From Bradyrhizobium sp. CCBAU 53340 (lineage in GTDB: Bacteria > Pseudomonadota > Alphaproteobacteria > Rhizobiales > Xanthobacteraceae), in assembly GCF_015291645.1 (NCBI RefSeq), contig NZ_CP030055.1, positions 992,001 through 1,056,000 on the forward strand: a stretch of 64,000 nucleotides of DNA, written 5' to 3'. The first letter of the stretch is position 1. Each line of letters starts with the position of its first letter. Of this stretch, positions 1 to 64,000 are shown piece by piece. A program made the position numbers and the translations under genes. The notes under the pieces were generated by a model. The model did no database searches and was not told where the DNA came from. It saw nothing but the letters and a program-made list of their open reading frames with translations.

Positions 1-359
1 ACGGCGGTGCCGGCGCCGACACGATACGAGGTGGCAATGGCAATGACACCCTGATCGGCGGCAGCGGGAACGACATTCTGAGCGGGAGCGGAGGCGATGA
101 CGTCTTCGTTTTCCGGCCCGGCTTCGGTCACGACCGGATCGTCTCACCTGCGGGCGGGGTCGACTTCCAGGTCGGCACGGCAGCGCACCACGATACTCTC
201 GATCTGCGCGGCCTTGGATTTGCCAACGTGCAGGATGTGCTCAATCACACCGATCCAGGTGCCAATGCCGTCATCCATGTTGGCACCGACGACATCACGC
301 TGGTCGGCGTCACCAAGGTTCAGCTTCAGATGCACAGCTTCGACTTCATGATCTCATGA
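1..359 (+). CDS. C-terminal part of an RTX (calcium-binding repeat) protein, 5' truncated by the window edge
   Basis: The frame is open from the first base and ends at TGA 357-359. It reads as nonapeptide RTX repeats (GGNGNDTLI, GGSGNDILS, then GSGGDDVFVF), followed by about 85 residues of the non-repetitive C-terminal type that usually carries the type I secretion signal. Such repeats bind calcium in parallel beta-rolls outside the cell. Only about 118 residues are visible, so the upstream enzymatic or adhesive domain cannot be named. The protein is likely exported by a type I (ABC/MFP/TolC) system, but none is encoded in this window. Confidence 0.8.
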   Translation, partial: GGAGADTIRGGNGNDTLIGGSGNDILSGSGGDDVFVFRPGFGHDRIVSPAGGVDFQVGTAAHHDTLDLRGLGFANVQDVLNHTDPGANAVIHVGTDDITLVGVTKVQLQMHSFDFMIS

Positions 360-407
360 ACCGCGGTTTGAGATGCGGGAGCGCTTTTATGCCGCCAGGT
401 CCAGGAT

Positions 408-1304
408 CTATCCCAGCCTCTTCCGCTGGCTCAGATATCGCAGCGCGAGCTTGATGAAATTGTGCACCACCATCGATGTCTCGTCCTGTCTGAACACCAG
501 GAACACGTCTGCGGCGGGCGGTGAGGGGCGGATTGGACGAAACGCGATGTCGGCTGTCGTGAAACGCGCGATCGATTGCGGCACGAGCGCGACGCCGAAG
601 CCGGCCGCGATCAGGCTCGGGATCGACTGCGCATCGACGACCTGCTGGGATACCTTTGGCAGGAAGCCGGCATCGACGCAGCAGGTCTGTACATAGCGCG
701 CGAAATCAGAGCTGTCGGGATCGAGCACGACGTGGTCTTCCGACGCCAGTTCGGAAAGCGCAACGCGCTTGCGTTTCGCCAAAGGGTGGTTGCGGGCCAC
801 GGCGAGGACGACCTCTTCCCGCCATGCCAGTCTGCTGACGAGGTCGCGTTCGGTGGGGACGCCACGAATGAGCGAGATATTGGTGGTACGGTTGAGCAGG
901 GCCGCGATCTGCAGCGCCGGCGCCTGCTCGTGCACCGTCATCCTGACCAATGGCGCCACCTCCCGGTAGGCCGCAAGCAGCTCCGCAAGCCGGCCGCGCA
1001 GGATGGAGCCGGTCGCACCGAGATCCAGTGTTCCGATCAGGCCGGCGCCGATCGAGCGCACCTCGTCTTCCGCTGACTTGACCTGTTGCAGGATGGCGCG
1101 GCCGCGCAGCAGCATCGCTTCACCGGCCTGGGTCAGCTCGACCTTGCGGCTGGTCCTGTAGAGCAGCTGGGTGCCGAGCTCTGCCTCGAGGGCCTGGATA
1201 TGCTGGCTGAGCGGCGGCTGCGAGATGTTCAGCCGCCGGGCGGCGAGGGTGAAGCTGCGCTCCTCGGCCACGGCAATGAAATACCTGAGCTGGCGAAGGT
1301 CCAT
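408..1304 (-). CDS. LysR-family transcriptional regulator
   Basis: This is a 298-residue protein, the usual LysR length. The N-terminal winged helix-turn-helix (residues 1-60, MDLRQLRYFIAVAEERSFT and ISQPPLSQHIQALE) is canonical, and a periplasmic-binding-protein-like effector domain follows from about residue 90. It is transcribed divergently from the symporter-allA-allE operon across a 209-bp intergenic region, the classic arrangement for a LysR regulator and its target. I infer that it responds to a ureide or an organic acid related to those genes; the effector cannot be read from sequence. Confidence 0.9.
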   Translation of the reverse strand: MDLRQLRYFIAVAEERSFTLAARRLNISQPPLSQHIQALEAELGTQLLYRTSRKVELTQAGEAMLLRGRAILQQVKSAEDEVRSIGAGLIGTLDLGATGSILRGRLAELLAAYREVAPLVRMTVHEQAPALQIAALLNRTTNISLIRGVPTERDLVSRLAWREEVVLAVARNHPLAKRKRVALSELASEDHVVLDPDSSDFARYVQTCCVDAGFLPKVSQQVVDAQSIPSLIAAGFGVALVPQSIARFTTADIAFRPIRPSPPAADVFLVFRQDETSMVVHNFIKLALRYLSQRKRLG

Positions 1305-1513
1305 AGCGAAAACCTATCAATCGTGTCGTTCTATATATTGGACTTGATGTCGCGCCTGGTCAACGAATGACCGATCGAGCCTCCGTCCGCCCTGCAAAGC
1401 GTCGGCCAGCTCTGCACGCAGCGGCCTCATGCCGCTGCCAACGACAACAACGGCGAAAGGCTCAAGCCGCCGATCAAGCTAGACAGATACAAGCCCAGCG
1501 AGCGAGGAAAGCC
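1305..1513. promoter_or_regulatory. Divergent control region between the lysR gene and the symporter operon
   Basis: This 209-bp region should contain both divergent promoters. An AT-rich patch at 1310-1350 stands out from the GC-rich surroundings. It holds inverted halves ATCAA (1316-1320) and TTGAT (1344-1348) around TATATATTG, a plausible LysR operator, though such short halves could occur by chance. A frame open upstream of the symporter start, from 1367, encodes Arg/Ala/Gln-rich sequence unlike any transporter N-terminus and is treated as non-coding. Confidence 0.35.
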
Positions 1514-2848
1514 ATGCCCAGGATCTTCAAGTCACTCTTCTTCCAGGTCGTCGTCGCGCTCGCGCTCGGCATTGCGCTCGGCATGGCCTATCCCGATACG
1601 GCCTTGCAGATGAAGCCGCTCGGCGACGGCTTCATCAAGCTGATCAAGATGCTGGTACCCGTCATCGTGTTCTGCGTCGTGGTGCAGGGAATTTCGGCGG
1701 CCGGAGACCTTTCGAAGGTCGGAAGGGTCGGCATCCGCGCGCTGCTCTATTTCGAGATCGTCACGTCAGTCGCCCTGGTGTTCGGCATCGCGCTGGCCTA
1801 CTATTTCCAGCCCGGTGCCGGAATGAACATCAACCCGGCGACGCTCGACGCCAAGGCGCTGAGCGGATTCAGCCAGACCGCAGCTCAGGTCGCCGGCGGC
1901 GGCGTTTCCGAGTTCCTGATGAAGCTCATCCCCGGAACGATCGTCGGCGCGTTCAGCTCCGGCGATGTCCTGCAGGTCTTGATCGTCTCGATCATGTTCG
2001 GCTGTGCGGTGTCACTGTGCGGCGAGCGCGCAAGGCCGGTCGTCGATTTCGTCGAGCGGGTCAACGAGATCATCTTCAAGATGATGAACTTCGTCGTCCG
2101 GCTCGCCCCGATCGGCGTCTTCGGCGCGATCGCGTTCACCGTCGGCAAGTACGGCATCGGTTCGCTCAAGCAGCTCGGCGGCCTGGTTGGCCTGTTCTAT
2201 CTGGCTGTGGTCCTGTTCGTGGTGGTCGTCCTCGGAGCGATCATGCGGCTGTCCGGCTTCAGCCTGTTCAAGCTGCTCGCGTACTTGCGCGAAGAGCTGA
2301 TGATCGTGCTCGGCACCGCCGCGGGCGACAGCGTGCTGCCGCAGACCATGCGCAAGCTCGAATTGCTTGGAATCAAGCGGTCGACTGTCGGACTCGTCAT
2401 CCCGACCGGTTATTCGTTCAACCTGGATGCGTTCTCAATCTACCTGACCCTGGCAGCCGTCTTCATTGCGCAGGCGACCAACACGCCGCTGGCCATGGGG
2501 GACCTGCTGGCGATCCTCGGCGTCGCGTTGCTCACCTCCAAGGGCGCCCATGGCGTCCCGGGCTCGGCCATCGTCGTCCTCGCCGCCACGCTGTCGGCAA
2601 TCCCGGCCATCCCGGCGATCGGCCTCGTTCTGATCTTGTCGGTGGACTGGTTCATCGGTATTGCTCGTGCGCTCGGCAATTACGTCGGAAACTGCGTTGC
2701 GACGGTGGTCGTCGCCTCATGGGAAGGCGACCTTGATCGCGCCAAGGCGCATCGTATCCTGAACGGCGAGATGGTTCCGTCGGGCGAGACCCTGCAGGCC
2801 GAACCTGATGGCGCGGCTGCTCCCGTCGCGGGTTTGCAGACGCTGTAA
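1514..2848 (+). CDS. Dicarboxylate/amino acid:cation symporter (DAACS/DctA-like) with altered substrate-site motifs
   Basis: The product is a 444-residue integral membrane symporter of the GltPh/DctA fold. The ATG at 1514 is chosen because GAGGAAA lies just upstream and MPRIFKSLFFQVVVALALG is a typical DctA N-terminus. Family landmarks are LGDGFIKLIKM, VIPTGYSFNLD and IARALGNYVGN. The hairpin-1 serine-rich motif (SSSES-type in DctA) reads AAGDS at residues 269-273. The conserved N-[LM]-D-G-T motif reads NLDAF at 303-307. Both lie at the substrate and sodium site, so specificity probably differs from C4-dicarboxylates. It precedes allA by 25 bp, which suggests import of a ureide-derived or related acid. 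Confidence 0.85.
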   Translation: MPRIFKSLFFQVVVALALGIALGMAYPDTALQMKPLGDGFIKLIKMLVPVIVFCVVVQGISAAGDLSKVGRVGIRALLYFEIVTSVALVFGIALAYYFQPGAGMNINPATLDAKALSGFSQTAAQVAGGGVSEFLMKLIPGTIVGAFSSGDVLQVLIVSIMFGCAVSLCGERARPVVDFVERVNEIIFKMMNFVVRLAPIGVFGAIAFTVGKYGIGSLKQLGGLVGLFYLAVVLFVVVVLGAIMRLSGFSLFKLLAYLREELMIVLGTAAGDSVLPQTMRKLELLGIKRSTVGLVIPTGYSFNLDAFSIYLTLAAVFIAQATNTPLAMGDLLAILGVALLTSKGAHGVPGSAIVVLAATLSAIPAIPAIGLVLILSVDWFIGIARALGNYVGNCVATVVVASWEGDLDRAKAHRILNGEMVPSGETLQAEPDGAAAPVAGLQTL

Positions 2849-2873
2849 GCGCGGACGCCTTTGAGGTTGGTGA

Positions 2874-3380
2874 ATGGCGACACTTTCGATCGAGCCCCTG
2901 ACGAAGCAGGCGTTCGCTCCGTTCGGCGAAGTCATCGAAACGGAGGGGGTGGCCCCCCTGTCGATCAACCAGGGCTATGCGAGGCGCTTCAACGACCTCG
3001 CCAATATCGACGTCGCCGCGGAGGGCGGACAGACCAACATCAGCTGGTTTGTCGCCTCCTTGCGTCCTGTGCCCATCGCCATTCGCCTGATGGAGCGCCA
3101 TCCGCTCGGCAGCCAGTTGTTCATGCCGCTCGACGGGGCCGACTGGCTGGTCGTCGTTTGCGCAGATCCGCGCAAACCAGAGAGCTATCGGGCGTTCGCG
3201 GCGACGGGGCATCAGGGCGTGAACTACGCGCGAAATTGCTGGCACCATCCGCTCTTGGTGCTCAAGGACGCAAGCCCGTTCCTGGTCGTCGACCGCAAGG
3301 GGAACGGGAACAATCTCGAAGAATACTGGCTTGACGAGACCGTGCAGCTCGATCTCATGCCGGAAAGCCACGAGGTCTGA
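2874..3380 (+). CDS. allA: Ureidoglycolate lyase
   Basis: This 168-residue protein has the AllA (ureidoglycolate lyase) length and pattern: an N-terminal I-x-P-L-T-x-x-A-F-A-P-F-G motif, the NQG-YA-R-F region near residue 24, and WHHPLL near residue 122. The enzyme splits ureidoglycolate into glyoxylate and urea, a late step of allantoin breakdown in the cytoplasm. It sits second in an operon: 25 bp after the symporter and 2 bp before allE. No other allantoin genes (allantoinase, allantoate amidohydrolase) are in the window, so the operon supplies only the last steps. Confidence 0.88.
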   Translation: MATLSIEPLTKQAFAPFGEVIETEGVAPLSINQGYARRFNDLANIDVAAEGGQTNISWFVASLRPVPIAIRLMERHPLGSQLFMPLDGADWLVVVCADPRKPESYRAFAATGHQGVNYARNCWHHPLLVLKDASPFLVVDRKGNGNNLEEYWLDETVQLDLMPESHEV

Positions 3381-3382
3381 CG

Positions 3383-4222
3383 ATGTCATCGCGCACCTAT
3401 CACGTCCCGCAGGGCGGCCTGCCGCCGCAGACGGATCTCCTTAGCGGCCGCGCGGTCTTTACGACCGCGTACGCCGTTATTCCGAGCAGCGTGCAACGCG
3501 ATATCGTCGTCAGTTATTTGCCGCACTGGGACAATACGCGCGTCTGGGTGCTGGCGCGGCCGCTCTCCGGCTTCGCCGAGACGTTCTCCCACTATCTGAT
3601 GGAGATCGCGCCGGCAGGAGGAAGCGACATCCCCGAGCCCGAAAAGGACGCGGAGGGAGCGCTGTTCGTCGTGGGCGGGCATGTCACTCTCAAGCTGGCG
3701 GGCAAGGAAGCCGAGCTGAGGAGCGGCGGCTTTGCCTATGTGCCGCCGGGTTGCGCGTGGAGCCTTCGCAATCGCGGCCCGGGCCCGGCCCAGCTTCACT
3801 GGATCCGCAAGCTGTACCAGCGCGTGCCGGGTTTGGCCGACCCCGAACCGATCGTGGCCAACGAAGACTCGATTGCGCCGGTGCCGATGCCTGATACGGA
3901 CGGGCGGTGGGCCACCACGCGCTTCGTCGATCCCGCCGACCTCAGGCACGACATGCACGTTACCATCGTGACGTTCGAGCCGGGGGGAACGATCCCCTTC
4001 ATGGAGACGCACGTCATGGAGCACGGGCTGTACGTGCTCGAAGGCAAGGCGGTCTACCGCCTCAATCGCGATTGGGTGGAGGTCGAGGCCGGCGACTATA
4101 TGTGGCTGCGCGCGTTCTGCCCGCAGGCCTGCTACGCGGGAGGTCCCGGCCGATTTCGCTATCTGCTCTACAAGGACGTCAACAGGCACATGAATCTGCG
4201 GCAAGGGGCGCCGCTGATCTAG
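3383..4222 (+). CDS. allE: (S)-ureidoglycine aminohydrolase, bicupin
   Basis: The product is 279 residues with two cupin domains. The N-terminal one runs to about residue 140 with the GG-x-YVPPG cupin turn. The C-terminal one has EPGGTIPFMETHVMEHGLYVL, the metal-binding cupin motif with E and H ligands, and then WVEVEAGDYMWL. AllE/YlbA removes ammonia from ureidoglycine to give ureidoglycolate, the substrate of AllA encoded just upstream. The two genes are separated by 2 bp and are surely co-transcribed. The TAG stop (4220-4222) overlaps that of the convergent mdcH gene, leaving no room for a terminator between the two operons. Confidence 0.88.
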   Translation: MSSRTYHVPQGGLPPQTDLLSGRAVFTTAYAVIPSSVQRDIVVSYLPHWDNTRVWVLARPLSGFAETFSHYLMEIAPAGGSDIPEPEKDAEGALFVVGGHVTLKLAGKEAELRSGGFAYVPPGCAWSLRNRGPGPAQLHWIRKLYQRVPGLADPEPIVANEDSIAPVPMPDTDGRWATTRFVDPADLRHDMHVTIVTFEPGGTIPFMETHVMEHGLYVLEGKAVYRLNRDWVEVEAGDYMWLRAFCPQACYAGGPGRFRYLLYKDVNRHMNLRQGAPLI

Positions 4223-5142
4223 TCTTGCCGCGCGATCCAACTGCGCAGGCCGCCGATGGTGCGGAATCCGTCGGCGGCATAGCAGCGGATCGACGGAAAG
4301 GCGCCTTGCATCATCTCGGCCAGCGCATGTCCCGGGCCGAGGTCCAGCACGCGATCGACGCCTTGCTCTGCAAGAGCCTCCAGCGTCGCAGCCCAGTCGA
4401 TCGGGCGTGCGACCTGGCCGGCGAGCGTCGCCGTCGCATCGGATGCACAGAAGATGCGCTCGCCGCCATCTCCGGCGAGGAGGATCCGCTGAGCTGCAAT
4501 GGGCGCGTGCGTGCTCGCCGCGAACGCCTGTTGCAGGGGCTTGCAGGCCGCTTCGAGCCGTGACGTGTGCGAGGCGATCCTGACGGCGAGAAGTCCGGCC
4601 CGCGCGGCGCCCTGCGTTGTCGCCTCATGGCAGAGACCGATGACATCCCGTTCCGTGCCGCCGACCACATAGAGAAGATCGGGATTCCTGATCGCGATCT
4701 CGCAGCGATGCTTCGCAAGCAGCTGGCCGAGCGTGGTCCGATCGAGCCCGCGGACATAGCCGAGCCGGCTGTCCGGACCGGCCGCGCGGTCCATCAACCG
4801 GGCGCGGACATCGGTCAGTCGCAGGGCTTCGTCGGCGGTCCATAGTCCCGCGATGCTCCAGGCCGCCATCTCGCCAACGCTATAACCCGTGACCACGGTC
4901 TCCTTAGTCAGCAGATCGGCAATGCAGGCGTGGATCGCGAGGGCCGATGTGACGGTCAAGATCTGGCTGACGCGGTTGGCGGACAGCACGTCCGCGTTCC
5001 GCGTCCTCACGAACTCTCGCGGGTCTTCCCCGAGACGGGCCGTTGTGGCAGCGAAAACCGGCTCGGCAGCCGGCTGGCCGGCGACAAGATCAAAAATCTG
5101 GTCCGAGAGCGTGCCTTGTCCGCCGCAGAGCAGTGCCAGCAT
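4219..5142 (-). CDS. mdcH: Malonate decarboxylase subunit epsilon (malonyl-CoA:ACP transacylase)
   Basis: This 307-residue acyltransferase (FabD-like fold) has the nucleophile elbow G-Y-S-V-G-E at residues 86-91 (Ser88) and the N-terminal GGQG motif. MdcH loads the malonate decarboxylase acyl carrier subunit with malonyl from malonyl-CoA to prime the enzyme. The start at 5142 is chosen over longer frames because the protein then begins MLALLCGGQG and its ATG overlaps the mdcB TGA by one base (TGATG). It is the last gene of the mdcACDEGBH operon and converges on allE with overlapping stops. Confidence 0.88.
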   Translation of the reverse strand: MLALLCGGQGTLSDQIFDLVAGQPAAEPVFAATTARLGEDPREFVRTRNADVLSANRVSQILTVTSALAIHACIADLLTKETVVTGYSVGEMAAWSIAGLWTADEALRLTDVRARLMDRAAGPDSRLGYVRGLDRTTLGQLLAKHRCEIAIRNPDLLYVVGGTERDVIGLCHEATTQGAARAGLLAVRIASHTSRLEAACKPLQQAFAASTHAPIAAQRILLAGDGGERIFCASDATATLAGQVARPIDWAATLEALAEQGVDRVLDLGPGHALAEMMQGAFPSIRCYAADGFRTIGGLRSWIARQD

Positions 5143-5990
5143 CAGGGCCCCATCCGATCGACGAACAGGGTCATGGCGAGCAGATCTGCCGAGCCGCCCG
5201 GGCTGAGGTTGCGGGCGACGAATGCCTGGTGAATATCGGCGGCGCGCTTGCGCCATCCCGAAGAGCCGACGCCTCCGGCGGCAAGGAATGCAGACGCGCT
5301 ATCTTGCGCGAACCGCAATCCCTCGGCTCCGCCCCGGTGCAGCAGATTGGTGTCGGCGACTTCGGCCATCAACGCCATGCAGGTTTGAACGCGGACCGCT
5401 TCGTCATCGTCGGGCACGAGCGTCCGTGCCGCATGCAGCGCGGGAAGGGCGATGTCATAGACGGAGGGGAAACCGCAAGCGGCTTCCGCCCTGGCGCCGC
5501 CGGCGCCATAGCGGCGCGCAGCCACCGCGCCATGGCTGCGCAGCGAGATCGGGCCGTCGAGGATGGCCTCGCCCCATCGTTGCGACACCAATTCGCCGAG
5601 CGGCTTGCGGATGCCGAGCGCGCTGCGATAGCCGGCCGCGGCGCAGAGCAGGCCCAGCCCGAAGATCGCGCCGCGATGCGTGTTTACGCCCGAGGTCGCC
5701 GCCAGCATCGCGCGCTCGGCCGAAACCCCGATCGCGCGTAACCGGTCCATGCCGGCGCCCACGGCGCCTGCGGCGGCGAGCTCGTGGAAGAACGGTGCCA
5801 GCGTGTCGGCGCTTCGGCACAGCAGTTTGGCATCCATATCGCGATGTGCGCCGTTGTCGACATGGCTCACGAGCCCGGGCTTCGGATAGGTCTCGACTTC
5901 GCGCTTCAGGCAGAGCGAAGCGAGATGACCGAGCTGCTCCGCACGCAGCGCTCGTTGCGGCAGCGCTTGCCATCTCAGCGCAAGGTTCAT
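5142..5990 (-). CDS. mdcB: Triphosphoribosyl-dephospho-CoA synthase
   Basis: The product is 282 residues of the CitG/MdcB family. Visible family landmarks are EVETYPKPGLVSHVDNGAH near residue 30 (conserved K-P-G-L-V and D-x-G-x-H) and GVNTHRGAIFGLGLLCAAAG near residue 100. The enzyme condenses ATP with dephospho-CoA to form the prosthetic-group precursor that MdcG transfers to the acyl carrier subunit MdcC. It lies between mdcG (4-base overlap) and mdcH (1-base overlap) in one tightly coupled operon. Confidence 0.9.
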   Translation of the reverse strand: MNLALRWQALPQRALRAEQLGHLASLCLKREVETYPKPGLVSHVDNGAHRDMDAKLLCRSADTLAPFFHELAAAGAVGAGMDRLRAIGVSAERAMLAATSGVNTHRGAIFGLGLLCAAAGYRSALGIRKPLGELVSQRWGEAILDGPISLRSHGAVAARRYGAGGARAEAACGFPSVYDIALPALHAARTLVPDDDEAVRVQTCMALMAEVADTNLLHRGGAEGLRFAQDSASAFLAAGGVGSSGWRKRAADIHQAFVARNLSPGGSADLLAMTLFVDRMGP

Positions 5991-6634
5991 GACACCGCAC
6001 CCGACAGAAAAGCGGCGCGCGTCGTGCTCGCGACACCGGCCGGACCTTTCACAAGCACTTCGTCCTCGTCATGGCCGGTCAGCTCGCGCCATTGCACGCC
6101 CCCGGCGGGACCCATGATCTCGCCGTCCAGCCGCATCGGTGCCTGCTTGGCAATCGCGGCAATGTCGGACGGCAGGCTCTTTGCTTGCGTCACTGATGAC
6201 AGCGGCCAGAGCAGATCGAGATCCGAGCTCTCGGAAAGATAGGGAAGGCCGGTGAGATGCTGCCAGGCCAGACTGCCGAAGGTGCGCGTCTCCGGCAGAA
6301 GCGCAAGCAAGAGGTCGATGGTCGCGCGCCAGTGCGCAGGCGCCGCGGCGGCGGCATCGGCCAGCAGGGGCGGCGGAGCGGATGCGACGATATCAGCGGC
6401 GGCGAGCGAGATGGCGATGCGCCGTTTGCCATGGCTTGGAGGAAGCGGCAGACCGAGCGGAACGCGGCCGGCGGTATCGCTGCAGGCCGGCCGGCGGACG
6501 ATGAGGGGACGTCCCGCATGTACCCAGCCCGCGACGATCGGCTCGCTGGCAAGCTCGGGATAGCGATCCATCACCGCGGCCCATCCGGCCGTCGAGGCCT
6601 TTACCATGCTGTGGCGTGCGAGAGCTTCAGCCAT
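5987..6634 (-). CDS. mdcG: Phosphoribosyl-dephospho-CoA transferase (holo-ACP synthase of malonate decarboxylase)
   Basis: This is a 215-residue protein if it starts at the ATG at 6634. That choice overlaps mdcE by 8 bp and gives the ARHSMV segment that resembles the RPHDLL N-terminus of MdcG. The nucleotidyltransferase signature is visible as FGSLAWQ followed by SESSDLDLLWPL (G-S and D-x-D-L-L-W). MdcG attaches the triphosphoribosyl-dephospho-CoA made by MdcB to the serine of MdcC. A longer in-frame extension reaches 6805 but overlaps mdcE deeply and is Arg-rich, so it is rejected. Confidence 0.88.
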   Translation of the reverse strand: MAEALARHSMVKASTAGWAAVMDRYPELASEPIVAGWVHAGRPLIVRRPACSDTAGRVPLGLPLPPSHGKRRIAISLAAADIVASAPPPLLADAAAAAPAHWRATIDLLLALLPETRTFGSLAWQHLTGLPYLSESSDLDLLWPLSSVTQAKSLPSDIAAIAKQAPMRLDGEIMGPAGGVQWRELTGHDEDEVLVKGPAGVASTTRAAFLSGAVS

Positions 6635-7361
6635 GTTGCGATCCCCGATGCGCCGCGAGCGCAGCAACGCGATCGGCGATCTCGGCAGCTTTGCGCCTGC
6701 CGCCGCGTTCGGCGCCGAGCCGGCTGCGATCATCCCGTCCGTGCGACCGTTGCAGGACGGCCGCAAGCTGCGGCGCCAGCGGTGCGCTGTCGTCCCAGAC
6801 GGCATGAACGCCGCCCGTCAGCACCATGTTGTCGAGCCCGGGCGCGAACACGGGCGTCGCTTCGGCCTTGGCCTCCAGCACATCGATCGGCAGCTTGGTG
6901 ACCCGTGCCATCGACGGCAGGTCCATCACCGCGGGATGGGCGCCGGGCAGCGCCACCAGCGTGCCGGTGGCGAGCGCGGTGGCGATGAACGCGCCGGCGG
7001 CGCTACCGCCATAGAGCAGGCCGACGGTGCGATGGCCCTCGGCCTCCGCCAGCAGCAGCGCCTTGGCGAGATGCGACAGATATTCGCTGAGGCCGAGCAG
7101 CTCGTCGCGCTTGCTCATGCGCTGGCTGGCGGAATCCACCAGGAACAGAATCGGCGCCCGATCCTCGGACTTGACGATGTTGATCACGCGTCTCGCGAGC
7201 ACGATCGCCTCGTCGGCGCCAAGCGGCTGTCCCCCGATGATGCCGAGCACGTGGATAGGTCCGCCGTCGGGCAGCATCGCCCGTCCCGCGATCATCGCGC
7301 CTGATGTGTCGATCTTGCGCCCGTTCGGAAACAGGCTGGCCAGGATGTCATCGCGCGTCAT
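6627..7361 (-). CDS. mdcE: Malonate decarboxylase subunit gamma
   Basis: The product is 244 residues with the crotonase/carboxyltransferase-like fold of MdcE. It contains LVDSASQRMSKRDELLGLSEYLSHLAKAL and LLYGGSAAGAFIATALA (oxyanion-type glycine run), with a highly charged C-terminus. Together with MdcD it decarboxylates malonyl-S-ACP to acetyl-S-ACP and CO2 in the cytoplasm. The start at 7361 (MTRDDILASLFP) overlaps the mdcD end by 14 bp, consistent with translational coupling. A longer frame reaching 7556 reads through mdcD antiframe-type sequence and is not used. Confidence 0.9.
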   Translation of the reverse strand: MTRDDILASLFPNGRKIDTSGAMIAGRAMLPDGGPIHVLGIIGGQPLGADEAIVLARRVINIVKSEDRAPILFLVDSASQRMSKRDELLGLSEYLSHLAKALLLAEAEGHRTVGLLYGGSAAGAFIATALATGTLVALPGAHPAVMDLPSMARVTKLPIDVLEAKAEATPVFAPGLDNMVLTGGVHAVWDDSAPLAPQLAAVLQRSHGRDDRSRLGAERGGRRKAAEIADRVAALAAHRGSQHG

Positions 7362-8262
7362 CGGCGTTCTCCCTGTCGTTGGCGGCGCGGAGGAACGCGG
7401 CGGTCGGAAGTGCGGGAATCTCGGTCGGATCGCCGATGCCGAGCGCCTGCCAGATCTCGACCGCATCTTCGGCCTCGCCAAAGCGCTGCAATCGCCGCTC
7501 CAGCCGCGCCTGCTCGGCTTCGAGCACCGCCACATCAAATCGCCTGGTGGTCCCAAGTGCCTCGATCGCAGCTTGCCGAAACGCCAGCGCCTCGTCGTCG
7601 ACGAACATGTCGGCGCCGCCGATCAAATAGCGGTGCTTGCCGCCCATGGTGCGCCAGACCAGGGCGCGATCGCGCGAGTCGAATTCCTCGATGCCCTTGT
7701 TGGTCTCGATCACTTCGGGGCCGCTGACGCTGAGCCGGCCCTGTTCGGAGACAACAAGGCGCGAGCAGGTGCCAGCGATCAGGCTGCCCCCGCCATAGCA
7801 GCCGGCACGCCCGCCGATCAGGCCGACGACGTTGACGCCGGCGCAGCGCGCCTCGATCACGGCGCGCATGATTTCCGCGATCGCGAGCTCGCCGGCATTG
7901 GCTTCCTGCAGCCGCACGCCGCCGGTATCGAACAGGATCACCACGTCTTGCTTGAGCGCGCGGGCGGCGCGCAACAGGCCGGTGAGCTTGGCGCCGTGGA
8001 CTTCGCCGAAAGCGCCGCCCATGAAGCGTCCTTCCTGCGCAGCGACGAGCAGCGGCGCGCCGTCCAGGCGGCCACGTCCGACCACGATGCCGTCGTCGAA
8101 CTGCTCGGGCAGATCGAAGATCGACAGATGCGGGCTGATCTCGCGCAGCTCGGGGCCGATGAATTCAGAGAAGCTGCCGGCATCGAGCAGCGCGTCGATG
8201 CGCTGCCGGGCGCTCGCCTCGTACCAGCTCAGCGAGACGGCATTGGCTGTGACGGCTGTCAT
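7348..8262 (-). CDS. mdcD: Malonate decarboxylase subunit beta
   Basis: The product is 304 residues of the MdcD family with a carboxyltransferase-like fold. Visible features are SWYEASARQRIDALLD at the N-terminus, GRFMGGAFGEVHGAKLTGLL near residue 80, FDTGGVRLQEANAGE near residue 115, and RAGCYGGGSLIAG near residue 155, all glycine-rich active-site segments. With MdcE it forms the decarboxylase proper. Its ATG overlaps the mdcC stop by 4 bp. I see no frame interruption or missing segment. Confidence 0.92.
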   Translation of the reverse strand: MTAVTANAVSLSWYEASARQRIDALLDAGSFSEFIGPELREISPHLSIFDLPEQFDDGIVVGRGRLDGAPLLVAAQEGRFMGGAFGEVHGAKLTGLLRAARALKQDVVILFDTGGVRLQEANAGELAIAEIMRAVIEARCAGVNVVGLIGGRAGCYGGGSLIAGTCSRLVVSEQGRLSVSGPEVIETNKGIEEFDSRDRALVWRTMGGKHRYLIGGADMFVDDEALAFRQAAIEALGTTRRFDVAVLEAEQARLERRLQRFGEAEDAVEIWQALGIGDPTEIPALPTAAFLRAANDRENADDAR

Positions 8263-8576
8263 TGCTCCGGCTCCTCGATCTTGCGGACGCCCTGGGCAAG
8301 CCGCAGCGCCACCGTGTCGGGCCGGGCGCCACCGTCATTGACGGAGATGCGCAAGCCCCCGGCAGAGCGGCGGGCGACGAAGTCGCGGACCACGGCGTCC
8401 CACACCGTACCGAAGCCATGGGCCGCCGTTGCGATGTCGATGGTGCAGATGTCAGGCGGAAGGCCGCGTTCCAGCAGCACTTCGAGATTGCCGGAGGCGA
8501 CCACGCCGACGATGGCCTGCGCGCGGGTGCCGCCGGCGGATCTGGTTGCAGTCAGTCTGAAGCTGAGCTTTTCCAT
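8259..8576 (-). CDS. mdcC: Malonate decarboxylase subunit delta (acyl carrier protein)
   Basis: This 105-residue protein has the normal MdcC length. The prosthetic-group attachment region V-A-S-G-N-L-E-V-L-L places the modified serine at residue 28, equivalent to the S-G-D/N-L-E motif of known MdcC and CitD proteins. It carries the acetyl/malonyl thioester on 2'-(5''-phosphoribosyl)-3'-dephospho-CoA between MdcA and MdcDE. The conserved C-terminal N-D-x-G-A-R-P-D is also present at about residues 80-87. It sits 10 bp after mdcA and overlaps mdcD. Confidence 0.92.
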   Translation of the reverse strand: MEKLSFRLTATRSAGGTRAQAIVGVVASGNLEVLLERGLPPDICTIDIATAAHGFGTVWDAVVRDFVARRSAGGLRISVNDGGARPDTVALRLAQGVRKIEEPEQ

Positions 8577-8586
8577 GCAAAACGCC

Positions 8587-10233
8587 TCACCAGTTGCGGA
8601 AACGGCTCGGCGGGCGGTAGAGGCCGCCGGAGGCCAGCATGAGGTCCTTGATCGAGCGGGCCGCCAGCAGATTGCGGTCGGCGTCGAGCGGATCGATGCC
8701 GAGATCCTCGGGGCGCTGGATCACGCCGCGTTGCCGGAGCTGCTCGACCAGTTTCGTATCGCGGGCACGACCGATGTCGGTGTAGCCGGCCACGCCGCGG
8801 ATGGCCTGCTCGCGCTCGTCCTTGCTGCGGCACATCAGGAGGTTGGCGATGCCTTCCTCGGTGACGATGTGGGTGACGTCGTCGGAGTAGACCATCACCG
8901 GCGCCAGATCGAGGTCGAGCTTGTGCGCCAGATCGAGCGCATCGAGCCGCTCGACGAACAAAGGCGTGTTGCGCTCGCCGAAGGTCTCGCCGATCTGCAC
9001 CACCAGCTTGCGGCCGCGGCGCAGTGCCGCCTTGGAGTCGGGATCGGCTTCGGCGCCGGCCTTGAGCCAGGGTTCGCTCGGGTGACGGCGGCCGCGCGGA
9101 TCGGAGCCCATGTTGGGCGCGCCGCCGAATCCGGCGATCCTGCTGGTCGTCACCGTCGAGCTGTGGCCTTCGAGATCGATCTGCAGCGTCGATCCGATGA
9201 ACATGTCGCAGGCATAGAGCCCCGCGGTCTGGCAGAAGGCGCGGTTGGAGCGCAGCGAGCCGTCGGGCCCGGTGAAGAAGATGTCGGAGCGCGCCGCGAC
9301 GTAATCCTCCATGCCGACTTCTGAGCCGAAGCAATGGATCTGCTCGACCCAGCCGGATTCGATTGCCGGAATCATCGTCGGATGCGGGTTGAGCGCAAAG
9401 TGCGTGCAGACCTTGCCCTTGAGCCCGAGCTTCTCGCCATAGGTCGGCAACAACAGCTCGATCGCGGCGGTGTTGAAGCCGATGCCGTGGTTGAGCCGGC
9501 GCACGCCATAGGGCGCGTAGATGCCCTTGATGGCCAGCATCGCCGTCAGGATCTGGGTCTCGGTGATGGCGGCGGGATCGCGGGTGAAGAGCGGCTCGAC
9601 ATAAAAGGGCCGGCCGGCCTCGACCACGAAATGCACGAGGTCGCCGGGAATGTCGACGCGCGGCACCCTGTCGACGATCTCGGTGACCTGCGCCACGACG
9701 AGACCGTTCTTGTAGCTGGTCGCCTCGACGACGGTCGGCGTGTCCTCGGTGTTCGGTCCCGTATAGAGATTGCCGTCCCTGTCGGCGCTGACCGCCGCGA
9801 TCAGCGCGACGTTCGGCGTGAGATCGATGAAGTAGCGCGCGAACAGCTCGAGATAGGTATGGACGGCCCCGAGCTCGATCTTGCCGCCGAACAGCATGCG
9901 CGCGATGCGCGCCGATTGCGGGCCCGAATAGGAGAAGTCGAGCCGCCGCGCGATGCCCTTCTCGAAGATGTCGAGATGCGCGGGCAGCACCACGCCTGAT
10001 TGCACCATGTGCAGGTCATGGGCATCCCGGGGGTCGAGGCTGGCGAGCGCCGAGGCGAGGATATCGGCCTGCTTCTGATTGTCGCCTTCGAGGCACACCC
10101 GCTCGCCTGACCGGATCACCGCCTTCAGAAACGGGCCGAGGTTCGGGATCGGGACGACCTTTCCCTTGGCGTGCTGTCGGCCGGCCGCCAGGCGCTCACC
10201 GAGGGCGGCCTTTTGCATACCCCAACCGCTCAT
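8587..10233 (-). CDS. mdcA: Malonate decarboxylase subunit alpha (acetyl-S-ACP:malonate ACP transferase)
   Basis: The product is 548 residues, the full MdcA length, beginning MSGWGMQKAALG after an AAGGAG ribosome site. The protein reads colinearly with the MdcA family: GDNQKQADILASAL, NTEDTPTVVEATSYKNG, and a C-terminal segment ending RPPSRFRNW. MdcA swaps the acetyl group on the carrier protein for malonyl, starting each catalytic turn. It is the first gene of the minus-strand operon mdcA-C-D-E-G-B-H. That order matches the Acinetobacter-type malonate cluster. The divergent madLM transporter genes lie across 194 bp. Confidence 0.93.
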   Translation of the reverse strand: MSGWGMQKAALGERLAAGRQHAKGKVVPIPNLGPFLKAVIRSGERVCLEGDNQKQADILASALASLDPRDAHDLHMVQSGVVLPAHLDIFEKGIARRLDFSYSGPQSARIARMLFGGKIELGAVHTYLELFARYFIDLTPNVALIAAVSADRDGNLYTGPNTEDTPTVVEATSYKNGLVVAQVTEIVDRVPRVDIPGDLVHFVVEAGRPFYVEPLFTRDPAAITETQILTAMLAIKGIYAPYGVRRLNHGIGFNTAAIELLLPTYGEKLGLKGKVCTHFALNPHPTMIPAIESGWVEQIHCFGSEVGMEDYVAARSDIFFTGPDGSLRSNRAFCQTAGLYACDMFIGSTLQIDLEGHSSTVTTSRIAGFGGAPNMGSDPRGRRHPSEPWLKAGAEADPDSKAALRRGRKLVVQIGETFGERNTPLFVERLDALDLAHKLDLDLAPVMVYSDDVTHIVTEEGIANLLMCRSKDEREQAIRGVAGYTDIGRARDTKLVEQLRQRGVIQRPEDLGIDPLDADRNLLAARSIKDLMLASGGLYRPPSRFRNW

Positions 10234-10272
10234 TTTGGCTCCTTGGCATGCGGGAACTGGCTTTGATGGCGT

Positions 10273-10377
10273 TTAATGTATGCGTATTGCCTCGTTATGT
10301 CAATTAGTGTATACGTAACGCCATAAGCGATGGATATTCGCATACACAGGAGGGAATTTATGATGCGAATGCATACA
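10273..10377. promoter_or_regulatory. Probable MdcY/GntR operator cluster in the mdcA-madL divergent region
   Basis: Four related sites stand out in this AT-richer stretch: TAATGTATGCGTATT (about 10274-10288), TTAGTGTATACGTAA (10304-10318), ATATTCGCATACAC (10334-10347) and GCGAATGCATACAG (10364-10377). The second is a near-palindrome around GTATAC and resembles the ATTGTATACAAT operator described for Acinetobacter MdcY. An mdcY-like gene lies just downstream, and both divergent transcripts start here. The inference is that the GntR regulator binds these sites to control decarboxylase and transporter together. Confidence 0.6.
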
Positions 10378-10431
10378 GAGCGCCCACATCCGGGGGATCG
10401 CGCCCCGCTCGCGCAGGGGAGGCGCCTGTGA
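10360..10431 (+). CDS. Candidate 23-codon leader ORF coupled to madL
   Basis: An excellent ribosome site (AGGAGG at 10348-10353) precedes ATGATG at 10360. The frame runs 23 codons, rich in Arg, His and Pro, and stops at TGA 10429-10431. This stop overlaps the GTG start of madL (10428) as GTGA, the typical translational-coupling arrangement. No protein family is recognisable. It may be a leader peptide or a device that brings ribosomes to the madL GTG. Chance occurrence is possible for so short a frame. Confidence 0.4.
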   Translation: MMRMHTERPHPGDRAPLAQGRRL

Positions 10432-10862
10432 CCATTTCCGGCGTCGCGCTGCTTGCGATCTGCACGCTGCTTGGAGGTCTGCTTGGAGACCTGCTCGGCG
10501 TCATCCTCGGTGTGAAGGCCAATGTCGGCGGGGTCGGCATTGCCATGATTTTTCTGATCGCGGCCCGGCTGTGGCTGGTGCGGCACGGCCTGCTCAGCCA
10601 CGGGCTCAAGACCGGCGTCGAGTTCTGGGGCAGCTTCTACATTCCCATCGTGGTCGCGATGGCCGCGCAGCAGAACGTCGTCGCCGCGGCAAAGGGCGGC
10701 CCGATCGTCGTCATTGCCGGTGCTGGTGCGGTCGCGGTGTGTTTCGCGATGGTGGCCCTGATCGGCCGGCTCAGTGGCCGCGTCGAGACGATGGACGAGA
10801 TCGAGGCCCGAGAGGCGATCGAGGCGAGCGTGCCGCACTTCAAGTCCGGGAGGATCGGATGA
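10428..10862 (+). CDS. madL: Malonate transporter subunit MadL
   Basis: This is a 144-residue hydrophobic protein with about four membrane segments (residues 5-25, 33-50, 64-85, 90-115) and the MadL-type N-terminus ISGVALLAICTLLGG-LLGDLLG. The start is GTG at 10428, preceded by AGGGGAGG. MadL and MadM together form a small two-subunit sodium-linked malonate importer first described in Malonomonas. Its TGA overlaps the madM ATG (ATGA). Location opposite the malonate decarboxylase operon confirms the substrate. Confidence 0.9.
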   Translation: MTISGVALLAICTLLGGLLGDLLGVILGVKANVGGVGIAMIFLIAARLWLVRHGLLSHGLKTGVEFWGSFYIPIVVAMAAQQNVVAAAKGGPIVVIAGAGAVAVCFAMVALIGRLSGRVETMDEIEAREAIEASVPHFKSGRIG

Positions 10863-11623
10863 CCATGATATCCCACGTTCTCGCAGCAAATGCGCTGATC
10901 ACCGCGTTCGCCGCCGTCGGCATCCTGATGTGGATCTCCGGCGCGATCTCGAAATATCTCACCTTTGGACGCATCCACGGCTCGGCGATCGCGATCATGC
11001 TGGGTCTCGTGCTGGCCTTTTTCGGCGGCATCGCCACCGGTGGCGAGAAGGGCGTGGCCGACCTTCCGGCGCTGACCGGGATCGCCCTGATGGGCGGCGC
11101 GATGCTGCGGGACTTCGCCATCGTCGCCACCGCCTTCGAGGTCGATGTCGTCCATGCGCGCAAAGCCGGATTGATCGGTGCGGTCGCGCTCGGACTGGGA
11201 ACGGTCGTCCCGTTCATCCTCGGCGTGTTTGTCGCCGCGGCGTTTGGCTACACCGATGCGATCTCGCTGACCACGATCGGTGCCGGCGCGGTCACCTATA
11301 TCGTCGGACCGGTGACGGGGGCTGCGATCGGGGCATCCTCACCGGTTATTGCGCTCTCGATCGCGACCGGTGTATTCAAGGCGGTGATCGTGATGATCGG
11401 CACGCCTTTTGTGGCCAACATGATCGGCCTCAACAATCCGCGCAGCGCGATGGTGTTTGGCGGCTTGATGGGAACGGTCAGCGGCGTGTCCGGAGGGCTG
11501 GCGGCGACCGATCGGCGCCTGGTGCCTTACGGCGCATTGACCGCGACGTTTCACACGGGCCTCGGATGCCTGGTCGCACCGTCCATCCTCTACTTCACGG
11601 TGCGCGCAATCATAGGAAGCTGA
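10859..11623 (+). CDS. madM: Malonate transporter subunit MadM
   Basis: The product is 254 residues, strongly hydrophobic with about seven predicted helices, starting MTMISHVLAANALITAF at the ATG that overlaps the madL stop. Glycine-rich segments GLVLAFFGGIATGGEKGVADL and TIGAGAVTYIVGPVTGAAIGA are typical of MadM. It partners MadL in malonate uptake across the cytoplasmic membrane. A longer frame starting at 10571 lies inside madL and has an Arg-rich shadow sequence, so it is not used. The stop is directly followed by the regulator ATG at 11624. Confidence 0.9.
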   Translation: MTMISHVLAANALITAFAAVGILMWISGAISKYLTFGRIHGSAIAIMLGLVLAFFGGIATGGEKGVADLPALTGIALMGGAMLRDFAIVATAFEVDVVHARKAGLIGAVALGLGTVVPFILGVFVAAAFGYTDAISLTTIGAGAVTYIVGPVTGAAIGASSPVIALSIATGVFKAVIVMIGTPFVANMIGLNNPRSAMVFGGLMGTVSGVSGGLAATDRRLVPYGALTATFHTGLGCLVAPSILYFTVRAIIGS

Positions 11624-12331
11624 ATGGCGGGTCTGTTCAAAGTCGCAACCGAAGCCGAAGAAGATGGCGGGCTTCTCTCCGATCGCATCCGCAATGCGCT
11701 CACGGACGAGATTGCCTCCGGCGCGCTCGTCGCCGGTTCGGCTCTGGAAGAGCAGCAGCTTGCCGATCGCTTCGGCGCGTCCCGCACGCCGGTGCGGGAG
11801 GCGCTGCGGCAGCTCGTGGTCAGCGGGCTGGTCGAGGTCCGGGGCCGTCGTGGGGTCGTGGTGGCGCGGATGACGCCCGAGCGCATCATGGACATGTTCG
11901 AGACCAGCGCAGAGGTGGAGGCCATGTGCGTCCGCCTCGCGACCTTTCGCATGACGCCGCTTGAGCGCAGCCATCTGATCGAGCTTCACGAGAGCTCGCT
12001 GGCGATGGTCGAGGCCAACGACGTCGACGCCTATGATGCGTTCAACCGGACCTTCCACGAATGCATCTACAGCGCCACGCACAACTCGTTCATGGCCGAG
12101 CAGGCCCAGGACGTCCGTGCGCGGCTCAGCGCCTTTCGCCGCACCCAGTTGCGGCAGGGTGATCGTATCCGCAAGTCCCGCGACGAGCACGATGCCATCA
12201 TGCAGGCGATCGCCGAAGGCGACGGCGATACGGCCTCGCGCCGGATGCGCGCCCATATGCTGAACGCCGCCGCGGCGCTGCGGCGCTATATCGACGATCG
12301 CGTGCGCCCCGTCGAGCCCGACGACGTCTAG
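11624..12331 (+). CDS. mdcY: GntR-family (FadR/FCD subfamily) regulator, MdcY-like
   Basis: The product is 235 residues. A winged helix-turn-helix spans about residues 18-85 (LLSDRIRNALTDEIASGAL, EEQQLADRFGASRTPVREALRQL), then an all-helical FCD effector domain with MDMFETSAEVEAMCVRLA and the metal-ligand type histidines of RTFHECI and RMRAHML. It is co-transcribed with madLM, with no intergenic base after madM. By position and family it is the likely repressor of the malonate locus, responding to malonate, as MdcY does in Acinetobacter. The gene symbol rests on context and not on ortholog testing. Confidence 0.82.
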   Translation: MAGLFKVATEAEEDGGLLSDRIRNALTDEIASGALVAGSALEEQQLADRFGASRTPVREALRQLVVSGLVEVRGRRGVVVARMTPERIMDMFETSAEVEAMCVRLATFRMTPLERSHLIELHESSLAMVEANDVDAYDAFNRTFHECIYSATHNSFMAEQAQDVRARLSAFRRTQLRQGDRIRKSRDEHDAIMQAIAEGDGDTASRRMRAHMLNAAAALRRYIDDRVRPVEPDDV

Positions 12332-12354
12332 CGCCGGGCGACGACGGATGCGCG

Positions 12355-13497
12355 TCACACCGGGAACGTCAGTGACTTCGCGAGCCTGACCAGATCGACC
12401 TGACGGCGGCTCCCTGTCTTCTCGAACACATGAAGCAGATGGGTCTTCACTGTGGCGACGGACACGCCGAGCAGATCTGAGATGGCGTCGCGCGTGTGTC
12501 CCTCGCAGATGAGCTCGAAGATGCGGATCTCGGCCGGCGTCAAATCGTAGAGCTGGTTCAGGGCAATGTGGGACATCTGCGGCGGCCCGGACGCCGACGT
12601 TACGAACAGAGCCGCGGCGGCGCGCTGGATGAGGCCAGCGCGCATCCGGCCGCGCTGCAGCGGCAGGACGTGGATGACGAGCGGATCGCCGCTGGCGCGA
12701 AGGATCGGGATGCCGATGCCCTTCTGGCCCAGTGCGGCCTCGTCCTTTGCCGCCTGTGCGATCGCCGATTGCAACGAGTTGGTCGTCTTTACGGATTGGA
12801 CCGCAATTCGGCCCTGTCGGACCACGATCGGATCTTCGGCCGCAAGCATTGCCGTCGCAGCGGCGTTGCTATGGACAATCTTTGCATCCTCGTCAGCGAG
12901 CACGACGCCGACGGTCAGAGCCTCCACCGTCGCGGAGAATGTCGCGGCTTCCACCGCCTTCAAGTCGAACAGATTGCTGATGGTCACGGCGCGGCGGATG
13001 TGGGGCGTCAGCAGCCGTAATCCGCCGAGCTGAGCATCGTCGATGGGGCCGGCCGATTCATGCTGGCTGAAGATCGCGTTGCCGACCATCGCCCGGTCGC
13101 GAACGAGGCCGACGGCCACGGCGTCGAACAGGCCTTTGGGCAGAGCCCATTCGCGGTAATAGCGATTACCGGCGATGATGTCCTTCCGCACGGCCTGGGA
13201 TTGAACGATCGGCTCTCCGAGCGGGTATTGCTGGATGCGCGCGGCGCCGCCCCAGAGTTCGATGATATCAGGCCCATAGCCGATGGCGTTTTGGGCCATC
13301 TCGGCCAGGTTGGATCCGGAGACCGCATTGACGAGGGCCTTCCGATTCGTGAGGCTGGCGGCCGAGAGCGCGCCGGTGGCAAAGCCGAGCCGAGCGCAAA
13401 TTCCCTCCAGGACGTCGGTCCAGCGTTCGGGGGCGATGACACAATCGTAGATATCACCAATGAGATCAGAGAATTCTTCGATCGAAACCTGCTGCAT
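12355..13497 (-). CDS. LuxR-type helix-turn-helix transcriptional regulator
   Basis: The product is 380 residues. The C-terminal 65 residues form a LuxR/FixJ-type DNA-binding domain: LTPAEIRIFELICEGHTRDAI and VSVATVKTHLLHVFEKTGS. The N-terminal 300 residues look like a GAF-like segment followed by a PAS-like one (ALTVGVVLADEDAKIVHSN near residue 195). There is no receiver domain and no obvious autoinducer site, so the signal is unknown. The 290 bp upstream hold its promoter; I see no further gene there. It converges on mdcY (23 bp apart) and lies next to the aspartic protease gene, which might be its target; that link is only positional. Confidence 0.85.
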   Translation of the reverse strand: MQQVSIEEFSDLIGDIYDCVIAPERWTDVLEGICARLGFATGALSAASLTNRKALVNAVSGSNLAEMAQNAIGYGPDIIELWGGAARIQQYPLGEPIVQSQAVRKDIIAGNRYYREWALPKGLFDAVAVGLVRDRAMVGNAIFSQHESAGPIDDAQLGGLRLLTPHIRRAVTISNLFDLKAVEAATFSATVEALTVGVVLADEDAKIVHSNAAATAMLAAEDPIVVRQGRIAVQSVKTTNSLQSAIAQAAKDEAALGQKGIGIPILRASGDPLVIHVLPLQRGRMRAGLIQRAAAALFVTSASGPPQMSHIALNQLYDLTPAEIRIFELICEGHTRDAISDLLGVSVATVKTHLLHVFEKTGSRRQVDLVRLAKSLTFPV

Positions 13498-13787
13498 TCC
13501 AACCGCTCATTTGGACGCAATTCCGAACGAACTGCGTCACTTCAAAGTCATTCCGGGCCGACGATCATCCGTCCGATCGCGGATGTGACTGCCCGACAAA
13601 CAGGGCCTTAATGAGCCAAAGTCTTATCATCGTGACCCCGTGACACAATGAGCCACCGAGCGCAGGCGGTGGTCTGTGCCTGAGTAAAATGGTGGCAGAT
13701 GCAAAGCTGCGTATACAGATCGATTCGTATTGCAGGCTTTCGCGATACCCCTCGCACTCCTGTGCCGCCCAAGCGGCCGGCATCAGC

Positions 13788-15026
13788 TCATGGCTTGATC
13801 CTGGCAAAGCTGACGACGCCGAGCCCTTTGTCGACCGAGCGGTCGAATACGGTGAAGTAGTTGTTCATCAGCGGCAGCCCGAGAATCGACGGGCCCTTTT
13901 CGGGGCCGAGGGCCAGCGAGGCGTGGCCGGCTTTCGGCGCGTTGGTCTGCCAATAGGTTTGCGGCGTGACCTCCAGGATGACGTCGCTGCCGAGCGCGCC
14001 TTCCAGCACGAAGGTCAACACCGGCCAGTCTTTCAGCTTGAGCTTGCTCATCGGCAGGTAGCCTGCGTGAATCTCATCCTCGAAGCCGAGGGATTTGAAC
14101 CGGGCGAGGACCTCCTTGAACACCGGCCTGTCGAGATAGATTGCCGTGGTGCCGCTGTCGACGATGGCATTGGACGGATCGTGGCTGGCCTTGGTCGGCG
14201 GGAAGGCTTGGACAGGCGCGGTCTTTCCGACCCTGACCGACTTCAGATTGACATTGTAGTAGGTGTCGTGAACCACGCGCGCGACCTGGAAGGCGCCGTC
14301 GTAGAGATCCGTTTGCTCCTCGCCGCCGCCGAAGATGAGAAATCCATTGTTCAGCGAATCCGTCGCGGGCTTCACCGTCGCCTTGTTGACCGCGGATCGC
14401 AATGTGTAGAACGCGAACTTGTTGGCGACCAGGCCCGCGGCCTCCAGTTGCGAGAAATACGGCTCGATATAGGCGCGGTGGCCTTTCTGAATCTGGTTGT
14501 AGGTGTAGCGGGGTGGAATGGTCCGCCCCGGCATCGTGTAGGCGTCGTTGAGCCTGCTGTAGGCAAGACCGAGGATGCCGCCATGCGACTTCCCGAACAT
14601 CTCCTCGGTCGCGTGATACGCGACGGCCGTATGGACCTTGGACAGGACGAGGGGATGAGCGGAGTTGACGGTGATATCGGTCAGCACGATGCCGCCGACC
14701 CAGCGGCTGCGATCTTCGTAGGAAACCTCCTGGCCGATGTTGGTGAGCTTGGCTGCGCTGTCCTTGGTCGGGTCGTAGAAATGGCCATCCACCGCCAACG
14801 TGCTGCTGCCGGTATCGAGAAGCACGTCGATCTCGATCTTCTTGCTGCCGACATAGATCTTGCCGCTGTAGTCGCCGTCGTTGAGGACGTTGGTGATGGG
14901 CATCCGCACGGTGGTTGGAGAGATTCTTCCGCCGAGCGCAGCTGCAGCGCTGTGGATCGGGTGCGTCAATTGCGGAGCGATCAGCGCCTTTGGCAGGTTG
15001 GCTTTCCTCGTGGCTTTGGCCATCAC
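13788..15026 (-). CDS. Pepsin-like (family A1) aspartic protease
   Basis: This 412-residue protein shows both lobes of a eukaryote-type pepsin. The first catalytic motif is LLDTGSS (Asp71), and a flap-like SYEDRSRWVGGIV follows with Tyr103. GGILGLAYS at 149-157 matches pepsin's GILGLAY. The second catalytic motif is AIVDSGTT (Asp290). The C-terminus ILGLPLMNNYFTVFDR (381-396) matches the ILGD-x-FLR-x-YYTVFDR block. Retropepsin-like bacterial proteins have one motif, so this is a true two-domain enzyme. I see no clear signal peptide: the first 35 residues are Lys/Ala-rich without a hydrophobic core. Bacterial A1 proteases (such as Shewanella shewasins) are known but uncommon. The stop lies 290 bp from the LuxR start. 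Confidence 0.9.
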   Translation of the reverse strand: MMAKATRKANLPKALIAPQLTHPIHSAAAALGGRISPTTVRMPITNVLNDGDYSGKIYVGSKKIEIDVLLDTGSSTLAVDGHFYDPTKDSAAKLTNIGQEVSYEDRSRWVGGIVLTDITVNSAHPLVLSKVHTAVAYHATEEMFGKSHGGILGLAYSRLNDAYTMPGRTIPPRYTYNQIQKGHRAYIEPYFSQLEAAGLVANKFAFYTLRSAVNKATVKPATDSLNNGFLIFGGGEEQTDLYDGAFQVARVVHDTYYNVNLKSVRVGKTAPVQAFPPTKASHDPSNAIVDSGTTAIYLDRPVFKEVLARFKSLGFEDEIHAGYLPMSKLKLKDWPVLTFVLEGALGSDVILEVTPQTYWQTNAPKAGHASLALGPEKGPSILGLPLMNNYFTVFDRSVDKGLGVVSFARIKP

Positions 15027-15297
15027 GCACCTCTCTGATCAAATATTGCGGCGTTGCCGCGCGCTGTCGGGTTGAGGCGGAATTCTCAGGGGTTGCTGGC
15101 GGTCGCTCCACAGTCGGGCAGGAAGCTGCCGAGCGTCAGATGGTTCGTATGAATTGCGAGATCAAAATCGATAGTCCAAATGCCGTCGAGACAGGGATTG
15201 CGACCCGCCGGAAAGCGGGCTGCAACGTATGACCGGTCCCAAGGCAGGGTTCAGCATAAGGCGAGAATCTGCGCGACGCAACGTCAGCGCGATTACT

Positions 15298-17391
15298 CTA
15301 GCGCCCGGCCTTCGCGAGATTCGCCAGGCTCGCCGCCAGCTCGTCACTTCGGAACGGCTTTGTCAGCCGCGACAGCTCCGGCGAGATGCCTTCGTTGTTG
15401 GCGTAGCCTGATACGACGAGGATCTGGAGCTCGGGAATCTGGTCGCGCAGCGTCAGCCCAAGGTCCGTGCCGCTCATGCCGGGCATCAGATGGTCCGTGA
15501 CCAGCAGGTTCGGCCGCAGGCCATCCTTGACGCGCTGAAGCGCATCCTCCGCCGAACCTGTTTCGACGACCCTGTAGCCGAGCTCGCTCAGCATCTCGGC
15601 GGTGCTCATGCGCGCCAGCGGTTCGTCGTCCACCAGCAGTGCGGTGCCGGCGGGCAGCGGTCGCGGTTTTGCCTGCGAGGCGGTATCGATCGTGCCCGCG
15701 GCCGTGTGGCTGACCGGCAGCCACAATTCGACTGTGGTGCCTGCTCCCACCGTGCTCTTGATCGTCAGCGCCCCGCCGAGCTGTGACGCCAGGCCGTGGA
15801 CCATCGAAAGACCAAGTCCGGTGCCTTGTCCGATCCCCTTGGTCGAGAAGAATGGCTCGACGGCGTGAGCCAGCGTCTCTTCGTTCATGCCGATGCCGGT
15901 ATCCGCAACCGAGATACAGACATAGGTGCCCGGCGCCAAATCTGAGCCGTGGGCGTGCTCGATTGTCCTCGTCTTGGCCGAGATACGCAACTTGCCGCCG
16001 TCGGGCATCGCATCACGCGCGTTCACGCTGAGGTTCAGGATTGCCATCTCGATCTGGTTGGGATCGGCCATGGCCTCTGGCAGCCCTTCCGGTGTGTCCA
16101 CCGTCACCTGGATCTGCGGGCCGGTCGTGCTGGAGATCAGCTCGCCCATGTCGGTGACGAGCCGGCCGATATTGACGGGAACAGCCTGAAGCGGCTGCCT
16201 GCGCGCGAAAGCAAGCAGGCGCTGCACCAGCGTCTTGGCGCGTTCGGCCGCCTGCGCGGCGCCCGCGATCAGGCGGCGTTCGCGCTCGCCGCCGATGCCC
16301 CTGCGCTGGAACAGGTCGAGCAGGCCGACGATCGGCGTCAGCAGATTGTTGAAATCATGCGCGACGCCGCCGGTGAGCTGGCCCATTGCCTCCATCTTCT
16401 GTGCATGACGCAGCGCTTCCTCGGCCTGCGCCAATCGCGCCTGCTCCTCGAGGCGATCCGTCACGTCCGTCCCGGTCACGAATGCGCCGATCCTCGCACC
16501 GTCGGGAGTACGCAGCGCCTCGAACTTCATCTCGTGGACGCGGCGGTCGAACCTGATATCGCCGAATTGATCGATGCTGGTGAAAGCTTCGCCCGCAAGT
16601 GCGCGCCCCCAGATCGCCGTTGTAGCGAGATGCTCGGGCCGGTCTGCCAGGAATTCGTGCAGGGAATCGCCGACCTTCGGCCGCTTGCCGTAGATGCGCT
16701 GGTAGGCGTCGGCGCAGGAGGCGTTGATGGCAAGCCAGCGATAGTCGAGATCGAGCGCCTGGATCTGGCCGTCGGTGGTTTCCACGATGGTGGCGAGCAA
16801 ATGCCGCTCGGCGGTGCGTTCGGCGACACGCTGCTCGAGCGTGGCATTGAGCTCCCTGTAGCGCGCCTCGCTCGCCCGCAGCTGGGCCTCACCCAGCACG
16901 CGTTCACTGGTCTCGGAGACAATGCAGAGCACGCCACCGACAGAGCCGTCATCGTCAGCGATCGCCGAATAGGAGACGTCCCAGTAGCTCGTCTCGCCAT
17001 AGCCATGGCGCTCGACATAGAAGGGACGATCCTTTGCCGCGAAGGTCTTTCTCGTTTGGCGCACGCCCGACAGGAGCGGCTCGAGATCATCCCACAGCTC
17101 GCCCCAGTTCTCGATCGCGGGCCGGCCGAGGGCGCGGGGGTGATTGGCGCCGATACCGGGAGCGTAGGCATCGTTGTAGAGTGCGACGTATTCAGGGCCC
17201 CAGAACAGCACGATCTGGGCCTGTGCGGCCAGCAGCATGCTGACCGTCGTCTTGAGGGCCTGGGACCATTGGCGGGGAGGGCCGAGCGGCGAGGCTGACC
17301 AGTCGAGGGCACGCATCATCGTACCCAGCTCACCTCCCTCGGAGAGGAAGCCGACATCAGTTGACTGCCGAGCAGCTTTCTCCGACAGCAC
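15298..17391 (-). CDS. PAS-containing hybrid histidine kinase with C-terminal receiver
   Basis: The product is 697 residues with no membrane segment, so it is a cytoplasmic sensor. A PAS-like module covers about 45-165 (ILFWGPEYVALYNDAYAPG) and a second about 195-315. A HisKA dimerisation helix has the phospho-acceptor His345 (GGVAHDFNNLL). The ATPase domain has Asn457 (N-box), DTGIGM at 497 and GTGLGLSMVHGL at 523. The receiver domain (585-690) has the acidic pair in VDDE, phospho-acceptor Asp633 and Lys678. A consensus EcfG-type promoter lies 79 bp upstream, suggesting stress-controlled expression. No partner response regulator is adjacent. Confidence 0.92.
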   Translation of the reverse strand: MLSEKAARQSTDVGFLSEGGELGTMMRALDWSASPLGPPRQWSQALKTTVSMLLAAQAQIVLFWGPEYVALYNDAYAPGIGANHPRALGRPAIENWGELWDDLEPLLSGVRQTRKTFAAKDRPFYVERHGYGETSYWDVSYSAIADDDGSVGGVLCIVSETSERVLGEAQLRASEARYRELNATLEQRVAERTAERHLLATIVETTDGQIQALDLDYRWLAINASCADAYQRIYGKRPKVGDSLHEFLADRPEHLATTAIWGRALAGEAFTSIDQFGDIRFDRRVHEMKFEALRTPDGARIGAFVTGTDVTDRLEEQARLAQAEEALRHAQKMEAMGQLTGGVAHDFNNLLTPIVGLLDLFQRRGIGGERERRLIAGAAQAAERAKTLVQRLLAFARRQPLQAVPVNIGRLVTDMGELISSTTGPQIQVTVDTPEGLPEAMADPNQIEMAILNLSVNARDAMPDGGKLRISAKTRTIEHAHGSDLAPGTYVCISVADTGIGMNEETLAHAVEPFFSTKGIGQGTGLGLSMVHGLASQLGGALTIKSTVGAGTTVELWLPVSHTAAGTIDTASQAKPRPLPAGTALLVDDEPLARMSTAEMLSELGYRVVETGSAEDALQRVKDGLRPNLLVTDHLMPGMSGTDLGLTLRDQIPELQILVVSGYANNEGISPELSRLTKPFRSDELAASLANLAKAGR

Positions 17392-17469
17392 CGGACCCCC
17401 TCGCGACGCGTGACCTGGGCGTCCTTGCCCATTCGAGCCCGGATTTCAGGGACTCGTACAAGCTCTCGT

Positions 17470-17494
17470 AACGCGCGGGCAGCCTTGCGGTTCC
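17470..17494 (-). promoter_or_regulatory. EcfG-type (general stress sigma factor) promoter of the hybrid kinase gene
   Basis: On the minus strand, GGAAC (-35, 17494-17490) is followed after 16 bases by CGTT (-10, ending 17470). This is exactly the GGAAC-N16-CGTT consensus of PhyR-NepR-EcfG promoters in rhizobia. It points at the kinase start codon at 17391. The agreement is complete in both elements, and the same spacing recurs before two other genes in this window. Confidence 0.6.
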
Positions 17495-17624
17495 ATCGGT
17501 GGGGTTTGGCGTTACCCTCGTGCTATTGCTGCCGCGCGACGGGCCGCAACTGTTCTATGGCTTGCGCCATCACATCGCACGCTGGAAGAAGATATCATTT
17601 GAGGCGCGGTTACGGAGAATTTGC

Positions 17625-18329
17625 ATGAAGCCCTATGTCATCTGCCTGATGCATTCGAGCCTCGACGGCCGCACCCATCCGAGCCGCTGGCGCCCGAAGG
17701 GCGCCGGCACCGACTGGTTCGAGAAGATCCATGACGAGCTCGGCGGCGATGCCTGGGTGATCGGCCGCGTCACCGGCTCGGAGTTCGCCAAGGGCAAGCC
17801 CTATCCTGAGACGGCGAACGAGAAGTTACCGCGCGAAAACTGGTTTGTGCGGCGCGATGCCAAAAGCTACGGCGTCGTGCTCGACGCGCACGGCAAGATC
17901 GGTTGGGGCCGCTCCGACATCGGCGGCGATCCCATCGTCGTGGTGCTGACTGAGAGCGTGCCGGATTCGCATCTCGCCGGCCTGCGCGGCGAAGGCGTAT
18001 CCTACGTCTTTGCCGGCAAGACCGAGATCGACCTTGCACTGACGGTCGAGATCCTCAACCGCGAGCTTGGCGTGAAGCGCCTGCTGGTGGAGGGCGGCGG
18101 GGTCGCGAACGGCGCGTTCCTGCGCGCCGGCCTGATCGACGAATTCAACCTGATCCTCAGCCCCGCCATCGACGGCGCCAAGGGGGCGCCCTTCGTGTTC
18201 GATTCGACCGAGGCCGATAGCGACAAGCGCGCGCCGCTCGCGACGATGACGCTGGAGAGCACGCGCGACCTCGGCGGCGGCGTCCTGCTGCTGCGCTATC
18301 TGATCCGGAACGATGTGGCGCCGCAGTAG
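17625..18329 (+). CDS. RibD C-terminal domain / dihydrofolate-reductase-fold reductase
   Basis: The product is 234 residues. The ATG at 17625 is chosen because ACGGAGAA precedes it and MKPYVICLMHSSLDGR matches the family N-terminus. The C-terminal half has LLVEGGGVANGAFLRAGLIDE, the hallmark of the RibD reductase domain. Such stand-alone proteins are NADPH-dependent reductases, some acting on pteridine- or riboflavin-like substrates. The deaminase half of RibD is absent, and no other riboflavin gene is near, so the substrate is unknown. It is followed after 8 bp by a flavin amine oxidase and is probably co-transcribed. Confidence 0.85.
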   Translation: MKPYVICLMHSSLDGRTHPSRWRPKGAGTDWFEKIHDELGGDAWVIGRVTGSEFAKGKPYPETANEKLPRENWFVRRDAKSYGVVLDAHGKIGWGRSDIGGDPIVVVLTESVPDSHLAGLRGEGVSYVFAGKTEIDLALTVEILNRELGVKRLLVEGGGVANGAFLRAGLIDEFNLILSPAIDGAKGAPFVFDSTEADSDKRAPLATMTLESTRDLGGGVLLLRYLIRNDVAPQ

Positions 18330-18337
18330 CGACCTGC

Positions 18338-19609
18338 ATGTCCGATCAGCCAGAACATATCGTCATCGTCGGCGCAGGAGCGGCCGGCCTGATGGCGGCC
18401 CGCGAGCTTGCGCGCGCCGGCAAACGCGTGACGATCCTGGAGGCGCGCGACCGCTGCGGCGGGCGCATCCATCCGCTGCCGGCGTCGGAGTTCGGCTACC
18501 CCGCCGATGGCGGCGCCGAGTTCGTTCACGGCGAGGCGCCAATCACGCGCAGCCTCGCGCGCGAGGCCGGACTGTCCGTGCCGGCGATCGGCGGCACGCT
18601 ATGGAGTTTTGACGGCACGGAGTTTTCGCGGGAGAGCCCGCGCGATCCTTATGACGAGAGGCTTCATGCAGCACTGAGGGATCTGACTGAAGACCTCACG
18701 GTCGCCGACTTCTTGCGCCGTCATTTCGGCGGGCCGGAATTCGCCGGCCTGCGCCACGCCGTCGAGCGCATGGTCGAGGGCTATGATGCGGCCGATCCCG
18801 AGCGCGCCTCGACGCTGGCACTGCGCGACGAATGGATGAATGACGGACATGCGATACAGGTGCGCATCGACGGCGGTTATGGCGGCCTAATCGAATATCT
18901 CGCGGTCGCGTGCCGCAAGTCCGGCGCTGCGCTTCACCTCGGTGCCGTGGTCACGGCGATCGAGGAGAGTGGGGGCAAGGTTGTTGTGCGCTGCGCCGGC
19001 GGCGAGTTGCAGATTTGCGATCGCGTGATCCTCACTGTGCCGCTGCCGTTGCTGCGCGAGATCGCGCTGCCAACAGCCACGCGCGCGAAGGCCGCGGCCG
19101 CCGACGACATCGGCTTCGGCAGCGTCATCAAGATCCTGCTGCGGTTCACGCGGCCATGGTGGCGCGAGCGGCGCGAAGAGCTTGCCGACATGATCTTTCT
19201 GCTGTCGGACGAGACGATTCCGGTGTGGTGGACGCGATATCCGGACCAGCATCCCGTGCTCACCGGATGGTTCGGCGGGCCGCGAACGGCAGAGCTGTCG
19301 CATCTTGATTCACAAGGGCTGATTGACGCCGGGCTCGATTCGCTCGCCGCAATCTTCAGCATTGCGCGCGAGGAGATTGCGCGGGACGTCGTGGCGGCGG
19401 CAGCCGCCAATTGGGCGCATGATCGCTTCGCGCGCGGCGCCTATTCCTGGGCGACGCCGCGGACGCGCGCGGCGCAGGAGAGGCTTGCGCGCGCCGACGG
19501 ACCGGTGCTGTTCTCCGGCGAAGCGCTCTATCGCGGCCGCGACATGGGAACGGTCGAGGCCGCGCTCGCCAGCGGGCTGGAGACGGCAGGCTTGATCTTG
19601 CGGGGATAG
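18338..19609 (+). CDS. Flavin-containing amine oxidase (monoamine oxidase family)
   Basis: The product is 423 residues. The FAD-binding Rossmann motif VGAGAAGLMAARELARAGK lies at residues 10-28, followed by the second-strand block LEARDRCGGRIHP. The C-terminal SGEALYRGRDMGTVEAALASG matches the FAD-contacting end of this family. These enzymes oxidise amines or polyamines to aldehydes and release ammonia and hydrogen peroxide. No signal peptide is seen. It lies 8 bp after the reductase gene. A hairpin beyond the stop may end transcription. Confidence 0.88.
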   Translation: MSDQPEHIVIVGAGAAGLMAARELARAGKRVTILEARDRCGGRIHPLPASEFGYPADGGAEFVHGEAPITRSLAREAGLSVPAIGGTLWSFDGTEFSRESPRDPYDERLHAALRDLTEDLTVADFLRRHFGGPEFAGLRHAVERMVEGYDAADPERASTLALRDEWMNDGHAIQVRIDGGYGGLIEYLAVACRKSGAALHLGAVVTAIEESGGKVVVRCAGGELQICDRVILTVPLPLLREIALPTATRAKAAAADDIGFGSVIKILLRFTRPWWRERREELADMIFLLSDETIPVWWTRYPDQHPVLTGWFGGPRTAELSHLDSQGLIDAGLDSLAAIFSIAREEIARDVVAAAAANWAHDRFARGAYSWATPRTRAAQERLARADGPVLFSGEALYRGRDMGTVEAALASGLETAGLILRG

Positions 19610-19616
19610 GGAAGAA

Positions 19617-19636
19617 GGCCCGCTTCTTCGCGGGCC
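19617..19636. terminator. Hairpin between convergent genes
   Basis: The stem GGCCCGC (19617-19623) pairs perfectly with GCGGGCC (19630-19636) around a 6-base loop. It sits between the convergent ends of the amine oxidase (19609) and the small secreted protein (19644). There is no T-run on either side, so it is a stem-loop with only possible terminator activity. Confidence 0.4.
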
Positions 19637-19643
19637 CCTCGTC

Positions 19644-19958
19644 TCACCAGCGGTTGCCGCCGAAGCTGAAGGTCACGCCGGGACCGCCGCCGCCGTAATA
19701 GCCGTAGGGTCCGCCGCCATAGTAGCCATGATGCCGCGGATAATAGCCATGACTGCGATAGTGCGGCCGAAGGTAGCCATGATGGTGCGGGCGCCAGTGG
19801 TGATGGCGGTGGCCGTGATAGCCATGCCTGTGCTGCGCGCTGATGTCGGTCGATTGGCTGATTTGCACGTTCGGCTTGGCCTTTCCGCCGGCCGCGTTGG
19901 CTGCCGACGCGCTGAGCGCAGCGGCACCGATAGCCATCGCGACAAAGAGATACTTCAT
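19644..19958 (-). CDS. Small exported His/Gly/Tyr-rich protein
   Basis: The product is 104 residues. A signal peptide (MKYLFVAMAIGAAALSASAANA) precedes a mature part dominated by His, Gly and Tyr: HRHGYHGHRHHHW, then repeated GYY/YGGG units. The composition suggests metal binding or a structured periplasmic/surface role, but no family function is known to me. An EcfG-type promoter lies 31 bp before the start codon. A similar Gly/Tyr-rich exported protein at 60101-60472 also has such a promoter. Confidence 0.8.
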   Translation of the reverse strand: MKYLFVAMAIGAAALSASAANAAGGKAKPNVQISQSTDISAQHRHGYHGHRHHHWRPHHHGYLRPHYRSHGYYPRHHGYYGGGPYGYYGGGGPGVTFSFGGNRW

Positions 19959-19988
19959 GTCATCACTCCAGTTGAGATGTCGAGTGAC

Positions 19989-20013
19989 AACAGATGGGCA
20001 TCTGTCGCGTTCC
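19989..20013 (-). promoter_or_regulatory. EcfG-type promoter of the small His/Gly-rich protein
   Basis: On the minus strand, GGAAC (20013-20009) is followed after 17 bases by GTT (19991-19989). This is the spacing of GGAAC-N16-CGTT with the C replaced by T. The start codon of the exported protein is 31 bp downstream, leaving room for a normal leader. Confidence 0.5.
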
Positions 20014-20067
20014 GGCGAGAGCGGGCGTCGAAACGACGCAGACGATCAAGCGCAATCGTGCTGAGGT

Positions 20068-20643
20068 CTATTGTCGCATCGCTGCAAGCGATGTGATCAC
20101 TTCGTTCGCCGTCACGATGCGGGCGAATTCGCCGTTCAGATTCGACAGCGTCATCGCGTGAATGTCCTCGGCCGAATGCGTATCGCCGTCGGGGCCTGTG
20201 CGGTCGAATGTCCAGGTCGCGTCGCGCACGAGGTGAGCATCGAAGCCGAGATTGCCGGCCATCCGCGTCGTCGTCTCCACGCAATGATTGGTGGTCGCGC
20301 CGCAGATCACGAGCGTGGCGATGTTACCTGCCCGCAATCGCGCCTCGAGGTCGGTGCCGATGAAGGCGCTGTTGACGCGTTTCACGATCACGGGCTCGCC
20401 GGCCTCTTCGCGCGCTTCGTCTTTGACGGCATAACCGGGACGCCCGGGCTGGAACGTCGAGTTCGGCTTGGTGCCTTCGTGGCGGATGTGAAAGATCGGC
20501 GCGCCGCTCGCCCTGAACGCTGCGAGCAGATCGACGATGCGCGCCACCGCATCCGGATTGTTGCGCCGCTTGCCCGCCGCTTCCCATTCGTCGAATGCGC
20601 GCTGGACGTCGACGACGACGAGGGCGGGGAGGGGATGGGGCAT
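20068..20643 (-). CDS. Isochorismatase-family cysteine hydrolase
   Basis: The product is 191 residues from the ATG at 20643 (MPHPLPALVVVDVQRAF). The catalytic triad of the superfamily is complete: Asp in VVVDVQ, Lys in VIVKRVNSAF and Cys in ICGATTNHCVETTTR. Members hydrolyse amides or vinyl ethers such as nicotinamide, N-carbamoyl compounds or isochorismate; the precise substrate cannot be assigned here. A longer frame to 20781 has basic non-family sequence and is not used. It may share a transcript with the DUF3088 gene 82 bp upstream. Confidence 0.87.
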   Translation of the reverse strand: MPHPLPALVVVDVQRAFDEWEAAGKRRNNPDAVARIVDLLAAFRASGAPIFHIRHEGTKPNSTFQPGRPGYAVKDEAREEAGEPVIVKRVNSAFIGTDLEARLRAGNIATLVICGATTNHCVETTTRMAGNLGFDAHLVRDATWTFDRTGPDGDTHSAEDIHAMTLSNLNGEFARIVTANEVITSLAAMRQ

Positions 20644-20725
20644 GACGAGGGATTCCAATTTGGTCGGATATGAGCGGCGACTGCGGAGCCGGGCAAGGCC
20701 GATTTTCCCTCGTTTCGGGACGGCC

Positions 20726-21073
20726 TTATGGATGCGGAGCGGGAAAGCCGTGGCGCTCGGACAGCGCAGTGAGGATGGCATCCTTGTCGGCGATGAAGGC
20801 GCGGCCGTGATGGCTGCCGGTCTGGTGCGGCGACGTTGCCCCGTCCGCCAGGACCAGCAGCGGCAGCCACTGGTTCTCCGCGCCGACGAGTTCGATCACG
20901 GCCTGTCGCGGCTTCAGCCAGGCGATGCGTTCGACGTCGAGCTTCTCGGCCAGCGCCGGAAACGAGGCGAGCACGCCCTCGATCAGCGCGCAATGCCAGC
21001 AATAGAAGCGTTGGCCCGGATAGGCCGGGTCCTCGAACCCGGGGCGCAGCAGAAAAAGGCGGTCGCGCGTCAT
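20726..21073 (-). CDS. DUF3088-type small thioredoxin-fold-like protein
   Basis: The product is 115 residues starting MTRDRLFLLRPGFEDP. It carries a C-W-H-C pair (QRFYCWHCALIEG, residues 24-27), reminiscent of a thioredoxin CxxC, and WLPLLVLADG further on. I recognise the pattern as the DUF3088 family, for which no function is established. A redox or metal role is inferred from the Cys pair only. It lies upstream of the isochorismatase-like gene in the same direction. Confidence 0.7.
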   Translation of the reverse strand: MTRDRLFLLRPGFEDPAYPGQRFYCWHCALIEGVLASFPALAEKLDVERIAWLKPRQAVIELVGAENQWLPLLVLADGATSPHQTGSHHGRAFIADKDAILTALSERHGFPAPHP

Positions 21074-21336
21074 GGATTGCTCCGAAGCAAACGGTCGCCT
21101 GCGGAATTATAATGCAGCGATGGTCGGATGCTACCCCTTTGCTCGCAGGCCGAGGCGTGTCTGCGTCGCAACATGCGATGATTTCCGTAATTCTACGGTT
21201 GCCTTGATGCAAATTCCCGCGAGACGTTGGAACCAAAGCTTAAGGCGAGGCAGCCTAGGCTTCCGACGAGACGCTGGGAGCTTCCCAAGCTGTTCGTCAC
21301 TGAAAGGACTGTCCGGAGGCACCGGGCAGTGAGTTC

Positions 21337-24048
21337 ATGCCGGGTTTCGAGCCGCTGCCAAAAGACGGCGATGTAGCGTCGTCCGCTCACGTTTCAGATC
21401 GCGGGCATCCCCTGATGCGGGCGGTAGATGCCGCGCGCCGCGTTGGAGCGAGCGTGTGGCGCAGTGTGCCGTTGCAACTTGCAGTGTTTTTTCTGCCGTT
21501 GGTGTGGATCAGTTATTTCGCGATCACTGCCTCGGAAAAAACGGAGGCGTTGCAACAGGCGCGGTCGCACGGCGACAGCGTTGCAAAATTATTCCAGGAG
21601 AATACCGAACGGATCTTCGAGCGGGTCGATCAATCGTTGTCGATCGTGCGAACGCTTTATGCGCAGGATCCCGCCGGCTTCAACCTGAGGTCTTGGGGCG
21701 ACAGGGCGCATCTTGCGAGCGGCGATGTCGTCCAGTTCTCGCTGATTGGTCTCGACGGTTACATGCTCGCCACCACCTCGGGCTATTCCGGTCCGCCGCT
21801 CTATCTTGGCGATCGCGAGCACTTCATCGAAACGCTCCGACAAGCCCACGATAGGCTCTATGTCGCCAAGCCGGTCTTCGGCCGGGCCTCCAACAAGTGG
21901 ACGATCCAGCTCGCTCGCAAGCTGCTGGACAAGAGCCAAGCCCCCATGGGCGTCATCGTCGGCTCGATCAGCGTCGACATGGTCGGCAATTTCTACGAGA
22001 CCGCCAAGCTCGGCGCCGGAGGCACGCTCATTCTCCGTAATACGAATTACGTCGTGCTTGCCGCACGCGGCGTGGACCAGAACGGATTCGTCGGGCAAGT
22101 CGCTGACGAACGCTCCCAAAGCCGGCTCTCGAACCCCGCTGGTCAGTACTGGAGCGAGGGCCGCACGGACCGTAGCAACAGGTTGATCACCGTGCGGAGA
22201 TCCTCGCTCTTCCCGCTGATCTTCACCGTCGGTATCGCCGAGCAGGAAATCTATGCACATTATGAGTCCAGAAGGGATATCTATCTGGGCGGCGCGCTCA
22301 TCCTGACCCTGGTGATCGTGGTCGCGACGACGCTGCACTGGCGAAGGCAGCTGGCTCTCGACCGGGCCCAGTTCGAATTGCGCGATTCGCTGGGCAAGTT
22401 CGAGGATGCGTTGCGCAACCTGCCGCAGGGGTTGAGCATGTTCGATGGCCATGATCGGCTGATCGCGTTCAATCGTCAGTGGCTCGATATGTACGGCATT
22501 TCACCCGACGATATCCGGCTCGGGATGACTTTCCACGAGGTGTTCGCCCATCAGAGGGCCGTGTCGGATCTCGACGGATATCTGAGCGATCTGAAGCGCC
22601 GGCTTATCGCGTCGGAACAGACGTCGAATACGCTGACCTTCCCCAACGGCCGGATCGTCCAAATTTCCTACGGTCGGCGCCAGGACGGCGGCTGGGTCGC
22701 GACGCATCAGGACATCACGGAGCGCAAAGCGTCCGAGGACCGGATCGAGAAGCTCGCCCACTATGACAGCCTGACAGGACTCGCAAACCGCAACCTGTTC
22801 AAGGAACGAATCGACGAGGCGCTGGCGAGGCACCGGCGGATGAAAACGCCTTTCGCCGTGCTTCTGTGCGACCTGGACAAGTTCAAGTCGGTCAACGATG
22901 CTCTCGGTCATCAGTGCGGCGATGCGCTGCTCAGACAGGTTGCCGGCCGGATCAAGGCCGAAATACGCGAAGTCGATACCGCTGCGCGAATGGGAGGCGA
23001 CGAATTCGCGCTGATCGTGATGCCAGGCCGGGGCTCGCTCCGGGACGGCACGTCCATCCTCGCGGACCGGCTCGTCAAGGCGCTTGCCGCCCCTTACGAC
23101 ATCGATGGCCATCCGATCGTGATCGGATGCAGCATCGGGGTCGCATTGGTGCCCGAGCATGGGGCGCGAATCGACGAAATTCTCCGCAACGCCGACCTTG
23201 CCCTGTACAAGTCGAAGAATGCGGGCCGCAATTGCTTCAACGTCTATTCGCCGCACCTGACGGTGGAGGCCGACCAGCGCAGTCTCCTCGAAATCGAATT
23301 GCGTGAAGCAATCTGGCGAGAAGAGATAGAGGTCTTCTACCAGCCGGTGGTCGAGCTCGCCACGGGCCGAACGGTTTCGGTCGAGGCGCTCGCACGTTGG
23401 CGCCACCCGGCCCGAGGGTTCGTCCCGCCGGCAGAATTCATTCCGATCGCCGAAGAGGCCGGGCTGATCGTCGAGCTTGGAAACCTCGTGCTGGCGAAGG
23501 CGTGCCGCGATGCCATGAAAATGCCTGACGACGTCAAGATCGCCGTCAATCTGTCGGCGGTCCAGTTCACCAAGAGCAATCTCATCGACGTCGTGAAGTT
23601 CGCGCTCGCCGAGAGCGGGCTTCCCGAACGCCGGCTGGAGCTTGAAATCACCGAGAGCGTGTTCCTGGCTGATAGCGCCGAGAATCTGAAGACGCTTCGG
23701 AGCCTGAAAGCTCTCGGCGTGTCGATCGCGCTCGACGATTTCGGCGTCGGCTATTCGTCGTTGTCATACTTGACCGACTTTCCGTTCGACAAGGTCAAAG
23801 TCGACAAGGCGTTCATGGATCGGATCGATCGGCCGGAGACGCGTGCTGTGCTGGGATCGATCGTTCAGCTCGTGCGGACCCTCAACCTCGCGATAGTCGC
23901 CGAAGGAGTCGAAACCCAGCAGCAGGTCGACGAAATAGGGGCGCTCGGCATTCCCCTTGGCCAAGGTTATTTCTTTCGCAAGCCGGTGCCGCTCGCCGAT
24001 ATCGTCTCGCCATCGTCGGCGGCGCCCAAGTGGCAGGCGGTCGCCTAG
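21337..24048 (+). CDS. Membrane-anchored PAS-GGDEF-EAL protein (cyclic di-GMP turnover)
   Basis: The product is 903 residues. Membrane helices at about 47-64 and 317-333 flank a 250-residue periplasmic sensor of Cache type. A PAS-like domain follows at about 350-460 (NLPQGLSMFDGHDRLIAFN). The cyclase domain is intact: GGDEF at 553-557 and an inhibitory site R544-x-x-D547 five residues before it. The phosphodiesterase domain is also intact: EAL at 683-685, NLS at 738-740, ELEITES at 768-774, DDFGVGYSSL at 800 and AEGVE at 855. Both activities are therefore possible. It likely converts a periplasmic signal into c-di-GMP changes that govern motility or biofilm. It is monocistronic in appearance. 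Confidence 0.93.
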   Translation: MPGFEPLPKDGDVASSAHVSDRGHPLMRAVDAARRVGASVWRSVPLQLAVFFLPLVWISYFAITASEKTEALQQARSHGDSVAKLFQENTERIFERVDQSLSIVRTLYAQDPAGFNLRSWGDRAHLASGDVVQFSLIGLDGYMLATTSGYSGPPLYLGDREHFIETLRQAHDRLYVAKPVFGRASNKWTIQLARKLLDKSQAPMGVIVGSISVDMVGNFYETAKLGAGGTLILRNTNYVVLAARGVDQNGFVGQVADERSQSRLSNPAGQYWSEGRTDRSNRLITVRRSSLFPLIFTVGIAEQEIYAHYESRRDIYLGGALILTLVIVVATTLHWRRQLALDRAQFELRDSLGKFEDALRNLPQGLSMFDGHDRLIAFNRQWLDMYGISPDDIRLGMTFHEVFAHQRAVSDLDGYLSDLKRRLIASEQTSNTLTFPNGRIVQISYGRRQDGGWVATHQDITERKASEDRIEKLAHYDSLTGLANRNLFKERIDEALARHRRMKTPFAVLLCDLDKFKSVNDALGHQCGDALLRQVAGRIKAEIREVDTAARMGGDEFALIVMPGRGSLRDGTSILADRLVKALAAPYDIDGHPIVIGCSIGVALVPEHGARIDEILRNADLALYKSKNAGRNCFNVYSPHLTVEADQRSLLEIELREAIWREEIEVFYQPVVELATGRTVSVEALARWRHPARGFVPPAEFIPIAEEAGLIVELGNLVLAKACRDAMKMPDDVKIAVNLSAVQFTKSNLIDVVKFALAESGLPERRLELEITESVFLADSAENLKTLRSLKALGVSIALDDFGVGYSSLSYLTDFPFDKVKVDKAFMDRIDRPETRAVLGSIVQLVRTLNLAIVAEGVETQQQVDEIGALGIPLGQGYFFRKPVPLADIVSPSSAAPKWQAVA

Positions 24049-24155
24049 CGAGCCGGCCGGTTGCGCGGTCACGGCTTGGCGTCTTGCTCAGGATCAATCT
24101 CGCCGGAGATCGGTTGGCATAGTTTGCGATCCGGTGGATTCCGGGGAATTCCGTC

Positions 24156-26003
24156 ATGGCAGATCAGATCCCACAGGCGCAAGGCAAGCCCGGCACGCTC
24201 GCCGACGTGATGACGCTGCCGGAGCTGCTGCGCTGGCGTGTCGGCGCGACACCGGCAGCGGAAGCCTATCGGCATTTCGACGCGTCGACGGGACGCTGGA
24301 TCAGCCAGTCCTGGCAGGAGATCAACGCCGAAATCGAGATCTGGCGCCGGGCGCTCGCCGCCGAAGGCCTCGCGCCCGGCGAGCGCGTCGCGATCCTGAT
24401 GCCGAACGGCACGGCGCATGTCGCGATGGACCAGGCGGCGTTGTCGCGAGGCCTCGTGCCGGTGCCGATGCATGCGATCGACAACCCCGACAGCATCGCC
24501 TACATCCTCGCCGATTCCGGCGCCCAATTCCTGTTCGTCGACACACTGGAGCGTTGGCAGGCGATCATTGCGACCGGCGAGCCATTCGACCGTCTCAGGC
24601 GCATCATCTGCGCGGATACGAGCGGATCAGCGGCAGCGGATTCGCGTGTCGTGGCGCTCGATCGCTGGCTCGCCGCCGCGCCAGGTGCGACCACGCCGAT
24701 GGCGGACGTCGCGGTGAAACCGGACGATCTCGCCGCCATCGTCTACACCTCCGGAACGACGGGGCGGCCGAAGGGCGTGATGCTGTCGCATGCCAACGTT
24801 GTCGCCAACGTGAAGGCGATCGCGCAGCGCATCGCGGCCGCGCCGGATGACGTCTTTCTGTCCTTTCTGCCGCTCTCGCACACGTTCGAGCGCACCGGCG
24901 GCTACTACTATCCGATCGCGGCTGGCGCCTGCGTGGCCTATGCGCGCTCGGTGCCGCTGCTGTCGGAGGATTTGAAGCATATCCGGCCGACGGTGCTCGT
25001 TTCGGTGCCGCGGATCTATGAGCGCATCTCGGCGCTGATCGTGCAGCACCGCGCCGCGGCCGGAGGCGTCGAGCGCGCGCTGCTCGACCTCACGCTCGCC
25101 GTTGGTAATAGGCGTTTCGATGCGCGGCAGAGGCGCGGTGAGCCGTCGTTGCTCGATCGTCTTGTCTGGCCGCTGCTCAAGCGCCTCGTCGCCGACAAGG
25201 TGCTGGCTCAGCTTGGCGGACGCCTGCGGGTCGCCGTCTCCGGCGGCGCCCCGATCGCAGAGCCGGTGATCCGCCTGTTTCTCGCGCTCGGGCTCGACAT
25301 CCTCCAGGGCTACGGCATGACGGAGACTTCGCCCGTGGTCTCCGTCAACACCATCGAGGACAACGATCCGCGTTCGGTCGGTCATGTCCTTGACGGTGTC
25401 GAGGTCAGGCTGGGCGAAAACGATGAGCTACTCGTCCGCGGGCCAAGCGTCATGCTGGGTTACTGGAACAAGCCCGAAGAGACGCGGCGCGTGAAGGAGG
25501 CTGACGGCTGGCTGCACACCGGCGATCAGGCGCGCATCGAGAATGGCCGCATCACCATCACCGGACGCCTCAAGGACATCCTGGTCACCTCGACGGGCGA
25601 GAAGATCGCGCCGGTGGATCTGGAGACCGCGATCCTGGCCGATCCCCTGTTCGAGCAGGCGCTGGTGGTCGGCGAGCAGCGCCCCTTCCTCGCGGCGCTG
25701 GTCGTGCTAGACACCAAAGCCTGGGTCCAGGAGAAGGAGCGGCTCGCGGCCAGCGGCCAGCAAGGCGGTGCGGCCGAGCGCGCCGCCCTGCTCGCAAGAA
25801 TCGCTGCGGCCGTGAAGGCCTATCCGTCCTACGCGACGCCGCGCGCGGTATGGTGGACGCTGGATCCCTGGACCATTGGCGCGGGGCTGCTGACGCCGAC
25901 GTTGAAGAACAAGCGTCCGGCGCTCGAACGGCGCTTCGCCGCCGAGATCGAGCAGATCTACGCGAAGAAGCCTCCAGCGACGCACGAGTCGCGTGGCCAA
26001 TAG
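24156..26003 (+). CDS. Long-chain acyl-CoA synthetase (AMP-forming, FAA1-like)
   Basis: The product is 615 residues. The AMP-binding motif IVYTSGTTGRPKGVMLSHANV lies near residue 200, the adenylate motif GYGMTETSPV near 385, and the hinge/TGD motif WLHTGDQARI near 453. A C-terminal lid with LKDILVTSTGEKIAP follows. The overall form is of the eukaryote-like FAA1 group, which activates fatty acids to acyl-CoA at the membrane. It precedes the oleate hydratase gene by 131 bp on the same strand, which suggests a fatty-acid processing unit. A second acyl-CoA ligase (54145-55830) belongs to a different FadD branch. Confidence 0.88.
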   Translation: MADQIPQAQGKPGTLADVMTLPELLRWRVGATPAAEAYRHFDASTGRWISQSWQEINAEIEIWRRALAAEGLAPGERVAILMPNGTAHVAMDQAALSRGLVPVPMHAIDNPDSIAYILADSGAQFLFVDTLERWQAIIATGEPFDRLRRIICADTSGSAAADSRVVALDRWLAAAPGATTPMADVAVKPDDLAAIVYTSGTTGRPKGVMLSHANVVANVKAIAQRIAAAPDDVFLSFLPLSHTFERTGGYYYPIAAGACVAYARSVPLLSEDLKHIRPTVLVSVPRIYERISALIVQHRAAAGGVERALLDLTLAVGNRRFDARQRRGEPSLLDRLVWPLLKRLVADKVLAQLGGRLRVAVSGGAPIAEPVIRLFLALGLDILQGYGMTETSPVVSVNTIEDNDPRSVGHVLDGVEVRLGENDELLVRGPSVMLGYWNKPEETRRVKEADGWLHTGDQARIENGRITITGRLKDILVTSTGEKIAPVDLETAILADPLFEQALVVGEQRPFLAALVVLDTKAWVQEKERLAASGQQGGAAERAALLARIAAAVKAYPSYATPRAVWWTLDPWTIGAGLLTPTLKNKRPALERRFAAEIEQIYAKKPPATHESRGQ

Positions 26004-26134
26004 CGGAATCTCCCGAAAATTCGGCCTCAAATCAACGTGATGCTGCAGCGGGCCGCGCTTGATCCAGCGCAACTTCGGCCGCCGCCCACCGATGCAATGT
26101 CGTGCCGAAAACTGGACTGCAATCGAGGCGAGGC

Positions 26135-27694
26135 ATGAAGGCATATTTCATCGGCGGTGGCATCGGATCGCTCGCGGGCGCGGCGTTTCTCATTCGTGAC
26201 GCGAAGCTTTCGGGGCGCGACATCATGATCTACGAGGCGCAGCCGCTGCTCGGCGGCAGCCTCGATGGCGCGTTGCTCGCGAATGGCGCCTATTCACTGC
26301 GCGGCGGGCGCATGCTCACCACCGACCATTACGAATGCACCTGGGACCTGCTGTCGAGCATCCCCTCGCTCGAGCATCCCGGGCTCAGCGTGCGCGAGGA
26401 GACCGTCGCCTTCAATCTGGAGAACCCGGCACATTCGCAGGCGCGCCTGGTCGACCGCAACCGTTTCAAGCTCGACGTCTCGCACATGGGCTTCTCCGCC
26501 CGTGACCGGCTCGAGCTGTTGCGGCTCACTGAGGCCTCGGAGGAGACGCTGGGCGCCAGCCGCATCACTGACTGGCTGTCGCCTGGATTCTTCGAGTCCA
26601 ATTTCTGGTACATGTGGCAGACCACCTTTGCCTTCCAGCCCTGGCACAGCGCGGTCGAGCTGAAGCGCTATCTGCATCGCTTCATGAACGAGTTTCCGCG
26701 CATCGAGACGCTCGGCGGTGTCAAGCGCACCGTCTACAATCAGTATGACGCGATCGTGCGGCCGCTCGAGGACTGGCTGAAGCGGCAGGGCGTGCAGTTC
26801 GTGCGGGGAACGCGCGTCACCGACATGGCATTCGAGCAAGAGGCCGAGAAGCTGCGGGTGCGCCAGCTCGTGCTCGACCGCGATGGCCGCACCGCCAACG
26901 TCCGCCTCGAGGACGGCGACGTCGTGTTCTTCCAGAACGGCTCGATGACGGATGCCTCCAGCCTGGGCACGATGACCGAGCCTGCGCCGCACCTGACCAA
27001 GGCGGACAGCCAGGGCTGGGCGCTCTGGGAGACGATCGCCAGGGGACGTCCCGAATTCGGCAATCCGTCGGCGTTCAATAGCTCAATCCCCGAATCCTAT
27101 TGGCTGTCCTTCACCGTGACCTGCCGCGATCCGCGCTTCTTCAATCAGATGGAGGCGTTCTCCGGCAACAAGGCCGGCACCGGCGGGCTCGTGACGTTCA
27201 AGGATTCCAACTGGCTGATGTCGGTCGTGCTCTATCACCAGCCGCATTTCGCCGGCCAGCCGAACAACGTCCAGGTGTTCTGGGGCTACGCGCTGCATCC
27301 GGACCGCGTCGGCAATTTCGTCGCCAAGCCGATGTCGGATTGCGGCGGCGCCGAGATCCTGAGGGAACTCTGCGGCCATCTGAATTTCGATCGCGCCGTG
27401 TTCGAGGATGCGGTCTGCATTCCTTGCCGCATGCCCTACATCACCAGCATGTTCATGCCACGCAGCATCACGGACCGGCCGTTGCCGGTGCCGGCGAATT
27501 CGGTGAACCTCGCTTTCGTCAGCCAGTTCGTCGAGATTCCCGACGACGTCGTCTTCACCGTCGAATATTCGGTCCGCGCGGCGCAGACGGCGGTCTATCA
27601 ACTGATGAAGATCGACCGCCCGATGCCGGCCGTGACCCGCCACGACAAGTCCCTTGCCGTGATCTTCGCGACGCTGGAGAAGGCGTTCGTGTGA
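26135..27694 (+). CDS. ohyA: Oleate hydratase (myosin-cross-reactive antigen family)
   Basis: The product is 519 residues from the ATG at 26135. The FAD-binding motif IGGGIGSLAGAAFLIRD lies at residues 5-21. Family blocks follow: LGGSLDGALL, YSLRGGRMLTTDHYECTWDL, FWYMWQTTFAFQPWHSAVELKRY and PYITSMFMPR. The enzyme adds water to the C9-C10 double bond of oleate to form 10-hydroxystearate. The length is somewhat shorter than the Gram-positive enzymes, but all recognisable blocks are present. Possible roles are detoxifying unsaturated fatty acids or making hydroxy fatty acids for the envelope. Confidence 0.9.
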   Translation: MKAYFIGGGIGSLAGAAFLIRDAKLSGRDIMIYEAQPLLGGSLDGALLANGAYSLRGGRMLTTDHYECTWDLLSSIPSLEHPGLSVREETVAFNLENPAHSQARLVDRNRFKLDVSHMGFSARDRLELLRLTEASEETLGASRITDWLSPGFFESNFWYMWQTTFAFQPWHSAVELKRYLHRFMNEFPRIETLGGVKRTVYNQYDAIVRPLEDWLKRQGVQFVRGTRVTDMAFEQEAEKLRVRQLVLDRDGRTANVRLEDGDVVFFQNGSMTDASSLGTMTEPAPHLTKADSQGWALWETIARGRPEFGNPSAFNSSIPESYWLSFTVTCRDPRFFNQMEAFSGNKAGTGGLVTFKDSNWLMSVVLYHQPHFAGQPNNVQVFWGYALHPDRVGNFVAKPMSDCGGAEILRELCGHLNFDRAVFEDAVCIPCRMPYITSMFMPRSITDRPLPVPANSVNLAFVSQFVEIPDDVVFTVEYSVRAAQTAVYQLMKIDRPMPAVTRHDKSLAVIFATLEKAFV

Positions 27695-27700
27695 TTGCGC

Positions 27701-28291
27701 TTACTTGAACGGATCCTGGATCGAGGGCGACGATTGCCTGATGCGGCGCACGCTCACCGGCGTGCCGTCGGAGACGAACAGAAGTTCGTACGTCCGGCCC
27801 TCGTTGTCGGTCGCCAAGCAGGTGACGTCCTTCACCTTCTTGGCGGCGAAATTGCCGGTCTGGCGGCACACGCCTGTGGAGGTCTGCTCCGCCGGTACTG
27901 GAAGGCCGTCGACCTTGGGCCGGTCCTTGGAGTTGAGCAGCATGCGGTCGATCGGCAGCTCGTAGGAATTGTCGTCGGCCCGCTTGCCGTTCTCGCCGGA
28001 GAACGAGATGACGTGGTTCTCGTCGCTGGGGTCGTCGACGGCGACGGCGAAATTGACCCGGCCCTTGTCGCCATGGGCGTAAGCCACCGTCTTGCAGGCA
28101 AAGGTGCGTCCCGCGACCTTCAGCGTCTTGCAGTGGCCGGACATCAGCGACAGCAGGTCGATGAAGGAATGCTGCTGGGCCGGCGGATTGTTGACCGGGA
28201 TCGTGGTGGAAGACTCGGCAAAACAAGGGCTTGCGAGAGAGACGAGGATCGCAGCCAGGACCGGTCGGCGAAGGCGCATCGTCAGGCTCAT
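27701..28291 (-). CDS. Hypothetical exported protein
   Basis: The product is 196 residues from the ATG at 28291. A signal peptide is clear (LRRPVLAAILVSLASPCFA). The mature part has four cysteines (HCKTL, FACKT, GVCRQT, VTCLA), which could form two disulfides, and ends IQDPFK. I do not recognise a family. A longer frame to 28393 would put extra residues before the signal peptide and is unlikely. It converges on ohyA with 6 bp between stops. Next upstream on the same strand is the CoA-transferase pair. Confidence 0.72.
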   Translation of the reverse strand: MSLTMRLRRPVLAAILVSLASPCFAESSTTIPVNNPPAQQHSFIDLLSLMSGHCKTLKVAGRTFACKTVAYAHGDKGRVNFAVAVDDPSDENHVISFSGENGKRADDNSYELPIDRMLLNSKDRPKVDGLPVPAEQTSTGVCRQTGNFAAKKVKDVTCLATDNEGRTYELLFVSDGTPVSVRRIRQSSPSIQDPFK

Positions 28292-28477
28292 GTGCCAGGG
28301 GGCCACGAAAGGGCAGGAGCTCCGCCCACCAACTACCGAATCGCAAATTGGTTGCGATCCCGTTCGTCTGGCCACACCCGCCTGGAATACCACCGTGCCA
28401 CACCCATCGGCGATTCGCCCCGATCCGTCCCGGCGGGCACTTGCCGTCAGGCGGATGTTTTTTTCGTGGCAGAGGCC

Positions 28478-29221
28478 TCACGCCGCCTGCTTCATGGTCC
28501 GCGCAAAGGCCGGATAAGTCTCTGCCAGTTCGTCGAAAACCCGGCCACGCAGCAGCGCCAGCGTCGCGGCATCGGGCCGCGGCGTCTCGCGGATAATTTC
28601 AGGCTCCTGATAGGTGAAGCCCGTGTTCTCCCTGATGTCGCCTGGCGTGAAGGGCGGGTGCACGGAGCGAAGTGAAAAGCCGCCGGCCTCGCGGTCGAAG
28701 TCGAACAGCGCCATGTTGGTCAGGAGCGCATAGGGGCCGCCACGGCGCGGCACCTCCGGCGTGATGGCGCGGGCGCTGACGAAATCGACCTTGGGCACGA
28801 ATACGCGCGGCGAATGCTCTTCGCGAAACAGGATGACGCGCGGAATGAGATGATAAAGATAGGCCGAGCCGAACGAGCCGGGCCAGCGCACGTCGGTCTT
28901 TGGATAGTCGCCGGTACCGACCAGGTTGATGTTGCCCTGCCCGTCGATCTGGCCGCCGCCGAGGAAGAAGGCATCGACGCGGCCCTGCGCGGCGCAGTCG
29001 AACAGCTCGATTCCGCCATTGGTGAAGAAGTTGTGCGCCTGCGATCCCAGGATCGAGATGCGTACAGGCGGCTTGCCGTCGCGCTCGTTGCGGGCGCGCA
29101 GCAGCATGGCGCCGGCCGCTGGGATCGGTGACGAGGCGCCGACCGCGACGTGACGGATGCCCTCGAGCAGATCGGCGATGGTCGCGATGAGGATTTCGCG
29201 CCGCTCGTGATCGGACGACAT
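28478..29221 (-). CDS. CoA-transferase family I, beta subunit
   Basis: The product is 247 residues from the ATG at 29221, which overlaps the TGA of the alpha-subunit gene by one base (TGATG). The pattern VAVGASSPIPAAGAMLLRAR, then FFLGGGQIDGQGNINLVGTG, is characteristic of the beta subunit of glutaconate/3-oxoacid-type CoA-transferases. With its partner it would move CoA between an acyl-CoA and a free acid. The actual substrate is not evident. Some actinobacterial relatives (IpdB) act as ring-opening hydrolases in steroid degradation, so that activity is also possible. Confidence 0.82.
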   Translation of the reverse strand: MSSDHERREILIATIADLLEGIRHVAVGASSPIPAAGAMLLRARNERDGKPPVRISILGSQAHNFFTNGGIELFDCAAQGRVDAFFLGGGQIDGQGNINLVGTGDYPKTDVRWPGSFGSAYLYHLIPRVILFREEHSPRVFVPKVDFVSARAITPEVPRRGGPYALLTNMALFDFDREAGGFSLRSVHPPFTPGDIRENTGFTYQEPEIIRETPRPDAATLALLRGRVFDELAETYPAFARTMKQAA

Positions 29222-30039
29222 CAGGCCACCTGCTTGCGATGCGTCAGGAAGGTGGAGAGATAGGCGCGAAAGCCATCCTCGCTGCGCGCCATCGCCGCAT
29301 AACGCGCGATCTCGGCCTCGTCGGCCGGATATTCGTCCCACAGGGCCAGTGGCCAGGCCCCGCGCTCGGCGACCGCGATGGCGTCGACATAGAGCGAGGG
29401 CAGTACGCCGGCGGCGGAATCCTCCGTCTCCAGCAGATTACGGTCGACGATGCGTTCGACTGTGACCAACGTCTTCCTGGCCGCATAGGCCAGGGTGGCG
29501 AGCTCGCGGAAGCGGCCGATTCGCACGTTTCCGGCGCGATCGGCCTCCGGCGCGTGGAACAGCGCAATGTTGGGCGTGATGGCGGGCACCACGACGACCT
29601 TGCGCGCCTCGCCCACCGGACTGTCGATCACCTTCCAGTCGGGGCGCACATTGAGCAGGTCGCTGCCGATGATGCCGGCGATCGGCATGAAGGGCACGCC
29701 GTGCTGCGCTGCCATCAGGCCGGCGTGAATCGCGGGGCAGGTGGCATCGCGCAAGGTCACCGAGCCCGCCCGCACCGCAGCACCGAAACGCGGCGCGCCG
29801 CCGGCTTCGCCGAGCGAGATGGCGCTGGTCTCGAGTGTCTTGACCGCGCCGGCGCCGATCAGGAGATCGGCCTGCAAGCCGCTGATGGGGACGCAGATCA
29901 GGTGAAGATTGTCGATCCCGGCTTCGAGGATGGCAGCGGTCGCGGCCATCGCGACGCCGGAGCGATCGACCGGAACGGCCAGCGATTGGCCAGGGGCAAC
30001 GCGCGCAGCCAGCGCCTCCAGCGCAACGATCTCGGTCAT
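29221..30039 (-). CDS. CoA-transferase family I, alpha subunit
   Basis: The product is 272 residues from the ATG at 30039. It has family features such as the G-I-D-N-L-H-L-I-C stretch, GAGAVKTLETSAISLGEAGG and VRPDWKVIDSPVG, and closely precedes its beta-subunit partner with overlapping stop/start. A longer frame up to 30273 adds a Pro/Arg-rich non-family stretch and is rejected. The TPR gene stop lies 32 bp upstream, so the set aldo/keto reductase, TPR protein and CoA-transferase could be one transcript. Confidence 0.8.
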   Translation of the reverse strand: MTEIVALEALAARVAPGQSLAVPVDRSGVAMAATAAILEAGIDNLHLICVPISGLQADLLIGAGAVKTLETSAISLGEAGGAPRFGAAVRAGSVTLRDATCPAIHAGLMAAQHGVPFMPIAGIIGSDLLNVRPDWKVIDSPVGEARKVVVVPAITPNIALFHAPEADRAGNVRIGRFRELATLAYAARKTLVTVERIVDRNLLETEDSAAGVLPSLYVDAIAVAERGAWPLALWDEYPADEAEIARYAAMARSEDGFRAYLSTFLTHRKQVA

Positions 30040-30071
30040 GGCGTCCTCCGGTATGTTTTCTCCATCCTGCC

Positions 30072-31385
30072 TCAAGCCATCGCCGCCTGCCAGCGCGTAT
30101 CGCGCAGGGAGGGGCGGCGGTGGAGGCGGGCGTCGAGCAGTTTGCGGGCGCGCGGCAGCTCGCCGCTGCGGATCAGCGCGAGGAGGAACGTGTCCTCGAT
30201 CAGCTCGCGCTGGGCGTGGCTGCCGCCGATGCGCACGACATCGGCAAGGACGGGCGCGAGCGTTCGCGCGCAAGCCGCGTAATCCTCATCCGCAAACGCC
30301 GCCAGCGCGCGGCAGATCGCCGGCACCACGGCACCGGCCGGCAGCTTGCCTTCGGCGAGGCGCTGCTCGATGGCCGCAAGCCGCGTGGCCAGCGCCTCGC
30401 GATTCTGCGTCGCGGCTGCGAACAGCGCCATGTGGACGTCGGCGAAGGGCAGGCTCGATTTCGGGAAGAGCTTTTGCGCGGTGGCGTCGGCCTCGACCCA
30501 GAGCGCCTTCGGCACCGCATGACCATAGGCCGACAGGCGCCAGAGCAGCGACGCGCTGTCAGTGATGACGTTGAGCGGCGGCGCCTGGGTCGCGGAGGGC
30601 TGCAGCACGTCGGCATAGATTGCGAGCGCCCGTGCAGCATCGCCGTGCTCGAGCGCGCCGAGTGCCTGGTGCCAGAGGATATGGCCGTGCAGGATGCCCG
30701 CGCGGTCATAGGTCGGAATCCATTCCTCGACGAGACGGTCGGCGTCCTCGATCGAGCCATCCTCGAACATCGCATGCAGCACGGCGTGCGCGGCATGGGC
30801 GTTGGCCCGGCGCAGATCGAAGCCGCGTTCGGTGACTTTCCGGCCGTGCGCAACGTCGCCATTCTCCGTCATTGCCCAGCCGGACATGGTGAGAAACCAC
30901 CAGTCCTCGCCATAATGATGCCCAACGCGCTCGCAGAGCTCATGCCGGGCGCGGTCGTGATCGGCCATGCCGGAGAAGGCGAACAGGCCGAATGCGCCGA
31001 GCGGCAGTGACAGCACCACAGCGTCGCGCGGCCACGCGTCGATATGCCTGAGCATCGCAGCGACCGCCTCGGGCCCGCGGCCCTCGATCGCAAGCGCCAG
31101 CGTCTCGACATGCGAACGCTCGCGTTCGGTGCCGCGCCTTGCGACGAGCTCGCGCGCCAGGGCCGCCTTGCTCCGTGCAAGATCGCCCTGCTGGTAGAAC
31201 GCATGCACGCGGGCGCGGGCGATGTGGGCTAGCGCGAAATCCGGATCGGCTGCGATCGCGCGTTCCAGCGTCTCTGCCGTGCCGGTCCACCCCGCGAGCA
31301 TCAGGTCGATGCCTTCCCGATAGGCGGATGCCGCCTGATCGGAGGTGGTGGAGAGCGGCAGGCCGTAGCGGTCTTCAAGCGCCAT
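30072..31385 (-). CDS. TPR protein of the TTC38 family
   Basis: The product is 437 residues, almost wholly helical. Repeated TPR-like units occur, for example TLERAIAADPDFALAHIARAR near residue 40 and HAVLHAMFEDGSIEDADRLVEEW near residue 195. The conserved GHILWHQALGALEHGD block near residue 235 recalls the TTC38/tetratricopeptide-38 family shared by bacteria and animals. There is no signal peptide. Function is unknown; it is likely a protein-interaction scaffold. It lies 15 bp after the aldo/keto reductase and 32 bp before the CoA-transferase genes. Confidence 0.78.
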   Translation of the reverse strand: MALEDRYGLPLSTTSDQAASAYREGIDLMLAGWTGTAETLERAIAADPDFALAHIARARVHAFYQQGDLARSKAALARELVARRGTERERSHVETLALAIEGRGPEAVAAMLRHIDAWPRDAVVLSLPLGAFGLFAFSGMADHDRARHELCERVGHHYGEDWWFLTMSGWAMTENGDVAHGRKVTERGFDLRRANAHAAHAVLHAMFEDGSIEDADRLVEEWIPTYDRAGILHGHILWHQALGALEHGDAARALAIYADVLQPSATQAPPLNVITDSASLLWRLSAYGHAVPKALWVEADATAQKLFPKSSLPFADVHMALFAAATQNREALATRLAAIEQRLAEGKLPAGAVVPAICRALAAFADEDYAACARTLAPVLADVVRIGGSHAQRELIEDTFLLALIRSGELPRARKLLDARLHRRPSLRDTRWQAAMA

Positions 31386-31400
31386 CGTTTTCTCCCGCTC

Positions 31401-32411
31401 TCACGCTGTCCGCGCGCGACGTCCTTCGATCGGGTAAGCCGGGTCGTTGTAGCCAGGCGTCGAGGGATGACCCGGCACGACCAAGCGGTCGATCAGCGCC
31501 TCATCCTCCGCAGTGAAACGGTAGTTGAGCGCGCTGACATAGCCGTCCCATTGCTCTTCGGTGCGCGGGCCCGCGACGATCGAGGAGACGAAGGCTGAGT
31601 TGAGCACCCAGGCCACCGCGAACTGGCCGGCGGTGATGCCGTTCTTCTCGGCGTGAGCCTTGATCTCCTGCGCGAGCTGCAAGGACTCCGGCCGCCACTC
31701 GGTTTGCATCATCCTGACGTCGTTGCGGCCGGCGCGCGTCTCCTTGTCCGGGGCCGCATCGGGCTTGTACTTGCCGGTGAGCACGCCGCGCGCCAGCGGG
31801 CTGTAGGGCACGACGCCGAGGCCGTAATAGGAGCAGGCCGGAAAATGCTCGACCTCGGGCATGCGGTTCATCGCATTGTAATAGGGCTGGCTCGCCACGG
31901 GACGGTCGATGCCGAACCGGTCGCAGATGTTGCAGATCTCGGCGACGCGCCAGGCGCGGTAGTTGGAGACGCCGAAATAGCGGATCTTGCCGACGCGGAT
32001 CAGATCACCCATCGCGCGCACCGTCTCCTCCAGCGGCGTCGCATGGTCTTCCTTGTGCAGATAATAGATGTCGATGTGATCGGTGCCGAGCCGCGTCAAG
32101 CTCTCGTCGGCCGCCTGCAGCACCCACCGACGCGACAGCCCGACGCGATTGGGGTCGTCGCCCATGGGGTTGGCGAGCTTTGTCGCAAGCACCCAGGCGT
32201 GACGATTGCTCGCGATCGCGCGTCCGACGACCTCTTCGGAGCCGCCTTTCGAATAGGCGTCAGCCGTGTCGATGAAGTTGATGCCGGCATCATGTGCCTT
32301 CGCGATGATCCGCCTTGATGCCGCCTCATCCGTCGGGCCGCCGAACATCATGGTGCCCAGACAAATCGGCGACACTTTTAGGCCGCTGCGGCCGAGTTGG
32401 CGGTATTGCAT
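31401..32411 (-). CDS. Aldo/keto reductase
   Basis: The product is 336 residues starting MQYRQLGRSGLKVSPICLG. The catalytic tetrad of the superfamily is visible: Asp and Tyr in FIDTADAYSKGGSE, Lys in VLATKLANP and His in IYYLHKEDH. The C-terminal nucleotide-binding segment has IVAGPRTEEQWDGYVSAL. It reduces aldehydes or ketones with NADPH in the cytoplasm; the substrate is unknown. The frame extends to 32447, but the family N-terminus begins at the ATG at 32411. A repeat-rich spacer lies upstream. Confidence 0.88.
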   Translation of the reverse strand: MQYRQLGRSGLKVSPICLGTMMFGGPTDEAASRRIIAKAHDAGINFIDTADAYSKGGSEEVVGRAIASNRHAWVLATKLANPMGDDPNRVGLSRRWVLQAADESLTRLGTDHIDIYYLHKEDHATPLEETVRAMGDLIRVGKIRYFGVSNYRAWRVAEICNICDRFGIDRPVASQPYYNAMNRMPEVEHFPACSYYGLGVVPYSPLARGVLTGKYKPDAAPDKETRAGRNDVRMMQTEWRPESLQLAQEIKAHAEKNGITAGQFAVAWVLNSAFVSSIVAGPRTEEQWDGYVSALNYRFTAEDEALIDRLVVPGHPSTPGYNDPAYPIEGRRARTA

Positions 32412-32460
32412 GGGCTGTTTCCTCGGAGCTTCGTTGTAGAGCACCATAACCGTCCGCCCC

Positions 32461-32645
32461 CGTCATTGCGAGCGCAGCGAAGCAATCCAGCAATGCTGCT
32501 TCCACTCGTCCTCCCGGACAAGCGAAGCGCAGATCCGGGACCCATACGCCGCAGCAATAGTTTTGCGAAGACTCGGAGTTACCAGCCCTGTGTCACAACT
32601 ACTCCCTGTGGCTATGGGGCCGGCCTTCGCCGGGACGACGACTGA
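32461..32645. repeat. Composite of palindromic intergenic repeats
   Basis: Two different repeat families are joined here. The first 30 bases (CGTCATTGCGAGCGCAGCG...) are a half copy of the element seen whole at 63786-63902. From about 32510 the sequence matches, in reverse orientation, the element at 40826-40977, including the shared core ACTCGGAGT with flanking AAG and TACC. The outer ends show CCCGG-rich arms (GGACAAGCGAAGCGCAGATCC on one side, CCGGGACGACG on the other). No gene lies in this 271-bp gap. Confidence 0.75.
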
Positions 32646-32682
32646 GTGTGTGGCGCGCGGCGGTCGCAGCCTGACAACCGAC

Positions 32683-33120
32683 CTACCCCGGCCCCTTCAA
32701 GATCTTGAACACGCCATTGGCCATCACGATGCAGCGATCATCCACAGTCACTTCGGTGCTCATGAAGATCAGGCTGCGCGTCGAGCGCACCACGCGAGGG
32801 CGGGAGATCAGGATGTCGCCGATCTGGCCGGCCTCGACGAAATGGGTGTCGAGCTGGACCGTCGCCATATATTCCTTGCCCGAGACGTAGCGGGCGGTCA
32901 TGCCGCAGGTGCGGTCGGCGAAGGTCATCATCACGCCGCCCTGGACCATGCCGCGGCGGTTGTGATGCTTGTCCTCGGTCGCGAGTGCGAATTCGTACTG
33001 GCCGCCGACCTTGCGCTCCCACAACGGGCCGACCAGGTGCATGAAACCTGTCGTCTCCAGGATGGTCCAGCCGTCCGATTTGAGCTTTGCGGCGGTCTTG
33101 CTGGTCATCGCTCGGTCCAT
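32683..33120 (-). CDS. PaaI-type hotdog thioesterase
   Basis: The product is 145 residues from the ATG at 33120. A GAGGAGAG site lies about 14 bases before it. The hotdog-fold signature N-R-R-G-M-V-Q-G-G-V-M-M-T-F-A-D is present with the Asp and Gly residues of the PaaI group, followed by VQLDTHFVEAGQIGD and a terminal NGVFKIL. Members hydrolyse aryl- or acyl-CoA thioesters. The substrate is unknown. Alternative starts at 33108 and 33162 exist. The gene is divergent from the NUDIX gene, with start codons about 60 bp apart. Confidence 0.8.
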   Translation of the reverse strand: MDRAMTSKTAAKLKSDGWTILETTGFMHLVGPLWERKVGGQYEFALATEDKHHNRRGMVQGGVMMTFADRTCGMTARYVSGKEYMATVQLDTHFVEAGQIGDILISRPRVVRSTRSLIFMSTEVTVDDRCIVMANGVFKILKGPG

Positions 33121-33178
33121 CCTTGCAACGCGATCTCTCCTCGTTTCATCAGATGCGGTCATGGTGTAGTCAAGCATC

Positions 33179-33805
33179 ATGAGACCTTTCGGCGATGCCA
33201 CCAGACGGAATATCGCAGAGGCCTGCGCTTCATTCGCGCGGCTGCCTGATGCGGCCGAGCCGTCGGCGCTGAAGCGTGCCGCGGTGGTGCTGGCGCTGAC
33301 CGCATCCCATGATCGCGACGACACGGCGTTTCTGCTGACGAGGCGCGCGGCGAGCTTGCGCTCGCATCGTGGTCAATGGGCATTGCCGGGTGGCCGCTGC
33401 GATACCGGCGAGACGCCGGTTGAGGCGGCGTTGCGCGAGCTCGACGAAGAGCTTGCGCTCAGGCTGCCGGCCGACTCCGTGCTCGGCCTGCTGGATGATT
33501 ATCCGACGCGCTCCGGCTATCTGATCACGCCGGTCGTGGTCTGGGCCGCGAACGGTGCTGTGATCACGCCGAACCCGGATGAGGTCGCCTCCGTTCACCG
33601 CATCGCGCTCGACACGATCGAGCGTGACGACGCCTTCGACTTCACCGCGATCCCCGAAAGCAGCCGCCGCGTGATCCGCTTCCATCACCAGATGAGCCTG
33701 ATCCACGCACCGACCGCGGCACTGATTTACCAGTTCCGCGAGGTCCTCGCGGGCCGGCAGACCCGCGTAACGGACCTGGAACAGCCGGTTTTTGCCTGGA
33801 AATGA
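33179..33805 (+). CDS. NUDIX hydrolase, probable CoA pyrophosphatase
   Basis: The product is 208 residues. The NUDIX box G-x5-E-x7-R-E-L-x-E-E is read as GRCDTGETPVEAALRELDEE near residue 68-87, and ALPGGRCDTGE precedes it. The upstream pattern FLLTRRAASLRSHRGQWALPGG is that of CoA pyrophosphatases (NudL/YeaB), which split CoA and acyl-CoAs into phosphopantetheine and 3',5'-ADP. The usual UPF0035 part is therefore likely satisfied by L-R-S-H-R-G-Q. It overlaps the untranslated leader of the divergent thioesterase. Confidence 0.87.
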   Translation: MRPFGDATRRNIAEACASFARLPDAAEPSALKRAAVVLALTASHDRDDTAFLLTRRAASLRSHRGQWALPGGRCDTGETPVEAALRELDEELALRLPADSVLGLLDDYPTRSGYLITPVVVWAANGAVITPNPDEVASVHRIALDTIERDDAFDFTAIPESSRRVIRFHHQMSLIHAPTAALIYQFREVLAGRQTRVTDLEQPVFAWK

Positions 33806-33858
33806 TGGTAAACGGCGCGTTAACGTGACGGTTACCGGATGCCTGCTAAGAGGGCGGC

Positions 33859-35076
33859 ATGCATCACTCGATTCGAACACATCTGGCGCTGGTTCCACTC
33901 GCGCTCGCCCTGCTCGTCTCCGCTGCGCGTGGCGGCGAGTCCGATACGCTGCCGCCAGTCGTCAGCAATGCCAACGCCCAGTTCTTGTCGCAGTTCTTTG
34001 CGCAAGGCGGGGGCGCATCGCCGGCGGTGCTCGAATATCGGCGCAAGCTGAAAGAATATCTGGAAATCCGCGGCGCCTTCGACCAGGAGGCCGGCGCCTA
34101 TTGGAGCCAGGTTACGGAGAAGCGGAAAGGCCGCAATGCCAAGCGGCGCAGCGGGCAGCAGATCACGCTCGACGATTACGTGCTGGAGCAGCCGCCGGTT
34201 TATACCGGGCCGAAGCGGCCGGTGAACCCGGAGCCGGAGGAAACACCGGAGCGTCCGCCCCGCAAGCCATTGCCGACGGCCTCCGATCTCCTGCGCGCCG
34301 CGCAGGATCTCTACCAATTCACGCCGCAGCGCCCGACGAGCGAGGTCGAATTCAAGCGCGCCTATGCGCGCTATGCGCTTGCCTCCGGACTCACACGCGA
34401 GCAGGCGGTGCGCGTCTATTCGTTCGAGACCGGCGGCACCGGCAATTACGACGTTCAGGCGGGCATCGAGCATGGCGGCAAGCGCGCGATCTCGACCGCG
34501 ATGGGCTACAACCAGCTGCTCACCACCAACAGCGTCGAGCTGCTGGCCGAGCAGGGCCACGAGTTCATACGCTCGCTGTCCGACAAGGTGGCTCGCACCT
34601 CGGGGCCGGCGCGCCAGTCGCTCGAGCACAAGCTTGCCGTGCTGAAGAAAATGGTGGCCCATGCGAAGTCGGTGCCCGACACCTGGTCGGAGCACGAGAA
34701 GATCGGCGACAGTGCGCAGGGCTGGGCCATGCACGCGATGGTGCTCGATGTCGACATCGGGCCGATGCTGCAAACCCACAAGCTCTTGACCTCGGTGCTG
34801 TTCGCCCGCGCCAAGGGCTACACCCGCCCGCTCACCGCGGCCGAGCTCGAGATGATGAATCTCACCGGCGACGGCACCGGCCTCGACATGGTGACGATGC
34901 CGCAGGCGATGCGCGAGCAGGTGCCGACCTCGAACTTCTTCCAGCGCAGCGGCTACGAGCGCAACCCGGTCGCGATCCGTCACAACACGGTGGCGAAGCT
35001 GCTGGCGGTGACGGATGATCGGATGGACTCGAACAGCAGCAAGCCCGGCGCGAGGGAGTTGGCGGCGGCGTTCTGA
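33859..35076 (+). CDS. Exported protein, probable diverged lytic transglycosylase
   Basis: The product is 405 residues. A signal peptide (LALVPLALALLVSAARG) precedes a long polar linker with a Pro/Glu-rich piece near 115-140. From about residue 165 the pattern resembles soluble lytic transglycosylases: a Glu in VYSFETGG (Glu190), then AISTAMGYNQLL (about 210-221) in the place of the family G-x-M-G-L-M-Q-L-M, and TNSVELL. A C-terminal part of unknown kind follows (to 405). The domain call is by motif analogy only. If right, the protein cleaves peptidoglycan in the periplasm. I find no closely linked partner gene. Confidence 0.6.
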   Translation: MHHSIRTHLALVPLALALLVSAARGGESDTLPPVVSNANAQFLSQFFAQGGGASPAVLEYRRKLKEYLEIRGAFDQEAGAYWSQVTEKRKGRNAKRRSGQQITLDDYVLEQPPVYTGPKRPVNPEPEETPERPPRKPLPTASDLLRAAQDLYQFTPQRPTSEVEFKRAYARYALASGLTREQAVRVYSFETGGTGNYDVQAGIEHGGKRAISTAMGYNQLLTTNSVELLAEQGHEFIRSLSDKVARTSGPARQSLEHKLAVLKKMVAHAKSVPDTWSEHEKIGDSAQGWAMHAMVLDVDIGPMLQTHKLLTSVLFARAKGYTRPLTAAELEMMNLTGDGTGLDMVTMPQAMREQVPTSNFFQRSGYERNPVAIRHNTVAKLLAVTDDRMDSNSSKPGARELAAAF

Positions 35077-35082
35077 CGAGCT

Positions 35083-35180
35083 GCCGTAGGGTGGGCAAAG
35101 CGAAAGCGTGCCCACCATTTCTCGCTTACGATGCGACAGATCGTGGGCACGGCGCTTCGCGCCTTTGCCCACCCTACGGC
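35083..35180. repeat. 98-bp palindromic repeat with perfect 18-bp terminal inverted repeats
   Basis: GCCGTAGGGTGGGCAAAG at 35083-35100 is the exact reverse complement of 35163-35180. An inner inverted pair, CGTGCCCAC and GTGGGCACG, sits inside. The element fills the gap between two convergent genes (35076 and 35207) and could form a large hairpin in RNA. The sharp ends and symmetry look like a REP-doublet or a miniature mobile element common in Bradyrhizobium-like genomes. Confidence 0.85.
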
Positions 35181-35206
35181 ACCTTCGTTTGCGGAGAAAG
35201 CCTGCC

Positions 35207-35509
35207 CTACTGATCCGGGCCAAACTTGAACCGGCCGTCGCCTTCGAGATATTGCCCACTGCGCATGTAGAGCTGGCCATTCTGGCCGATGAAGAACAGC
35301 GTGCCCTTGGGCACCTTCTTGGCGCCTTTCAGCAGTTCGCCGGCGTTGCTGGTGCCCATCTTGTAAGAGAAGGTCTTGCCTTCCTTGTCATAGGCATAGC
35401 CGGTGTCCGGCTTGAGCTCCCACGGCGTTGCCGCGGTTTGCGCGCATGCGGGCGCGGTGAGTGCGCCGAGCGCAGCCGCAATTGCAAATGTCTTGATTGA
35501 AAATGCCAT
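35207..35509 (-). CDS. Small exported hypothetical protein
   Basis: The product is 100 residues with a signal peptide (IKTFAIAAALGALTAPACA) cleaved near residue 23. The mature part has a KTFSYKMG strand-like stretch and a FFIGQNGQLYMRSGQYLEGDG pattern suggesting a small beta-rich periplasmic protein. I do not recognise a family. A typical ribosome site is faint (GGAGGATGG just before the ATG). It is convergent with the transglycosylase-like gene across the 98-bp palindrome. Confidence 0.72.
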   Translation of the reverse strand: MAFSIKTFAIAAALGALTAPACAQTAATPWELKPDTGYAYDKEGKTFSYKMGTSNAGELLKGAKKVPKGTLFFIGQNGQLYMRSGQYLEGDGRFKFGPDQ

Positions 35510-35694
35510 TCATCCATCCTCCCCATTGTCGGGGTGCCCGTTTGAACAAATCACGAACGATGCGCCCGGGTCAATCTGCGATGACGCCGCAGCGCATCAC
35601 GTCTTGCCCAGCAGTTTGTGATTTTCCCTTCGTCCCCTCGCGACTATGTTCCGCTTTCAGTCTAGAACGCAACACGACAAAGATATGGGTGGGG

Positions 35695-36183
35695 ATGATT
35701 CGAATGCGCCTTGTCATTAAATTTTGCGGAATTGCTGCGGTGTCGCTGACAGCGCTGGCGCCGGCCGCCCGGGCCGATGACTTCCAGCTCAGCCACAACC
35801 AGCGGATTTCGTGCAGCCGCGGCCTTGCCCCGGGCAAGCTCAATACCGCGACCTGCAAGTCTTACACCTATCTCTTCAACACCAAGACCTCCGAGTATTT
35901 CCGCTGCCAGGTCTCGCTGGCGCTGACTCGCGACAACAAGGAAGTCATCAACGTCCAGACCGACGGCGGCTGCACCAAGAGGCCGCGCATCTTCGAGACC
36001 GACGGTCACTATGATTTCGACGCGACCGAGACCGAGCCGCCGAACACCAACTCGTTCTTCGGCCCGGGCGGTTACTCGATCTGGGCAGCTGACATGACAG
36101 CGCAGAAGATCCGCGGCTGCATCACCATCTCTTCCGGCCTCGGCTCCGACATCTCCAAGTGCCTGGACATGACTTTCCAGTAA
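35695..36183 (+). CDS. Exported hypothetical protein
   Basis: The product is 162 residues. The start at 35695 is chosen as the first ATG that puts the signal peptide (LVIKFCGIAAVSLTALAPAARA) at the N-terminus and has GGGTGGGG before it; 35704 is an alternative. The mature part has Cys residues (SCSRG, TCKSY, FRCQV, GGCTK, GCITI, KCLDM) that could form disulfides. I know no function. The frame remains open upstream to 35497 but contains no signal sequence there. A gap of about 195 bp follows before the TAXI gene. Confidence 0.7.
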   Translation: MIRMRLVIKFCGIAAVSLTALAPAARADDFQLSHNQRISCSRGLAPGKLNTATCKSYTYLFNTKTSEYFRCQVSLALTRDNKEVINVQTDGGCTKRPRIFETDGHYDFDATETEPPNTNSFFGPGGYSIWAADMTAQKIRGCITISSGLGSDISKCLDMTFQ

Positions 36184-36379
36184 GGGCGTGCCGCTGAAGG
36201 CCTTCTAGCGGGACGAGGCGCATGCCGGCGACGGCTGCGCCACGTCGTCGCACTCGGCGAGTTCCCTGAAAATGAAGGCAAAACGGCCGTTTACCGCAGC
36301 CCTGTTTTGTCTTTTGGATGGGTTGACCCGCCTCCCTCATCCGGCCAATTTCGCCGCCGGTTTGGGGAGAATAACAACC

Positions 36380-37327
36380 ATGAAACGGACGATTTTCGGC
36401 GCGGCCGCGGCTCTTGCTCTGGCGGCCTCAGCGCCTTGCGCGCATGCGCAATCCTTCATCAACGTACTGACCGGCGGCACCTCCGGCGTCTATTATCCAC
36501 TCGGGGTCGCGATCGGGAAGATTTACGGCGACAAGATTCCGAACGTGAAGACGCAGGTGCAGGCCACCAAGGCGTCGGTCGAAAATCTCATTCTGCTGCA
36601 GCAGGGCCGCGGCGAGCTGGCGTTTACGCTGGGCGACTCCCTGAAGGCCGCCTGGGATGGCGACGAGGAAGCCGGCTTCAAGACCAAGCTCGACAAGCTC
36701 AGGACCATCGGCGCGATCTATCCGAATTACATCCAGATCGTCGCGACCGCCGAGAGCGGAATCAAGACGCTGGCTGACCTCAAGGGCAAGAGCCTCTCGG
36801 TCGGCGCGCCGAAGTCGGGCACCGAGCTGAATTCGCGCGCGATCCTCACCGCAGCCGGCATGACCTACAAGGATCTCGGCAAGGTCGAATATCTGCCGTT
36901 CGCTGAATCCGTCGACCTCATGAAGAACCGCCAGTTGGGGGCGACGCTGCAATCGGCCGGCCTTGGCGTTGCCTCGCTCAAGGATCTCTCGACCTCGGCC
37001 CCGATCACAGTGGTGGCCGTGCCGAAGGAGACCGTCGACAAGATCGGCCCGCCCTTCATTTCGGCGATCATCCCGGCCAACACCTATACCGGCCAGGACA
37101 AGGACGTGCCGACTGCGGCCGTGGTCAACTACCTCGTTACTTCCTCGGCCGTGTCGGACGATCTTGCCTATCAAATGACAAAACTGGTCTACGAGTCGCT
37201 GCCCGAGCTCGCCAACGCGCACGCAGCCGGCAAGGAGATCAAGCTCGAGACGGCGGCCAATGGCAGCCCGGTTCCGCTGCACCCCGGCGCGATCCGCTAT
37301 TACAAGGAAAAAGGGCTGATCAAGTAA
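36380..37327 (+). CDS. TAXI-family TRAP transporter solute-binding protein
   Basis: The product is 315 residues. A signal peptide (FGAAAALALAASAPCAHA) precedes the periplasmic receptor. The TAXI signature INVLTGGTSGVYYPLGVAIGK near residue 25 and DLKGKSLSVGAPKSGTELNSRAIL near residue 135 are clear. It binds an organic solute and passes it to the fused membrane subunit encoded 163 bp downstream. The substrate is not evident from sequence. The frame runs to 36272, but the signal peptide places the start at 36380. Confidence 0.9.
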   Translation: MKRTIFGAAAALALAASAPCAHAQSFINVLTGGTSGVYYPLGVAIGKIYGDKIPNVKTQVQATKASVENLILLQQGRGELAFTLGDSLKAAWDGDEEAGFKTKLDKLRTIGAIYPNYIQIVATAESGIKTLADLKGKSLSVGAPKSGTELNSRAILTAAGMTYKDLGKVEYLPFAESVDLMKNRQLGATLQSAGLGVASLKDLSTSAPITVVAVPKETVDKIGPPFISAIIPANTYTGQDKDVPTAAVVNYLVTSSAVSDDLAYQMTKLVYESLPELANAHAAGKEIKLETAANGSPVPLHPGAIRYYKEKGLIK

Positions 37328-37348
37328 AGGTCGGCTCACGCCGCTATG

Positions 37349-37435
37349 CGTCATGGCCGGGCTTGTCCCGGCCATCCACGTTCTAAGGTTCGGTGAGAAA
37401 GATCGTGGATGCCCGGGACAAGCCCGGGCATGACG
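37349..37435. repeat. Palindromic intergenic repeat, family A
   Basis: The element begins CGTCATGGCCGGGCTTGTCC and ends with the near-reverse complement GGGACAAGCCCGGGCATGACG, forming a long imperfect hairpin of about 87 bp. The same family occurs at 52867-52952. It sits between the TAXI receptor and TRAP permease genes, so it should appear in their shared mRNA and could set their expression ratio, as REP-type hairpins do. Confidence 0.85.
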
Positions 37436-37490
37436 GCGCGGTTGGACCGTGCCAATGCTACATGCGCTCGAACATTGGGGATGGGTTGGA

Positions 37491-39605
37491 ATGCTGGAAA
37501 AGACAGAGGGCACCGACGCGGCGCCGATCAAGGTCGAGTTCGACAATTTCGAGCACGGTTTCCCGGAAGGCTTTGGTCCCGGCTGGTGGGGGCATCTCGC
37601 CTACTGGATCGGCATCGCCTTTGCGACCTTCCAGCTCTACGTCGCGGCCTTCAACTATCTGCCGAGCCAGGTGGTGCGCGGCGTTCATGTCGGCTTCCTG
37701 ATCCTGCTCACTTTCGGCCTGATCGCCAATTTCACCGCCAGGAGCGCTGCCGGCCGCGCGCTCGGCTGGCTGATCGGCGGCGCCGGCTTCTTCTGCGGGC
37801 TCTATCAATGGATCTTCTATGCCGATCTGATCGCGCGCGATGGCGATCCCACCCGGCTCGATCTCGCGGTCGGCACGCTGCTCGCAGTGCTGATCTTCGA
37901 GGGCACACGGCGCCTGATGGGCGCAGCGCTGCCGCTGATGTGCGGCGCATGCTTGCTCTACTGGTTCTTCGGCCAGTACCTGCCGTCGCCGTTGAACCAT
38001 CGTGGCTATGATTTCGACCAGATCGTCACGCATTTGTCCTACGGCACGGAAGGCTTCTACGGCGTGCCGATCTACGTCTCGGCGACCTACATCTTCCTGT
38101 TCATCCTGTTCGGCTCGTTCCTGGAGCGCGCCGGCATGATCCAGCTTTTCACCGATGTGTCGCTCGGTCTGTTCGGCCGCACCCGCGGCGGACCTGCCAA
38201 GGTTGCCGTGTTTGCCTCCGGCATGATGGGCACGATCTCCGGCTCGGGCGTCGCCAACGTCGTCACCGTCGGTCAGTTCACCATTCCGCTCATGATCAGG
38301 TTCGGCTACCGCCGCGCGTTTGCCGCGGGTGTCGAGGCAACGGCTTCGATGGGCGGGCAGATCATGCCGCCGGTGATGGGCGCGGTCGCCTTCATCATGG
38401 CCGAGACGCTCGGCGTCCAGTATTCGGAGATCGTCAAGGCGGCCGCGATTCCGGCGGTGCTCTATTTCGCCTCGGCGTTCTGGATGGTGCATCTGGAGGC
38501 CGGCAAGCACGGCCTGACCGGCATGAAGCGCTCGGAGACTCCCAGCGCCTGGAAGGCGCTGGTCAATGGCTGGTATCTCGTGCTGCCGCTCGCCGCGCTT
38601 GTCTACATGCTGTTCGAGGGTTTCACGCCGCTTTATGCCGGCAGCATGGGTCTCGCGCTGACGGTGGCGCTCATTCTTGGCGCCAGCATCACGGCCGGCG
38701 CGTCATCCATGGTGATCCGGACGATCTTCTGGGTCGGGCTTGCGCTGGTCGTGGCCGCGCTGTCGCGCGACGGTCTCCAGATCGTGCCGGTTGCGAGCGT
38801 CGTGGTTGGCCTGATCGTGATCACCGCCTTCGTTCGTGGCGGGACGGCGGCACTTCGCTCCTGCCGGGATTCGCTTGCGGAAAGCGCAAAGTCTGCGATC
38901 ACCGTCGGCATGGCCTGCGCCATCGTCGGCGTCATCATCGGCATGATGTCGCAGACCGGCGTCGGCACCATCTTTGGCAGCTGGGTGATCGGGCTCGGCG
39001 AGAAAAGCCTGTTCCTGGCGCTGATCATGACCATGCTGCTGTCGATCCTACTCGGCACCGGTATCCCGACCATTCCGACCTACATCATCACGGCCGCGCT
39101 CGCTGCCCCTGCGCTGGCGAAGCTCGGTGTGCCCTTGATCGCGAGCCACATGTTCGCGTTCTACTACGGCATCATGGCCGACCTCTCGCCGCCGGTGGCG
39201 CTGGCCGCGCTGGCGGCCGCGCCGATCGCCAAGGAGAATCCGGACAAGATCGGCTGGGAGGCGATGCGCATCGCGCTTGCCGGCTACGTCATCCCGTTCA
39301 TCTTCGTCTATTCGCCGGCGCTGATGTTGCAGGCCGGCGATCCCATGGCGGCTAAGCTCGGCTTCTACGGCGCGGTGGCGCTCGCGACCTTCAAGGCGCT
39401 GGTGGCGATCGCGCTGTTCGGTATGGTCGCGATCGGCTTCCTGTTCACGCGGCTGTCGCTGCTTGAACGCATCGTCGCGCTCGGCGCCGCGTTCTGCCTG
39501 CTCGGCGATTTCCCGTTCAGCGACACCGTAGGCTTCGTGCTCTCGGCTGCGCTGGTGATGTGGCAGTGGCGGCAGCGTCCGCCTGTAACGGTTGAGGCGG
39601 CGTGA
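37491..39605 (+). CDS. TRAP transporter fused permease (4TM/12TM)
   Basis: The product is 704 residues from the ATG at 37491; in-frame starts at 37449 (GTG) and 37455 (ATG) would add 12-14 residues. The N-terminal 180 residues form a small DctQ-like membrane part. From about 190 a large DctM-like part follows with GSFLERAGMIQLFTDVSLGLFG, GTISGSGVANVVTVGQFTIP, EATASMGGQIMPPVMGAVAF and GTGIPTIPTYIITAALAAPAL. This fused form is normal for TAXI-TRAP systems. It imports its solute using a sodium gradient. Its TGA overlaps the DUF1850 GTG. Confidence 0.92.
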   Translation: MLEKTEGTDAAPIKVEFDNFEHGFPEGFGPGWWGHLAYWIGIAFATFQLYVAAFNYLPSQVVRGVHVGFLILLTFGLIANFTARSAAGRALGWLIGGAGFFCGLYQWIFYADLIARDGDPTRLDLAVGTLLAVLIFEGTRRLMGAALPLMCGACLLYWFFGQYLPSPLNHRGYDFDQIVTHLSYGTEGFYGVPIYVSATYIFLFILFGSFLERAGMIQLFTDVSLGLFGRTRGGPAKVAVFASGMMGTISGSGVANVVTVGQFTIPLMIRFGYRRAFAAGVEATASMGGQIMPPVMGAVAFIMAETLGVQYSEIVKAAAIPAVLYFASAFWMVHLEAGKHGLTGMKRSETPSAWKALVNGWYLVLPLAALVYMLFEGFTPLYAGSMGLALTVALILGASITAGASSMVIRTIFWVGLALVVAALSRDGLQIVPVASVVVGLIVITAFVRGGTAALRSCRDSLAESAKSAITVGMACAIVGVIIGMMSQTGVGTIFGSWVIGLGEKSLFLALIMTMLLSILLGTGIPTIPTYIITAALAAPALAKLGVPLIASHMFAFYYGIMADLSPPVALAALAAAPIAKENPDKIGWEAMRIALAGYVIPFIFVYSPALMLQAGDPMAAKLGFYGAVALATFKALVAIALFGMVAIGFLFTRLSLLERIVALGAAFCLLGDFPFSDTVGFVLSAALVMWQWRQRPPVTVEAA

Positions 39606-39985
39606 GCCTCTGCTTCGCAACGGCCGGCGGCGTCAAGGCGCTGGCGCTTACCGCCTTCACGCTTGCATGGACGCATTCGATCGCGAAGGTCGAATGGCAG
39701 GAGGACTGGCGGGTCACGCCTGCGGGGCTTGAACTGGTGCAGGCCCGCGTCAAGGGCACCGGCCCCGGCATGGAGCCGCCACCCGAGGCGCGACTGATCG
39801 ACGGCTGGTTTCAGTGGCAGCCGCAGCGTGCGCCGATGCCGGAGGTCGTGCTCGGCAATTCCGGCGCGGCGGGGGAATGGCGGCTATGCCATGACGGGAC
39901 GTGCCGGACGCTTTCGGAGATTGTCGGCCATCCCATCGGTGCTAACGTGACCAAGATGAGCATCTGCGACGAACAGCAGAAATAA
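39602..39985 (+). CDS. DUF1850 protein, accessory of the TAXI-TRAP system
   Basis: The product is 127 residues. It starts with GTG at 39602, which overlaps the permease stop (GTGA). Members of DUF1850 almost always follow TAXI-type TRAP genes. Visible are an N-terminal hydrophobic stretch (residues 10-25) and SIAKVEWQEDWRVTPAGLELVQARVKGTG, then a conserved EWRLCHDGTCRTL Cys pair. The function is unknown; a periplasmic or membrane-bound helper role is inferred from this genomic link. Confidence 0.82.
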   Translation: MSLCFATAGGVKALALTAFTLAWTHSIAKVEWQEDWRVTPAGLELVQARVKGTGPGMEPPPEARLIDGWFQWQPQRAPMPEVVLGNSGAAGEWRLCHDGTCRTLSEIVGHPIGANVTKMSICDEQQK

Positions 39986-39997
39986 AGGAGACGTGCG

Positions 39998-40804
39998 ATG
40001 GACCGGCTCAAGGGCAAGGTTGCGATGGTGGTGGGCGCCGGTTCGATCGGACCCGGCTGGGGTAACGGCAAGGCGACGGCGGTGACCTTCGCGCGCGAGG
40101 GCGCGCAAGTCTTCTGCGTCGATCGCAACGGCGCCGCGGCCGGAGAGACTGCGAAGATCATCACCGGCGAAGGCGGCGCCGCCACCGCGTTCACCGCCGA
40201 TGTGTCGCGGCCTGCCGAGATCGAGGCGATGGTCGCGGCGTGCCTGAAGTCCTACGGCCGCATCGACGTGCTCGACAATAATGTCGGCATCGCCGAGATG
40301 GGCAGCGTCGTCGAGGTCACCGAGGAGAGCTGGGACCGCGTCTTCAGCGTCAATCTCAAGAGCGCCTATTTCGCCATGAAGCACGTCATTCCCGTCATGG
40401 TGAAGCAGGGCGGCGGCTCGATCATCAATATCTCCTCGATCGCGTCGATCCGCCACATGGGCATCTCCTACGTCACCTACGGCACCTCGAAGGCGGCGAT
40501 GAACCAGATGACGCGGACCACGGCGATCGAGTTCGCGAAGCATCATGTGCGGGTGAACGCCATCCTGCCCGGCCTGATGAAGACGCCGATGGTCGAGCAT
40601 TCCGCCGGCCTCGCCAACAGCTATGCCAAGGGCGATGTCGAGGCGATGTGGCGCGCCCGCGATGCGCAGGTGCCGATGGGCCACATGGGCGATGCCTTCG
40701 ACGTCGCCAACGCCGCGCTGTTTCTGGCGTCGGACGAGTCGAAATATGTCACGGGGATCGAACTCGTGGTCGACGGCGGGATCACCTGCAAGGCGGGGGC
40801 TTAG
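39998..40804 (+). CDS. SDR-family oxidoreductase
   Basis: The product is 268 residues of the short-chain dehydrogenase/reductase family. The dinucleotide-binding site reads GAGSIGPGWGNGKA, a slightly longer variant of T-G-x3-G-x-G. The catalytic Ser lies in ISSIAS and the Tyr-x3-Lys in TYGTSK. VDGGI near the C-terminus is typical. It interconverts an alcohol and a ketone or aldehyde using NAD(P). It lies 12 bp after the DUF1850 gene after an AAGGAG ribosome site, so it is probably co-transcribed and may act on the imported solute. Confidence 0.88.
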   Translation: MDRLKGKVAMVVGAGSIGPGWGNGKATAVTFAREGAQVFCVDRNGAAAGETAKIITGEGGAATAFTADVSRPAEIEAMVAACLKSYGRIDVLDNNVGIAEMGSVVEVTEESWDRVFSVNLKSAYFAMKHVIPVMVKQGGGSIINISSIASIRHMGISYVTYGTSKAAMNQMTRTTAIEFAKHHVRVNAILPGLMKTPMVEHSAGLANSYAKGDVEAMWRARDAQVPMGHMGDAFDVANAALFLASDESKYVTGIELVVDGGITCKAGA

Positions 40805-40825
40805 GTGCCTCTCCGTATGCCGCTG

Positions 40826-40977
40826 TCGTCCCGGGGCGCGCAAAGCGCGAACCCGGGACCCATAACCACAGGGAGCGGTTGTCTTGCCAAGAGGTGACTC
40901 CGAGTCTTCGTAACCGCATCTTCCTGTGGTTATGGGTCCCGGATCTGCGCTGCGCTTGTCCGGGACGACGGCAGTGA
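40826..40977. repeat. Palindromic intergenic repeat, family C
   Basis: The arms are GTCGTCCCGGG... with GGGACCCATAACCACAGG, answered by CCTGTGGTTATGGGTCCC and ending GTCCGGGACGACG. The two halves are reverse complements across about 150 bp with a less symmetric centre. A diverged, inverted relative sits at about 32510-32645. It fills the space between the convergent SDR gene and the membrane protein gene. Confidence 0.85.
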
Positions 40978-41748
40978 CTACTGCGCCAGCGCCAATATCC
41001 CACCGGCAAACGAATGCCACGCCGCCGTCTCGCTGATCGGCCAGTTCAGCACCTTCAACGTCACCAGCGCGAGCGTGCCGGTGATGTAGACCGGATGCAC
41101 GCGGCCCTCGACGCGCCAGTCACGCACCATGGCGACGACGAGCAGGAGCGAGGCGACCACCGCCGGGGCGATCGTCACCGGTACCGGTGGCGGGCCGGGC
41201 GGCCCGGGAGGGGCAAGAAACGTCAGGAACCAGCGAGCGATCGCGGCATCGAGGATCGAAACTGCGGCGAGCAGTATCAGACGCTTGTGAATGTCGGGCC
41301 GACGCGTGTTTATGATGGCGAGCACAAATGTCACGGCGAAGAACGCGATGCCGCTCATCGGCACGATCGAGAAGGCTATGCCGGCGTCCTTCTGCCCAAG
41401 CGCGGCGGAATGCTGCATCACATGCACCGAGGCGAGGAAGCCGAAGATCGTCATTGCGGTCGCAAGCGAGACGCCGACGATGCCGAACGAGCGGTGGTTG
41501 ACCACGCGGCCGGAGGCCGCGAGCCAGGTCTGGACCACGAAATACAGAGACCAGGTGAAGAACAACAATCCGTGAAAATGGATCACCGGGCTTGCAGAGA
41601 ACGTCCGGTTGGCAAGCGGCACAAAGTAGGTCGGTGCAAAGCCGAGAAATGCGGTGGCCGTACAGGCCAGCGCCATATGGAAATAAAAATATCGTGCAGG
41701 CGACGCATCACGCGCGCGGACACGACGGTCGTCGATCAAGGTTGTCAT
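40978..41748 (-). CDS. Integral membrane protein of unknown function
   Basis: The product is 256 residues with about six to seven hydrophobic segments (for example residues 22-45, 55-78, 88-110, 122-145, 155-172, 190-207). His residues lie at or near helix ends (IHFHGLLFF, HVMQHSA, DIHKRL), which could bind metal or haem, as in small membrane cytochromes. A Pro/Gly stretch (PPGPPGPPPVP) separates helices in the second half. No family function is known to me. It is followed by the palindromic repeat at its 3' end. Confidence 0.72.
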   Translation of the reverse strand: MTTLIDDRRVRARDASPARYFYFHMALACTATAFLGFAPTYFVPLANRTFSASPVIHFHGLLFFTWSLYFVVQTWLAASGRVVNHRSFGIVGVSLATAMTIFGFLASVHVMQHSAALGQKDAGIAFSIVPMSGIAFFAVTFVLAIINTRRPDIHKRLILLAAVSILDAAIARWFLTFLAPPGPPGPPPVPVTIAPAVVASLLLVVAMVRDWRVEGRVHPVYITGTLALVTLKVLNWPISETAAWHSFAGGILALAQ

Positions 41749-41833
41749 CTGGAATGAGTCTGGGCTCGGCGCGTTTGGTTCAATGCGCCGCCTCCCGGCC
41801 TGGCGCGCAAAACAGCGCGGTGCGGGGACGACG

Positions 41834-43411
41834 TCAGCCCCCCGCGCTCAATTCCGCCCGATCCAGCTCCTCCTCCAGCCGGTGAAACGCGTCGTCGCCG
41901 ATCACCTCGGTGGCGCGGAGACCGAAGATCGATCTGCGCGCGGCCGCGATGGCGCGGCGGCGCAGGGGATCGGCGGGCAGTTCGCCGTTGGCGATGCCGC
42001 CATGCGGGTCGTCGTCGGCCTGCATCAGGATCGCGCGATATTCGAGCCTGAGGATTTCGGCCTCCTCCGACGGATCGTCCTCGATCGCGTCGAGTGCGGC
42101 GCGATAGGCAATCGTGCGTGCGCGCGCGACCTCGATGCCGACAGGGTCGTCGTCCTTGAGGCCGAAGGCAAGGATCAGCGGCCGCAGCGTCAATCCCTGG
42201 ATGACCAGCGAGCCCAGCACGACCGCAAAGGCGATGAAGACGATGAAGTCGCGATGGGGAAAGTTCTCCGGCAGTGCGAAGGCGGTCGCGAGCGTGACGA
42301 GGCCGCGCATGCCGCACCAGGAGATGATGAGGCCGCCCTTGGGGGAGGCGACGGTGTTAGGATCTTTCGGATGATAGATTCCCTGCGAAACCAGCACACG
42401 CAACGTCGTGCGGTAGAACGTCACCCAGAGCAGCCGTACAAGCACCACCGTGAGCAGGATCCAGGCCGCCGCGACGCAATATTCCCAGCGCACGTCGGCA
42501 TCGAGCCGCGTCCAGATCGGCCGCATCTGCATGCCGATCAGCATGAAGGCGAGCACGTTGAGAACAAATACGGTGGTTTCCCACACCGCGTAGGACGGCA
42601 CCCGCAGCCGCGCCGGCACGCGCTCGCTCGCGGTGCGGGCGATGGCGATGGCGTAGACGACGATGGTCAGGATGCCGGACAGGCCGAGATGCTCGGCGCC
42701 GATCCAGATCATGAAGGTGGTGGCGAACTGGACGATGATCGCGCTCGGCGCTTCCGTCACGCGCCCCATGATGGGCGGGATTAGGCGCGCCGCGGCAAGA
42801 CCGGCGATGACGCTGCCGAACAGCGCCAGCGCCATGGTCGGCGCGACCTGGCTCCAGCTCAGATGCTCCGTAACGACGGCGCCGACGGCGATACGATAGA
42901 TCAGCAGTGCGCTGGCATCGTTGAGCAGGCTCTCGCCCTCCAGCACCTTCACCATGCGATAGGGCAGCTTGACCTGACTCAGGATCGCAACGGCAGCTGC
43001 CGCATCCGGCGGCGCGACGATGGCGCCGAGCGCGACCGCCGCGGCCCAGGGCATGTCAGGCATCAGCCGATGCGCGACATAGGCGACGCCGGCCGTGGTC
43101 AGGCCGACCGCGGCCACGACCAGGGTCGAGACCGGAACCCAGTTGTCGCGGAGATCGCGCAGCGAGGTGTCGAAGGCGGCGTCCAGCAGGACTGGTGCGA
43201 CAAACAGCGCCAACGCAAGGTCGGGCTCGAGCGTCCAGGACGGGCTGTTTGGCACGAAGGCGATCAACGCGCCGCCGATGGCAAGAAACGTCGGGTAGGG
43301 CACCTTGATCCGCCGCGCCAGCGCCGATAATGCAACGGCGCCCAGCAGAAGTACGATGGTCCATTCGAATGTCGACAAATTGGTCCCCGAAACCGAATTG
43401 AGCGGTGCCAC
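41834..43411 (-). CDS. CPA1-type sodium/proton antiporter
   Basis: The product is 525 residues with about 12 membrane segments over the first 410 and a hydrophilic tail of about 115 residues. Ion-site motifs are present: APPDAAAAVAI with the conserved Asp near residue 155, and LEGESLLNDASALLIY near residue 185 (E-x-x-x-N-D, CPA1 type). The C-terminal tail probably regulates activity. The protein exchanges cytoplasmic sodium (or potassium) for protons. The gene is isolated; upstream on the opposite strand lies the first TPR-LprI gene. Confidence 0.88.
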   Translation of the reverse strand: MAPLNSVSGTNLSTFEWTIVLLLGAVALSALARRIKVPYPTFLAIGGALIAFVPNSPSWTLEPDLALALFVAPVLLDAAFDTSLRDLRDNWVPVSTLVVAAVGLTTAGVAYVAHRLMPDMPWAAAVALGAIVAPPDAAAAVAILSQVKLPYRMVKVLEGESLLNDASALLIYRIAVGAVVTEHLSWSQVAPTMALALFGSVIAGLAAARLIPPIMGRVTEAPSAIIVQFATTFMIWIGAEHLGLSGILTIVVYAIAIARTASERVPARLRVPSYAVWETTVFVLNVLAFMLIGMQMRPIWTRLDADVRWEYCVAAAWILLTVVLVRLLWVTFYRTTLRVLVSQGIYHPKDPNTVASPKGGLIISWCGMRGLVTLATAFALPENFPHRDFIVFIAFAVVLGSLVIQGLTLRPLILAFGLKDDDPVGIEVARARTIAYRAALDAIEDDPSEEAEILRLEYRAILMQADDDPHGGIANGELPADPLRRRAIAAARRSIFGLRATEVIGDDAFHRLEEELDRAELSAGG

Positions 43412-43481
43412 AAGCTAGCACCAATCCGGCCGTATGATGGATAGTATGGCCTTTAGGCAAGGCTTTCCGACTGCAACGAGC

Positions 43482-44246
43482 ATGCGTTCTGAAAAACTCA
43501 TTCAATTGTCAGCCGCGCTGATGCTTGCGGCACTCTGGCCCGGCCCGGCCAAGGCTGCGACCGGTGGCGAGCCCGCCGCCGTCGTGCAGGTCGATATCGC
43601 GACATGCCTGGCCGCAGTCACGGCCGATGACATGGACAAAGCGGGTCCGGCCTGCGCGGCCGTCATCGACAACGAGAAGACCGCAAAGCCCGACCTGATC
43701 AAGGCGCTGGTCGCGCGCGGCGCGCTCTATGCGCGGCATGACCAGATCGACCGCGCCATCGCCGACGACAGCCGCGCCCTGCTGCTCGATCCGACGCTCG
43801 CCGACGTCTTCAATGCGCGCGGCGAGCTCTGGCTGAAGAAGGGCGACAGGCCGAAGGCAGTGCAGGATTTCGGCGCCGCCCTCCGGATCGATCCGAACCA
43901 CGAGAAGGCGAAAGCCAATCACAGAGCGATGGCGCGCGAGCTCGAGCGGATCGGCGCGCAGATGGCGGTCGCCGGCAAGCCGAGCTTCAATTGTGCCAGC
44001 GCACGCCGCGTCGTCGAGAAGGCGATCTGCCGAAATCGCGAGCTCGCCGATCTCGACCGCGAAATCTATGCCGCCAATGCGCGCGTGATCCAGGAAGCGC
44101 GCAGTGCGGACGAAGCAAAGAAGCTCCAGCGCGAGCAGGACGATTTCATAGCGCGCCGCAATGCCGGGTTTGGCAAGCCGGGATATGATTTGAAGAAAGC
44201 GATGCAGGACCGGCTGCAAAAGTTGAACGGGGTGGATGGGTATTGA
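43482..44246 (+). CDS. Exported TPR protein with LprI-like C-terminal domain (short paralog)
   Basis: The product is 254 residues from 43482, which places a signal peptide (KLIQLSAALMLAALWPGPAKA) at the N-terminus; the frame is open to 43434. Two or three TPR units fill about residues 65-160 (RAIADDSRALLLDPTLADVFN, DFGAALRIDPNHEKAKANHR). The last 90 residues (SFNCASARRVVEKAICRN to the end) match the LprI/PF07007 lysozyme-inhibitor-like domain with the F-x-C-x-x-A and E-K-x-I-C pattern. It is probably periplasmic. The paralog at 44379 shares the same C-terminal ending (GYDLKKxMQDRLQ). Confidence 0.78.
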   Translation: MRSEKLIQLSAALMLAALWPGPAKAATGGEPAAVVQVDIATCLAAVTADDMDKAGPACAAVIDNEKTAKPDLIKALVARGALYARHDQIDRAIADDSRALLLDPTLADVFNARGELWLKKGDRPKAVQDFGAALRIDPNHEKAKANHRAMARELERIGAQMAVAGKPSFNCASARRVVEKAICRNRELADLDREIYAANARVIQEARSADEAKKLQREQDDFIARRNAGFGKPGYDLKKAMQDRLQKLNGVDGY

Positions 44247-44378
44247 GGTTCTTCGCCGCCCCGAGCTGTCGTCATGGCGAGGACGAGCCGGGCCATCACG
44301 ATGTGGACAGACCGATTTTGAACCCGTCCTTCGCCCGCCGCGACAATGGGAAAACCTGATGTCACGGAGGGCTTCGGC

Positions 44379-45752
44379 ATGCGCACGTATTCTCCCGCGC
44401 CAATATCCAAGGTCTCGCTGCGTCTCTTCCTGCTAGGCGCAGCGATCAGCCTCGCTCTGGCGGCGCCTGCCTCTGCCGCCGTCGATTGCGCGACCGGCAG
44501 CAAAGCCGCCCCGGCGGAACTGATCTCCGCGTGCGGCACCATCATCGACCAGCCCTCGAATCCAACCGCCGACCGCGTCGCGGCGCTGCTGGTTCGGGCC
44601 GATGCCAATGCGCGCACCTCGGGCGGTCTCACGCAGGCGCTGCGGGATATCGACCGTGCCATTGCGCTCGATGGCAAGAATGCCCGCGCCTGGCGCCTGC
44701 GCGGCGACCTGCTGCGCGAGGCAGGCGGCGATCTCAACCGCGCCACCTCTGATCTCAGCAAGGCGATCGAGCTCGATCCGCAGGATGCGGAAGCTTATGA
44801 GCTGCGCGGCGTGGCCTATACCAATCAGCGCCGCCTCGATCGCGCGATTGCCGATTACGACCAGGCGATCAAGCTGAAGCCGGACTACGCCCAGGCCTGG
44901 TCCGATCGCGGCGCGACCTATTACCTGAACGGCGACAATGACAAGGCGGTCGCCGATCTCAGCCAGGCCTTGCTGCTCGATCCGAACCGGGCGCGCAGCT
45001 ACACCAATCGTGGCGCCGCCTACAAGAAGCTCGGCCAGCTCGACAAGTCGGTCGCCGACGACAGCGAGGCGATCAGGCTCGATCCGAAGGTAGCGGAATA
45101 TTACGACAATCGCGGGCTGTCTTATGCCGCGATGAAGGAGTACGACAAGGCGATCGCCGATTACGACCAGGCGCTGCGGCTGGCGCCGAAGCCGAACTTC
45201 TTCACCAACCGCGGCGATTCCTACCAGTTCAAGGGCGAGTTCGGCGCAGCGCTCAGCGATTATGAGGCTGCGCTAAAGCTCGATCCCGACTTCGCGAAGA
45301 CCTACAACAACCGCGCCGTGCTCTACTCCAAGATGGGCGATCGCAAGAAGGCGCTGGCCGATTACGAGACAGCGCTGCGGCTCGATCCCGGCAACACCAA
45401 CGCCGCGGACGGCCGCCGGACCATGCTGGCGGAGATCGCGAAATTCGGCGCCGCGGCGCCACAGCCGCTGGCTGCGAATTCCGGCAACGGCCCGTCATTC
45501 GATTGTGCCTACGCCAAGCGCGAGGTCGAGAAGGTGATCTGCGCCGATCCGCAATTGGGCGCGCTCGACCGCCAGCTCGCCGAAGCTTATGAGCGCGTGC
45601 TGAAATCGATGAACCGGCGCGCGGCCGCGGATCTGCGCAGATCCCAGCACGATTTCCTCGCGACCCGCGACGCCAGCTTCCGCCGCCCCGGCTACGACCT
45701 GAAAAAGGTCATGCAGGACCGGCTGCAGCGGTTGAATGCGATGGCGGGGTAG
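44379..45752 (+). CDS. Exported TPR protein with LprI-like C-terminal domain (long paralog)
   Basis: The product is 457 residues. GGAGGG lies about 9 bases before the ATG at 44379. A signal peptide (VSLRLFLLGAAISLALAAPASA) is followed by about nine TPR units at residues 50-370, each with the A-x-x-D-x-x-x-A-I-x-L-x-P pattern. The last 90 residues (SFDCAYAKREVEKVICADPQLGALD...) are an LprI-like domain. Twin proteins with this architecture are likely periplasmic; the TPR part could recruit envelope proteins and the LprI part could bind lysozyme-like muramidases. That role is inference only. Confidence 0.8.
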   Translation: MRTYSPAPISKVSLRLFLLGAAISLALAAPASAAVDCATGSKAAPAELISACGTIIDQPSNPTADRVAALLVRADANARTSGGLTQALRDIDRAIALDGKNARAWRLRGDLLREAGGDLNRATSDLSKAIELDPQDAEAYELRGVAYTNQRRLDRAIADYDQAIKLKPDYAQAWSDRGATYYLNGDNDKAVADLSQALLLDPNRARSYTNRGAAYKKLGQLDKSVADDSEAIRLDPKVAEYYDNRGLSYAAMKEYDKAIADYDQALRLAPKPNFFTNRGDSYQFKGEFGAALSDYEAALKLDPDFAKTYNNRAVLYSKMGDRKKALADYETALRLDPGNTNAADGRRTMLAEIAKFGAAAPQPLAANSGNGPSFDCAYAKREVEKVICADPQLGALDRQLAEAYERVLKSMNRRAAADLRRSQHDFLATRDASFRRPGYDLKKVMQDRLQRLNAMAG

Positions 45753-45762
45753 TTGCTCTTCG

Positions 45763-45786
45763 CCTCTCCCCGCATGCGGGAAGAGG
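45763..45786. repeat. Short palindrome in the spacer before prpE
   Basis: CCTCTCCCCGC and GCGGGAAGAGG form an 11-bp stem with one mismatch around a 2-base centre. It lies just after the TPR-LprI stop codon (45752), in the position of a terminator or a short repeat. No T-run follows. I see no gene in the rest of the 190-bp spacer. Confidence 0.45.
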
Positions 45787-45943
45787 GGGAGGACACCATC
45801 CTTTATCCTTTTCAGCTTGAACCGCGGCCCGTTCCCGGGAAAATACCCCTCAAACACGGCCGGCATTTGATCCCCGTCATGGCGGGACTGACGTCCTTCC
45901 GTCAGGTCAAGGCAAGGCCATCGAAGGGAATGGGAGCGCGGAA

Positions 45944-47854
<1,911 letters not shown>

Positions 47855-47896
47855 CGGTCAGTTGGGGCTTGAATAGGCCGCATTTTTCGGCTCAAC

Positions 47897-47953
47897 CCTC
47901 ATTCTGAGGAGCGAATTTCGCCTGCTGCGCGGGCTCCTCGCCTTGAGGATGAG
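47897..47953. repeat. Palindromic intergenic repeat, family E
   Basis: CCTCATTCTGAGGAGC at 47897-47912 is mirrored by GCTCCTCGCCTTGAGGATGAG at 47933-47953 with a GC-rich centre. The element lies between prpE and the lipoprotein gene and is of the CCTCA-x-CTGAGGAG type that I recognise as common in Bradyrhizobium-like intergenic regions. It ends a few bases before the lipoprotein ATG. Confidence 0.6.
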
Positions 47954-47962
47954 AGACCTGCC

Positions 47963-48223
47963 ATGAATGCCAAGCCGTTCCTTGCCGTTGTTGTTGCGGG
48001 TCTCGTTCTCTCTGCCTGCTCGGCGCGCTACCAGACGCCGACCGCGATGGGCGGTGACAACGACGATGCGGTGTGCCAGAGCCGCGGCTATGTGCAGGGC
48101 TCGCCGGAATACGTGGCCTGCCGCAAGGACCGCGACGTGCAACGTAGCGCCGCCACCGCCCGCGCTGATCGCCGCCAGCGCGATCTGGGCGAGTACATGC
48201 TGAACCATCCCGAGCGGCCCTGA
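47963..48223 (+). CDS. Small lipoprotein
   Basis: The product is 86 residues. The N-terminus MNAKPFLAVVVAGLVLSAC carries a lipobox L-S-A-C at residues 16-19, so Cys19 should be lipid-modified and the protein anchored in a membrane. The mature part has two more Cys (AVCQSRG, VACRKD), a possible disulfide, and is Arg-rich near the end. Family function is not known to me. The ATG lies 10 bp after the repeat, with GAGAG upstream as a weak ribosome site. Confidence 0.72.
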   Translation: MNAKPFLAVVVAGLVLSACSARYQTPTAMGGDNDDAVCQSRGYVQGSPEYVACRKDRDVQRSAATARADRRQRDLGEYMLNHPERP

Positions 48224-48312
48224 CACCGGCGGAATTATGCTGCACGACTTGTCGCCCCGCCACGTGACACATCTGCAACGCCGTGGCCAAATCGCGCCGC
48301 GTTGGTCCTGAT

Positions 48313-48326
48313 TTGATCGACGTCAA
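48313..48326. promoter_or_regulatory. FixK/FNR box upstream of the OmpW-like gene
   Basis: TTGATCGACGTCAA fits the FixK2 and FNR consensus TTG(A/C)-N6-(G/T)CAA with both half-sites perfect. Its end is 76 bp upstream of the OmpW-like start codon, a workable distance for activation under low oxygen. Enterobacterial ompW is known to be FNR-controlled, which makes the placement more meaningful. Confidence 0.55.
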
Positions 48327-48401
48327 ATCCTCAGCCATCGCCTTTCTGCTCTGACGCTGATGTCGCGCAACGAAGCGCGGTTTTGGCTGAAGGGGATTGA
48401 A

Positions 48402-49148
48402 ATGCAGCGAACGACAAGAAACTTGACGCGGCTCGTAACGGCGGGCGCGCTACTCATGGGGACTTTTGCCTCGGTGCACGCGGCCGATTTGCCCGTTTAC
48501 ACGAAGGCGCCGCCGCCGGCCGAAAGTTTCAATCCCTGGATGGTGCGTCTGCGCGTGCTCGGCGTATTGCCGGATGCCGGCGGTTCGACCGTCAATGTCG
48601 CTGGCGTGCCGTCGCTGTCGTCGCCGAATTCCGGCCTCTCGATCAGCAATCAGGTCGTGCCCGAGTTCGACATCAGCTACTTCTTCACGAAGAACATTGC
48701 GGCTGAGCTGATCCTTGGCGTGACCAGGCATTCGATCAGCGGTACCGGCTCGCTTGCGAACCTGCCAATCGGAAAGACCACGCTGCTGCCGCCGACGCTG
48801 ACGCTGCAATATCACTTCGACAATTTCGGCGCGTTCAAGCCCTATATCGGCGCCGGCGTGAACTACACGGTGTTCTTCAACAACTCGGCCGCCAACACGC
48901 CCGCTGCCATCGTCGGGCCGCCCGCGATCGTTGCGACCACCACGGCCCTGCATGTCAGCAACGCCTTCGGCGGCGCCGTGCAGTTCGGCTTCGACTACAT
49001 GCTCGACCGGCACTGGGGTCTCAACGTCGACGTGAAGAAGCTTTGGCTGCGGCCGGACTACACCGCAACCGTGAGCGGACTGCCCGTCACCGGCACGGCG
49101 CATATCGATCCCTGGCTGGTCGGCGGCGGCGTGACCTACAAGTTCTGA
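48402..49148 (+). CDS. OmpW-family outer membrane protein
   Basis: The product is 248 residues with a signal peptide (LTRLVTAGALLMGTFASVHA). The mature protein follows the OmpW pattern: PWMVRLRVLGVLPD at the start, EFDISYFFTKNIAAELI, LPPTLTLQYHF, KPYIGAGVNYT, and terminal VTYKF with the aromatic end needed for barrel insertion. It would form an eight-stranded outer-membrane barrel for small hydrophobic molecules. AGGGGATT precedes the ATG. A longer frame starts at 48360 but has no signal peptide. A FixK-type box lies upstream, suggesting low-oxygen control. Confidence 0.87.
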   Translation: MQRTTRNLTRLVTAGALLMGTFASVHAADLPVYTKAPPPAESFNPWMVRLRVLGVLPDAGGSTVNVAGVPSLSSPNSGLSISNQVVPEFDISYFFTKNIAAELILGVTRHSISGTGSLANLPIGKTTLLPPTLTLQYHFDNFGAFKPYIGAGVNYTVFFNNSAANTPAAIVGPPAIVATTTALHVSNAFGGAVQFGFDYMLDRHWGLNVDVKKLWLRPDYTATVSGLPVTGTAHIDPWLVGGGVTYKF

Positions 49149-49154
49149 CGATTT

Positions 49155-49183
49155 CGCGGCGCCGGGTGGGACCCGGCGCCGCG
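49155..49183 (+). terminator. Perfect 13-bp stem-loop after the OmpW-like gene
   Basis: The arm CGCGGCGCCGGGT (49155-49167) pairs perfectly with ACCCGGCGCCGCG (49171-49183) around a 3-base loop. It starts 7 bases after the stop codon. No T-run follows, so if it ends transcription it does so without the classic U-tract, or it protects the mRNA 3' end. Confidence 0.55.
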
Positions 49184-49260
49184 GCCTCATGTCTTCGATC
49201 GGATATCGGGAGACCATCCCGGCGGCACGGCATCGTCGCAACCAGCGAGCAGAGATTCCG

Positions 49261-49380
49261 CTATCCCGCGTGCACCGTTCGCGGATGCCGCTCGTGCAAT
49301 AGCTTCGCCAATGCGTCGCGATCGCCGGGGCGGTCTTTGACGGCAATGTCGAACAGCGCTTCCTGGATATCCCGGGGCAT
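49261..49380 (-). CDS. Candidate small ORF (39 residues) in the ompW-trcR spacer
   Basis: The 326-bp gap 49149-49474 contains two hairpins and this short frame, whose ATG is at 49380 and TAG at 49261. The peptide begins MPRDIQEALFDIAVKDRPG and has a well-behaved amphipathic helix composition with GC-rich third positions like real genes here. No good ribosome site is seen, and the trcR terminator lies just upstream on this strand. It could be a short gene or the remnant of a longer one. I recognise no family. Confidence 0.3.
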   Translation of the reverse strand: MPRDIQEALFDIAVKDRPGDRDALAKLLHERHPRTVHAG

Positions 49381-49413
49381 CAGCCGCGCCGGGAAAGCTC
49401 TAGTTCGAAAACC

Positions 49414-49443
49414 AAAACGCGGCGGATTGCTCCGCCGCGTTTT
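49414..49443. terminator. Bidirectional intrinsic terminator downstream of trcR
   Basis: AAAACGCGGCGGA (49414-49426) pairs perfectly with TCCGCCGCGTTTT (49431-49443) around a 4-base loop. A T-run ends it on the plus strand and, by symmetry, a T-run (from the A-run) on the minus strand. It begins 32 bp beyond the trcR stop codon (49475), the position for its transcription end, and could also stop readthrough from ompW. Confidence 0.8.
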
Positions 49444-49474
49444 GCGTTTGGATAACGAAAAGGAGGAGAGAGGC

Positions 49475-50170
49475 CTACTCCTCCTCTTCCTCGTGCTTCT
49501 TGCCGCCGAGGGTCTTCAGCTTGGCGAACACGGCGTCGACATTGAGGTCGTCGCTCGACTTCTCCGACGGCTCGTACTCGTCCTTCTTGGTGGTCTCGGA
49601 GGCCGGCAGCAGGGTCGCGCCGCCATAGTTTGCATCGATCGGCTTTTCCTTGGCCGCGCGTGCCACTTCGAAATCGAGCTCGATCTGCGAGCAGAGGCCG
49701 AGGGTCACAGGATCGATCGGCGTCAGCTGGGACGTGTTCCAGTGGGTGCGATCGCGCACGCTCGCGATCGTGCTCTTGGTGGTGCCGACCAGGCGCATGA
49801 CCTGCGCGTCCTTGAGCTCCGGATGGCTGCGCAGCAGCCAGAGGATGGCGCTGGGGCGCTCGTGACGACGCGACACCGGGGTGTAGCGCGGACCCTTGCG
49901 CTTGGGCTGGGGCGGCAGCACCACCTTGCTCTCCTGGAGACGGAGCCGGTAGTCCGGGTTCTTCTCGCCCTTCTCGATCTCTTCGCGGGTCAGCTGGCCG
50001 TTGGAAAGGGGATCCATGCCCTTGATGCCCTGAGCGGCGTCGCCGTCGGCGATCGCCCGCACCTCGAGGGGATGCATCTTGGTGAAATCGGCGACCTGGT
50101 CGAAGGTCAGCGCAGTGTTGTCGAGCAGCCAGACGGCGGTCGCCTTGGGCATCAGAGGTGCGTTGCTCAT
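49475..50170 (-). CDS. trcR: Cell-cycle transcriptional regulator TrcR (DUF1013)
   Basis: The product is 231 residues from the ATG at 50170, preceded by AAAGGAG. The N-terminus LMPKATAVWLLDNTALTFDQVADF and the block RPSAILWLLRSHPELKDAQVMRLVGTTKSTIASVRDRTHWN are the DUF1013 signature, now called TrcR, found only in Alphaproteobacteria. The second half has helix-turn-helix character. The C-terminus is a run of acidic residues. It is thought to act in cell-cycle transcription with RNA polymerase. The gene is divergent from ispH and ends at a strong terminator. Confidence 0.85.
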   Translation of the reverse strand: MSNAPLMPKATAVWLLDNTALTFDQVADFTKMHPLEVRAIADGDAAQGIKGMDPLSNGQLTREEIEKGEKNPDYRLRLQESKVVLPPQPKRKGPRYTPVSRRHERPSAILWLLRSHPELKDAQVMRLVGTTKSTIASVRDRTHWNTSQLTPIDPVTLGLCSQIELDFEVARAAKEKPIDANYGGATLLPASETTKKDEYEPSEKSSDDLNVDAVFAKLKTLGGKKHEEEEE

Positions 50171-50247
50171 GGCAAATCTCCTTTGTGCTTCGCCCACCCC
50201 TCAGGAGGCGAAACCGGTGGTCATCAGCGATGACAGGGAATTCGCGC

Positions 50248-50277
50248 TATATAAGCCCGGAGGGGGTAGCCACGCAA
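50248..50277 (-). promoter_or_regulatory. Candidate vegetative promoter of trcR
   Basis: Read on the minus strand, TTGCGT (50277-50272) is followed after 18 bases by TATATA (50253-50248). The -10 box matches the TATAAT type closely, and the start codon is 78 bp downstream. Spacing is slightly long but acceptable. This is the AT-richest part of the 265-bp spacer between trcR and ispH. Confidence 0.4.
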
Positions 50278-50435
50278 TGGTTCTGCTATAGATAGTGCCT
50301 TGACAGCGCCCGAAAGGGGGCCCAATTCCCTCTGAAGTCGCTGTGAAGTCCAAGCAGACCGTTTTTAGCCCCTTTCCACCCATCGACCGCCCCCGCCAGA
50401 AGGCGAAACGGGTGATTCGGTCCCGAGATCGCTCA

Positions 50436-51404
50436 ATGTCAGCCAAACCAGACCTCAAGATCGTGCTTTGTTCTCCCCGCGGCTTCTGCGCCGGCGTGGT
50501 TCGGGCGATCGACACCGTGGAACGGGCACTCGATAAGTACGGCGCCCCGGTCTATGTTCGCCATGAGATTGTGCACAACAAATACGTCGTCGACGGGTTG
50601 AAGAAGAAAGGCGCCATCTTCGTCGAGGAGCTCGCGGAGATCCCGGACAACACCACGGCGCCCGTGGTGTTCTCGGCCCATGGCGTGCCGAAGTCGGTTC
50701 CCGCCGACGCCCAGTCCCGCAATCTGTTCTCGCTGGATGCGACCTGCCCGCTGGTGACCAAGGTGCACCGCGAGGCCGCGATCCACTTCAAGCGCGGCCG
50801 CGAGATCTTCCTGATCGGCCATTCGCATCATCCCGAAGTGGTCGGCACGCTCGGCCAGCTGCCGGCCGGCGCGGTCACCCTGATCGAGACCGCCGAGGAT
50901 GCCAAGACCATCAATCCGAAGGACCCCGACAATCTCGCCTTCGTGACCCAGACCACGCTGTCGATCGACGACACCGCCGAGATCGTGGCGCTGCTCAAGG
51001 AGCGCTTCCCGAACATCAACGGCCCGCACAAGGAAGACATCTGCTACGCCACCACCAACCGCCAGCTCGCGGTGAAGAAGGTGGCGCCGGTGGTCGACGC
51101 CCTGATCGTGGTCGGTGCTCCCAATTCGTCGAACTCGCAGCGCCTGCGCGAGGTCGCCGAGCGCGAGGGCTGCAAGATCGCGGTGCTGGCGCAGCGCGCC
51201 GCCGACATCGACTGGGACAAGTTCGGCAACATCACCAGCCTTGGTATCACCGCGGGCGCATCCGCGCCGGAAGTGATCGTCGAGGAGATCATGGACGCGT
51301 TCGCCGAGCGCTATACGCTCCATGTGGAGACGGTCTCGGCCGCGGAAGAGAACGAGTTCTTCCCGCTGCCGCGTCAGGTGCGCCCCGAAGCTGCCGCCGA
51401 GTAG
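50436..51404 (+). CDS. ispH: 4-hydroxy-3-methylbut-2-enyl diphosphate reductase
   Basis: The product is 322 residues from the ATG at 50436; a longer frame from 50343 adds a Lys/Arg-rich non-family stretch. The three conserved Cys ligands of the iron-sulfur cluster are visible: Cys18 in PRGFCAGV, the Cys in DATCPLVTK and the Cys in [11 protein letters not shown]. The enzyme makes isopentenyl and dimethylallyl diphosphate, the last step of the MEP pathway. It is followed closely by thrB (6 bp) and rnhA (overlap), a conserved alphaproteobacterial order, and is probably the first gene of that operon. Confidence 0.94.
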
Positions 51405-51410
51405 TCTTGC

Positions 51411-52394
51411 ATGGCGGTCTACACCGACGTTGCCGCCGACGAGCTTGCGGATTTCCTGAAGCAGTACGATCTCGGCGAATTGCTCTCCTACAAGGGCATC
51501 GCCGAGGGCGTCGAGAACACCAACTTCCTGCTGCACACCAGCCAAGGATCGTTCATCCTCACGCTCTATGAGAAGCGCGTGGCGAAGAACGATCTGCCGT
51601 TCTTCCTCGCGCTGATGACGCATCTGGCCGAGCACGGCGTGAGCTGCCCGCTGCCGGTGAAGGCGAAAGACGGCGAGGCGCTGCACGAGCTGCAGGGACG
51701 GCCCGCTGCGATCATCACCTTTCTCGAGGGCATCTGGCCGCGCAAGCCGAACGCTGTGCATTGTGCCGGCGTCGGCGAGGGGCTGGCGAGGATGCATCTG
51801 GCTGGCGCGAACTTTACGATCAAGCGCGCCAACGCGCTGTCGGTCGCGGGCTGGCGGCCGCTGTTCAATGCGGCGGCGGATCGTGCCGACGAAGTGCAGC
51901 CGGGCCTGCGCGCGTTTCTTTCGGCCGAGCTCGATTATCTCTCCGGCGGGGTCTGGCCGACCAATCTGCCCGAGGGCGTGATCCACGCCGACCTCTTCAA
52001 CGACAACGTCTTCTTCCTCGGCGACAAGCTCTCGGGCATCATCGACTTCACCTTCGCCTGCAACGACATGCTGGCCTATGACGTTGCGATCTGCCTGAAC
52101 GCCTGGTGCTTCGAGCCGGACCATTCCTTCAACGTCACCAAGGCGCGCGCCTTCCTGAACGCCTACGGGCGGGTGAGAAAGCTGTCCGAGGCGGAAGAGG
52201 CCGCGCTGCCGCTGCTCGCACGCGGGGCTGCGATCCGCTTCCTGCTGACGCGGCTGGTCGACTGGCTCAACGTGCCCCCGGGCGCGCTGGTGAAGCCGAA
52301 GGATCCCCTCGAATATGTCCGCAAGCTGCGCTTCCATCAGAGCGTTTCCAGCGCGCGCGATTACGGGCTGATGCCGTCAGGACTGGTCGCGTGA
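51411..52394 (+). CDS. thrB: Homoserine kinase (aminoglycoside phosphotransferase-fold type)
   Basis: The product is 327 residues of the ThrB type II family, found in Alpha- and Gammaproteobacteria. The phosphotransferase motif [13 protein letters not shown] near residue 185 and [19 protein letters not shown] (Mg-binding Asp) near 205 are present, and [15 protein letters not shown] near the N-terminus binds ATP. The enzyme phosphorylates homoserine toward threonine. It lies 6 bp after ispH, and its TGA overlaps the GTG of rnhA. Confidence 0.92.
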
Positions 52395-52855
52395 GCGAGC
52401 TTCCCAATGTCACGATCTTCACCGACGGCGCCTGCTCCGGGAATCCCGGGCCTGGCGGCTGGGGCGCGATCCTGAAGTTCGGCGACAAGGAAAAAGAGCT
52501 GAACGGCGGCGAGCGCCACACCACCAACAACCAGATGGAATTGATGGCGGCGATCTCGGCGCTCGAAGCGCTGAAGAAGCCGTGCACCGTCGATCTCTAC
52601 ACCGACAGCCAATATGTCCGTCAGGGCATCACCGGCTGGATCCACGGCTGGAAGCGCAATGGCTGGCGCACCGCCGACAAGAAGCCGGTCAAGAACGTCG
52701 AGCTATGGCAGCGCCTCGATGCCGCGCTGAAGGCGCACGAGGTCCGCTGGCACTGGGTCAAGGGCCACGCCGGCCATCCCGAGAACGAGCGCGCCGATCA
52801 GCTTGCGCGGGACGGGATTGTGAAGGCGAGATTGCAGCAGCGTTTGGCGGAGTAG
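52391..52855 (+). CDS. rnhA: Ribonuclease HI
   Basis: The product is 154 residues. It starts with GTG at 52391, overlapping the thrB stop (GTGA). Active-site residues are clear: Asp12 in [11 protein letters not shown], Glu50 in NNQMELMAA, Asp72 in LYTDSQYV, and the terminal Asp in [22 protein letters not shown] loop is also typical. It cleaves RNA in RNA-DNA hybrids. A longer frame exists but would overlap thrB and lacks the family N-terminus. Confidence 0.94.
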
Positions 52856-52866
52856 GTCTTCCCAGT

Positions 52867-52952
52867 CGTCATGGCCGGGCTTGACCCGGCCATCCGCGCC
52901 TTACTGCGCACGACCAAGAACGTGGATGCCCGTGACAAGCCCGGGCATAACG
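52867..52952. repeat. Palindromic intergenic repeat, family A (second copy)
   Basis: The sequence starts CGTCATGGCCGGGCTTGACC and ends with GACAAGCCCGGGCATAACG, matching the copy at 37349-37435 in arms and length with differences mainly in the centre. It lies between the convergent ends of rnhA (52855) and the peroxiredoxin gene (52981). Confidence 0.85.
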
Positions 52953-52980
52953 TCATCCTTGGGAAGAGAGGGGCTAAAGC

Positions 52981-53466
52981 TCAGAGCTGCCCCAGCAGCG
53001 TATCGCCGCCCGACACCTCGACCTTGCCGGGCATCGCCTCGAGGTTCAGCTTCTTGACCACACCGTCCTCGACCAGCATCGAATAGCGCTTGGAGCGGAT
53101 GCCGAGGCCGTTGCCGGAGGCGTCCAGTTCCATGCCGATCGACTTGGCGAAGTCGGCATTGCCGTCGGCGAGGAAGATCGCCTCGTCGCGCTGGTCGGTG
53201 TCGCGCTTCCAGGCGTTCATGACGAAAGCGTCGTTGACCGAGACGATCGCGATGGTGTCGACGCCCTTGTCCTTCATCGCGTAGGCATTGAGGAAGATGC
53301 TCGGCAGATGCATCTTGTGGCAGGTGCCGGTGTAGGCGCCGGGCACCGCGAACAGCGCCACTTTCTTGCCCTTGAAGATATCGTCGGTGGTCTTCACCTG
53401 CGGACCTTCCGCCGTCATCACGCGGAATTTCGTCTCGGGCAGCTTGTCGCCAACTTGGATTGCCAT
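52981..53466 (-). CDS. Peroxiredoxin (Prx5 type)
   Basis: The product is 161 residues from the ATG at 53466. The peroxidatic Cys is residue 49 in PGAYTGTCHKMHLP, the Prx5 pattern P-G-A-F/Y-T-x-T-C. A second conserved Cys is not evident, so it is probably a 1-Cys or glutaredoxin/GSH-linked enzyme. GDKLPETKFRV at the start and MPGKVEVSGGDTLL at the end fit the family. It reduces hydrogen peroxide and organic peroxides in the cytoplasm. Confidence 0.9.
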   Translation of the reverse strand: MAIQVGDKLPETKFRVMTAEGPQVKTTDDIFKGKKVALFAVPGAYTGTCHKMHLPSIFLNAYAMKDKGVDTIAIVSVNDAFVMNAWKRDTDQRDEAIFLADGNADFAKSIGMELDASGNGLGIRSKRYSMLVEDGVVKKLNLEAMPGKVEVSGGDTLLGQL

Positions 53467-53574
53467 CGTCAGTCTCCCTGAAAATCGGTCCCGCTTTTTA
53501 GACCGTGCGGCCGGACTGCACAATATTGCCGGCGGAAGAAGCTGAGCGGCAGGCGGCCCTTCACCGTTATGTCA

Positions 53575-54129
53575 TCAGCCGGCAAAACCGCCGCCGTCGA
53601 GGAAGGCCTGCTCCGCCTCGGTGGTCTTGCGGCCGAGCAGGCGGTTGCGGTGAGGGAAGCGGCCGAACCGCTGGATGATGTCGGCGTGCTCCCGGGCGTA
53701 TTTCAGGTTTTCGGCGTTGTCGATGCTTTCGAACAGCGCGACGCAGTGCAGCTGGTCGGGCATATGCTCGGAATGCATGAAGGGCAGATAGAGGAATTCG
53801 AGCAGGAGGGGATCGACCCTGCGATCCGTGCCCCGCGCGATGGCGCGGCGGGCGACGTCGCGCGCCAGCGCGTCGCTGGCAAAGGCCTGTGGCGTGCCGC
53901 GGAACATGTTGCGGGGAAACTGGTCGAGCACGATGACGAGCGCGAGCGCGCCGTCATCGCTGTCTTCCCATGCGGCCAGCTCGCCTGCAGCGGCCTGCTG
54001 CCACAGCGCGAGAAAGCGGTGCCGGACTTCCGCATCGAAAGCGTCGTTGCGCTTGTACCAGGCGTCGCGGCCGGCCTCGCGCCAGAAGGCGAGAATGCCT
54101 GCTGGCGCGATATTGCCGATGTCAGTCAT
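53575..54129 (-). CDS. DUF924 family protein
   Basis: The product is 184 residues. The pattern ILAFWREAGRDAWYKRND, then VIVLDQFPRNMFRGTPQAFASDALAR, RRVDPLLLEFLYLPFMHSEHMPDQ and RFGRFPHRNRLLGR is typical of DUF924, found widely in bacteria with a TPR-like helical fold. Biochemical function is unknown. It ends 15 bp from nothing else on this strand and is preceded by the FadD gene by 15 bp, so these two may be co-transcribed. Confidence 0.85.
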   Translation of the reverse strand: MTDIGNIAPAGILAFWREAGRDAWYKRNDAFDAEVRHRFLALWQQAAAGELAAWEDSDDGALALVIVLDQFPRNMFRGTPQAFASDALARDVARRAIARGTDRRVDPLLLEFLYLPFMHSEHMPDQLHCVALFESIDNAENLKYAREHADIIQRFGRFPHRNRLLGRKTTEAEQAFLDGGGFAG

Positions 54130-54144
54130 GAGGCAAACGCAACC

Positions 54145-55830
54145 TTACGCCGCCTGGGCCTTCTTCTCGTCGCGCAGCTCGCGGCGCAGGATCTTGCCGA
54201 CATTGGTCTTGGGCAGGTCGGTGCGGAATTCGATGTGCTTGGGCACCTTGTAGCCGGTGAGCTGCTCGTGACAGAACTTGATCACGTCCTCGGCCGTGAG
54301 GTTGGGATCCTTCTTGACGACAAAGGCTTTCACCGCCTCGCCTGATTTGGCATCGGGGATGCCGATCACGGCGCATTCCAGCACGCCCGGATGGCTCGCG
54401 ATCACTTCCTCGATCTCGTTCGGATAGACGTTGAAGCCGGAGACCAGGATCATGTCCTTCTTGCGATCCACGATCTTGGTGTAGCCCTTCTCGTCCATCA
54501 CGCCGATGTCGCCGGTGCGGAAATAGCCGTCGGGCGTCATCACCTTCGCCGTCTCTTCCGGCCTGTTCCAATAGCCCGACATCACCTGCGGGCCCTTGGC
54601 GCAGATCTCACCGGCCTGGCCGAGTGGCAGCTCGTTGCCGTCGTCGTCGCGGATCGAGATCCAGGTCGAAGGCACGGGGATGCCGATCGTGCCCGTGAAC
54701 TCCGTTGCCGTCGCCGGATTGCAGGTCAGCGTCGGTGAGGTCTCGGACAGGCCGTAGCCTTCGGCGATGAAGCAGCCGGTGATCGCTTTCCATTGATCGG
54801 CCACGGGGCGCTGCACCGCCATGCCGCCGCCGTTGGAGATCTTCAACTTCGAGAAGTCGAGCTTCTTGAAATCAGGATGGTGCATCAGGCCGTTGTAGAG
54901 CGTGTTCACGGCCGGGAAGCTGTTGACCTGGTACTTCGCGAGCTCCTTGACGAAGCCCGCGATATCGCGCGGGTTCGGGATCAAGAGATTGCAGCCGCCG
55001 GCGCGCACTGCGAGCAGGTAGCAGGCCGTCAGCGCGAAGATGTGATAGAGCGGCAGCGCGCAGACGATCATGAGCTGCTCGACATGCGGCGGCGCGTTGA
55101 GCGCTGGCTGCAGCCAGGCGTCGTTCTGCAGCACGTTGGCGACGATGTTGCGGTGGAGCAGGGTGGCGCCCTTGGAGACGCCGGTGGTGCCGCCGGTATA
55201 TTGCAGGAACGCGACGTCGCCCGGCGACAGCTTCGGCTTGTTGAAGGTCTGGCCGCGACCGGCCGCGAGCGCATCGTTGAACGACACCGAGCCCGGCAGC
55301 GCGAAGGCCGGCACCATCTTCTTGATCCGGCGGACGACCAGATTGACGATCACGCCCTTGAAGCCGAGCAGATCGCCCATGCTGGCGACGATGACGTGCT
55401 TGACCGGCGTCTTGGCGATCACCTGTTCGACGGTGTGAGCGAAGTTCTCCAGCACGATGACAGCCTCGGCGCCGGAATCCTTGAGCTGATGCTCGAGCTC
55501 GCGCGGGGTATAGAGCGGGTTGACGTTGACGACGGCAAAGCCGGCGCGCAGCACCGCGGCGGTCGCGACCGGATATTGCAGCACGTTCGGCATCATGATC
55601 GCGACGCGGGCGCCGCGCTGCAGGCCGCGGCCCTGCAGATAGGCGGCGAGCGCCAGCGACATCTGGTCGAGGTCGCGATAGCTGATCGCCTTGTCCATGC
55701 AGATGAACGCCTTGCGGTCGGCGAACTTGGCGAAGCTCTCCTCCAGCAGGTCGACCAGCGATGCGTATTGCGTCGGCTCGATATCAGCGGGTACGCCGGG
55801 CGGATATTGCTTGAGCCAGATGCGCTCCAT
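54145..55830 (-). CDS. fadD: Long-chain fatty-acid-CoA ligase
   Basis: The product is 561 residues, matching FadD. The AMP-binding motif LQYTGGTTGVSKGATLLHRNI lies near residue 215, GYGLSETSPT near 358, and GYFRTGDIGVMDEKGY near 430. The C-terminal lid with SGFNVYPNEIEEVIASHPGVLE is complete. It activates imported fatty acids for beta-oxidation. GAGAGGGGAGTTTCC precedes the ATG. It is upstream of the DUF924 gene in the same direction. Confidence 0.9.
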   Translation of the reverse strand: MERIWLKQYPPGVPADIEPTQYASLVDLLEESFAKFADRKAFICMDKAISYRDLDQMSLALAAYLQGRGLQRGARVAIMMPNVLQYPVATAAVLRAGFAVVNVNPLYTPRELEHQLKDSGAEAVIVLENFAHTVEQVIAKTPVKHVIVASMGDLLGFKGVIVNLVVRRIKKMVPAFALPGSVSFNDALAAGRGQTFNKPKLSPGDVAFLQYTGGTTGVSKGATLLHRNIVANVLQNDAWLQPALNAPPHVEQLMIVCALPLYHIFALTACYLLAVRAGGCNLLIPNPRDIAGFVKELAKYQVNSFPAVNTLYNGLMHHPDFKKLDFSKLKISNGGGMAVQRPVADQWKAITGCFIAEGYGLSETSPTLTCNPATATEFTGTIGIPVPSTWISIRDDDGNELPLGQAGEICAKGPQVMSGYWNRPEETAKVMTPDGYFRTGDIGVMDEKGYTKIVDRKKDMILVSGFNVYPNEIEEVIASHPGVLECAVIGIPDAKSGEAVKAFVVKKDPNLTAEDVIKFCHEQLTGYKVPKHIEFRTDLPKTNVGKILRRELRDEKKAQAA

Positions 55831-56026
55831 GGAAACTCCCCTCTCTCAACTTCAGAGCCCGTTGTGTCTCGGGCTGCCTCATTGCCGCCAGTATCGAGCC
55901 TGCCGGAACGGCTGGCAAGCGGTCGAGGCTTAGGGCAAAGGCCGGGGAGAGGCTACTGGAATCGTCGCAAATGGCTGCCGCAGGTGCGAAGTGCGGTCGC
56001 GACCTAACGGCTTCAGCCCGCTAACC

Positions 56027-57508
56027 CTAGCTGTTGTTGGGCGCGGGCTTCGCAGGTTTGGTGGCCGCCTTGGGTTTGGCGGGCTTGGCCGCCTGATCTC
56101 CGCTCGCCGGCTTCTCCGCTGGCTTGGCCGCTGCATGCTTGATCGCCGCCGGCTTGGCCGCAGTCTTGGCATCGCTCTTTGCATCGCCCTTGGCCGCGGC
56201 GTCGGGTTTGGCAGCCGCCGGCTTCGCCGCCGCCGTCTTGGCGGCAGTCTTGGCGTCATTCTTGGTATCAGTCTTGGCGTCGCTGCCGGTATCGGGCTTC
56301 TTGGCGACGCGCGACTTCTTGCCATGCGCCTTCGGCGGATTCTGCTGGTCGGTGTCGGCTGCGACGGCCGCAACCAGGGCAGCGCCGGTGCGGGTCGGGC
56401 CAGTGTAGACCAGCACGGGATCTGCGGCCGCAGGCGCCGAGGCCATCAGTTCGGAGGCCTTCATCAAAGGCGGCTGGAGGCCGGCCGTGAAGAACGTCAC
56501 CTGGGCCTCGCCACCGGTCGCGGAGGCCGATCCGCCAGTGCCGCCATTGGTCGCGATCAACGCATCGTCGTCGTCGCTGGCCGGACGCTTGCGGTGACCG
56601 CCACACATTTCCTCGCGCAAATTGGGCGGCGAGGCATCGACCGGCACGAGGTTTTCGACGGTGCCGAGCGATGGGCGCAACCACGACAGATTGTCCTGGC
56701 CGAAGCCGCGCTCCAGGAGCTGCGCCGCCTTCACCGCGCGCGCGGTGCCGGAATTGGCGCCGAGCACCACGGCGATCAGCCGGCGGCCGTTGCGCGTGGC
56801 CGAGGCCACGAGGTTGTAGCCGGAGGCGCAGATGAAGCCGGTCTTGAAACCGTCGGCGCCGGGATAGCGGCCGATCAGCTTGTTGAAGTTCGGCGTGATG
56901 CGCTTGCCGAAGCGGATCGCCGGGATGTGGACGAAATATTCGTATTCCGGCAGGTCGCGCAGGAACGAGCGCGCGAGAATGCCGAGGTCGCGTGCCGATG
57001 TGATCTGGCCGTCGGCCGGCAGGCCGTTCGGATTGACGTAGCTCGTCTGCGTCATGCCGAGCCGCTTCGCGGTGTCGTTCATCATGGCGGAGAAGCCGTC
57101 GATCGAGCCGCCGACGCCTTCCGCCAGCACCACGGCCATGTCGTTCGCCGACTTGACCATCATCATCTTCAGCGCGTTGTCGACGGTCAGCTGCGTTCCC
57201 GGACGGAACCCCATCTTCGACGGCGATTGCGAGGCAGCCATCGGCGATACCGTGACCAGCGTGTCGAGCGTGATCTTGCCGTCCTTCACCGCCTTCAGCG
57301 TCACATAGGCGGTCATGATCTTGGTGACCGAGGCGGGATACCAGGGAATGGTGGCGTTCTCCGCCTGCAGAACCTTGCCGCTGTCGGCTTCGATCAGCAG
57401 CAGCGCTTCGGCATTGGCGAAACGCGGCACCACAAGCGCACCGACGGCGAGCGTCGCAGCGAGCAGATTGAACAGGGATTTGCGAAGCAGCGGGCGAAAG
57501 GCGTGCAC
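56027..57508 (-). CDS. D-alanyl-D-alanine carboxypeptidase (penicillin-binding protein, S11) with Ala/Lys/Pro-rich tail
   Basis: The product is 493 residues. A signal peptide (LFNLLAATLAVGALVVPRFANA) leads into the S11 catalytic domain with the three penicillin-binding motifs: S60-V-T-K63, S120-A-N122 and K222-T-G. This trims pentapeptide stems in the periplasm. The domain ends near residue 250-290. A long C-terminal part follows; its last 110 residues are almost wholly Ala, Lys, Pro and Asp, with repeats such as DAKTAAKTAAAKPAAAKP. No membrane anchor is visible at the end. The tail could bind peptidoglycan or the outer membrane through its charge. Confidence 0.88.
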   Translation of the reverse strand: MHAFRPLLRKSLFNLLAATLAVGALVVPRFANAEALLLIEADSGKVLQAENATIPWYPASVTKIMTAYVTLKAVKDGKITLDTLVTVSPMAASQSPSKMGFRPGTQLTVDNALKMMMVKSANDMAVVLAEGVGGSIDGFSAMMNDTAKRLGMTQTSYVNPNGLPADGQITSARDLGILARSFLRDLPEYEYFVHIPAIRFGKRITPNFNKLIGRYPGADGFKTGFICASGYNLVASATRNGRRLIAVVLGANSGTARAVKAAQLLERGFGQDNLSWLRPSLGTVENLVPVDASPPNLREEMCGGHRKRPASDDDDALIATNGGTGGSASATGGEAQVTFFTAGLQPPLMKASELMASAPAAADPVLVYTGPTRTGAALVAAVAADTDQQNPPKAHGKKSRVAKKPDTGSDAKTDTKNDAKTAAKTAAAKPAAAKPDAAAKGDAKSDAKTAAKPAAIKHAAAKPAEKPASGDQAAKPAKPKAATKPAKPAPNNS

Positions 57509-57684
57509 TATCCGATTCCGGTCCTTGGAGAGCAGCCAGTTCCGGACGGCTCTCGTGATCTGATGTTCGGTTTTGAAATCCAGCGCCGCCGCTTGCGGCG
57601 TCGCAAACCTATACCGGCTTGTGCGTCGAGAATAGGGGCTTCGCCGGGGTATTCCGCAATGAAATAGGCTGAATTTCGACGGTG

Positions 57685-59493
57685 CTACGAGGACTTGGCG
57701 GCAGAGGCCGCGGCCTCGGCGGTACCCACAGCTATCGGGGCACTCGCCTGTTTTTGTTCCTGCACCATGAACTGGGCTCTGGCGAGCTCGGCAAAATGGC
57801 CGCCTTTGGCGACGAGTTCATCGAAAGTTCCGCTTTCGATCACGCGCCCGTTCTCGAATACCAGGATCCGCGTGGCGTTGCGGATGGTGGAGAGGCGGTG
57901 GGCGATCACAAAGGTGGTTCGGCCCTTCATCACTTCATCGAGAGCGGCATTCACCTTGGCCTCGGTGACGGCATCGAGCGCGCTGGTCGCCTCGTCCAGG
58001 ATCAGGATCGGCGGGTCCTTCAAGAGCGCTCGTGCGATCGACAACCGCTGCCGTTCCCCGCCCGAGAGCATGCGGCCGCGCTCGCCGGCATTGGTCGCAA
58101 AGCCGCCGCTGCGCTCGATGAATTCGAGCGCCTGCGCGCGCTCGGCGGCCTTGCGCATCTCGGCTTCGGTCGCGTCCGGCTTGCCGACGCGAAGATTCTC
58201 CTCGATCGAGCGGTTGAACAGCAGAGCTTCCTGGAACACCACGCCGATGTTCCGCCGCAACGAGGTCAGCGTCACGCCGCGCACGTCCATGCCATCGATC
58301 TTGATGAAGCCGGATTGCGGATCGAAGGCGCGGTGCAACAGCGCAATCGCCGTCGACTTGCCGGCGCCGGTCGGGCCGACCAGCGCGATGGTCTGGCCGG
58401 GCAGCGCGGTGAAGGAGAGGTCTTCGATCGCCGGCCGCTTGCCGTCATAGGAAAAGGTGACGTCGTTGAATTCGACGAGGCCGGAGAGGCGCCCCGCATC
58501 GATCGCGTCGGGCCGGTCGTGCACCGCGGGCACGGCATCGAGCACGCCGAAGAACTCGCGCAGGCGCGGCGCTTCCATGAACACGTTGTTGATGAAGCTC
58601 ACCACCTGCTCGAGCTTCTGGATCAGCAGCGTCGCGAAGCTCACGAACATCACGATCTCGCCGACCGATGTCAGGCCCTGGTCGTGCAGCGCGATGCCGA
58701 GCGTGAAGATCGCGAGCACCGTGATGGTGGTGGAGGCGCGCGTGATGACGGTGACCAGCGCCCACCAGGACAGCACCGGCATCTGCGCTGCGAGCAGCTC
58801 GTCGGCGACCGAGCGCAGTCCCTTCACCTCGGATTCGACACGGACGAAGCTCTGCACCAGTGCGACATTGCCGAGCGCGTCGGAGGCCCGCGCTGAGAGC
58901 TCGCTGTAATGCTCCTCGACCTCCATCTGCATGCCGAAGGTCTTGCGCACGACAAAAGTCGTCAGTGCGGTGAAGACGACGCAGAGCACGAACAGCAGGA
59001 TCGCCAGCCGCCAGTTCAGATAGAGCGACAGCGGCAGCAGCACCACCACCGACAGGATCGCGGCAAAATGCTCGCGGAAGAAGCCCAGCCAGAGCCGCCA
59101 CAGCGCATCTGTGCCGTTGAGCATCACCTTCATCAGCCGGCCCGAATGGGTGCCGGAATGGAAGGTCAGCGGCAGCTGCAGGATGTGCTCGAAATAGCTG
59201 GTCAGCACGGCCTGGCGCTGGCGGTGGGAGAGCCGGTCGGCCTGCAGCGCCACCAGCGCGCTGCAGGCGATGGTGAACAGTCCGAACGCCACCCAGGCCA
59301 CCAGGAACGGCCAGGCCGAGTTGGAGCCCGCTACCGTCTTGCCCGAGAGCACGTCGACGATCCGGCCGAACAGCACAGGTTCTGCGAACTGCGAGCCCGC
59401 GAGCAGGAGATTGGCGACCGCGAGCAGCCAGCCGAGCCGCGCCTCCTTGCCGAGCAGCTCGAGAACACGGGTGTAGAGGCGGAGAATGGACAT
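57685..59493 (-). CDS. ndvA: ABC transporter, cyclic beta-glucan exporter (NdvA/ChvA type), fused permease-ATPase
   Basis: The product is 602 residues. Six membrane segments fill residues 20-300, then an ATPase domain: Walker A GPTGAGKS at 373-380, signature LSGGE at 476-480, Walker B LILDE at 497-501. The whole reads like the rhizobial NdvA/ChvA glucan exporter (for example [16 protein letters not shown] at the start). Exported periplasmic cyclic glucans are needed for osmotic adaptation and plant interaction. No glucan synthase (ndvB) gene is in the window. The family call rests on overall resemblance; another exporter role cannot be excluded. Confidence 0.85.
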
Positions 59494-59564
59494 ACGGGCG
59501 AAGAACTCGGGCGGGTCACGGAGCCGATATTCTAAGCAGGGATTGGCCGCGAGATACAGCGGAA

Positions 59565-59935
59565 GCTAACGGTTTTGCTCAATTGATGAGCCGGCTTTCG
59601 CGGGAGGTACTTGCGACGGGGGGTGACCACGATGGTAAAGCCGTAGGCCTCACAGCCATAGTCGGCATAGCGCAGCACGGCGAGATCGTCGGCTGGTGCG
59701 CGGTTGAACAGCACCAGCACCGTCTTGATCGATGGCGCATCGGACTTGTCGCGAAACGAATGAGCGCGTTGATGTCGACGAGAGCGAGCTCGCTGTCGCC
59801 TGCGGCGACGCGCGCAAATGCGTCCGCGACTCGGCCGCACGGACTAGCTTGCAACAAGCGTCGCGAATGCGATCGAGAGAGCCATGGGCGCGCCGGTTCC
59901 GCATCGCATGGCTGTGCAGCGCCGGCTGCACGCCA
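59565..59935 (-). pseudogene. Possible frameshifted remnant in the ndvA upstream gap
   Basis: The 607-bp gap 59494-60100 lacks a clear intact gene. On the minus strand, one frame encodes VADAFARVAAGDSELALVD (about 59835-59770) and then turns basic and Cys-rich. The adjacent frame then takes over with SIKTVLVLFNRAPADDLAV and LRYADYGCEAYGFTIVVTP (about 59745-59600). Both pieces look like coding sequence, joined near 59755 by a shift of frame. I do not recognise the family. Sequencing error or a chance pair of open frames are alternatives. The rest of the gap up to 60018 shows nothing clear. Confidence 0.3.
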
Positions 59936-60018
59936 GTCTCAACGTATCAACCTGAACGGCGGATGAGCGGTGGTTGCGTCATGATCACGCAACCCCGTTC
60001 AGCTTCTGTTGGGGTTGG

Positions 60019-60043
60019 GGAACCCAACATGGATGCGGGTGTT
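60019..60043 (+). promoter_or_regulatory. EcfG-type promoter of the Gly/Tyr-rich exported protein
   Basis: GGAAC (60019-60023) is followed after 17 bases by GTT (60041-60043), the spacing of GGAAC-N16-CGTT with T in place of C. The start codon of the downstream gene is 58 bp away. The -10 variant is the same as before the gene at 19644-19958. Confidence 0.5.
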
Positions 60044-60100
60044 TGAAAGACATGAGCCTGTCTCGAGGCACCGTTGAAGGTCCCAAGGAGGGTCCAAGTC

Positions 60101-60472
60101 ATGTTTGACCGAATTTCGAAGTTCACCGGCCGCAAGGCCGTGCTCGCCACTGCCGCGGTGCTGGCGCTGACCACCGTCGCCCCCACCGCATCGTTCGCGG
60201 GCGGCCGCCACTGGCACGGCGGCGGTGCAGCCTTTGCCGGCGCGGCCATTGCCGGCGCCATCGGCACCGGCCTTGCGATCGCCGCGACCCGCGATGCCTA
60301 CGCCTACGACGTCGGTCCCGGCTATTATGGCGGTCCCGCCTACTATAGCGGCCCCGCCTACTATGGTGACGGCCCCTATTATGGTCCGGGCCCGAACTAC
60401 CAGTATCAGCGTTACGGCGGCACGGCTCCGTCGGAGCTTTGCGGCCAGGGCCACTACACGAACTGCTACTAG
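60101..60472 (+). CDS. Exported Gly/Tyr-rich small protein
   Basis: The product is 123 residues from the ATG at 60101, chosen for AAGGAGG about 10 bases before it. A signal peptide (AVLATAAVLALTTVAPTASFA) is followed by a Gly/Ala helix (GGGAAFAGAAIAGAIGTGLAIAA) and a repetitive region of Y-G-G-P-A-Y-Y units. The C-terminus has two Cys (ELCGQGHYTNCY). It may be an outer-surface or periplasmic structural protein. It resembles the 19644-19958 protein in composition, and both have an EcfG-type promoter. Confidence 0.8.
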   Translation: MFDRISKFTGRKAVLATAAVLALTTVAPTASFAGGRHWHGGGAAFAGAAIAGAIGTGLAIAATRDAYAYDVGPGYYGGPAYYSGPAYYGDGPYYGPGPNYQYQRYGGTAPSELCGQGHYTNCY

Positions 60473-60505
60473 CTCTACTCGCTTTGGTGACGGACGATTG
60501 ACCAC

Positions 60506-60542
60506 AACGGGTCGTCGCGCTTGCCGCGGCGGCCTGTTTTGC
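60506..60542 (+). terminator. Strong intrinsic terminator after the Gly/Tyr-rich protein
   Basis: A 14-base arm at 60506-60519 (AACGGGTCGTCGCG) pairs with 60525-60538 (CGCGGCGGCCTGTT) fully, with three G-U pairs, around a 5-base loop. TTTTGCCTTTTATT follows directly. This is a good Rho-independent terminator for the gene ending at 60472. Confidence 0.8.
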
Positions 60543-60598
60543 CTTTTATTGTCGGGCGTTAACGCGCTCGCCATTGGTTTAGAGTAATTTTCAGAGCC

Positions 60599-61003
60599 AT
60601 GAGTGATTCGCTTGAGCGGCTATATCTGGCTGTGCTCGCGGCCAGGGATCTTGATCCGGCAACATCGCGTACCGCCCGGCTGTTTCAGCGCGGGCCCTCC
60701 AAAATGGCCAAGAAGCTGGCGGAAGAGGCGATCGAGGTCGTGATCGACGCGGTCAACGGTGACACCGAGGCCGTGGTCCGGGAAAGTGCCGATCTGCTCT
60801 ACAATCTCACAGTGCTCTGGGCCTCGGCCGGCGTGCGTCCGGAAGACGTCTGGCGCGAGATGTCGCGGCGCGAGGACATGCTGGGCATTGCCGAAAAGTT
60901 GCCGAAGTCGTCGATGAAGCTGCCCAAAGTGGCATCACCTCGCATCTCGGCGAGGCGGCCAATTGTCGCGCTCGAAGGCCGCGCAGCGCGCAAACGGCAC
61001 TAA
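60599..61003 (+). CDS. HisE-like phosphoribosyl-ATP pyrophosphatase (stand-alone)
   Basis: The product is 134 residues with the all-helical HisE/MazG-type fold. The Mg-binding motif E-E-A-x-E-V near LAEEAIEVVIDAV and the downstream E-S-A-D-L-L-Y-N-L are present. Canonical HisE removes pyrophosphate from phosphoribosyl-ATP in histidine synthesis. This copy is not in a his operon and carries an extra basic tail of about 30 residues, so it is either the sole HisE or, more likely, a paralog with another NTP substrate. The ATG lies 57 bp after the terminator. Confidence 0.75.
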   Translation: MSDSLERLYLAVLAARDLDPATSRTARLFQRGPSKMAKKLAEEAIEVVIDAVNGDTEAVVRESADLLYNLTVLWASAGVRPEDVWREMSRREDMLGIAEKLPKSSMKLPKVASPRISARRPIVALEGRAARKRH

Positions 61004-61031
61004 AGCGCGATTGAACCGTCATCGCGCTTTA
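61001..61031 (+). terminator. Perfect 11-bp stem-loop overlapping the hisE-like stop codon
   Basis: TAAAGCGCGAT (61001-61011) and ATCGCGCTTTA (61021-61031) are exact reverse complements around a 9-base loop. The left arm begins with the stop codon TAA itself. No long T-run follows (GGTTGTTGTTT), so it may act as an intrinsic terminator of modest strength or an mRNA-end stabiliser. Confidence 0.5.
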
Positions 61032-61043
61032 GGTTGTTGTTTG

Positions 61044-61110
61044 AGCGTGATCTTTTCGGAAAACCGCTCACACTTTGCGCTAACGCGGCCCTTCGGGTCC
61101 AGATCACGCT
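61044..61110. repeat. Inverted-repeat element after the hisE-like gene
   Basis: AGCGTGATCT at 61044-61053 is mirrored exactly by AGATCACGCT at 61101-61110. The middle has TTTTCGGAAAACCGCTCACAC, a phrase I recognise as part of a common Bradyrhizobium intergenic repeat. It sits between the hisE-like stem-loop and the start of the YqaA gene. Confidence 0.6.
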
Positions 61111-61167
61111 AACCGTCACAAAACTGGCGATGGACAAATCCGTCCCATGGTGCTTCATCGCGGCGCC

Positions 61168-61749
61168 ATGCTGAAACGTATCTACGACTGGTGCATCGAC
61201 GCCGCTCACAAGCCCTACGCGCTCTGGATCATGGGTGCCGTGGCTTTCGCAGAAAGCTCCTTCTTTCCCGTTCCCCCGGACGTGATGCTGATCCCGATGT
61301 CGCTGGCGCGCCCGCAGCGCGCCTGGGTCTATGCGGCGGTCTGCACTGCGACCTCGGTGCTGGGCGGGCTGCTCGGCTACGCTATAGGGGCGCTGCTCTA
61401 TGACTCGGTCGGCCAGTGGCTGATCCACCTCTATGGTCTCGGCGGCAAGATCGATGCGTTTCGCGAATCTTACGCTACGTACGGCGCCCTCATCATTATC
61501 GGTAAGGGCGCCACGCCCATCCCATATAAGCTCATTACAATTGCCTCGGGATTCGCTGGTTACAATATCTGGCTATTTGTGTTGTGTTCGATCATCGCCC
61601 GCGGCATTCGATTTTTCCTCGCCGCGATCCTGCTCAACCGTTATGGCGATTGGATCCGCGAGCGGATCGAGCGGCATCTCGGCCTGTGGGTGGCGCTCGG
61701 TGCCGCCGTGCTTGTGTTGGGCTTCGTGGTGGCGATCAAGCTGATCTAG
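61168..61749 (+). CDS. YqaA/DedA-family membrane protein
   Basis: The product is 193 residues from the ATG at 61168; an earlier ATG at 61147 would add 7 residues. It has about five hydrophobic segments and the family motifs F-P-V-P-P-D-V-M-L-I-P near residue 35 and GKGATPIPYKLITIASGFAGY near residue 115 (DedA/SNARE-associated Golgi domain). DedA relatives carry lipids or act in membrane homeostasis. The exact role is not known. It is 54 bp before the next gene on the same strand. Confidence 0.85.
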   Translation: MLKRIYDWCIDAAHKPYALWIMGAVAFAESSFFPVPPDVMLIPMSLARPQRAWVYAAVCTATSVLGGLLGYAIGALLYDSVGQWLIHLYGLGGKIDAFRESYATYGALIIIGKGATPIPYKLITIASGFAGYNIWLFVLCSIIARGIRFFLAAILLNRYGDWIRERIERHLGLWVALGAAVLVLGFVVAIKLI

Positions 61750-61803
61750 GATTCGGATGGGCCGCGCTTTGACGCCGCGCCAGCTTCGGCTACGGTTGCC
61801 CGC

Positions 61804-62331
61804 ATGATGGTTCGATCCGGCAATTCGGCCGTGCGACTCGGGACGCTGATGTCAGCAGTGTTGCTCCTGCTCGGTGCGGCCGAGACCGGATGGCCGCAAT
61901 CCGCGCCGCCGACCCCTGGTCTCCGGGAGCAGGGACCCCAGGTCGCGCCGCCGCCCCCGCCGTCGAGCCCGGCGTCAGGCGAGGACGATCGCGGGCTGAT
62001 CCACGGATTGAGCAACCTGTTCGACAAGGTGCCCTCGTTCCTGCCGCCGATCAAAAGTCCCAGCGAGACCCTCGATGATCTGTCGCGGCTGGCCAAACCC
62101 TCGGCCATGGTCTCGGGACGCGTGGCTTGCCCGGTCTCTTCGAACGGTGCGCCCGACTGCAAGCCCGCCGCCGACCAGCTCTGCCAGAGCAAGGGCTACA
62201 AGGAAGGCAAGAGCCTCAATACCGACTCCGCCGAGAAGTGCTCGGCCAAGGTTCTCATTCCCGGCAGGCAACGCAAACCGGATGATTGCCGCACCGATAC
62301 CGTCGTCACCAGCGCGCTGTGCCAGAACTAG
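61804..62331 (+). CDS. Exported hypothetical protein with Cys-rich C-terminus
   Basis: The product is 175 residues. A hydrophobic N-terminus (LGTLMSAVLLLLGAAETGW) suggests a signal peptide. A Pro-rich linker (PPPPPSSPASG) lies near residue 50, then a conserved-looking C-terminal part with Cys residues (VACPV, PDCKPA, QLCQSKGYKEG, EKCSAK, DDCRTD, ALCQN), six in all, likely disulfide-bonded. I recognise no family. It lies 29 bp upstream of aspA and could share its transcript. Confidence 0.7.
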   Translation: MMVRSGNSAVRLGTLMSAVLLLLGAAETGWPQSAPPTPGLREQGPQVAPPPPPSSPASGEDDRGLIHGLSNLFDKVPSFLPPIKSPSETLDDLSRLAKPSAMVSGRVACPVSSNGAPDCKPAADQLCQSKGYKEGKSLNTDSAEKCSAKVLIPGRQRKPDDCRTDTVVTSALCQN

Positions 62332-62360
62332 GGACGTCGCGCGAGCAGCAAGGAGCGCCC

Positions 62361-63761
62361 ATGAGCCGCTACGAGCAGGACTTCCTCGGACAGCGTGAGA
62401 TCGCCGACGACATCTACTACGGCGTCCAGACCATCCGTGGAAAGGAGAACTTCCACATCACCGGCATTCCGATGAACCAGGAGCCTTACTTCGTGAAGGC
62501 GTTGGGTTACGTGAAGAAGGCCGCGGCGATGGCCAACCGCGATCTCGGCGCGATCGATGCCAAGGTCGCCGATGCGATCATCCTCGGTTGCGATCGCGTC
62601 ATTGCCGGCGACATGATGGAGCAATTCGTCACCGACTTCATCCAGGGCGGCGCCGGCACCTCGACCAACATGAACGCCAATGAGGTGATCGCCAACCTCG
62701 CGCTGGAATCGCTCGGCTTCGCCAAGGGCGACTATCAGCATGTCAGTCCCAACGACCACGTCAATTACGGCCAGTCGACCAACGACACCTATCCGAGCGC
62801 GTTTCGCCTCGCCCTGATCCTGCGGCTCGAAAGCTACATGACGGCGCTGCGCCAGCTCCAGGAAGCCTTCTTCGCCAAGGGCCGCGAGTTCGACCGTGTG
62901 CTGAAGATGGGCCGCACGCATCTCCAGGACGCGGTCCCGATGTCGCTCGGCGCCGAATTCAAGGGATGGGGTACCACCATCGGCGAGGAGGTCGACCGCA
63001 TCTCGGAAGCGCGTGCGCTGCTGCGCGAAATCAATCTCGGCGCTACCGCGATCGGCACCTCCGTGACGGCCGCGGTCGGCTATCCAAAACTCGCAGTCCG
63101 GCACTTGAGCGCACTTACCGGCGTCGACTTCATCCTCGCCGGCGATCTGGTCGAAGCGACGTCGGACACCGGCGCTTATGTGCAGCTCTCCGGCGTGCTC
63201 AAGCGCACCGCGAGCAAGCTGACCAAAATCTGCAACGACATCCGCCTGCTCGCTTCGGGCCCGCGCGCCGGCTTCAATGAGATCAATCTGCCGCAATTGC
63301 AGCCGGGCTCATCGATCATGCCGGGCAAGGTCAATCCCGTGATCCCCGAGGTCGTCAACCAGACCAGCTTCCTTGTCATCGGCCTCGACACCACGGTGAC
63401 GCTGGCGGCCAGTGCCGGCCAGCTCCAGCTCAACGTGATGGAGCCGGTGATCTCGTTCGCGCTGTTCTTCTCGATCCGCACCATGGAACGTGCGGTCAAC
63501 AGCCTGCGCGAGAATTGCGTCGTCGGCATCACCGCCAACGAGGACCACACTCGCAACATGGTGCTGAACTCGCTCGGCATCGTGACCGTGCTGAAGCCGC
63601 TGCTCGGCTACAAGCAATGCGCCGAAATCGCGCGCGAGGGCTACAAGAGCGGCAAGTCGCTGCACCAGATCGTCGTGACCGAACGCAAGCTGCTGACGCA
63701 GGAGAAATGGGACGAGATGTTCTCGTTCGAGCGGCTGATCAATCCGGATTTGATCGGGTAG
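62361..63761 (+). CDS. aspA: Aspartate ammonia-lyase
   Basis: The product is 466 residues from the ATG at 62361, preceded by CAAGGAG. The fumarase/aspartase superfamily signature GSSIMPGKVNPV lies near residue 320. GQSTNDTYPSAFRLA near 140 and GRTHLQDAVPMSLG near 185 complete the active-site set. The family form MSRYEQDFLGQREIADDIYYG is that of AspA. It reversibly splits aspartate to fumarate and ammonia. A longer in-frame start at 62286 reads into the upstream gene and is not used. Confidence 0.92.
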   Translation: MSRYEQDFLGQREIADDIYYGVQTIRGKENFHITGIPMNQEPYFVKALGYVKKAAAMANRDLGAIDAKVADAIILGCDRVIAGDMMEQFVTDFIQGGAGTSTNMNANEVIANLALESLGFAKGDYQHVSPNDHVNYGQSTNDTYPSAFRLALILRLESYMTALRQLQEAFFAKGREFDRVLKMGRTHLQDAVPMSLGAEFKGWGTTIGEEVDRISEARALLREINLGATAIGTSVTAAVGYPKLAVRHLSALTGVDFILAGDLVEATSDTGAYVQLSGVLKRTASKLTKICNDIRLLASGPRAGFNEINLPQLQPGSSIMPGKVNPVIPEVVNQTSFLVIGLDTTVTLAASAGQLQLNVMEPVISFALFFSIRTMERAVNSLRENCVVGITANEDHTRNMVLNSLGIVTVLKPLLGYKQCAEIAREGYKSGKSLHQIVVTERKLLTQEKWDEMFSFERLINPDLIG

Positions 63762-63785
63762 TTCTTTGTAATCCGCAGCTCTTCC

Positions 63786-63902
63786 CGTCATTGCGAGGAG
63801 CTCGCGACAAAATTGCGTAGCAATTTTGCGCTGATGCGACGAAGCAATCCATGGTCTTTCCGCAGAGACAGTCTGGATTGCTTCGCTTCGCTCGCAATGA
63901 CG
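63786..63902. repeat. Palindromic intergenic repeat, family D
   Basis: CGTCATTGCGAGGAG starts the element and its reverse complement-like CTCGCAATGACG closes it at 63902. An inner hairpin, CAAAATTGC and GCAATTTTG around GTA (63808-63828), and GAAGCAATCCA with TGGATTGCTTC, add further symmetry. A half copy stands at 32461-32490. It follows the aspA gene. The remaining 98 bases to the window end show no clear gene. Confidence 0.85.
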
Positions 63903-64000
63903 ACGGGGGCAGGCGGCCGGGGCGGAATTCCGCGCGTTGGAATTGCGGCTACGCCATCCGCGACGGCGCCACAACGCAATACTTGACAGTGGAAAGATTG

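What the first reader, a model, noticed from the sequence alone, without database searches (positions are those of the whole stretch)
13788..15026. Full two-domain pepsin-type aspartic protease in a rhizobial-type genome
Both catalytic motifs (DTGSS at 71-75, DSGTT at 290-294), a flap Tyr, GILGLAYS and the ILG...FTVFDR C-terminal block are all present in one 412-residue protein. This is the eukaryote-style A1 architecture. Bacterial A1 proteases are known only from scattered lineages. There is no obvious signal peptide or propeptide, so it may work inside the cell, where a pepsin-like enzyme would be surprising. It lies beside a LuxR regulator and a hybrid kinase of unknown targets.
Basis: partly seen in the sequence, partly recalled or inferred. 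Interest (0 to 1): 0.78.

Follow-up and report, generated by a model that had tools for sequence, protein, structure and literature searches.

The report
Bradyrhizobium pepsin-like aspartic protease
A root-nodule-type bacterium carries an intact relative of the stomach enzyme pepsin with no visible export signal; it belongs to a family already known from a few bacteria but found here in several more kinds, so it is a real and useful but not unprecedented find.

Summary

Bacterial A1 peptidases without signal peptides were described in 2009 (PMC2761423), and shewasin D was shown to be mainly cytoplasmic in 2016 (PMC4814920). The protein falls in one of three linked bacterial groups (A, B and the shewasin type S). 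By flap residue and spacing it is not of the published Sinorhizobium/Marinomonas type. Group A differs from S by Thr, not Ala, after the second D[ST]G and by a basic N-terminal tail. Six paper searches showed no description of it. In Bradyrhizobium it is rare (3 of 265 genomes, its own included) and absent from a matching site in a relative. The LuxR and kinase neighbours are probably incidental.

Most likely function: a cytosolic, acid-favouring endopeptidase. Activity was not tested.

The parts
13788..15023 (-). A1 (pepsin-type) aspartic peptidase gene, 411 aa, ATG start (alternative GTG at 15026)
   Evidence: PF00026 E 7.5e-22; start context; the ATG and RBS are kept in all 4 aligned orthologues
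14802..14816 (-). first catalytic motif D70-T-G-S-S
   Evidence: translation; D70, T71, G72, S73 invariant in 114 aligned proteins, S74 in 113
14718..14720 (-). flap tyrosine Y102, 32 residues after D70
   Evidence: invariant in 114 aligned proteins; spacing 32 in 232 and 33 in 3 of the 235 proteins with the motif pattern, of 240 looked at
14556..14579 (-). GILGLAYS, first psi-loop hydrophobic-hydrophobic-Gly motif (residues 149-156)
14145..14159 (-). second catalytic motif D289-S-G-T-T; Thr292 is the pepsin Thr218 equivalent
   Evidence: D289, G291, T292 invariant in 114 aligned proteins; Thr in 118 of 118 first-search rows scored, 2 of 120 not scored
13878..13886 (-). I380-L-G, second psi-loop motif, followed by Leu (pepsin Asp303 equivalent position)
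   Evidence: Leu in 115 of 118 first-search rows, pattern not found in 3
14916..15023 (-). basic N-terminal extension (residues 1-36); residues 1-15 below pLDDT 50, blocks 21-30 and 31-40 at 84 and 88
15253..15281 (-). promoter-like TTGCGT-N17-TATGCT upstream of the gene; TTGCG and TATGCT identical in 4 of 4 orthologues (inference; the consensus scan reported no promoter)
15048..15060 (-). possible hairpin GCGGC-AAC-GCCGC upstream of the ribosome-binding site, identical in 4 of 4 orthologues
   Evidence: in the scan it is the one terminator-like hit, no more than shuffles give (mean 1.9)
13730..15304 (.). segment missing from the matching site of Bradyrhizobium genome G014 (empty site)
   Evidence: flank matches end at 13729 and resume at 15305, 22 bases apart in G014; G014 has no match to the protein anywhere
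15298..17391 (-). neighbour: PAS/HisKA/HATPase/receiver hybrid histidine kinase; judged incidental
   Evidence: present beside the empty site
12355..13497 (-). neighbour: LuxR-type (GerE) regulator; judged incidental
   Evidence: no match in the loci L002 and L003

Best explanation
The gene encodes an active-site-intact, single-chain, two-lobed aspartic endopeptidase of family A1 that most likely stays in the cytosol. D70 and D289 are taken to face each other across the cleft and activate a water molecule, with the Y102 flap closing over the peptide (residues and predicted fold shown here; the chemistry follows from family A1; the Asp-Asp distance was not measured). It has no visible signal peptide, no cysteines and no recognised eukaryotic propeptide, so it is probably made as a ready enzyme. 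Thr at the 218 position argues for an acid optimum, and shewasin A and D, the closest bacterial A1 peptidases with published activity that I found, work best near pH 3.5-4. I therefore infer that near-neutral cytoplasmic pH keeps it quiet and that acidification (acid soil, acid stress, cell damage) turns it on for general or selected protein breakdown. It is a single accessory gene, probably with its own promoter, probably acquired by a Bradyrhizobium lineage from other bacteria and kept under selection. My confidence by step: A1 peptidase with intact active site 0.95; catalytically active 0.85; cytosolic 0.75; acid-switched 0.45; horizontal origin from other bacteria 0.75.
For: Pfam match; catalytic, flap and psi-loop residues invariant or nearly so in 114 aligned proteins; AF2 model and BACE1 match; no Cys and low N-terminal hydrophobicity; dN/dS 0.136-0.268 in six pairs of four orthologues; trees in which group A, group B and the shewasin-type group S are separate, linked bacterial groups; Thr at the 218 position in 118 of 118 first-search rows scored; shewasin D active at pH 3.5-4, pepstatin-inhibited and mainly cytoplasmic, shewasin A most active at pH 4 (PMC4814920, part 1 of 7 and passages); patchy occurrence and empty site; promoter-like element and RBS identical in 4 orthologues.
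Against: No activity, pH or localisation data for this protein. Shewasins mostly have Ala at the 218 position yet are acid-active, so this residue predicts pH optimum poorly. An enzyme with a pH 4 optimum has no obvious work in a healthy cytoplasm. Shewasin-type proteins are only 29-39% identical to this one (16 rows), so properties may not carry over. The basic tail could carry a localisation or secretion signal that I cannot read. The promoter reading rests on conservation among four copies that are 87-91% identical; the consensus scan found none.
Confidence: 0.6

Rival explanations
1. A cytosolic processing protease that works at near-neutral pH on a few specific substrates.
For: The 303-equivalent position is Leu, not Asp, removing the partner of Thr218 that in pepsin is tied to a low optimum (PMC2761423, part 2). 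Strong conservation outside the catalytic motifs (mean column identity 63% over 72 sequences) fits a specific substrate.
Against: Shewanella homologues in print also have Leu at 303, and shewasin A has no activity at pH 6 while shewasin D loses 70% at pH 5 (PMC4814920). No gene partner shared by the four lineages looked at.
Confidence: 0.22
2. A protease that leaves the cell without a classical signal peptide and digests protein outside, in acid soil.
For: Named relatives include Acidobacteria, a phylum common in acid soil (recalled); the shewasin D authors kept a signal-independent export route open (PMC4814920 passages). Basic N-terminal tail in most first-search rows.
Against: Shewasin D label was only rarely extracellular. 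No hydrophobic stretch in the N-terminus: 1 of the 136 proteins (of 240) with at least 40 residues before the Asp exceeded a mean of 1.6. None of six neighbouring genes scanned is a secretion gene.
Confidence: 0.13
3. An A1-fold protein that no longer cleaves peptides, as in plant xylanase inhibitors.
For: Weaker matches to TAXi_C (25.3 bits, just over its cut-off of 23.9) and TAXi_N (18.9, below its cut-off) in Pfam.
Against: PF00026 scores far better (78.6 bits); both Asp and the flap Tyr are invariant.
Confidence: 0.05

Closest known systems
Shewasin-type bacterial A1 peptidases (shewasin A and D in print; Shewanella sediminis protein fetched here as P0263)
   Same: Two-lobed A1, no signal peptide in print, Asp-to-flap-Tyr spacing of 32 in shewasin A and D by the published residue numbers, Leu after the second psi-loop Gly in 98 of 119 third-search rows (pattern not found in 21). 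29-39% identical to the window protein (16 rows). P0263 matches the published entry in length and Asp positions (514 aa, D41, D364). Shewasin A and D themselves were not fetched.
   Different: Third-search rows mostly have Ala at the 218 position (96 of 119), first-search rows Thr (118 of 118); the first-search rows have a basic N-terminal tail (88 of 96 with an extension of 12 or more residues reach charge +4, against 6 of 66).
Sinorhizobium medicae / Marinomonas A1-like proteins (PMC2761423)
   Same: A1-like, bacterial, one host is also a rhizobium.
   Different: Those have Phe instead of the flap Tyr, wider spacing (44 and 46) and no conserved psi-loop motifs in print. They were not fetched; three proteins that I assign to this type by Phe and +46 spacing fall on a separate, very long branch.
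Beta-secretases BACE1/BACE2
   Different: BACE are secretory, membrane-anchored, disulphide-bonded proteins (recalled); this one has no Cys and no visible signal peptide.
Source-named 'pepsin-like aspartic protease' / 'A1 family peptidase' of Bradyrhizobium manausense, Terracidiphilus, Acidobacteriaceae (first search) and Isosphaeraceae, Methylomirabilota, Bryobacteraceae (second search)
   Same: Same family; 86% (B. manausense), 62% (Terracidiphilus) and 59% (Acidobacteriaceae) identical.
   Different: My paper searches showed no functional description of any of them.

Membership tests
Peptidase family A1 (PF00026) | Pfam PF00026 above its curated cut-off over the full domain | tested here: met
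   78.6 bits against 19.9, profile 2-308 of 315
Peptidase family A1 (PF00026) | Two D[ST]G motifs in one chain, each after hydrophobic residues | tested here: met
   VLLDTGSS and AIVDSGTT; D70 and D289 invariant in 114 aligned proteins
Peptidase family A1 (PF00026) | Flap tyrosine (pepsin Tyr75) | tested here: met
   Y102 invariant in 114 aligned proteins
Peptidase family A1 (PF00026) | Two hydrophobic-hydrophobic-Gly psi-loop motifs | tested here: met
   ILG at 150-152 and 380-382
Peptidase family A1 (PF00026) | Two-lobed pepsin fold | tested here: met
Peptidase family A1 (PF00026) | Pepstatin-sensitive endopeptidase activity | not testable with these tools
   needs purified protein
Typical eukaryotic A1 zymogen | Disulphide bonds | tested here: not met
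   no Cys in the protein
Typical eukaryotic A1 zymogen | Signal peptide | tested here: not met
   by a hydrophobicity measure only (maximum mean 0.65); no dedicated program was run
Typical eukaryotic A1 zymogen | Inhibitory propeptide | tested here: inconclusive
   a basic tail precedes the domain and residues 21-40 are modelled at 84-88 pLDDT; their path relative to the cleft was not seen
Shewasin-type bacterial A1 | Lies inside the group of Shewanella/Colwellia-type proteins | tested here: not met
   without the M-type rows, A (20 rows), B (14) and S (16) are three separate groups at 100/100, 94/86 and 100/100; which two are sisters depends on the root and is not settled
Shewasin-type bacterial A1 | Ala at the Thr218 position (all marine homologues in print) | tested here: not met
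   Thr292 here; Thr in 118 of 118 first-search rows scored. So it is filed as a related group, not as a shewasin
Sinorhizobium/Marinomonas type | Phe in place of the flap Tyr, spacing 44-46 | tested here: not met
   Y102, spacing 32
Plant xylanase inhibitor (TAXi) | Loss of the catalytic Asp residues | tested here: not met
   both Asp present and invariant

The most novel reading that the evidence does not exclude
Group A is an undescribed set of cytosolic bacterial pepsins in which near-neutral cell pH replaces the propeptide as the safety catch: the enzyme is stored ready-made and fires when the cell acidifies or breaks. The basic tail would tether it to an anionic partner (nucleic acid, ribosome or membrane). 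Together with group B and the marine shewasins it would be a bacterial A1 lineage older than, and independent of, gene capture from eukaryotic hosts.
Probability: 0.25. Interest if true: 0.7.

Novelty: new member of a known kind. Interest (0 to 1): 0.42.

Why it matters
[quoted passage not shown] The 2016 shewasin D paper says that no detailed functional studies of bacterial pepsin-like proteases were available (passages), and my searches showed none since. An intact, selected copy in a Bradyrhizobium gives a genetic system in which one deletion can test what a bacterial pepsin does. The Thr218 rows of groups A and B also give a comparison with the Ala218 shewasins for what sets the pH optimum, and sequences for testing whether two-lobed pepsins arose in bacteria or were captured from eukaryotes.

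Tried and rejected
Plant or eukaryote gene capture by this rhizobium: not favoured. The Bradyrhizobium copies lie at a tip inside group A, next to unnamed and bacterial-named proteins. I put no eukaryotic sequences in the trees, so the deeper origin of the whole family stays open.

Mobile element: not shown. No match in 72,556 plasmid or 50,697 phage records by tblastn; 40 viral-contig stretches matched a peptide pattern but none encoded a relative. I recognised no element in 13730-15304. GC 61.1%, GC2 43% and GC3 83% are within the range of the eight other window genes that I compared, but GC1 (57.3%) is below all eight (64.3-71.9%), which could be a trace of foreign origin or just protein make-up.

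Operon with the kinase or LuxR gene: judged unlikely. There are gaps of 274 and 290 bases (coordinates), a conserved promoter-like element, and an empty site in G014.

Conserved partner gene: none seen. Neighbours were helicase-like and phosphoesterase-like frames in the planctomycete by eye, not searched, GNAT, methylase and GGDEF proteins in G501, and a glycosyltransferase in G297.

Whether G014 lost the gene or never had it: unresolved. The flank tree has bootstraps 62 and 71 at the relevant forks.

Sister group of the window's clade: unsettled. One search joined A with S (98/93), but one search put two shewasin-like rows with B and the M-type rows inside A, with a long-branch warning. Without M-type rows, A, B and S are separate and the root decides. 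I first wrote 'sister of the shewasins' and withdrew it.

RNA family upstream: none at gathering threshold. The one terminator-like hit is the 5' hairpin, and shuffles give as many.

'Group A', 'B' and 'S' mean the rows listed by the first, second and third protein search (120 each), not tree clades; the tree held 20, 14 and 16 rows of them or their loci. Sampling: 93 rows, 54, 50; 72 rows in the structure alignment. Marinomonas, S. medicae and shewasin A and D sequences were not fetched; 'M-type' is my assignment by published residue spacing.

The looser flap pattern gave spacing 26 in 45 of 118 group B rows and 28 of group S, where by eye it caught an earlier Tyr; I rely for A and B. The searches listed nothing by title or abstract on A1 peptidases of Bradyrhizobium, Acidobacteria or soil bacteria; one search showed 20 of 141 papers, and the library lacks most subscription papers.

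Full report
What is there. The minus strand of 13788-15023 encodes a 411-residue protein; the ATG at 15023 has GAGAGG 6 bases upstream, and the listed GTG adds one residue. PF00026 matches residues 53-399 of the 412-aa form at E 7.5e-22, well over its cut-off, while the plus strand gives nothing. The genome is taken to be Bradyrhizobium: three of the four loci that the protein found in named genomes are Bradyrhizobium records at 86-88% identity in colinear surroundings; the fourth is a Planctomycetales MAG at 43%. The genome has one A1 gene.

Location in the cell. There is no cysteine, and the most hydrophobic 15-residue stretch starting in the first 45 residues averages 0.65; among the 136 of 240 proteins with at least 40 residues before the Asp, 1 exceeds 1.6. 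This fits the 2009 prediction that bacterial homologues lack signal peptides (PMC2761423, parts 1 and 2 of 5 read) and the finding that shewasin D is mainly cytoplasmic, pepstatin-inhibited and most active at pH 3.5-4 (PMC4814920, part 1 of 7 and passages).

Place in the family. Three protein searches gave 1238, 1302 and 280 matching clusters, the best 120 listed each time; only about 8000 candidates were scored in each, so these are lower bounds and may overlap. The names given include, in the first search, Bradyrhizobium, Terracidiphilus and Acidobacteriaceae; in the second, Isosphaeraceae, Methylomirabilota, Bryobacteraceae and a Thermoplasmata MAG; in the third, Shewanella, Colwellia, Aliikangiella, Thalassotalea and others. 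That the first two sets are largely soil bacteria is my inference from these names; no call showed habitats. P0263 (Shewanella sediminis HAW-EB3, 514 aa, D41 and D364) agrees with the published Ssed_3567 entry.

Trees. In a 50-row tree of sampled rows, A (20 rows, with the window protein), B (14) and S (16, shewasin type) are separate at 100/100, 94/86 and 100/100. The window protein is 58-100% identical to A rows (itself included), 39-45% to B rows and 29-39% to S rows. With three very divergent rows that I call M-type (Phe flap, +46 spacing, as printed for Marinomonas) added, A and S joined at 98/93 and B was split; in an earlier 93-row tree two shewasin-like rows joined B and the M-type rows fell inside A, with a long-branch warning. 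The root, and so the sister of A, is not settled. Bradyrhizobium rows lie at one tip of A in each tree.

Group differences (rows of the first, second and third search, 120 each). Residue at the 218 position: Thr in 118 of 118 and 118 of 118 rows scored, against Ala in 96 of 119. N-terminal extension of 12 or more residues with charge +4 or more: 88 of 96, 6 of 42 and 6 of 66.

Distribution. PF00026 occurs in 8 of 398 genomes of the phylum (7 over the cut-off) and 1 of 385 of the class (the window's own); this protein in 3 of 265 of the genus, its own included (an earlier sample gave 2 of 146). In the phylum of the planctomycete it occurs in 1 of 246, the genome used as centre. Such patchiness speaks for horizontal spread or many losses.

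Site. In all four carriers the protease follows the same hybrid-kinase gene. L004 keeps the LuxR gene on the other side; L002 and L003 continue there with sequence that in the window lies at 409-4220. Genome G014 has the kinase and LuxR regions 22 bases apart with nothing of the 13730-15304 segment and no match to the protein. G014 is as close to the window in the flank (89.2%) as the carriers are (86.8-88.4%), so a loss in G014 is plausible, but the tree is unresolved. G913 is identical to L002 in this flank, and G063 has the contig length and overlapping coordinates of L003, so the carriers that I saw amount to four genomes. dN/dS between the four copies is 0.136-0.268: the gene is kept.

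Expression. Between the kinase stop (15298) and the ATG, TTGCG, TATGCT 17 bases after TTGCGT, and GCGGC-AAC-GCCGC before the RBS are identical in 4 of 4 orthologues. The consensus scan found no sigma-70 site, and its one terminator-like hit (this hairpin) is no more than shuffles give, so promoter and hairpin are inferences. No Rfam family reaches its threshold.

Mechanism and limits. Shown: sequence, fold prediction, conservation, selection, site. Inferred: catalysis, cytosolic location, acid control, donor group. The pH inference is the weakest step: Thr218 argues for acid, Leu at 303 removes its partner, and shewasins with Ala218 and Leu303 are acid enzymes anyway.

Literature. The searches listed the 2009 and 2016 papers and papers on retropepsin-like enzymes, but by title and abstract nothing on A1 peptidases of Bradyrhizobium, Acidobacteria or soil bacteria. 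A 2025 paper still calls bacterial aspartic peptidases mostly highly restricted (PMC11957791 passages). The PMC6411800 passages seen concern secreted aspartic peptidases.

Verdict. A real, intact bacterial pepsin homologue of a known kind, in a group that seems undescribed in the papers I could search. Interest is moderate.

Noticed in passing
P0159 (source name: MAG TPA Thermoplasmata archaeon): An A1 peptidase assigned to an archaeal MAG, whereas the 2009 survey found none in archaea; could be mis-binning.
   Followed up: no
window 15048-15060, minus strand: Possible hairpin GCGGC-AAC-GCCGC in the presumed 5' leader, identical in four orthologues, though not more than chance in the scan.
   Followed up: partly
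window 4220-13775 compared with L002 and L003: The malonate decarboxylase / MadL / GntR / LuxR block between window 4220 and 13775 gave no match in the 17-kb loci of two carriers, where the protease lies next to sequence matching 409-4220.
   Followed up: partly
G008:C1:6810209-6812548: Two adjacent matches to the LuxR region, suggesting a tandem LuxR duplication.
   Followed up: no
L010 and L011 (G377, G483): M-type A1-like proteins sit in longer open frames (723 and 659 aa) with a C-terminal region that by eye holds similar blocks.
   Followed up: no
P0280 and P0311; P0312 and P0316: Shewanella waksmanii and S. atlantica each appear to carry two different A1 peptidases (names).
   Followed up: no
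window protein residues 24-36: A SAAAALGGKxS segment between the basic tail and the domain is kept in 60-90% of 114 aligned proteins per column at most of its positions; not seen in the planctomycete protein L005.
   Followed up: partly
window protein residue 293: The second motif reads DSGTN in 217 of 240 motif matches in the relatives, but DSGTT in the window protein.
   Followed up: no
window 13788-15023: First-codon-position GC (57.3%) is below that of the eight other window genes compared (64.3-71.9%).
   Followed up: no
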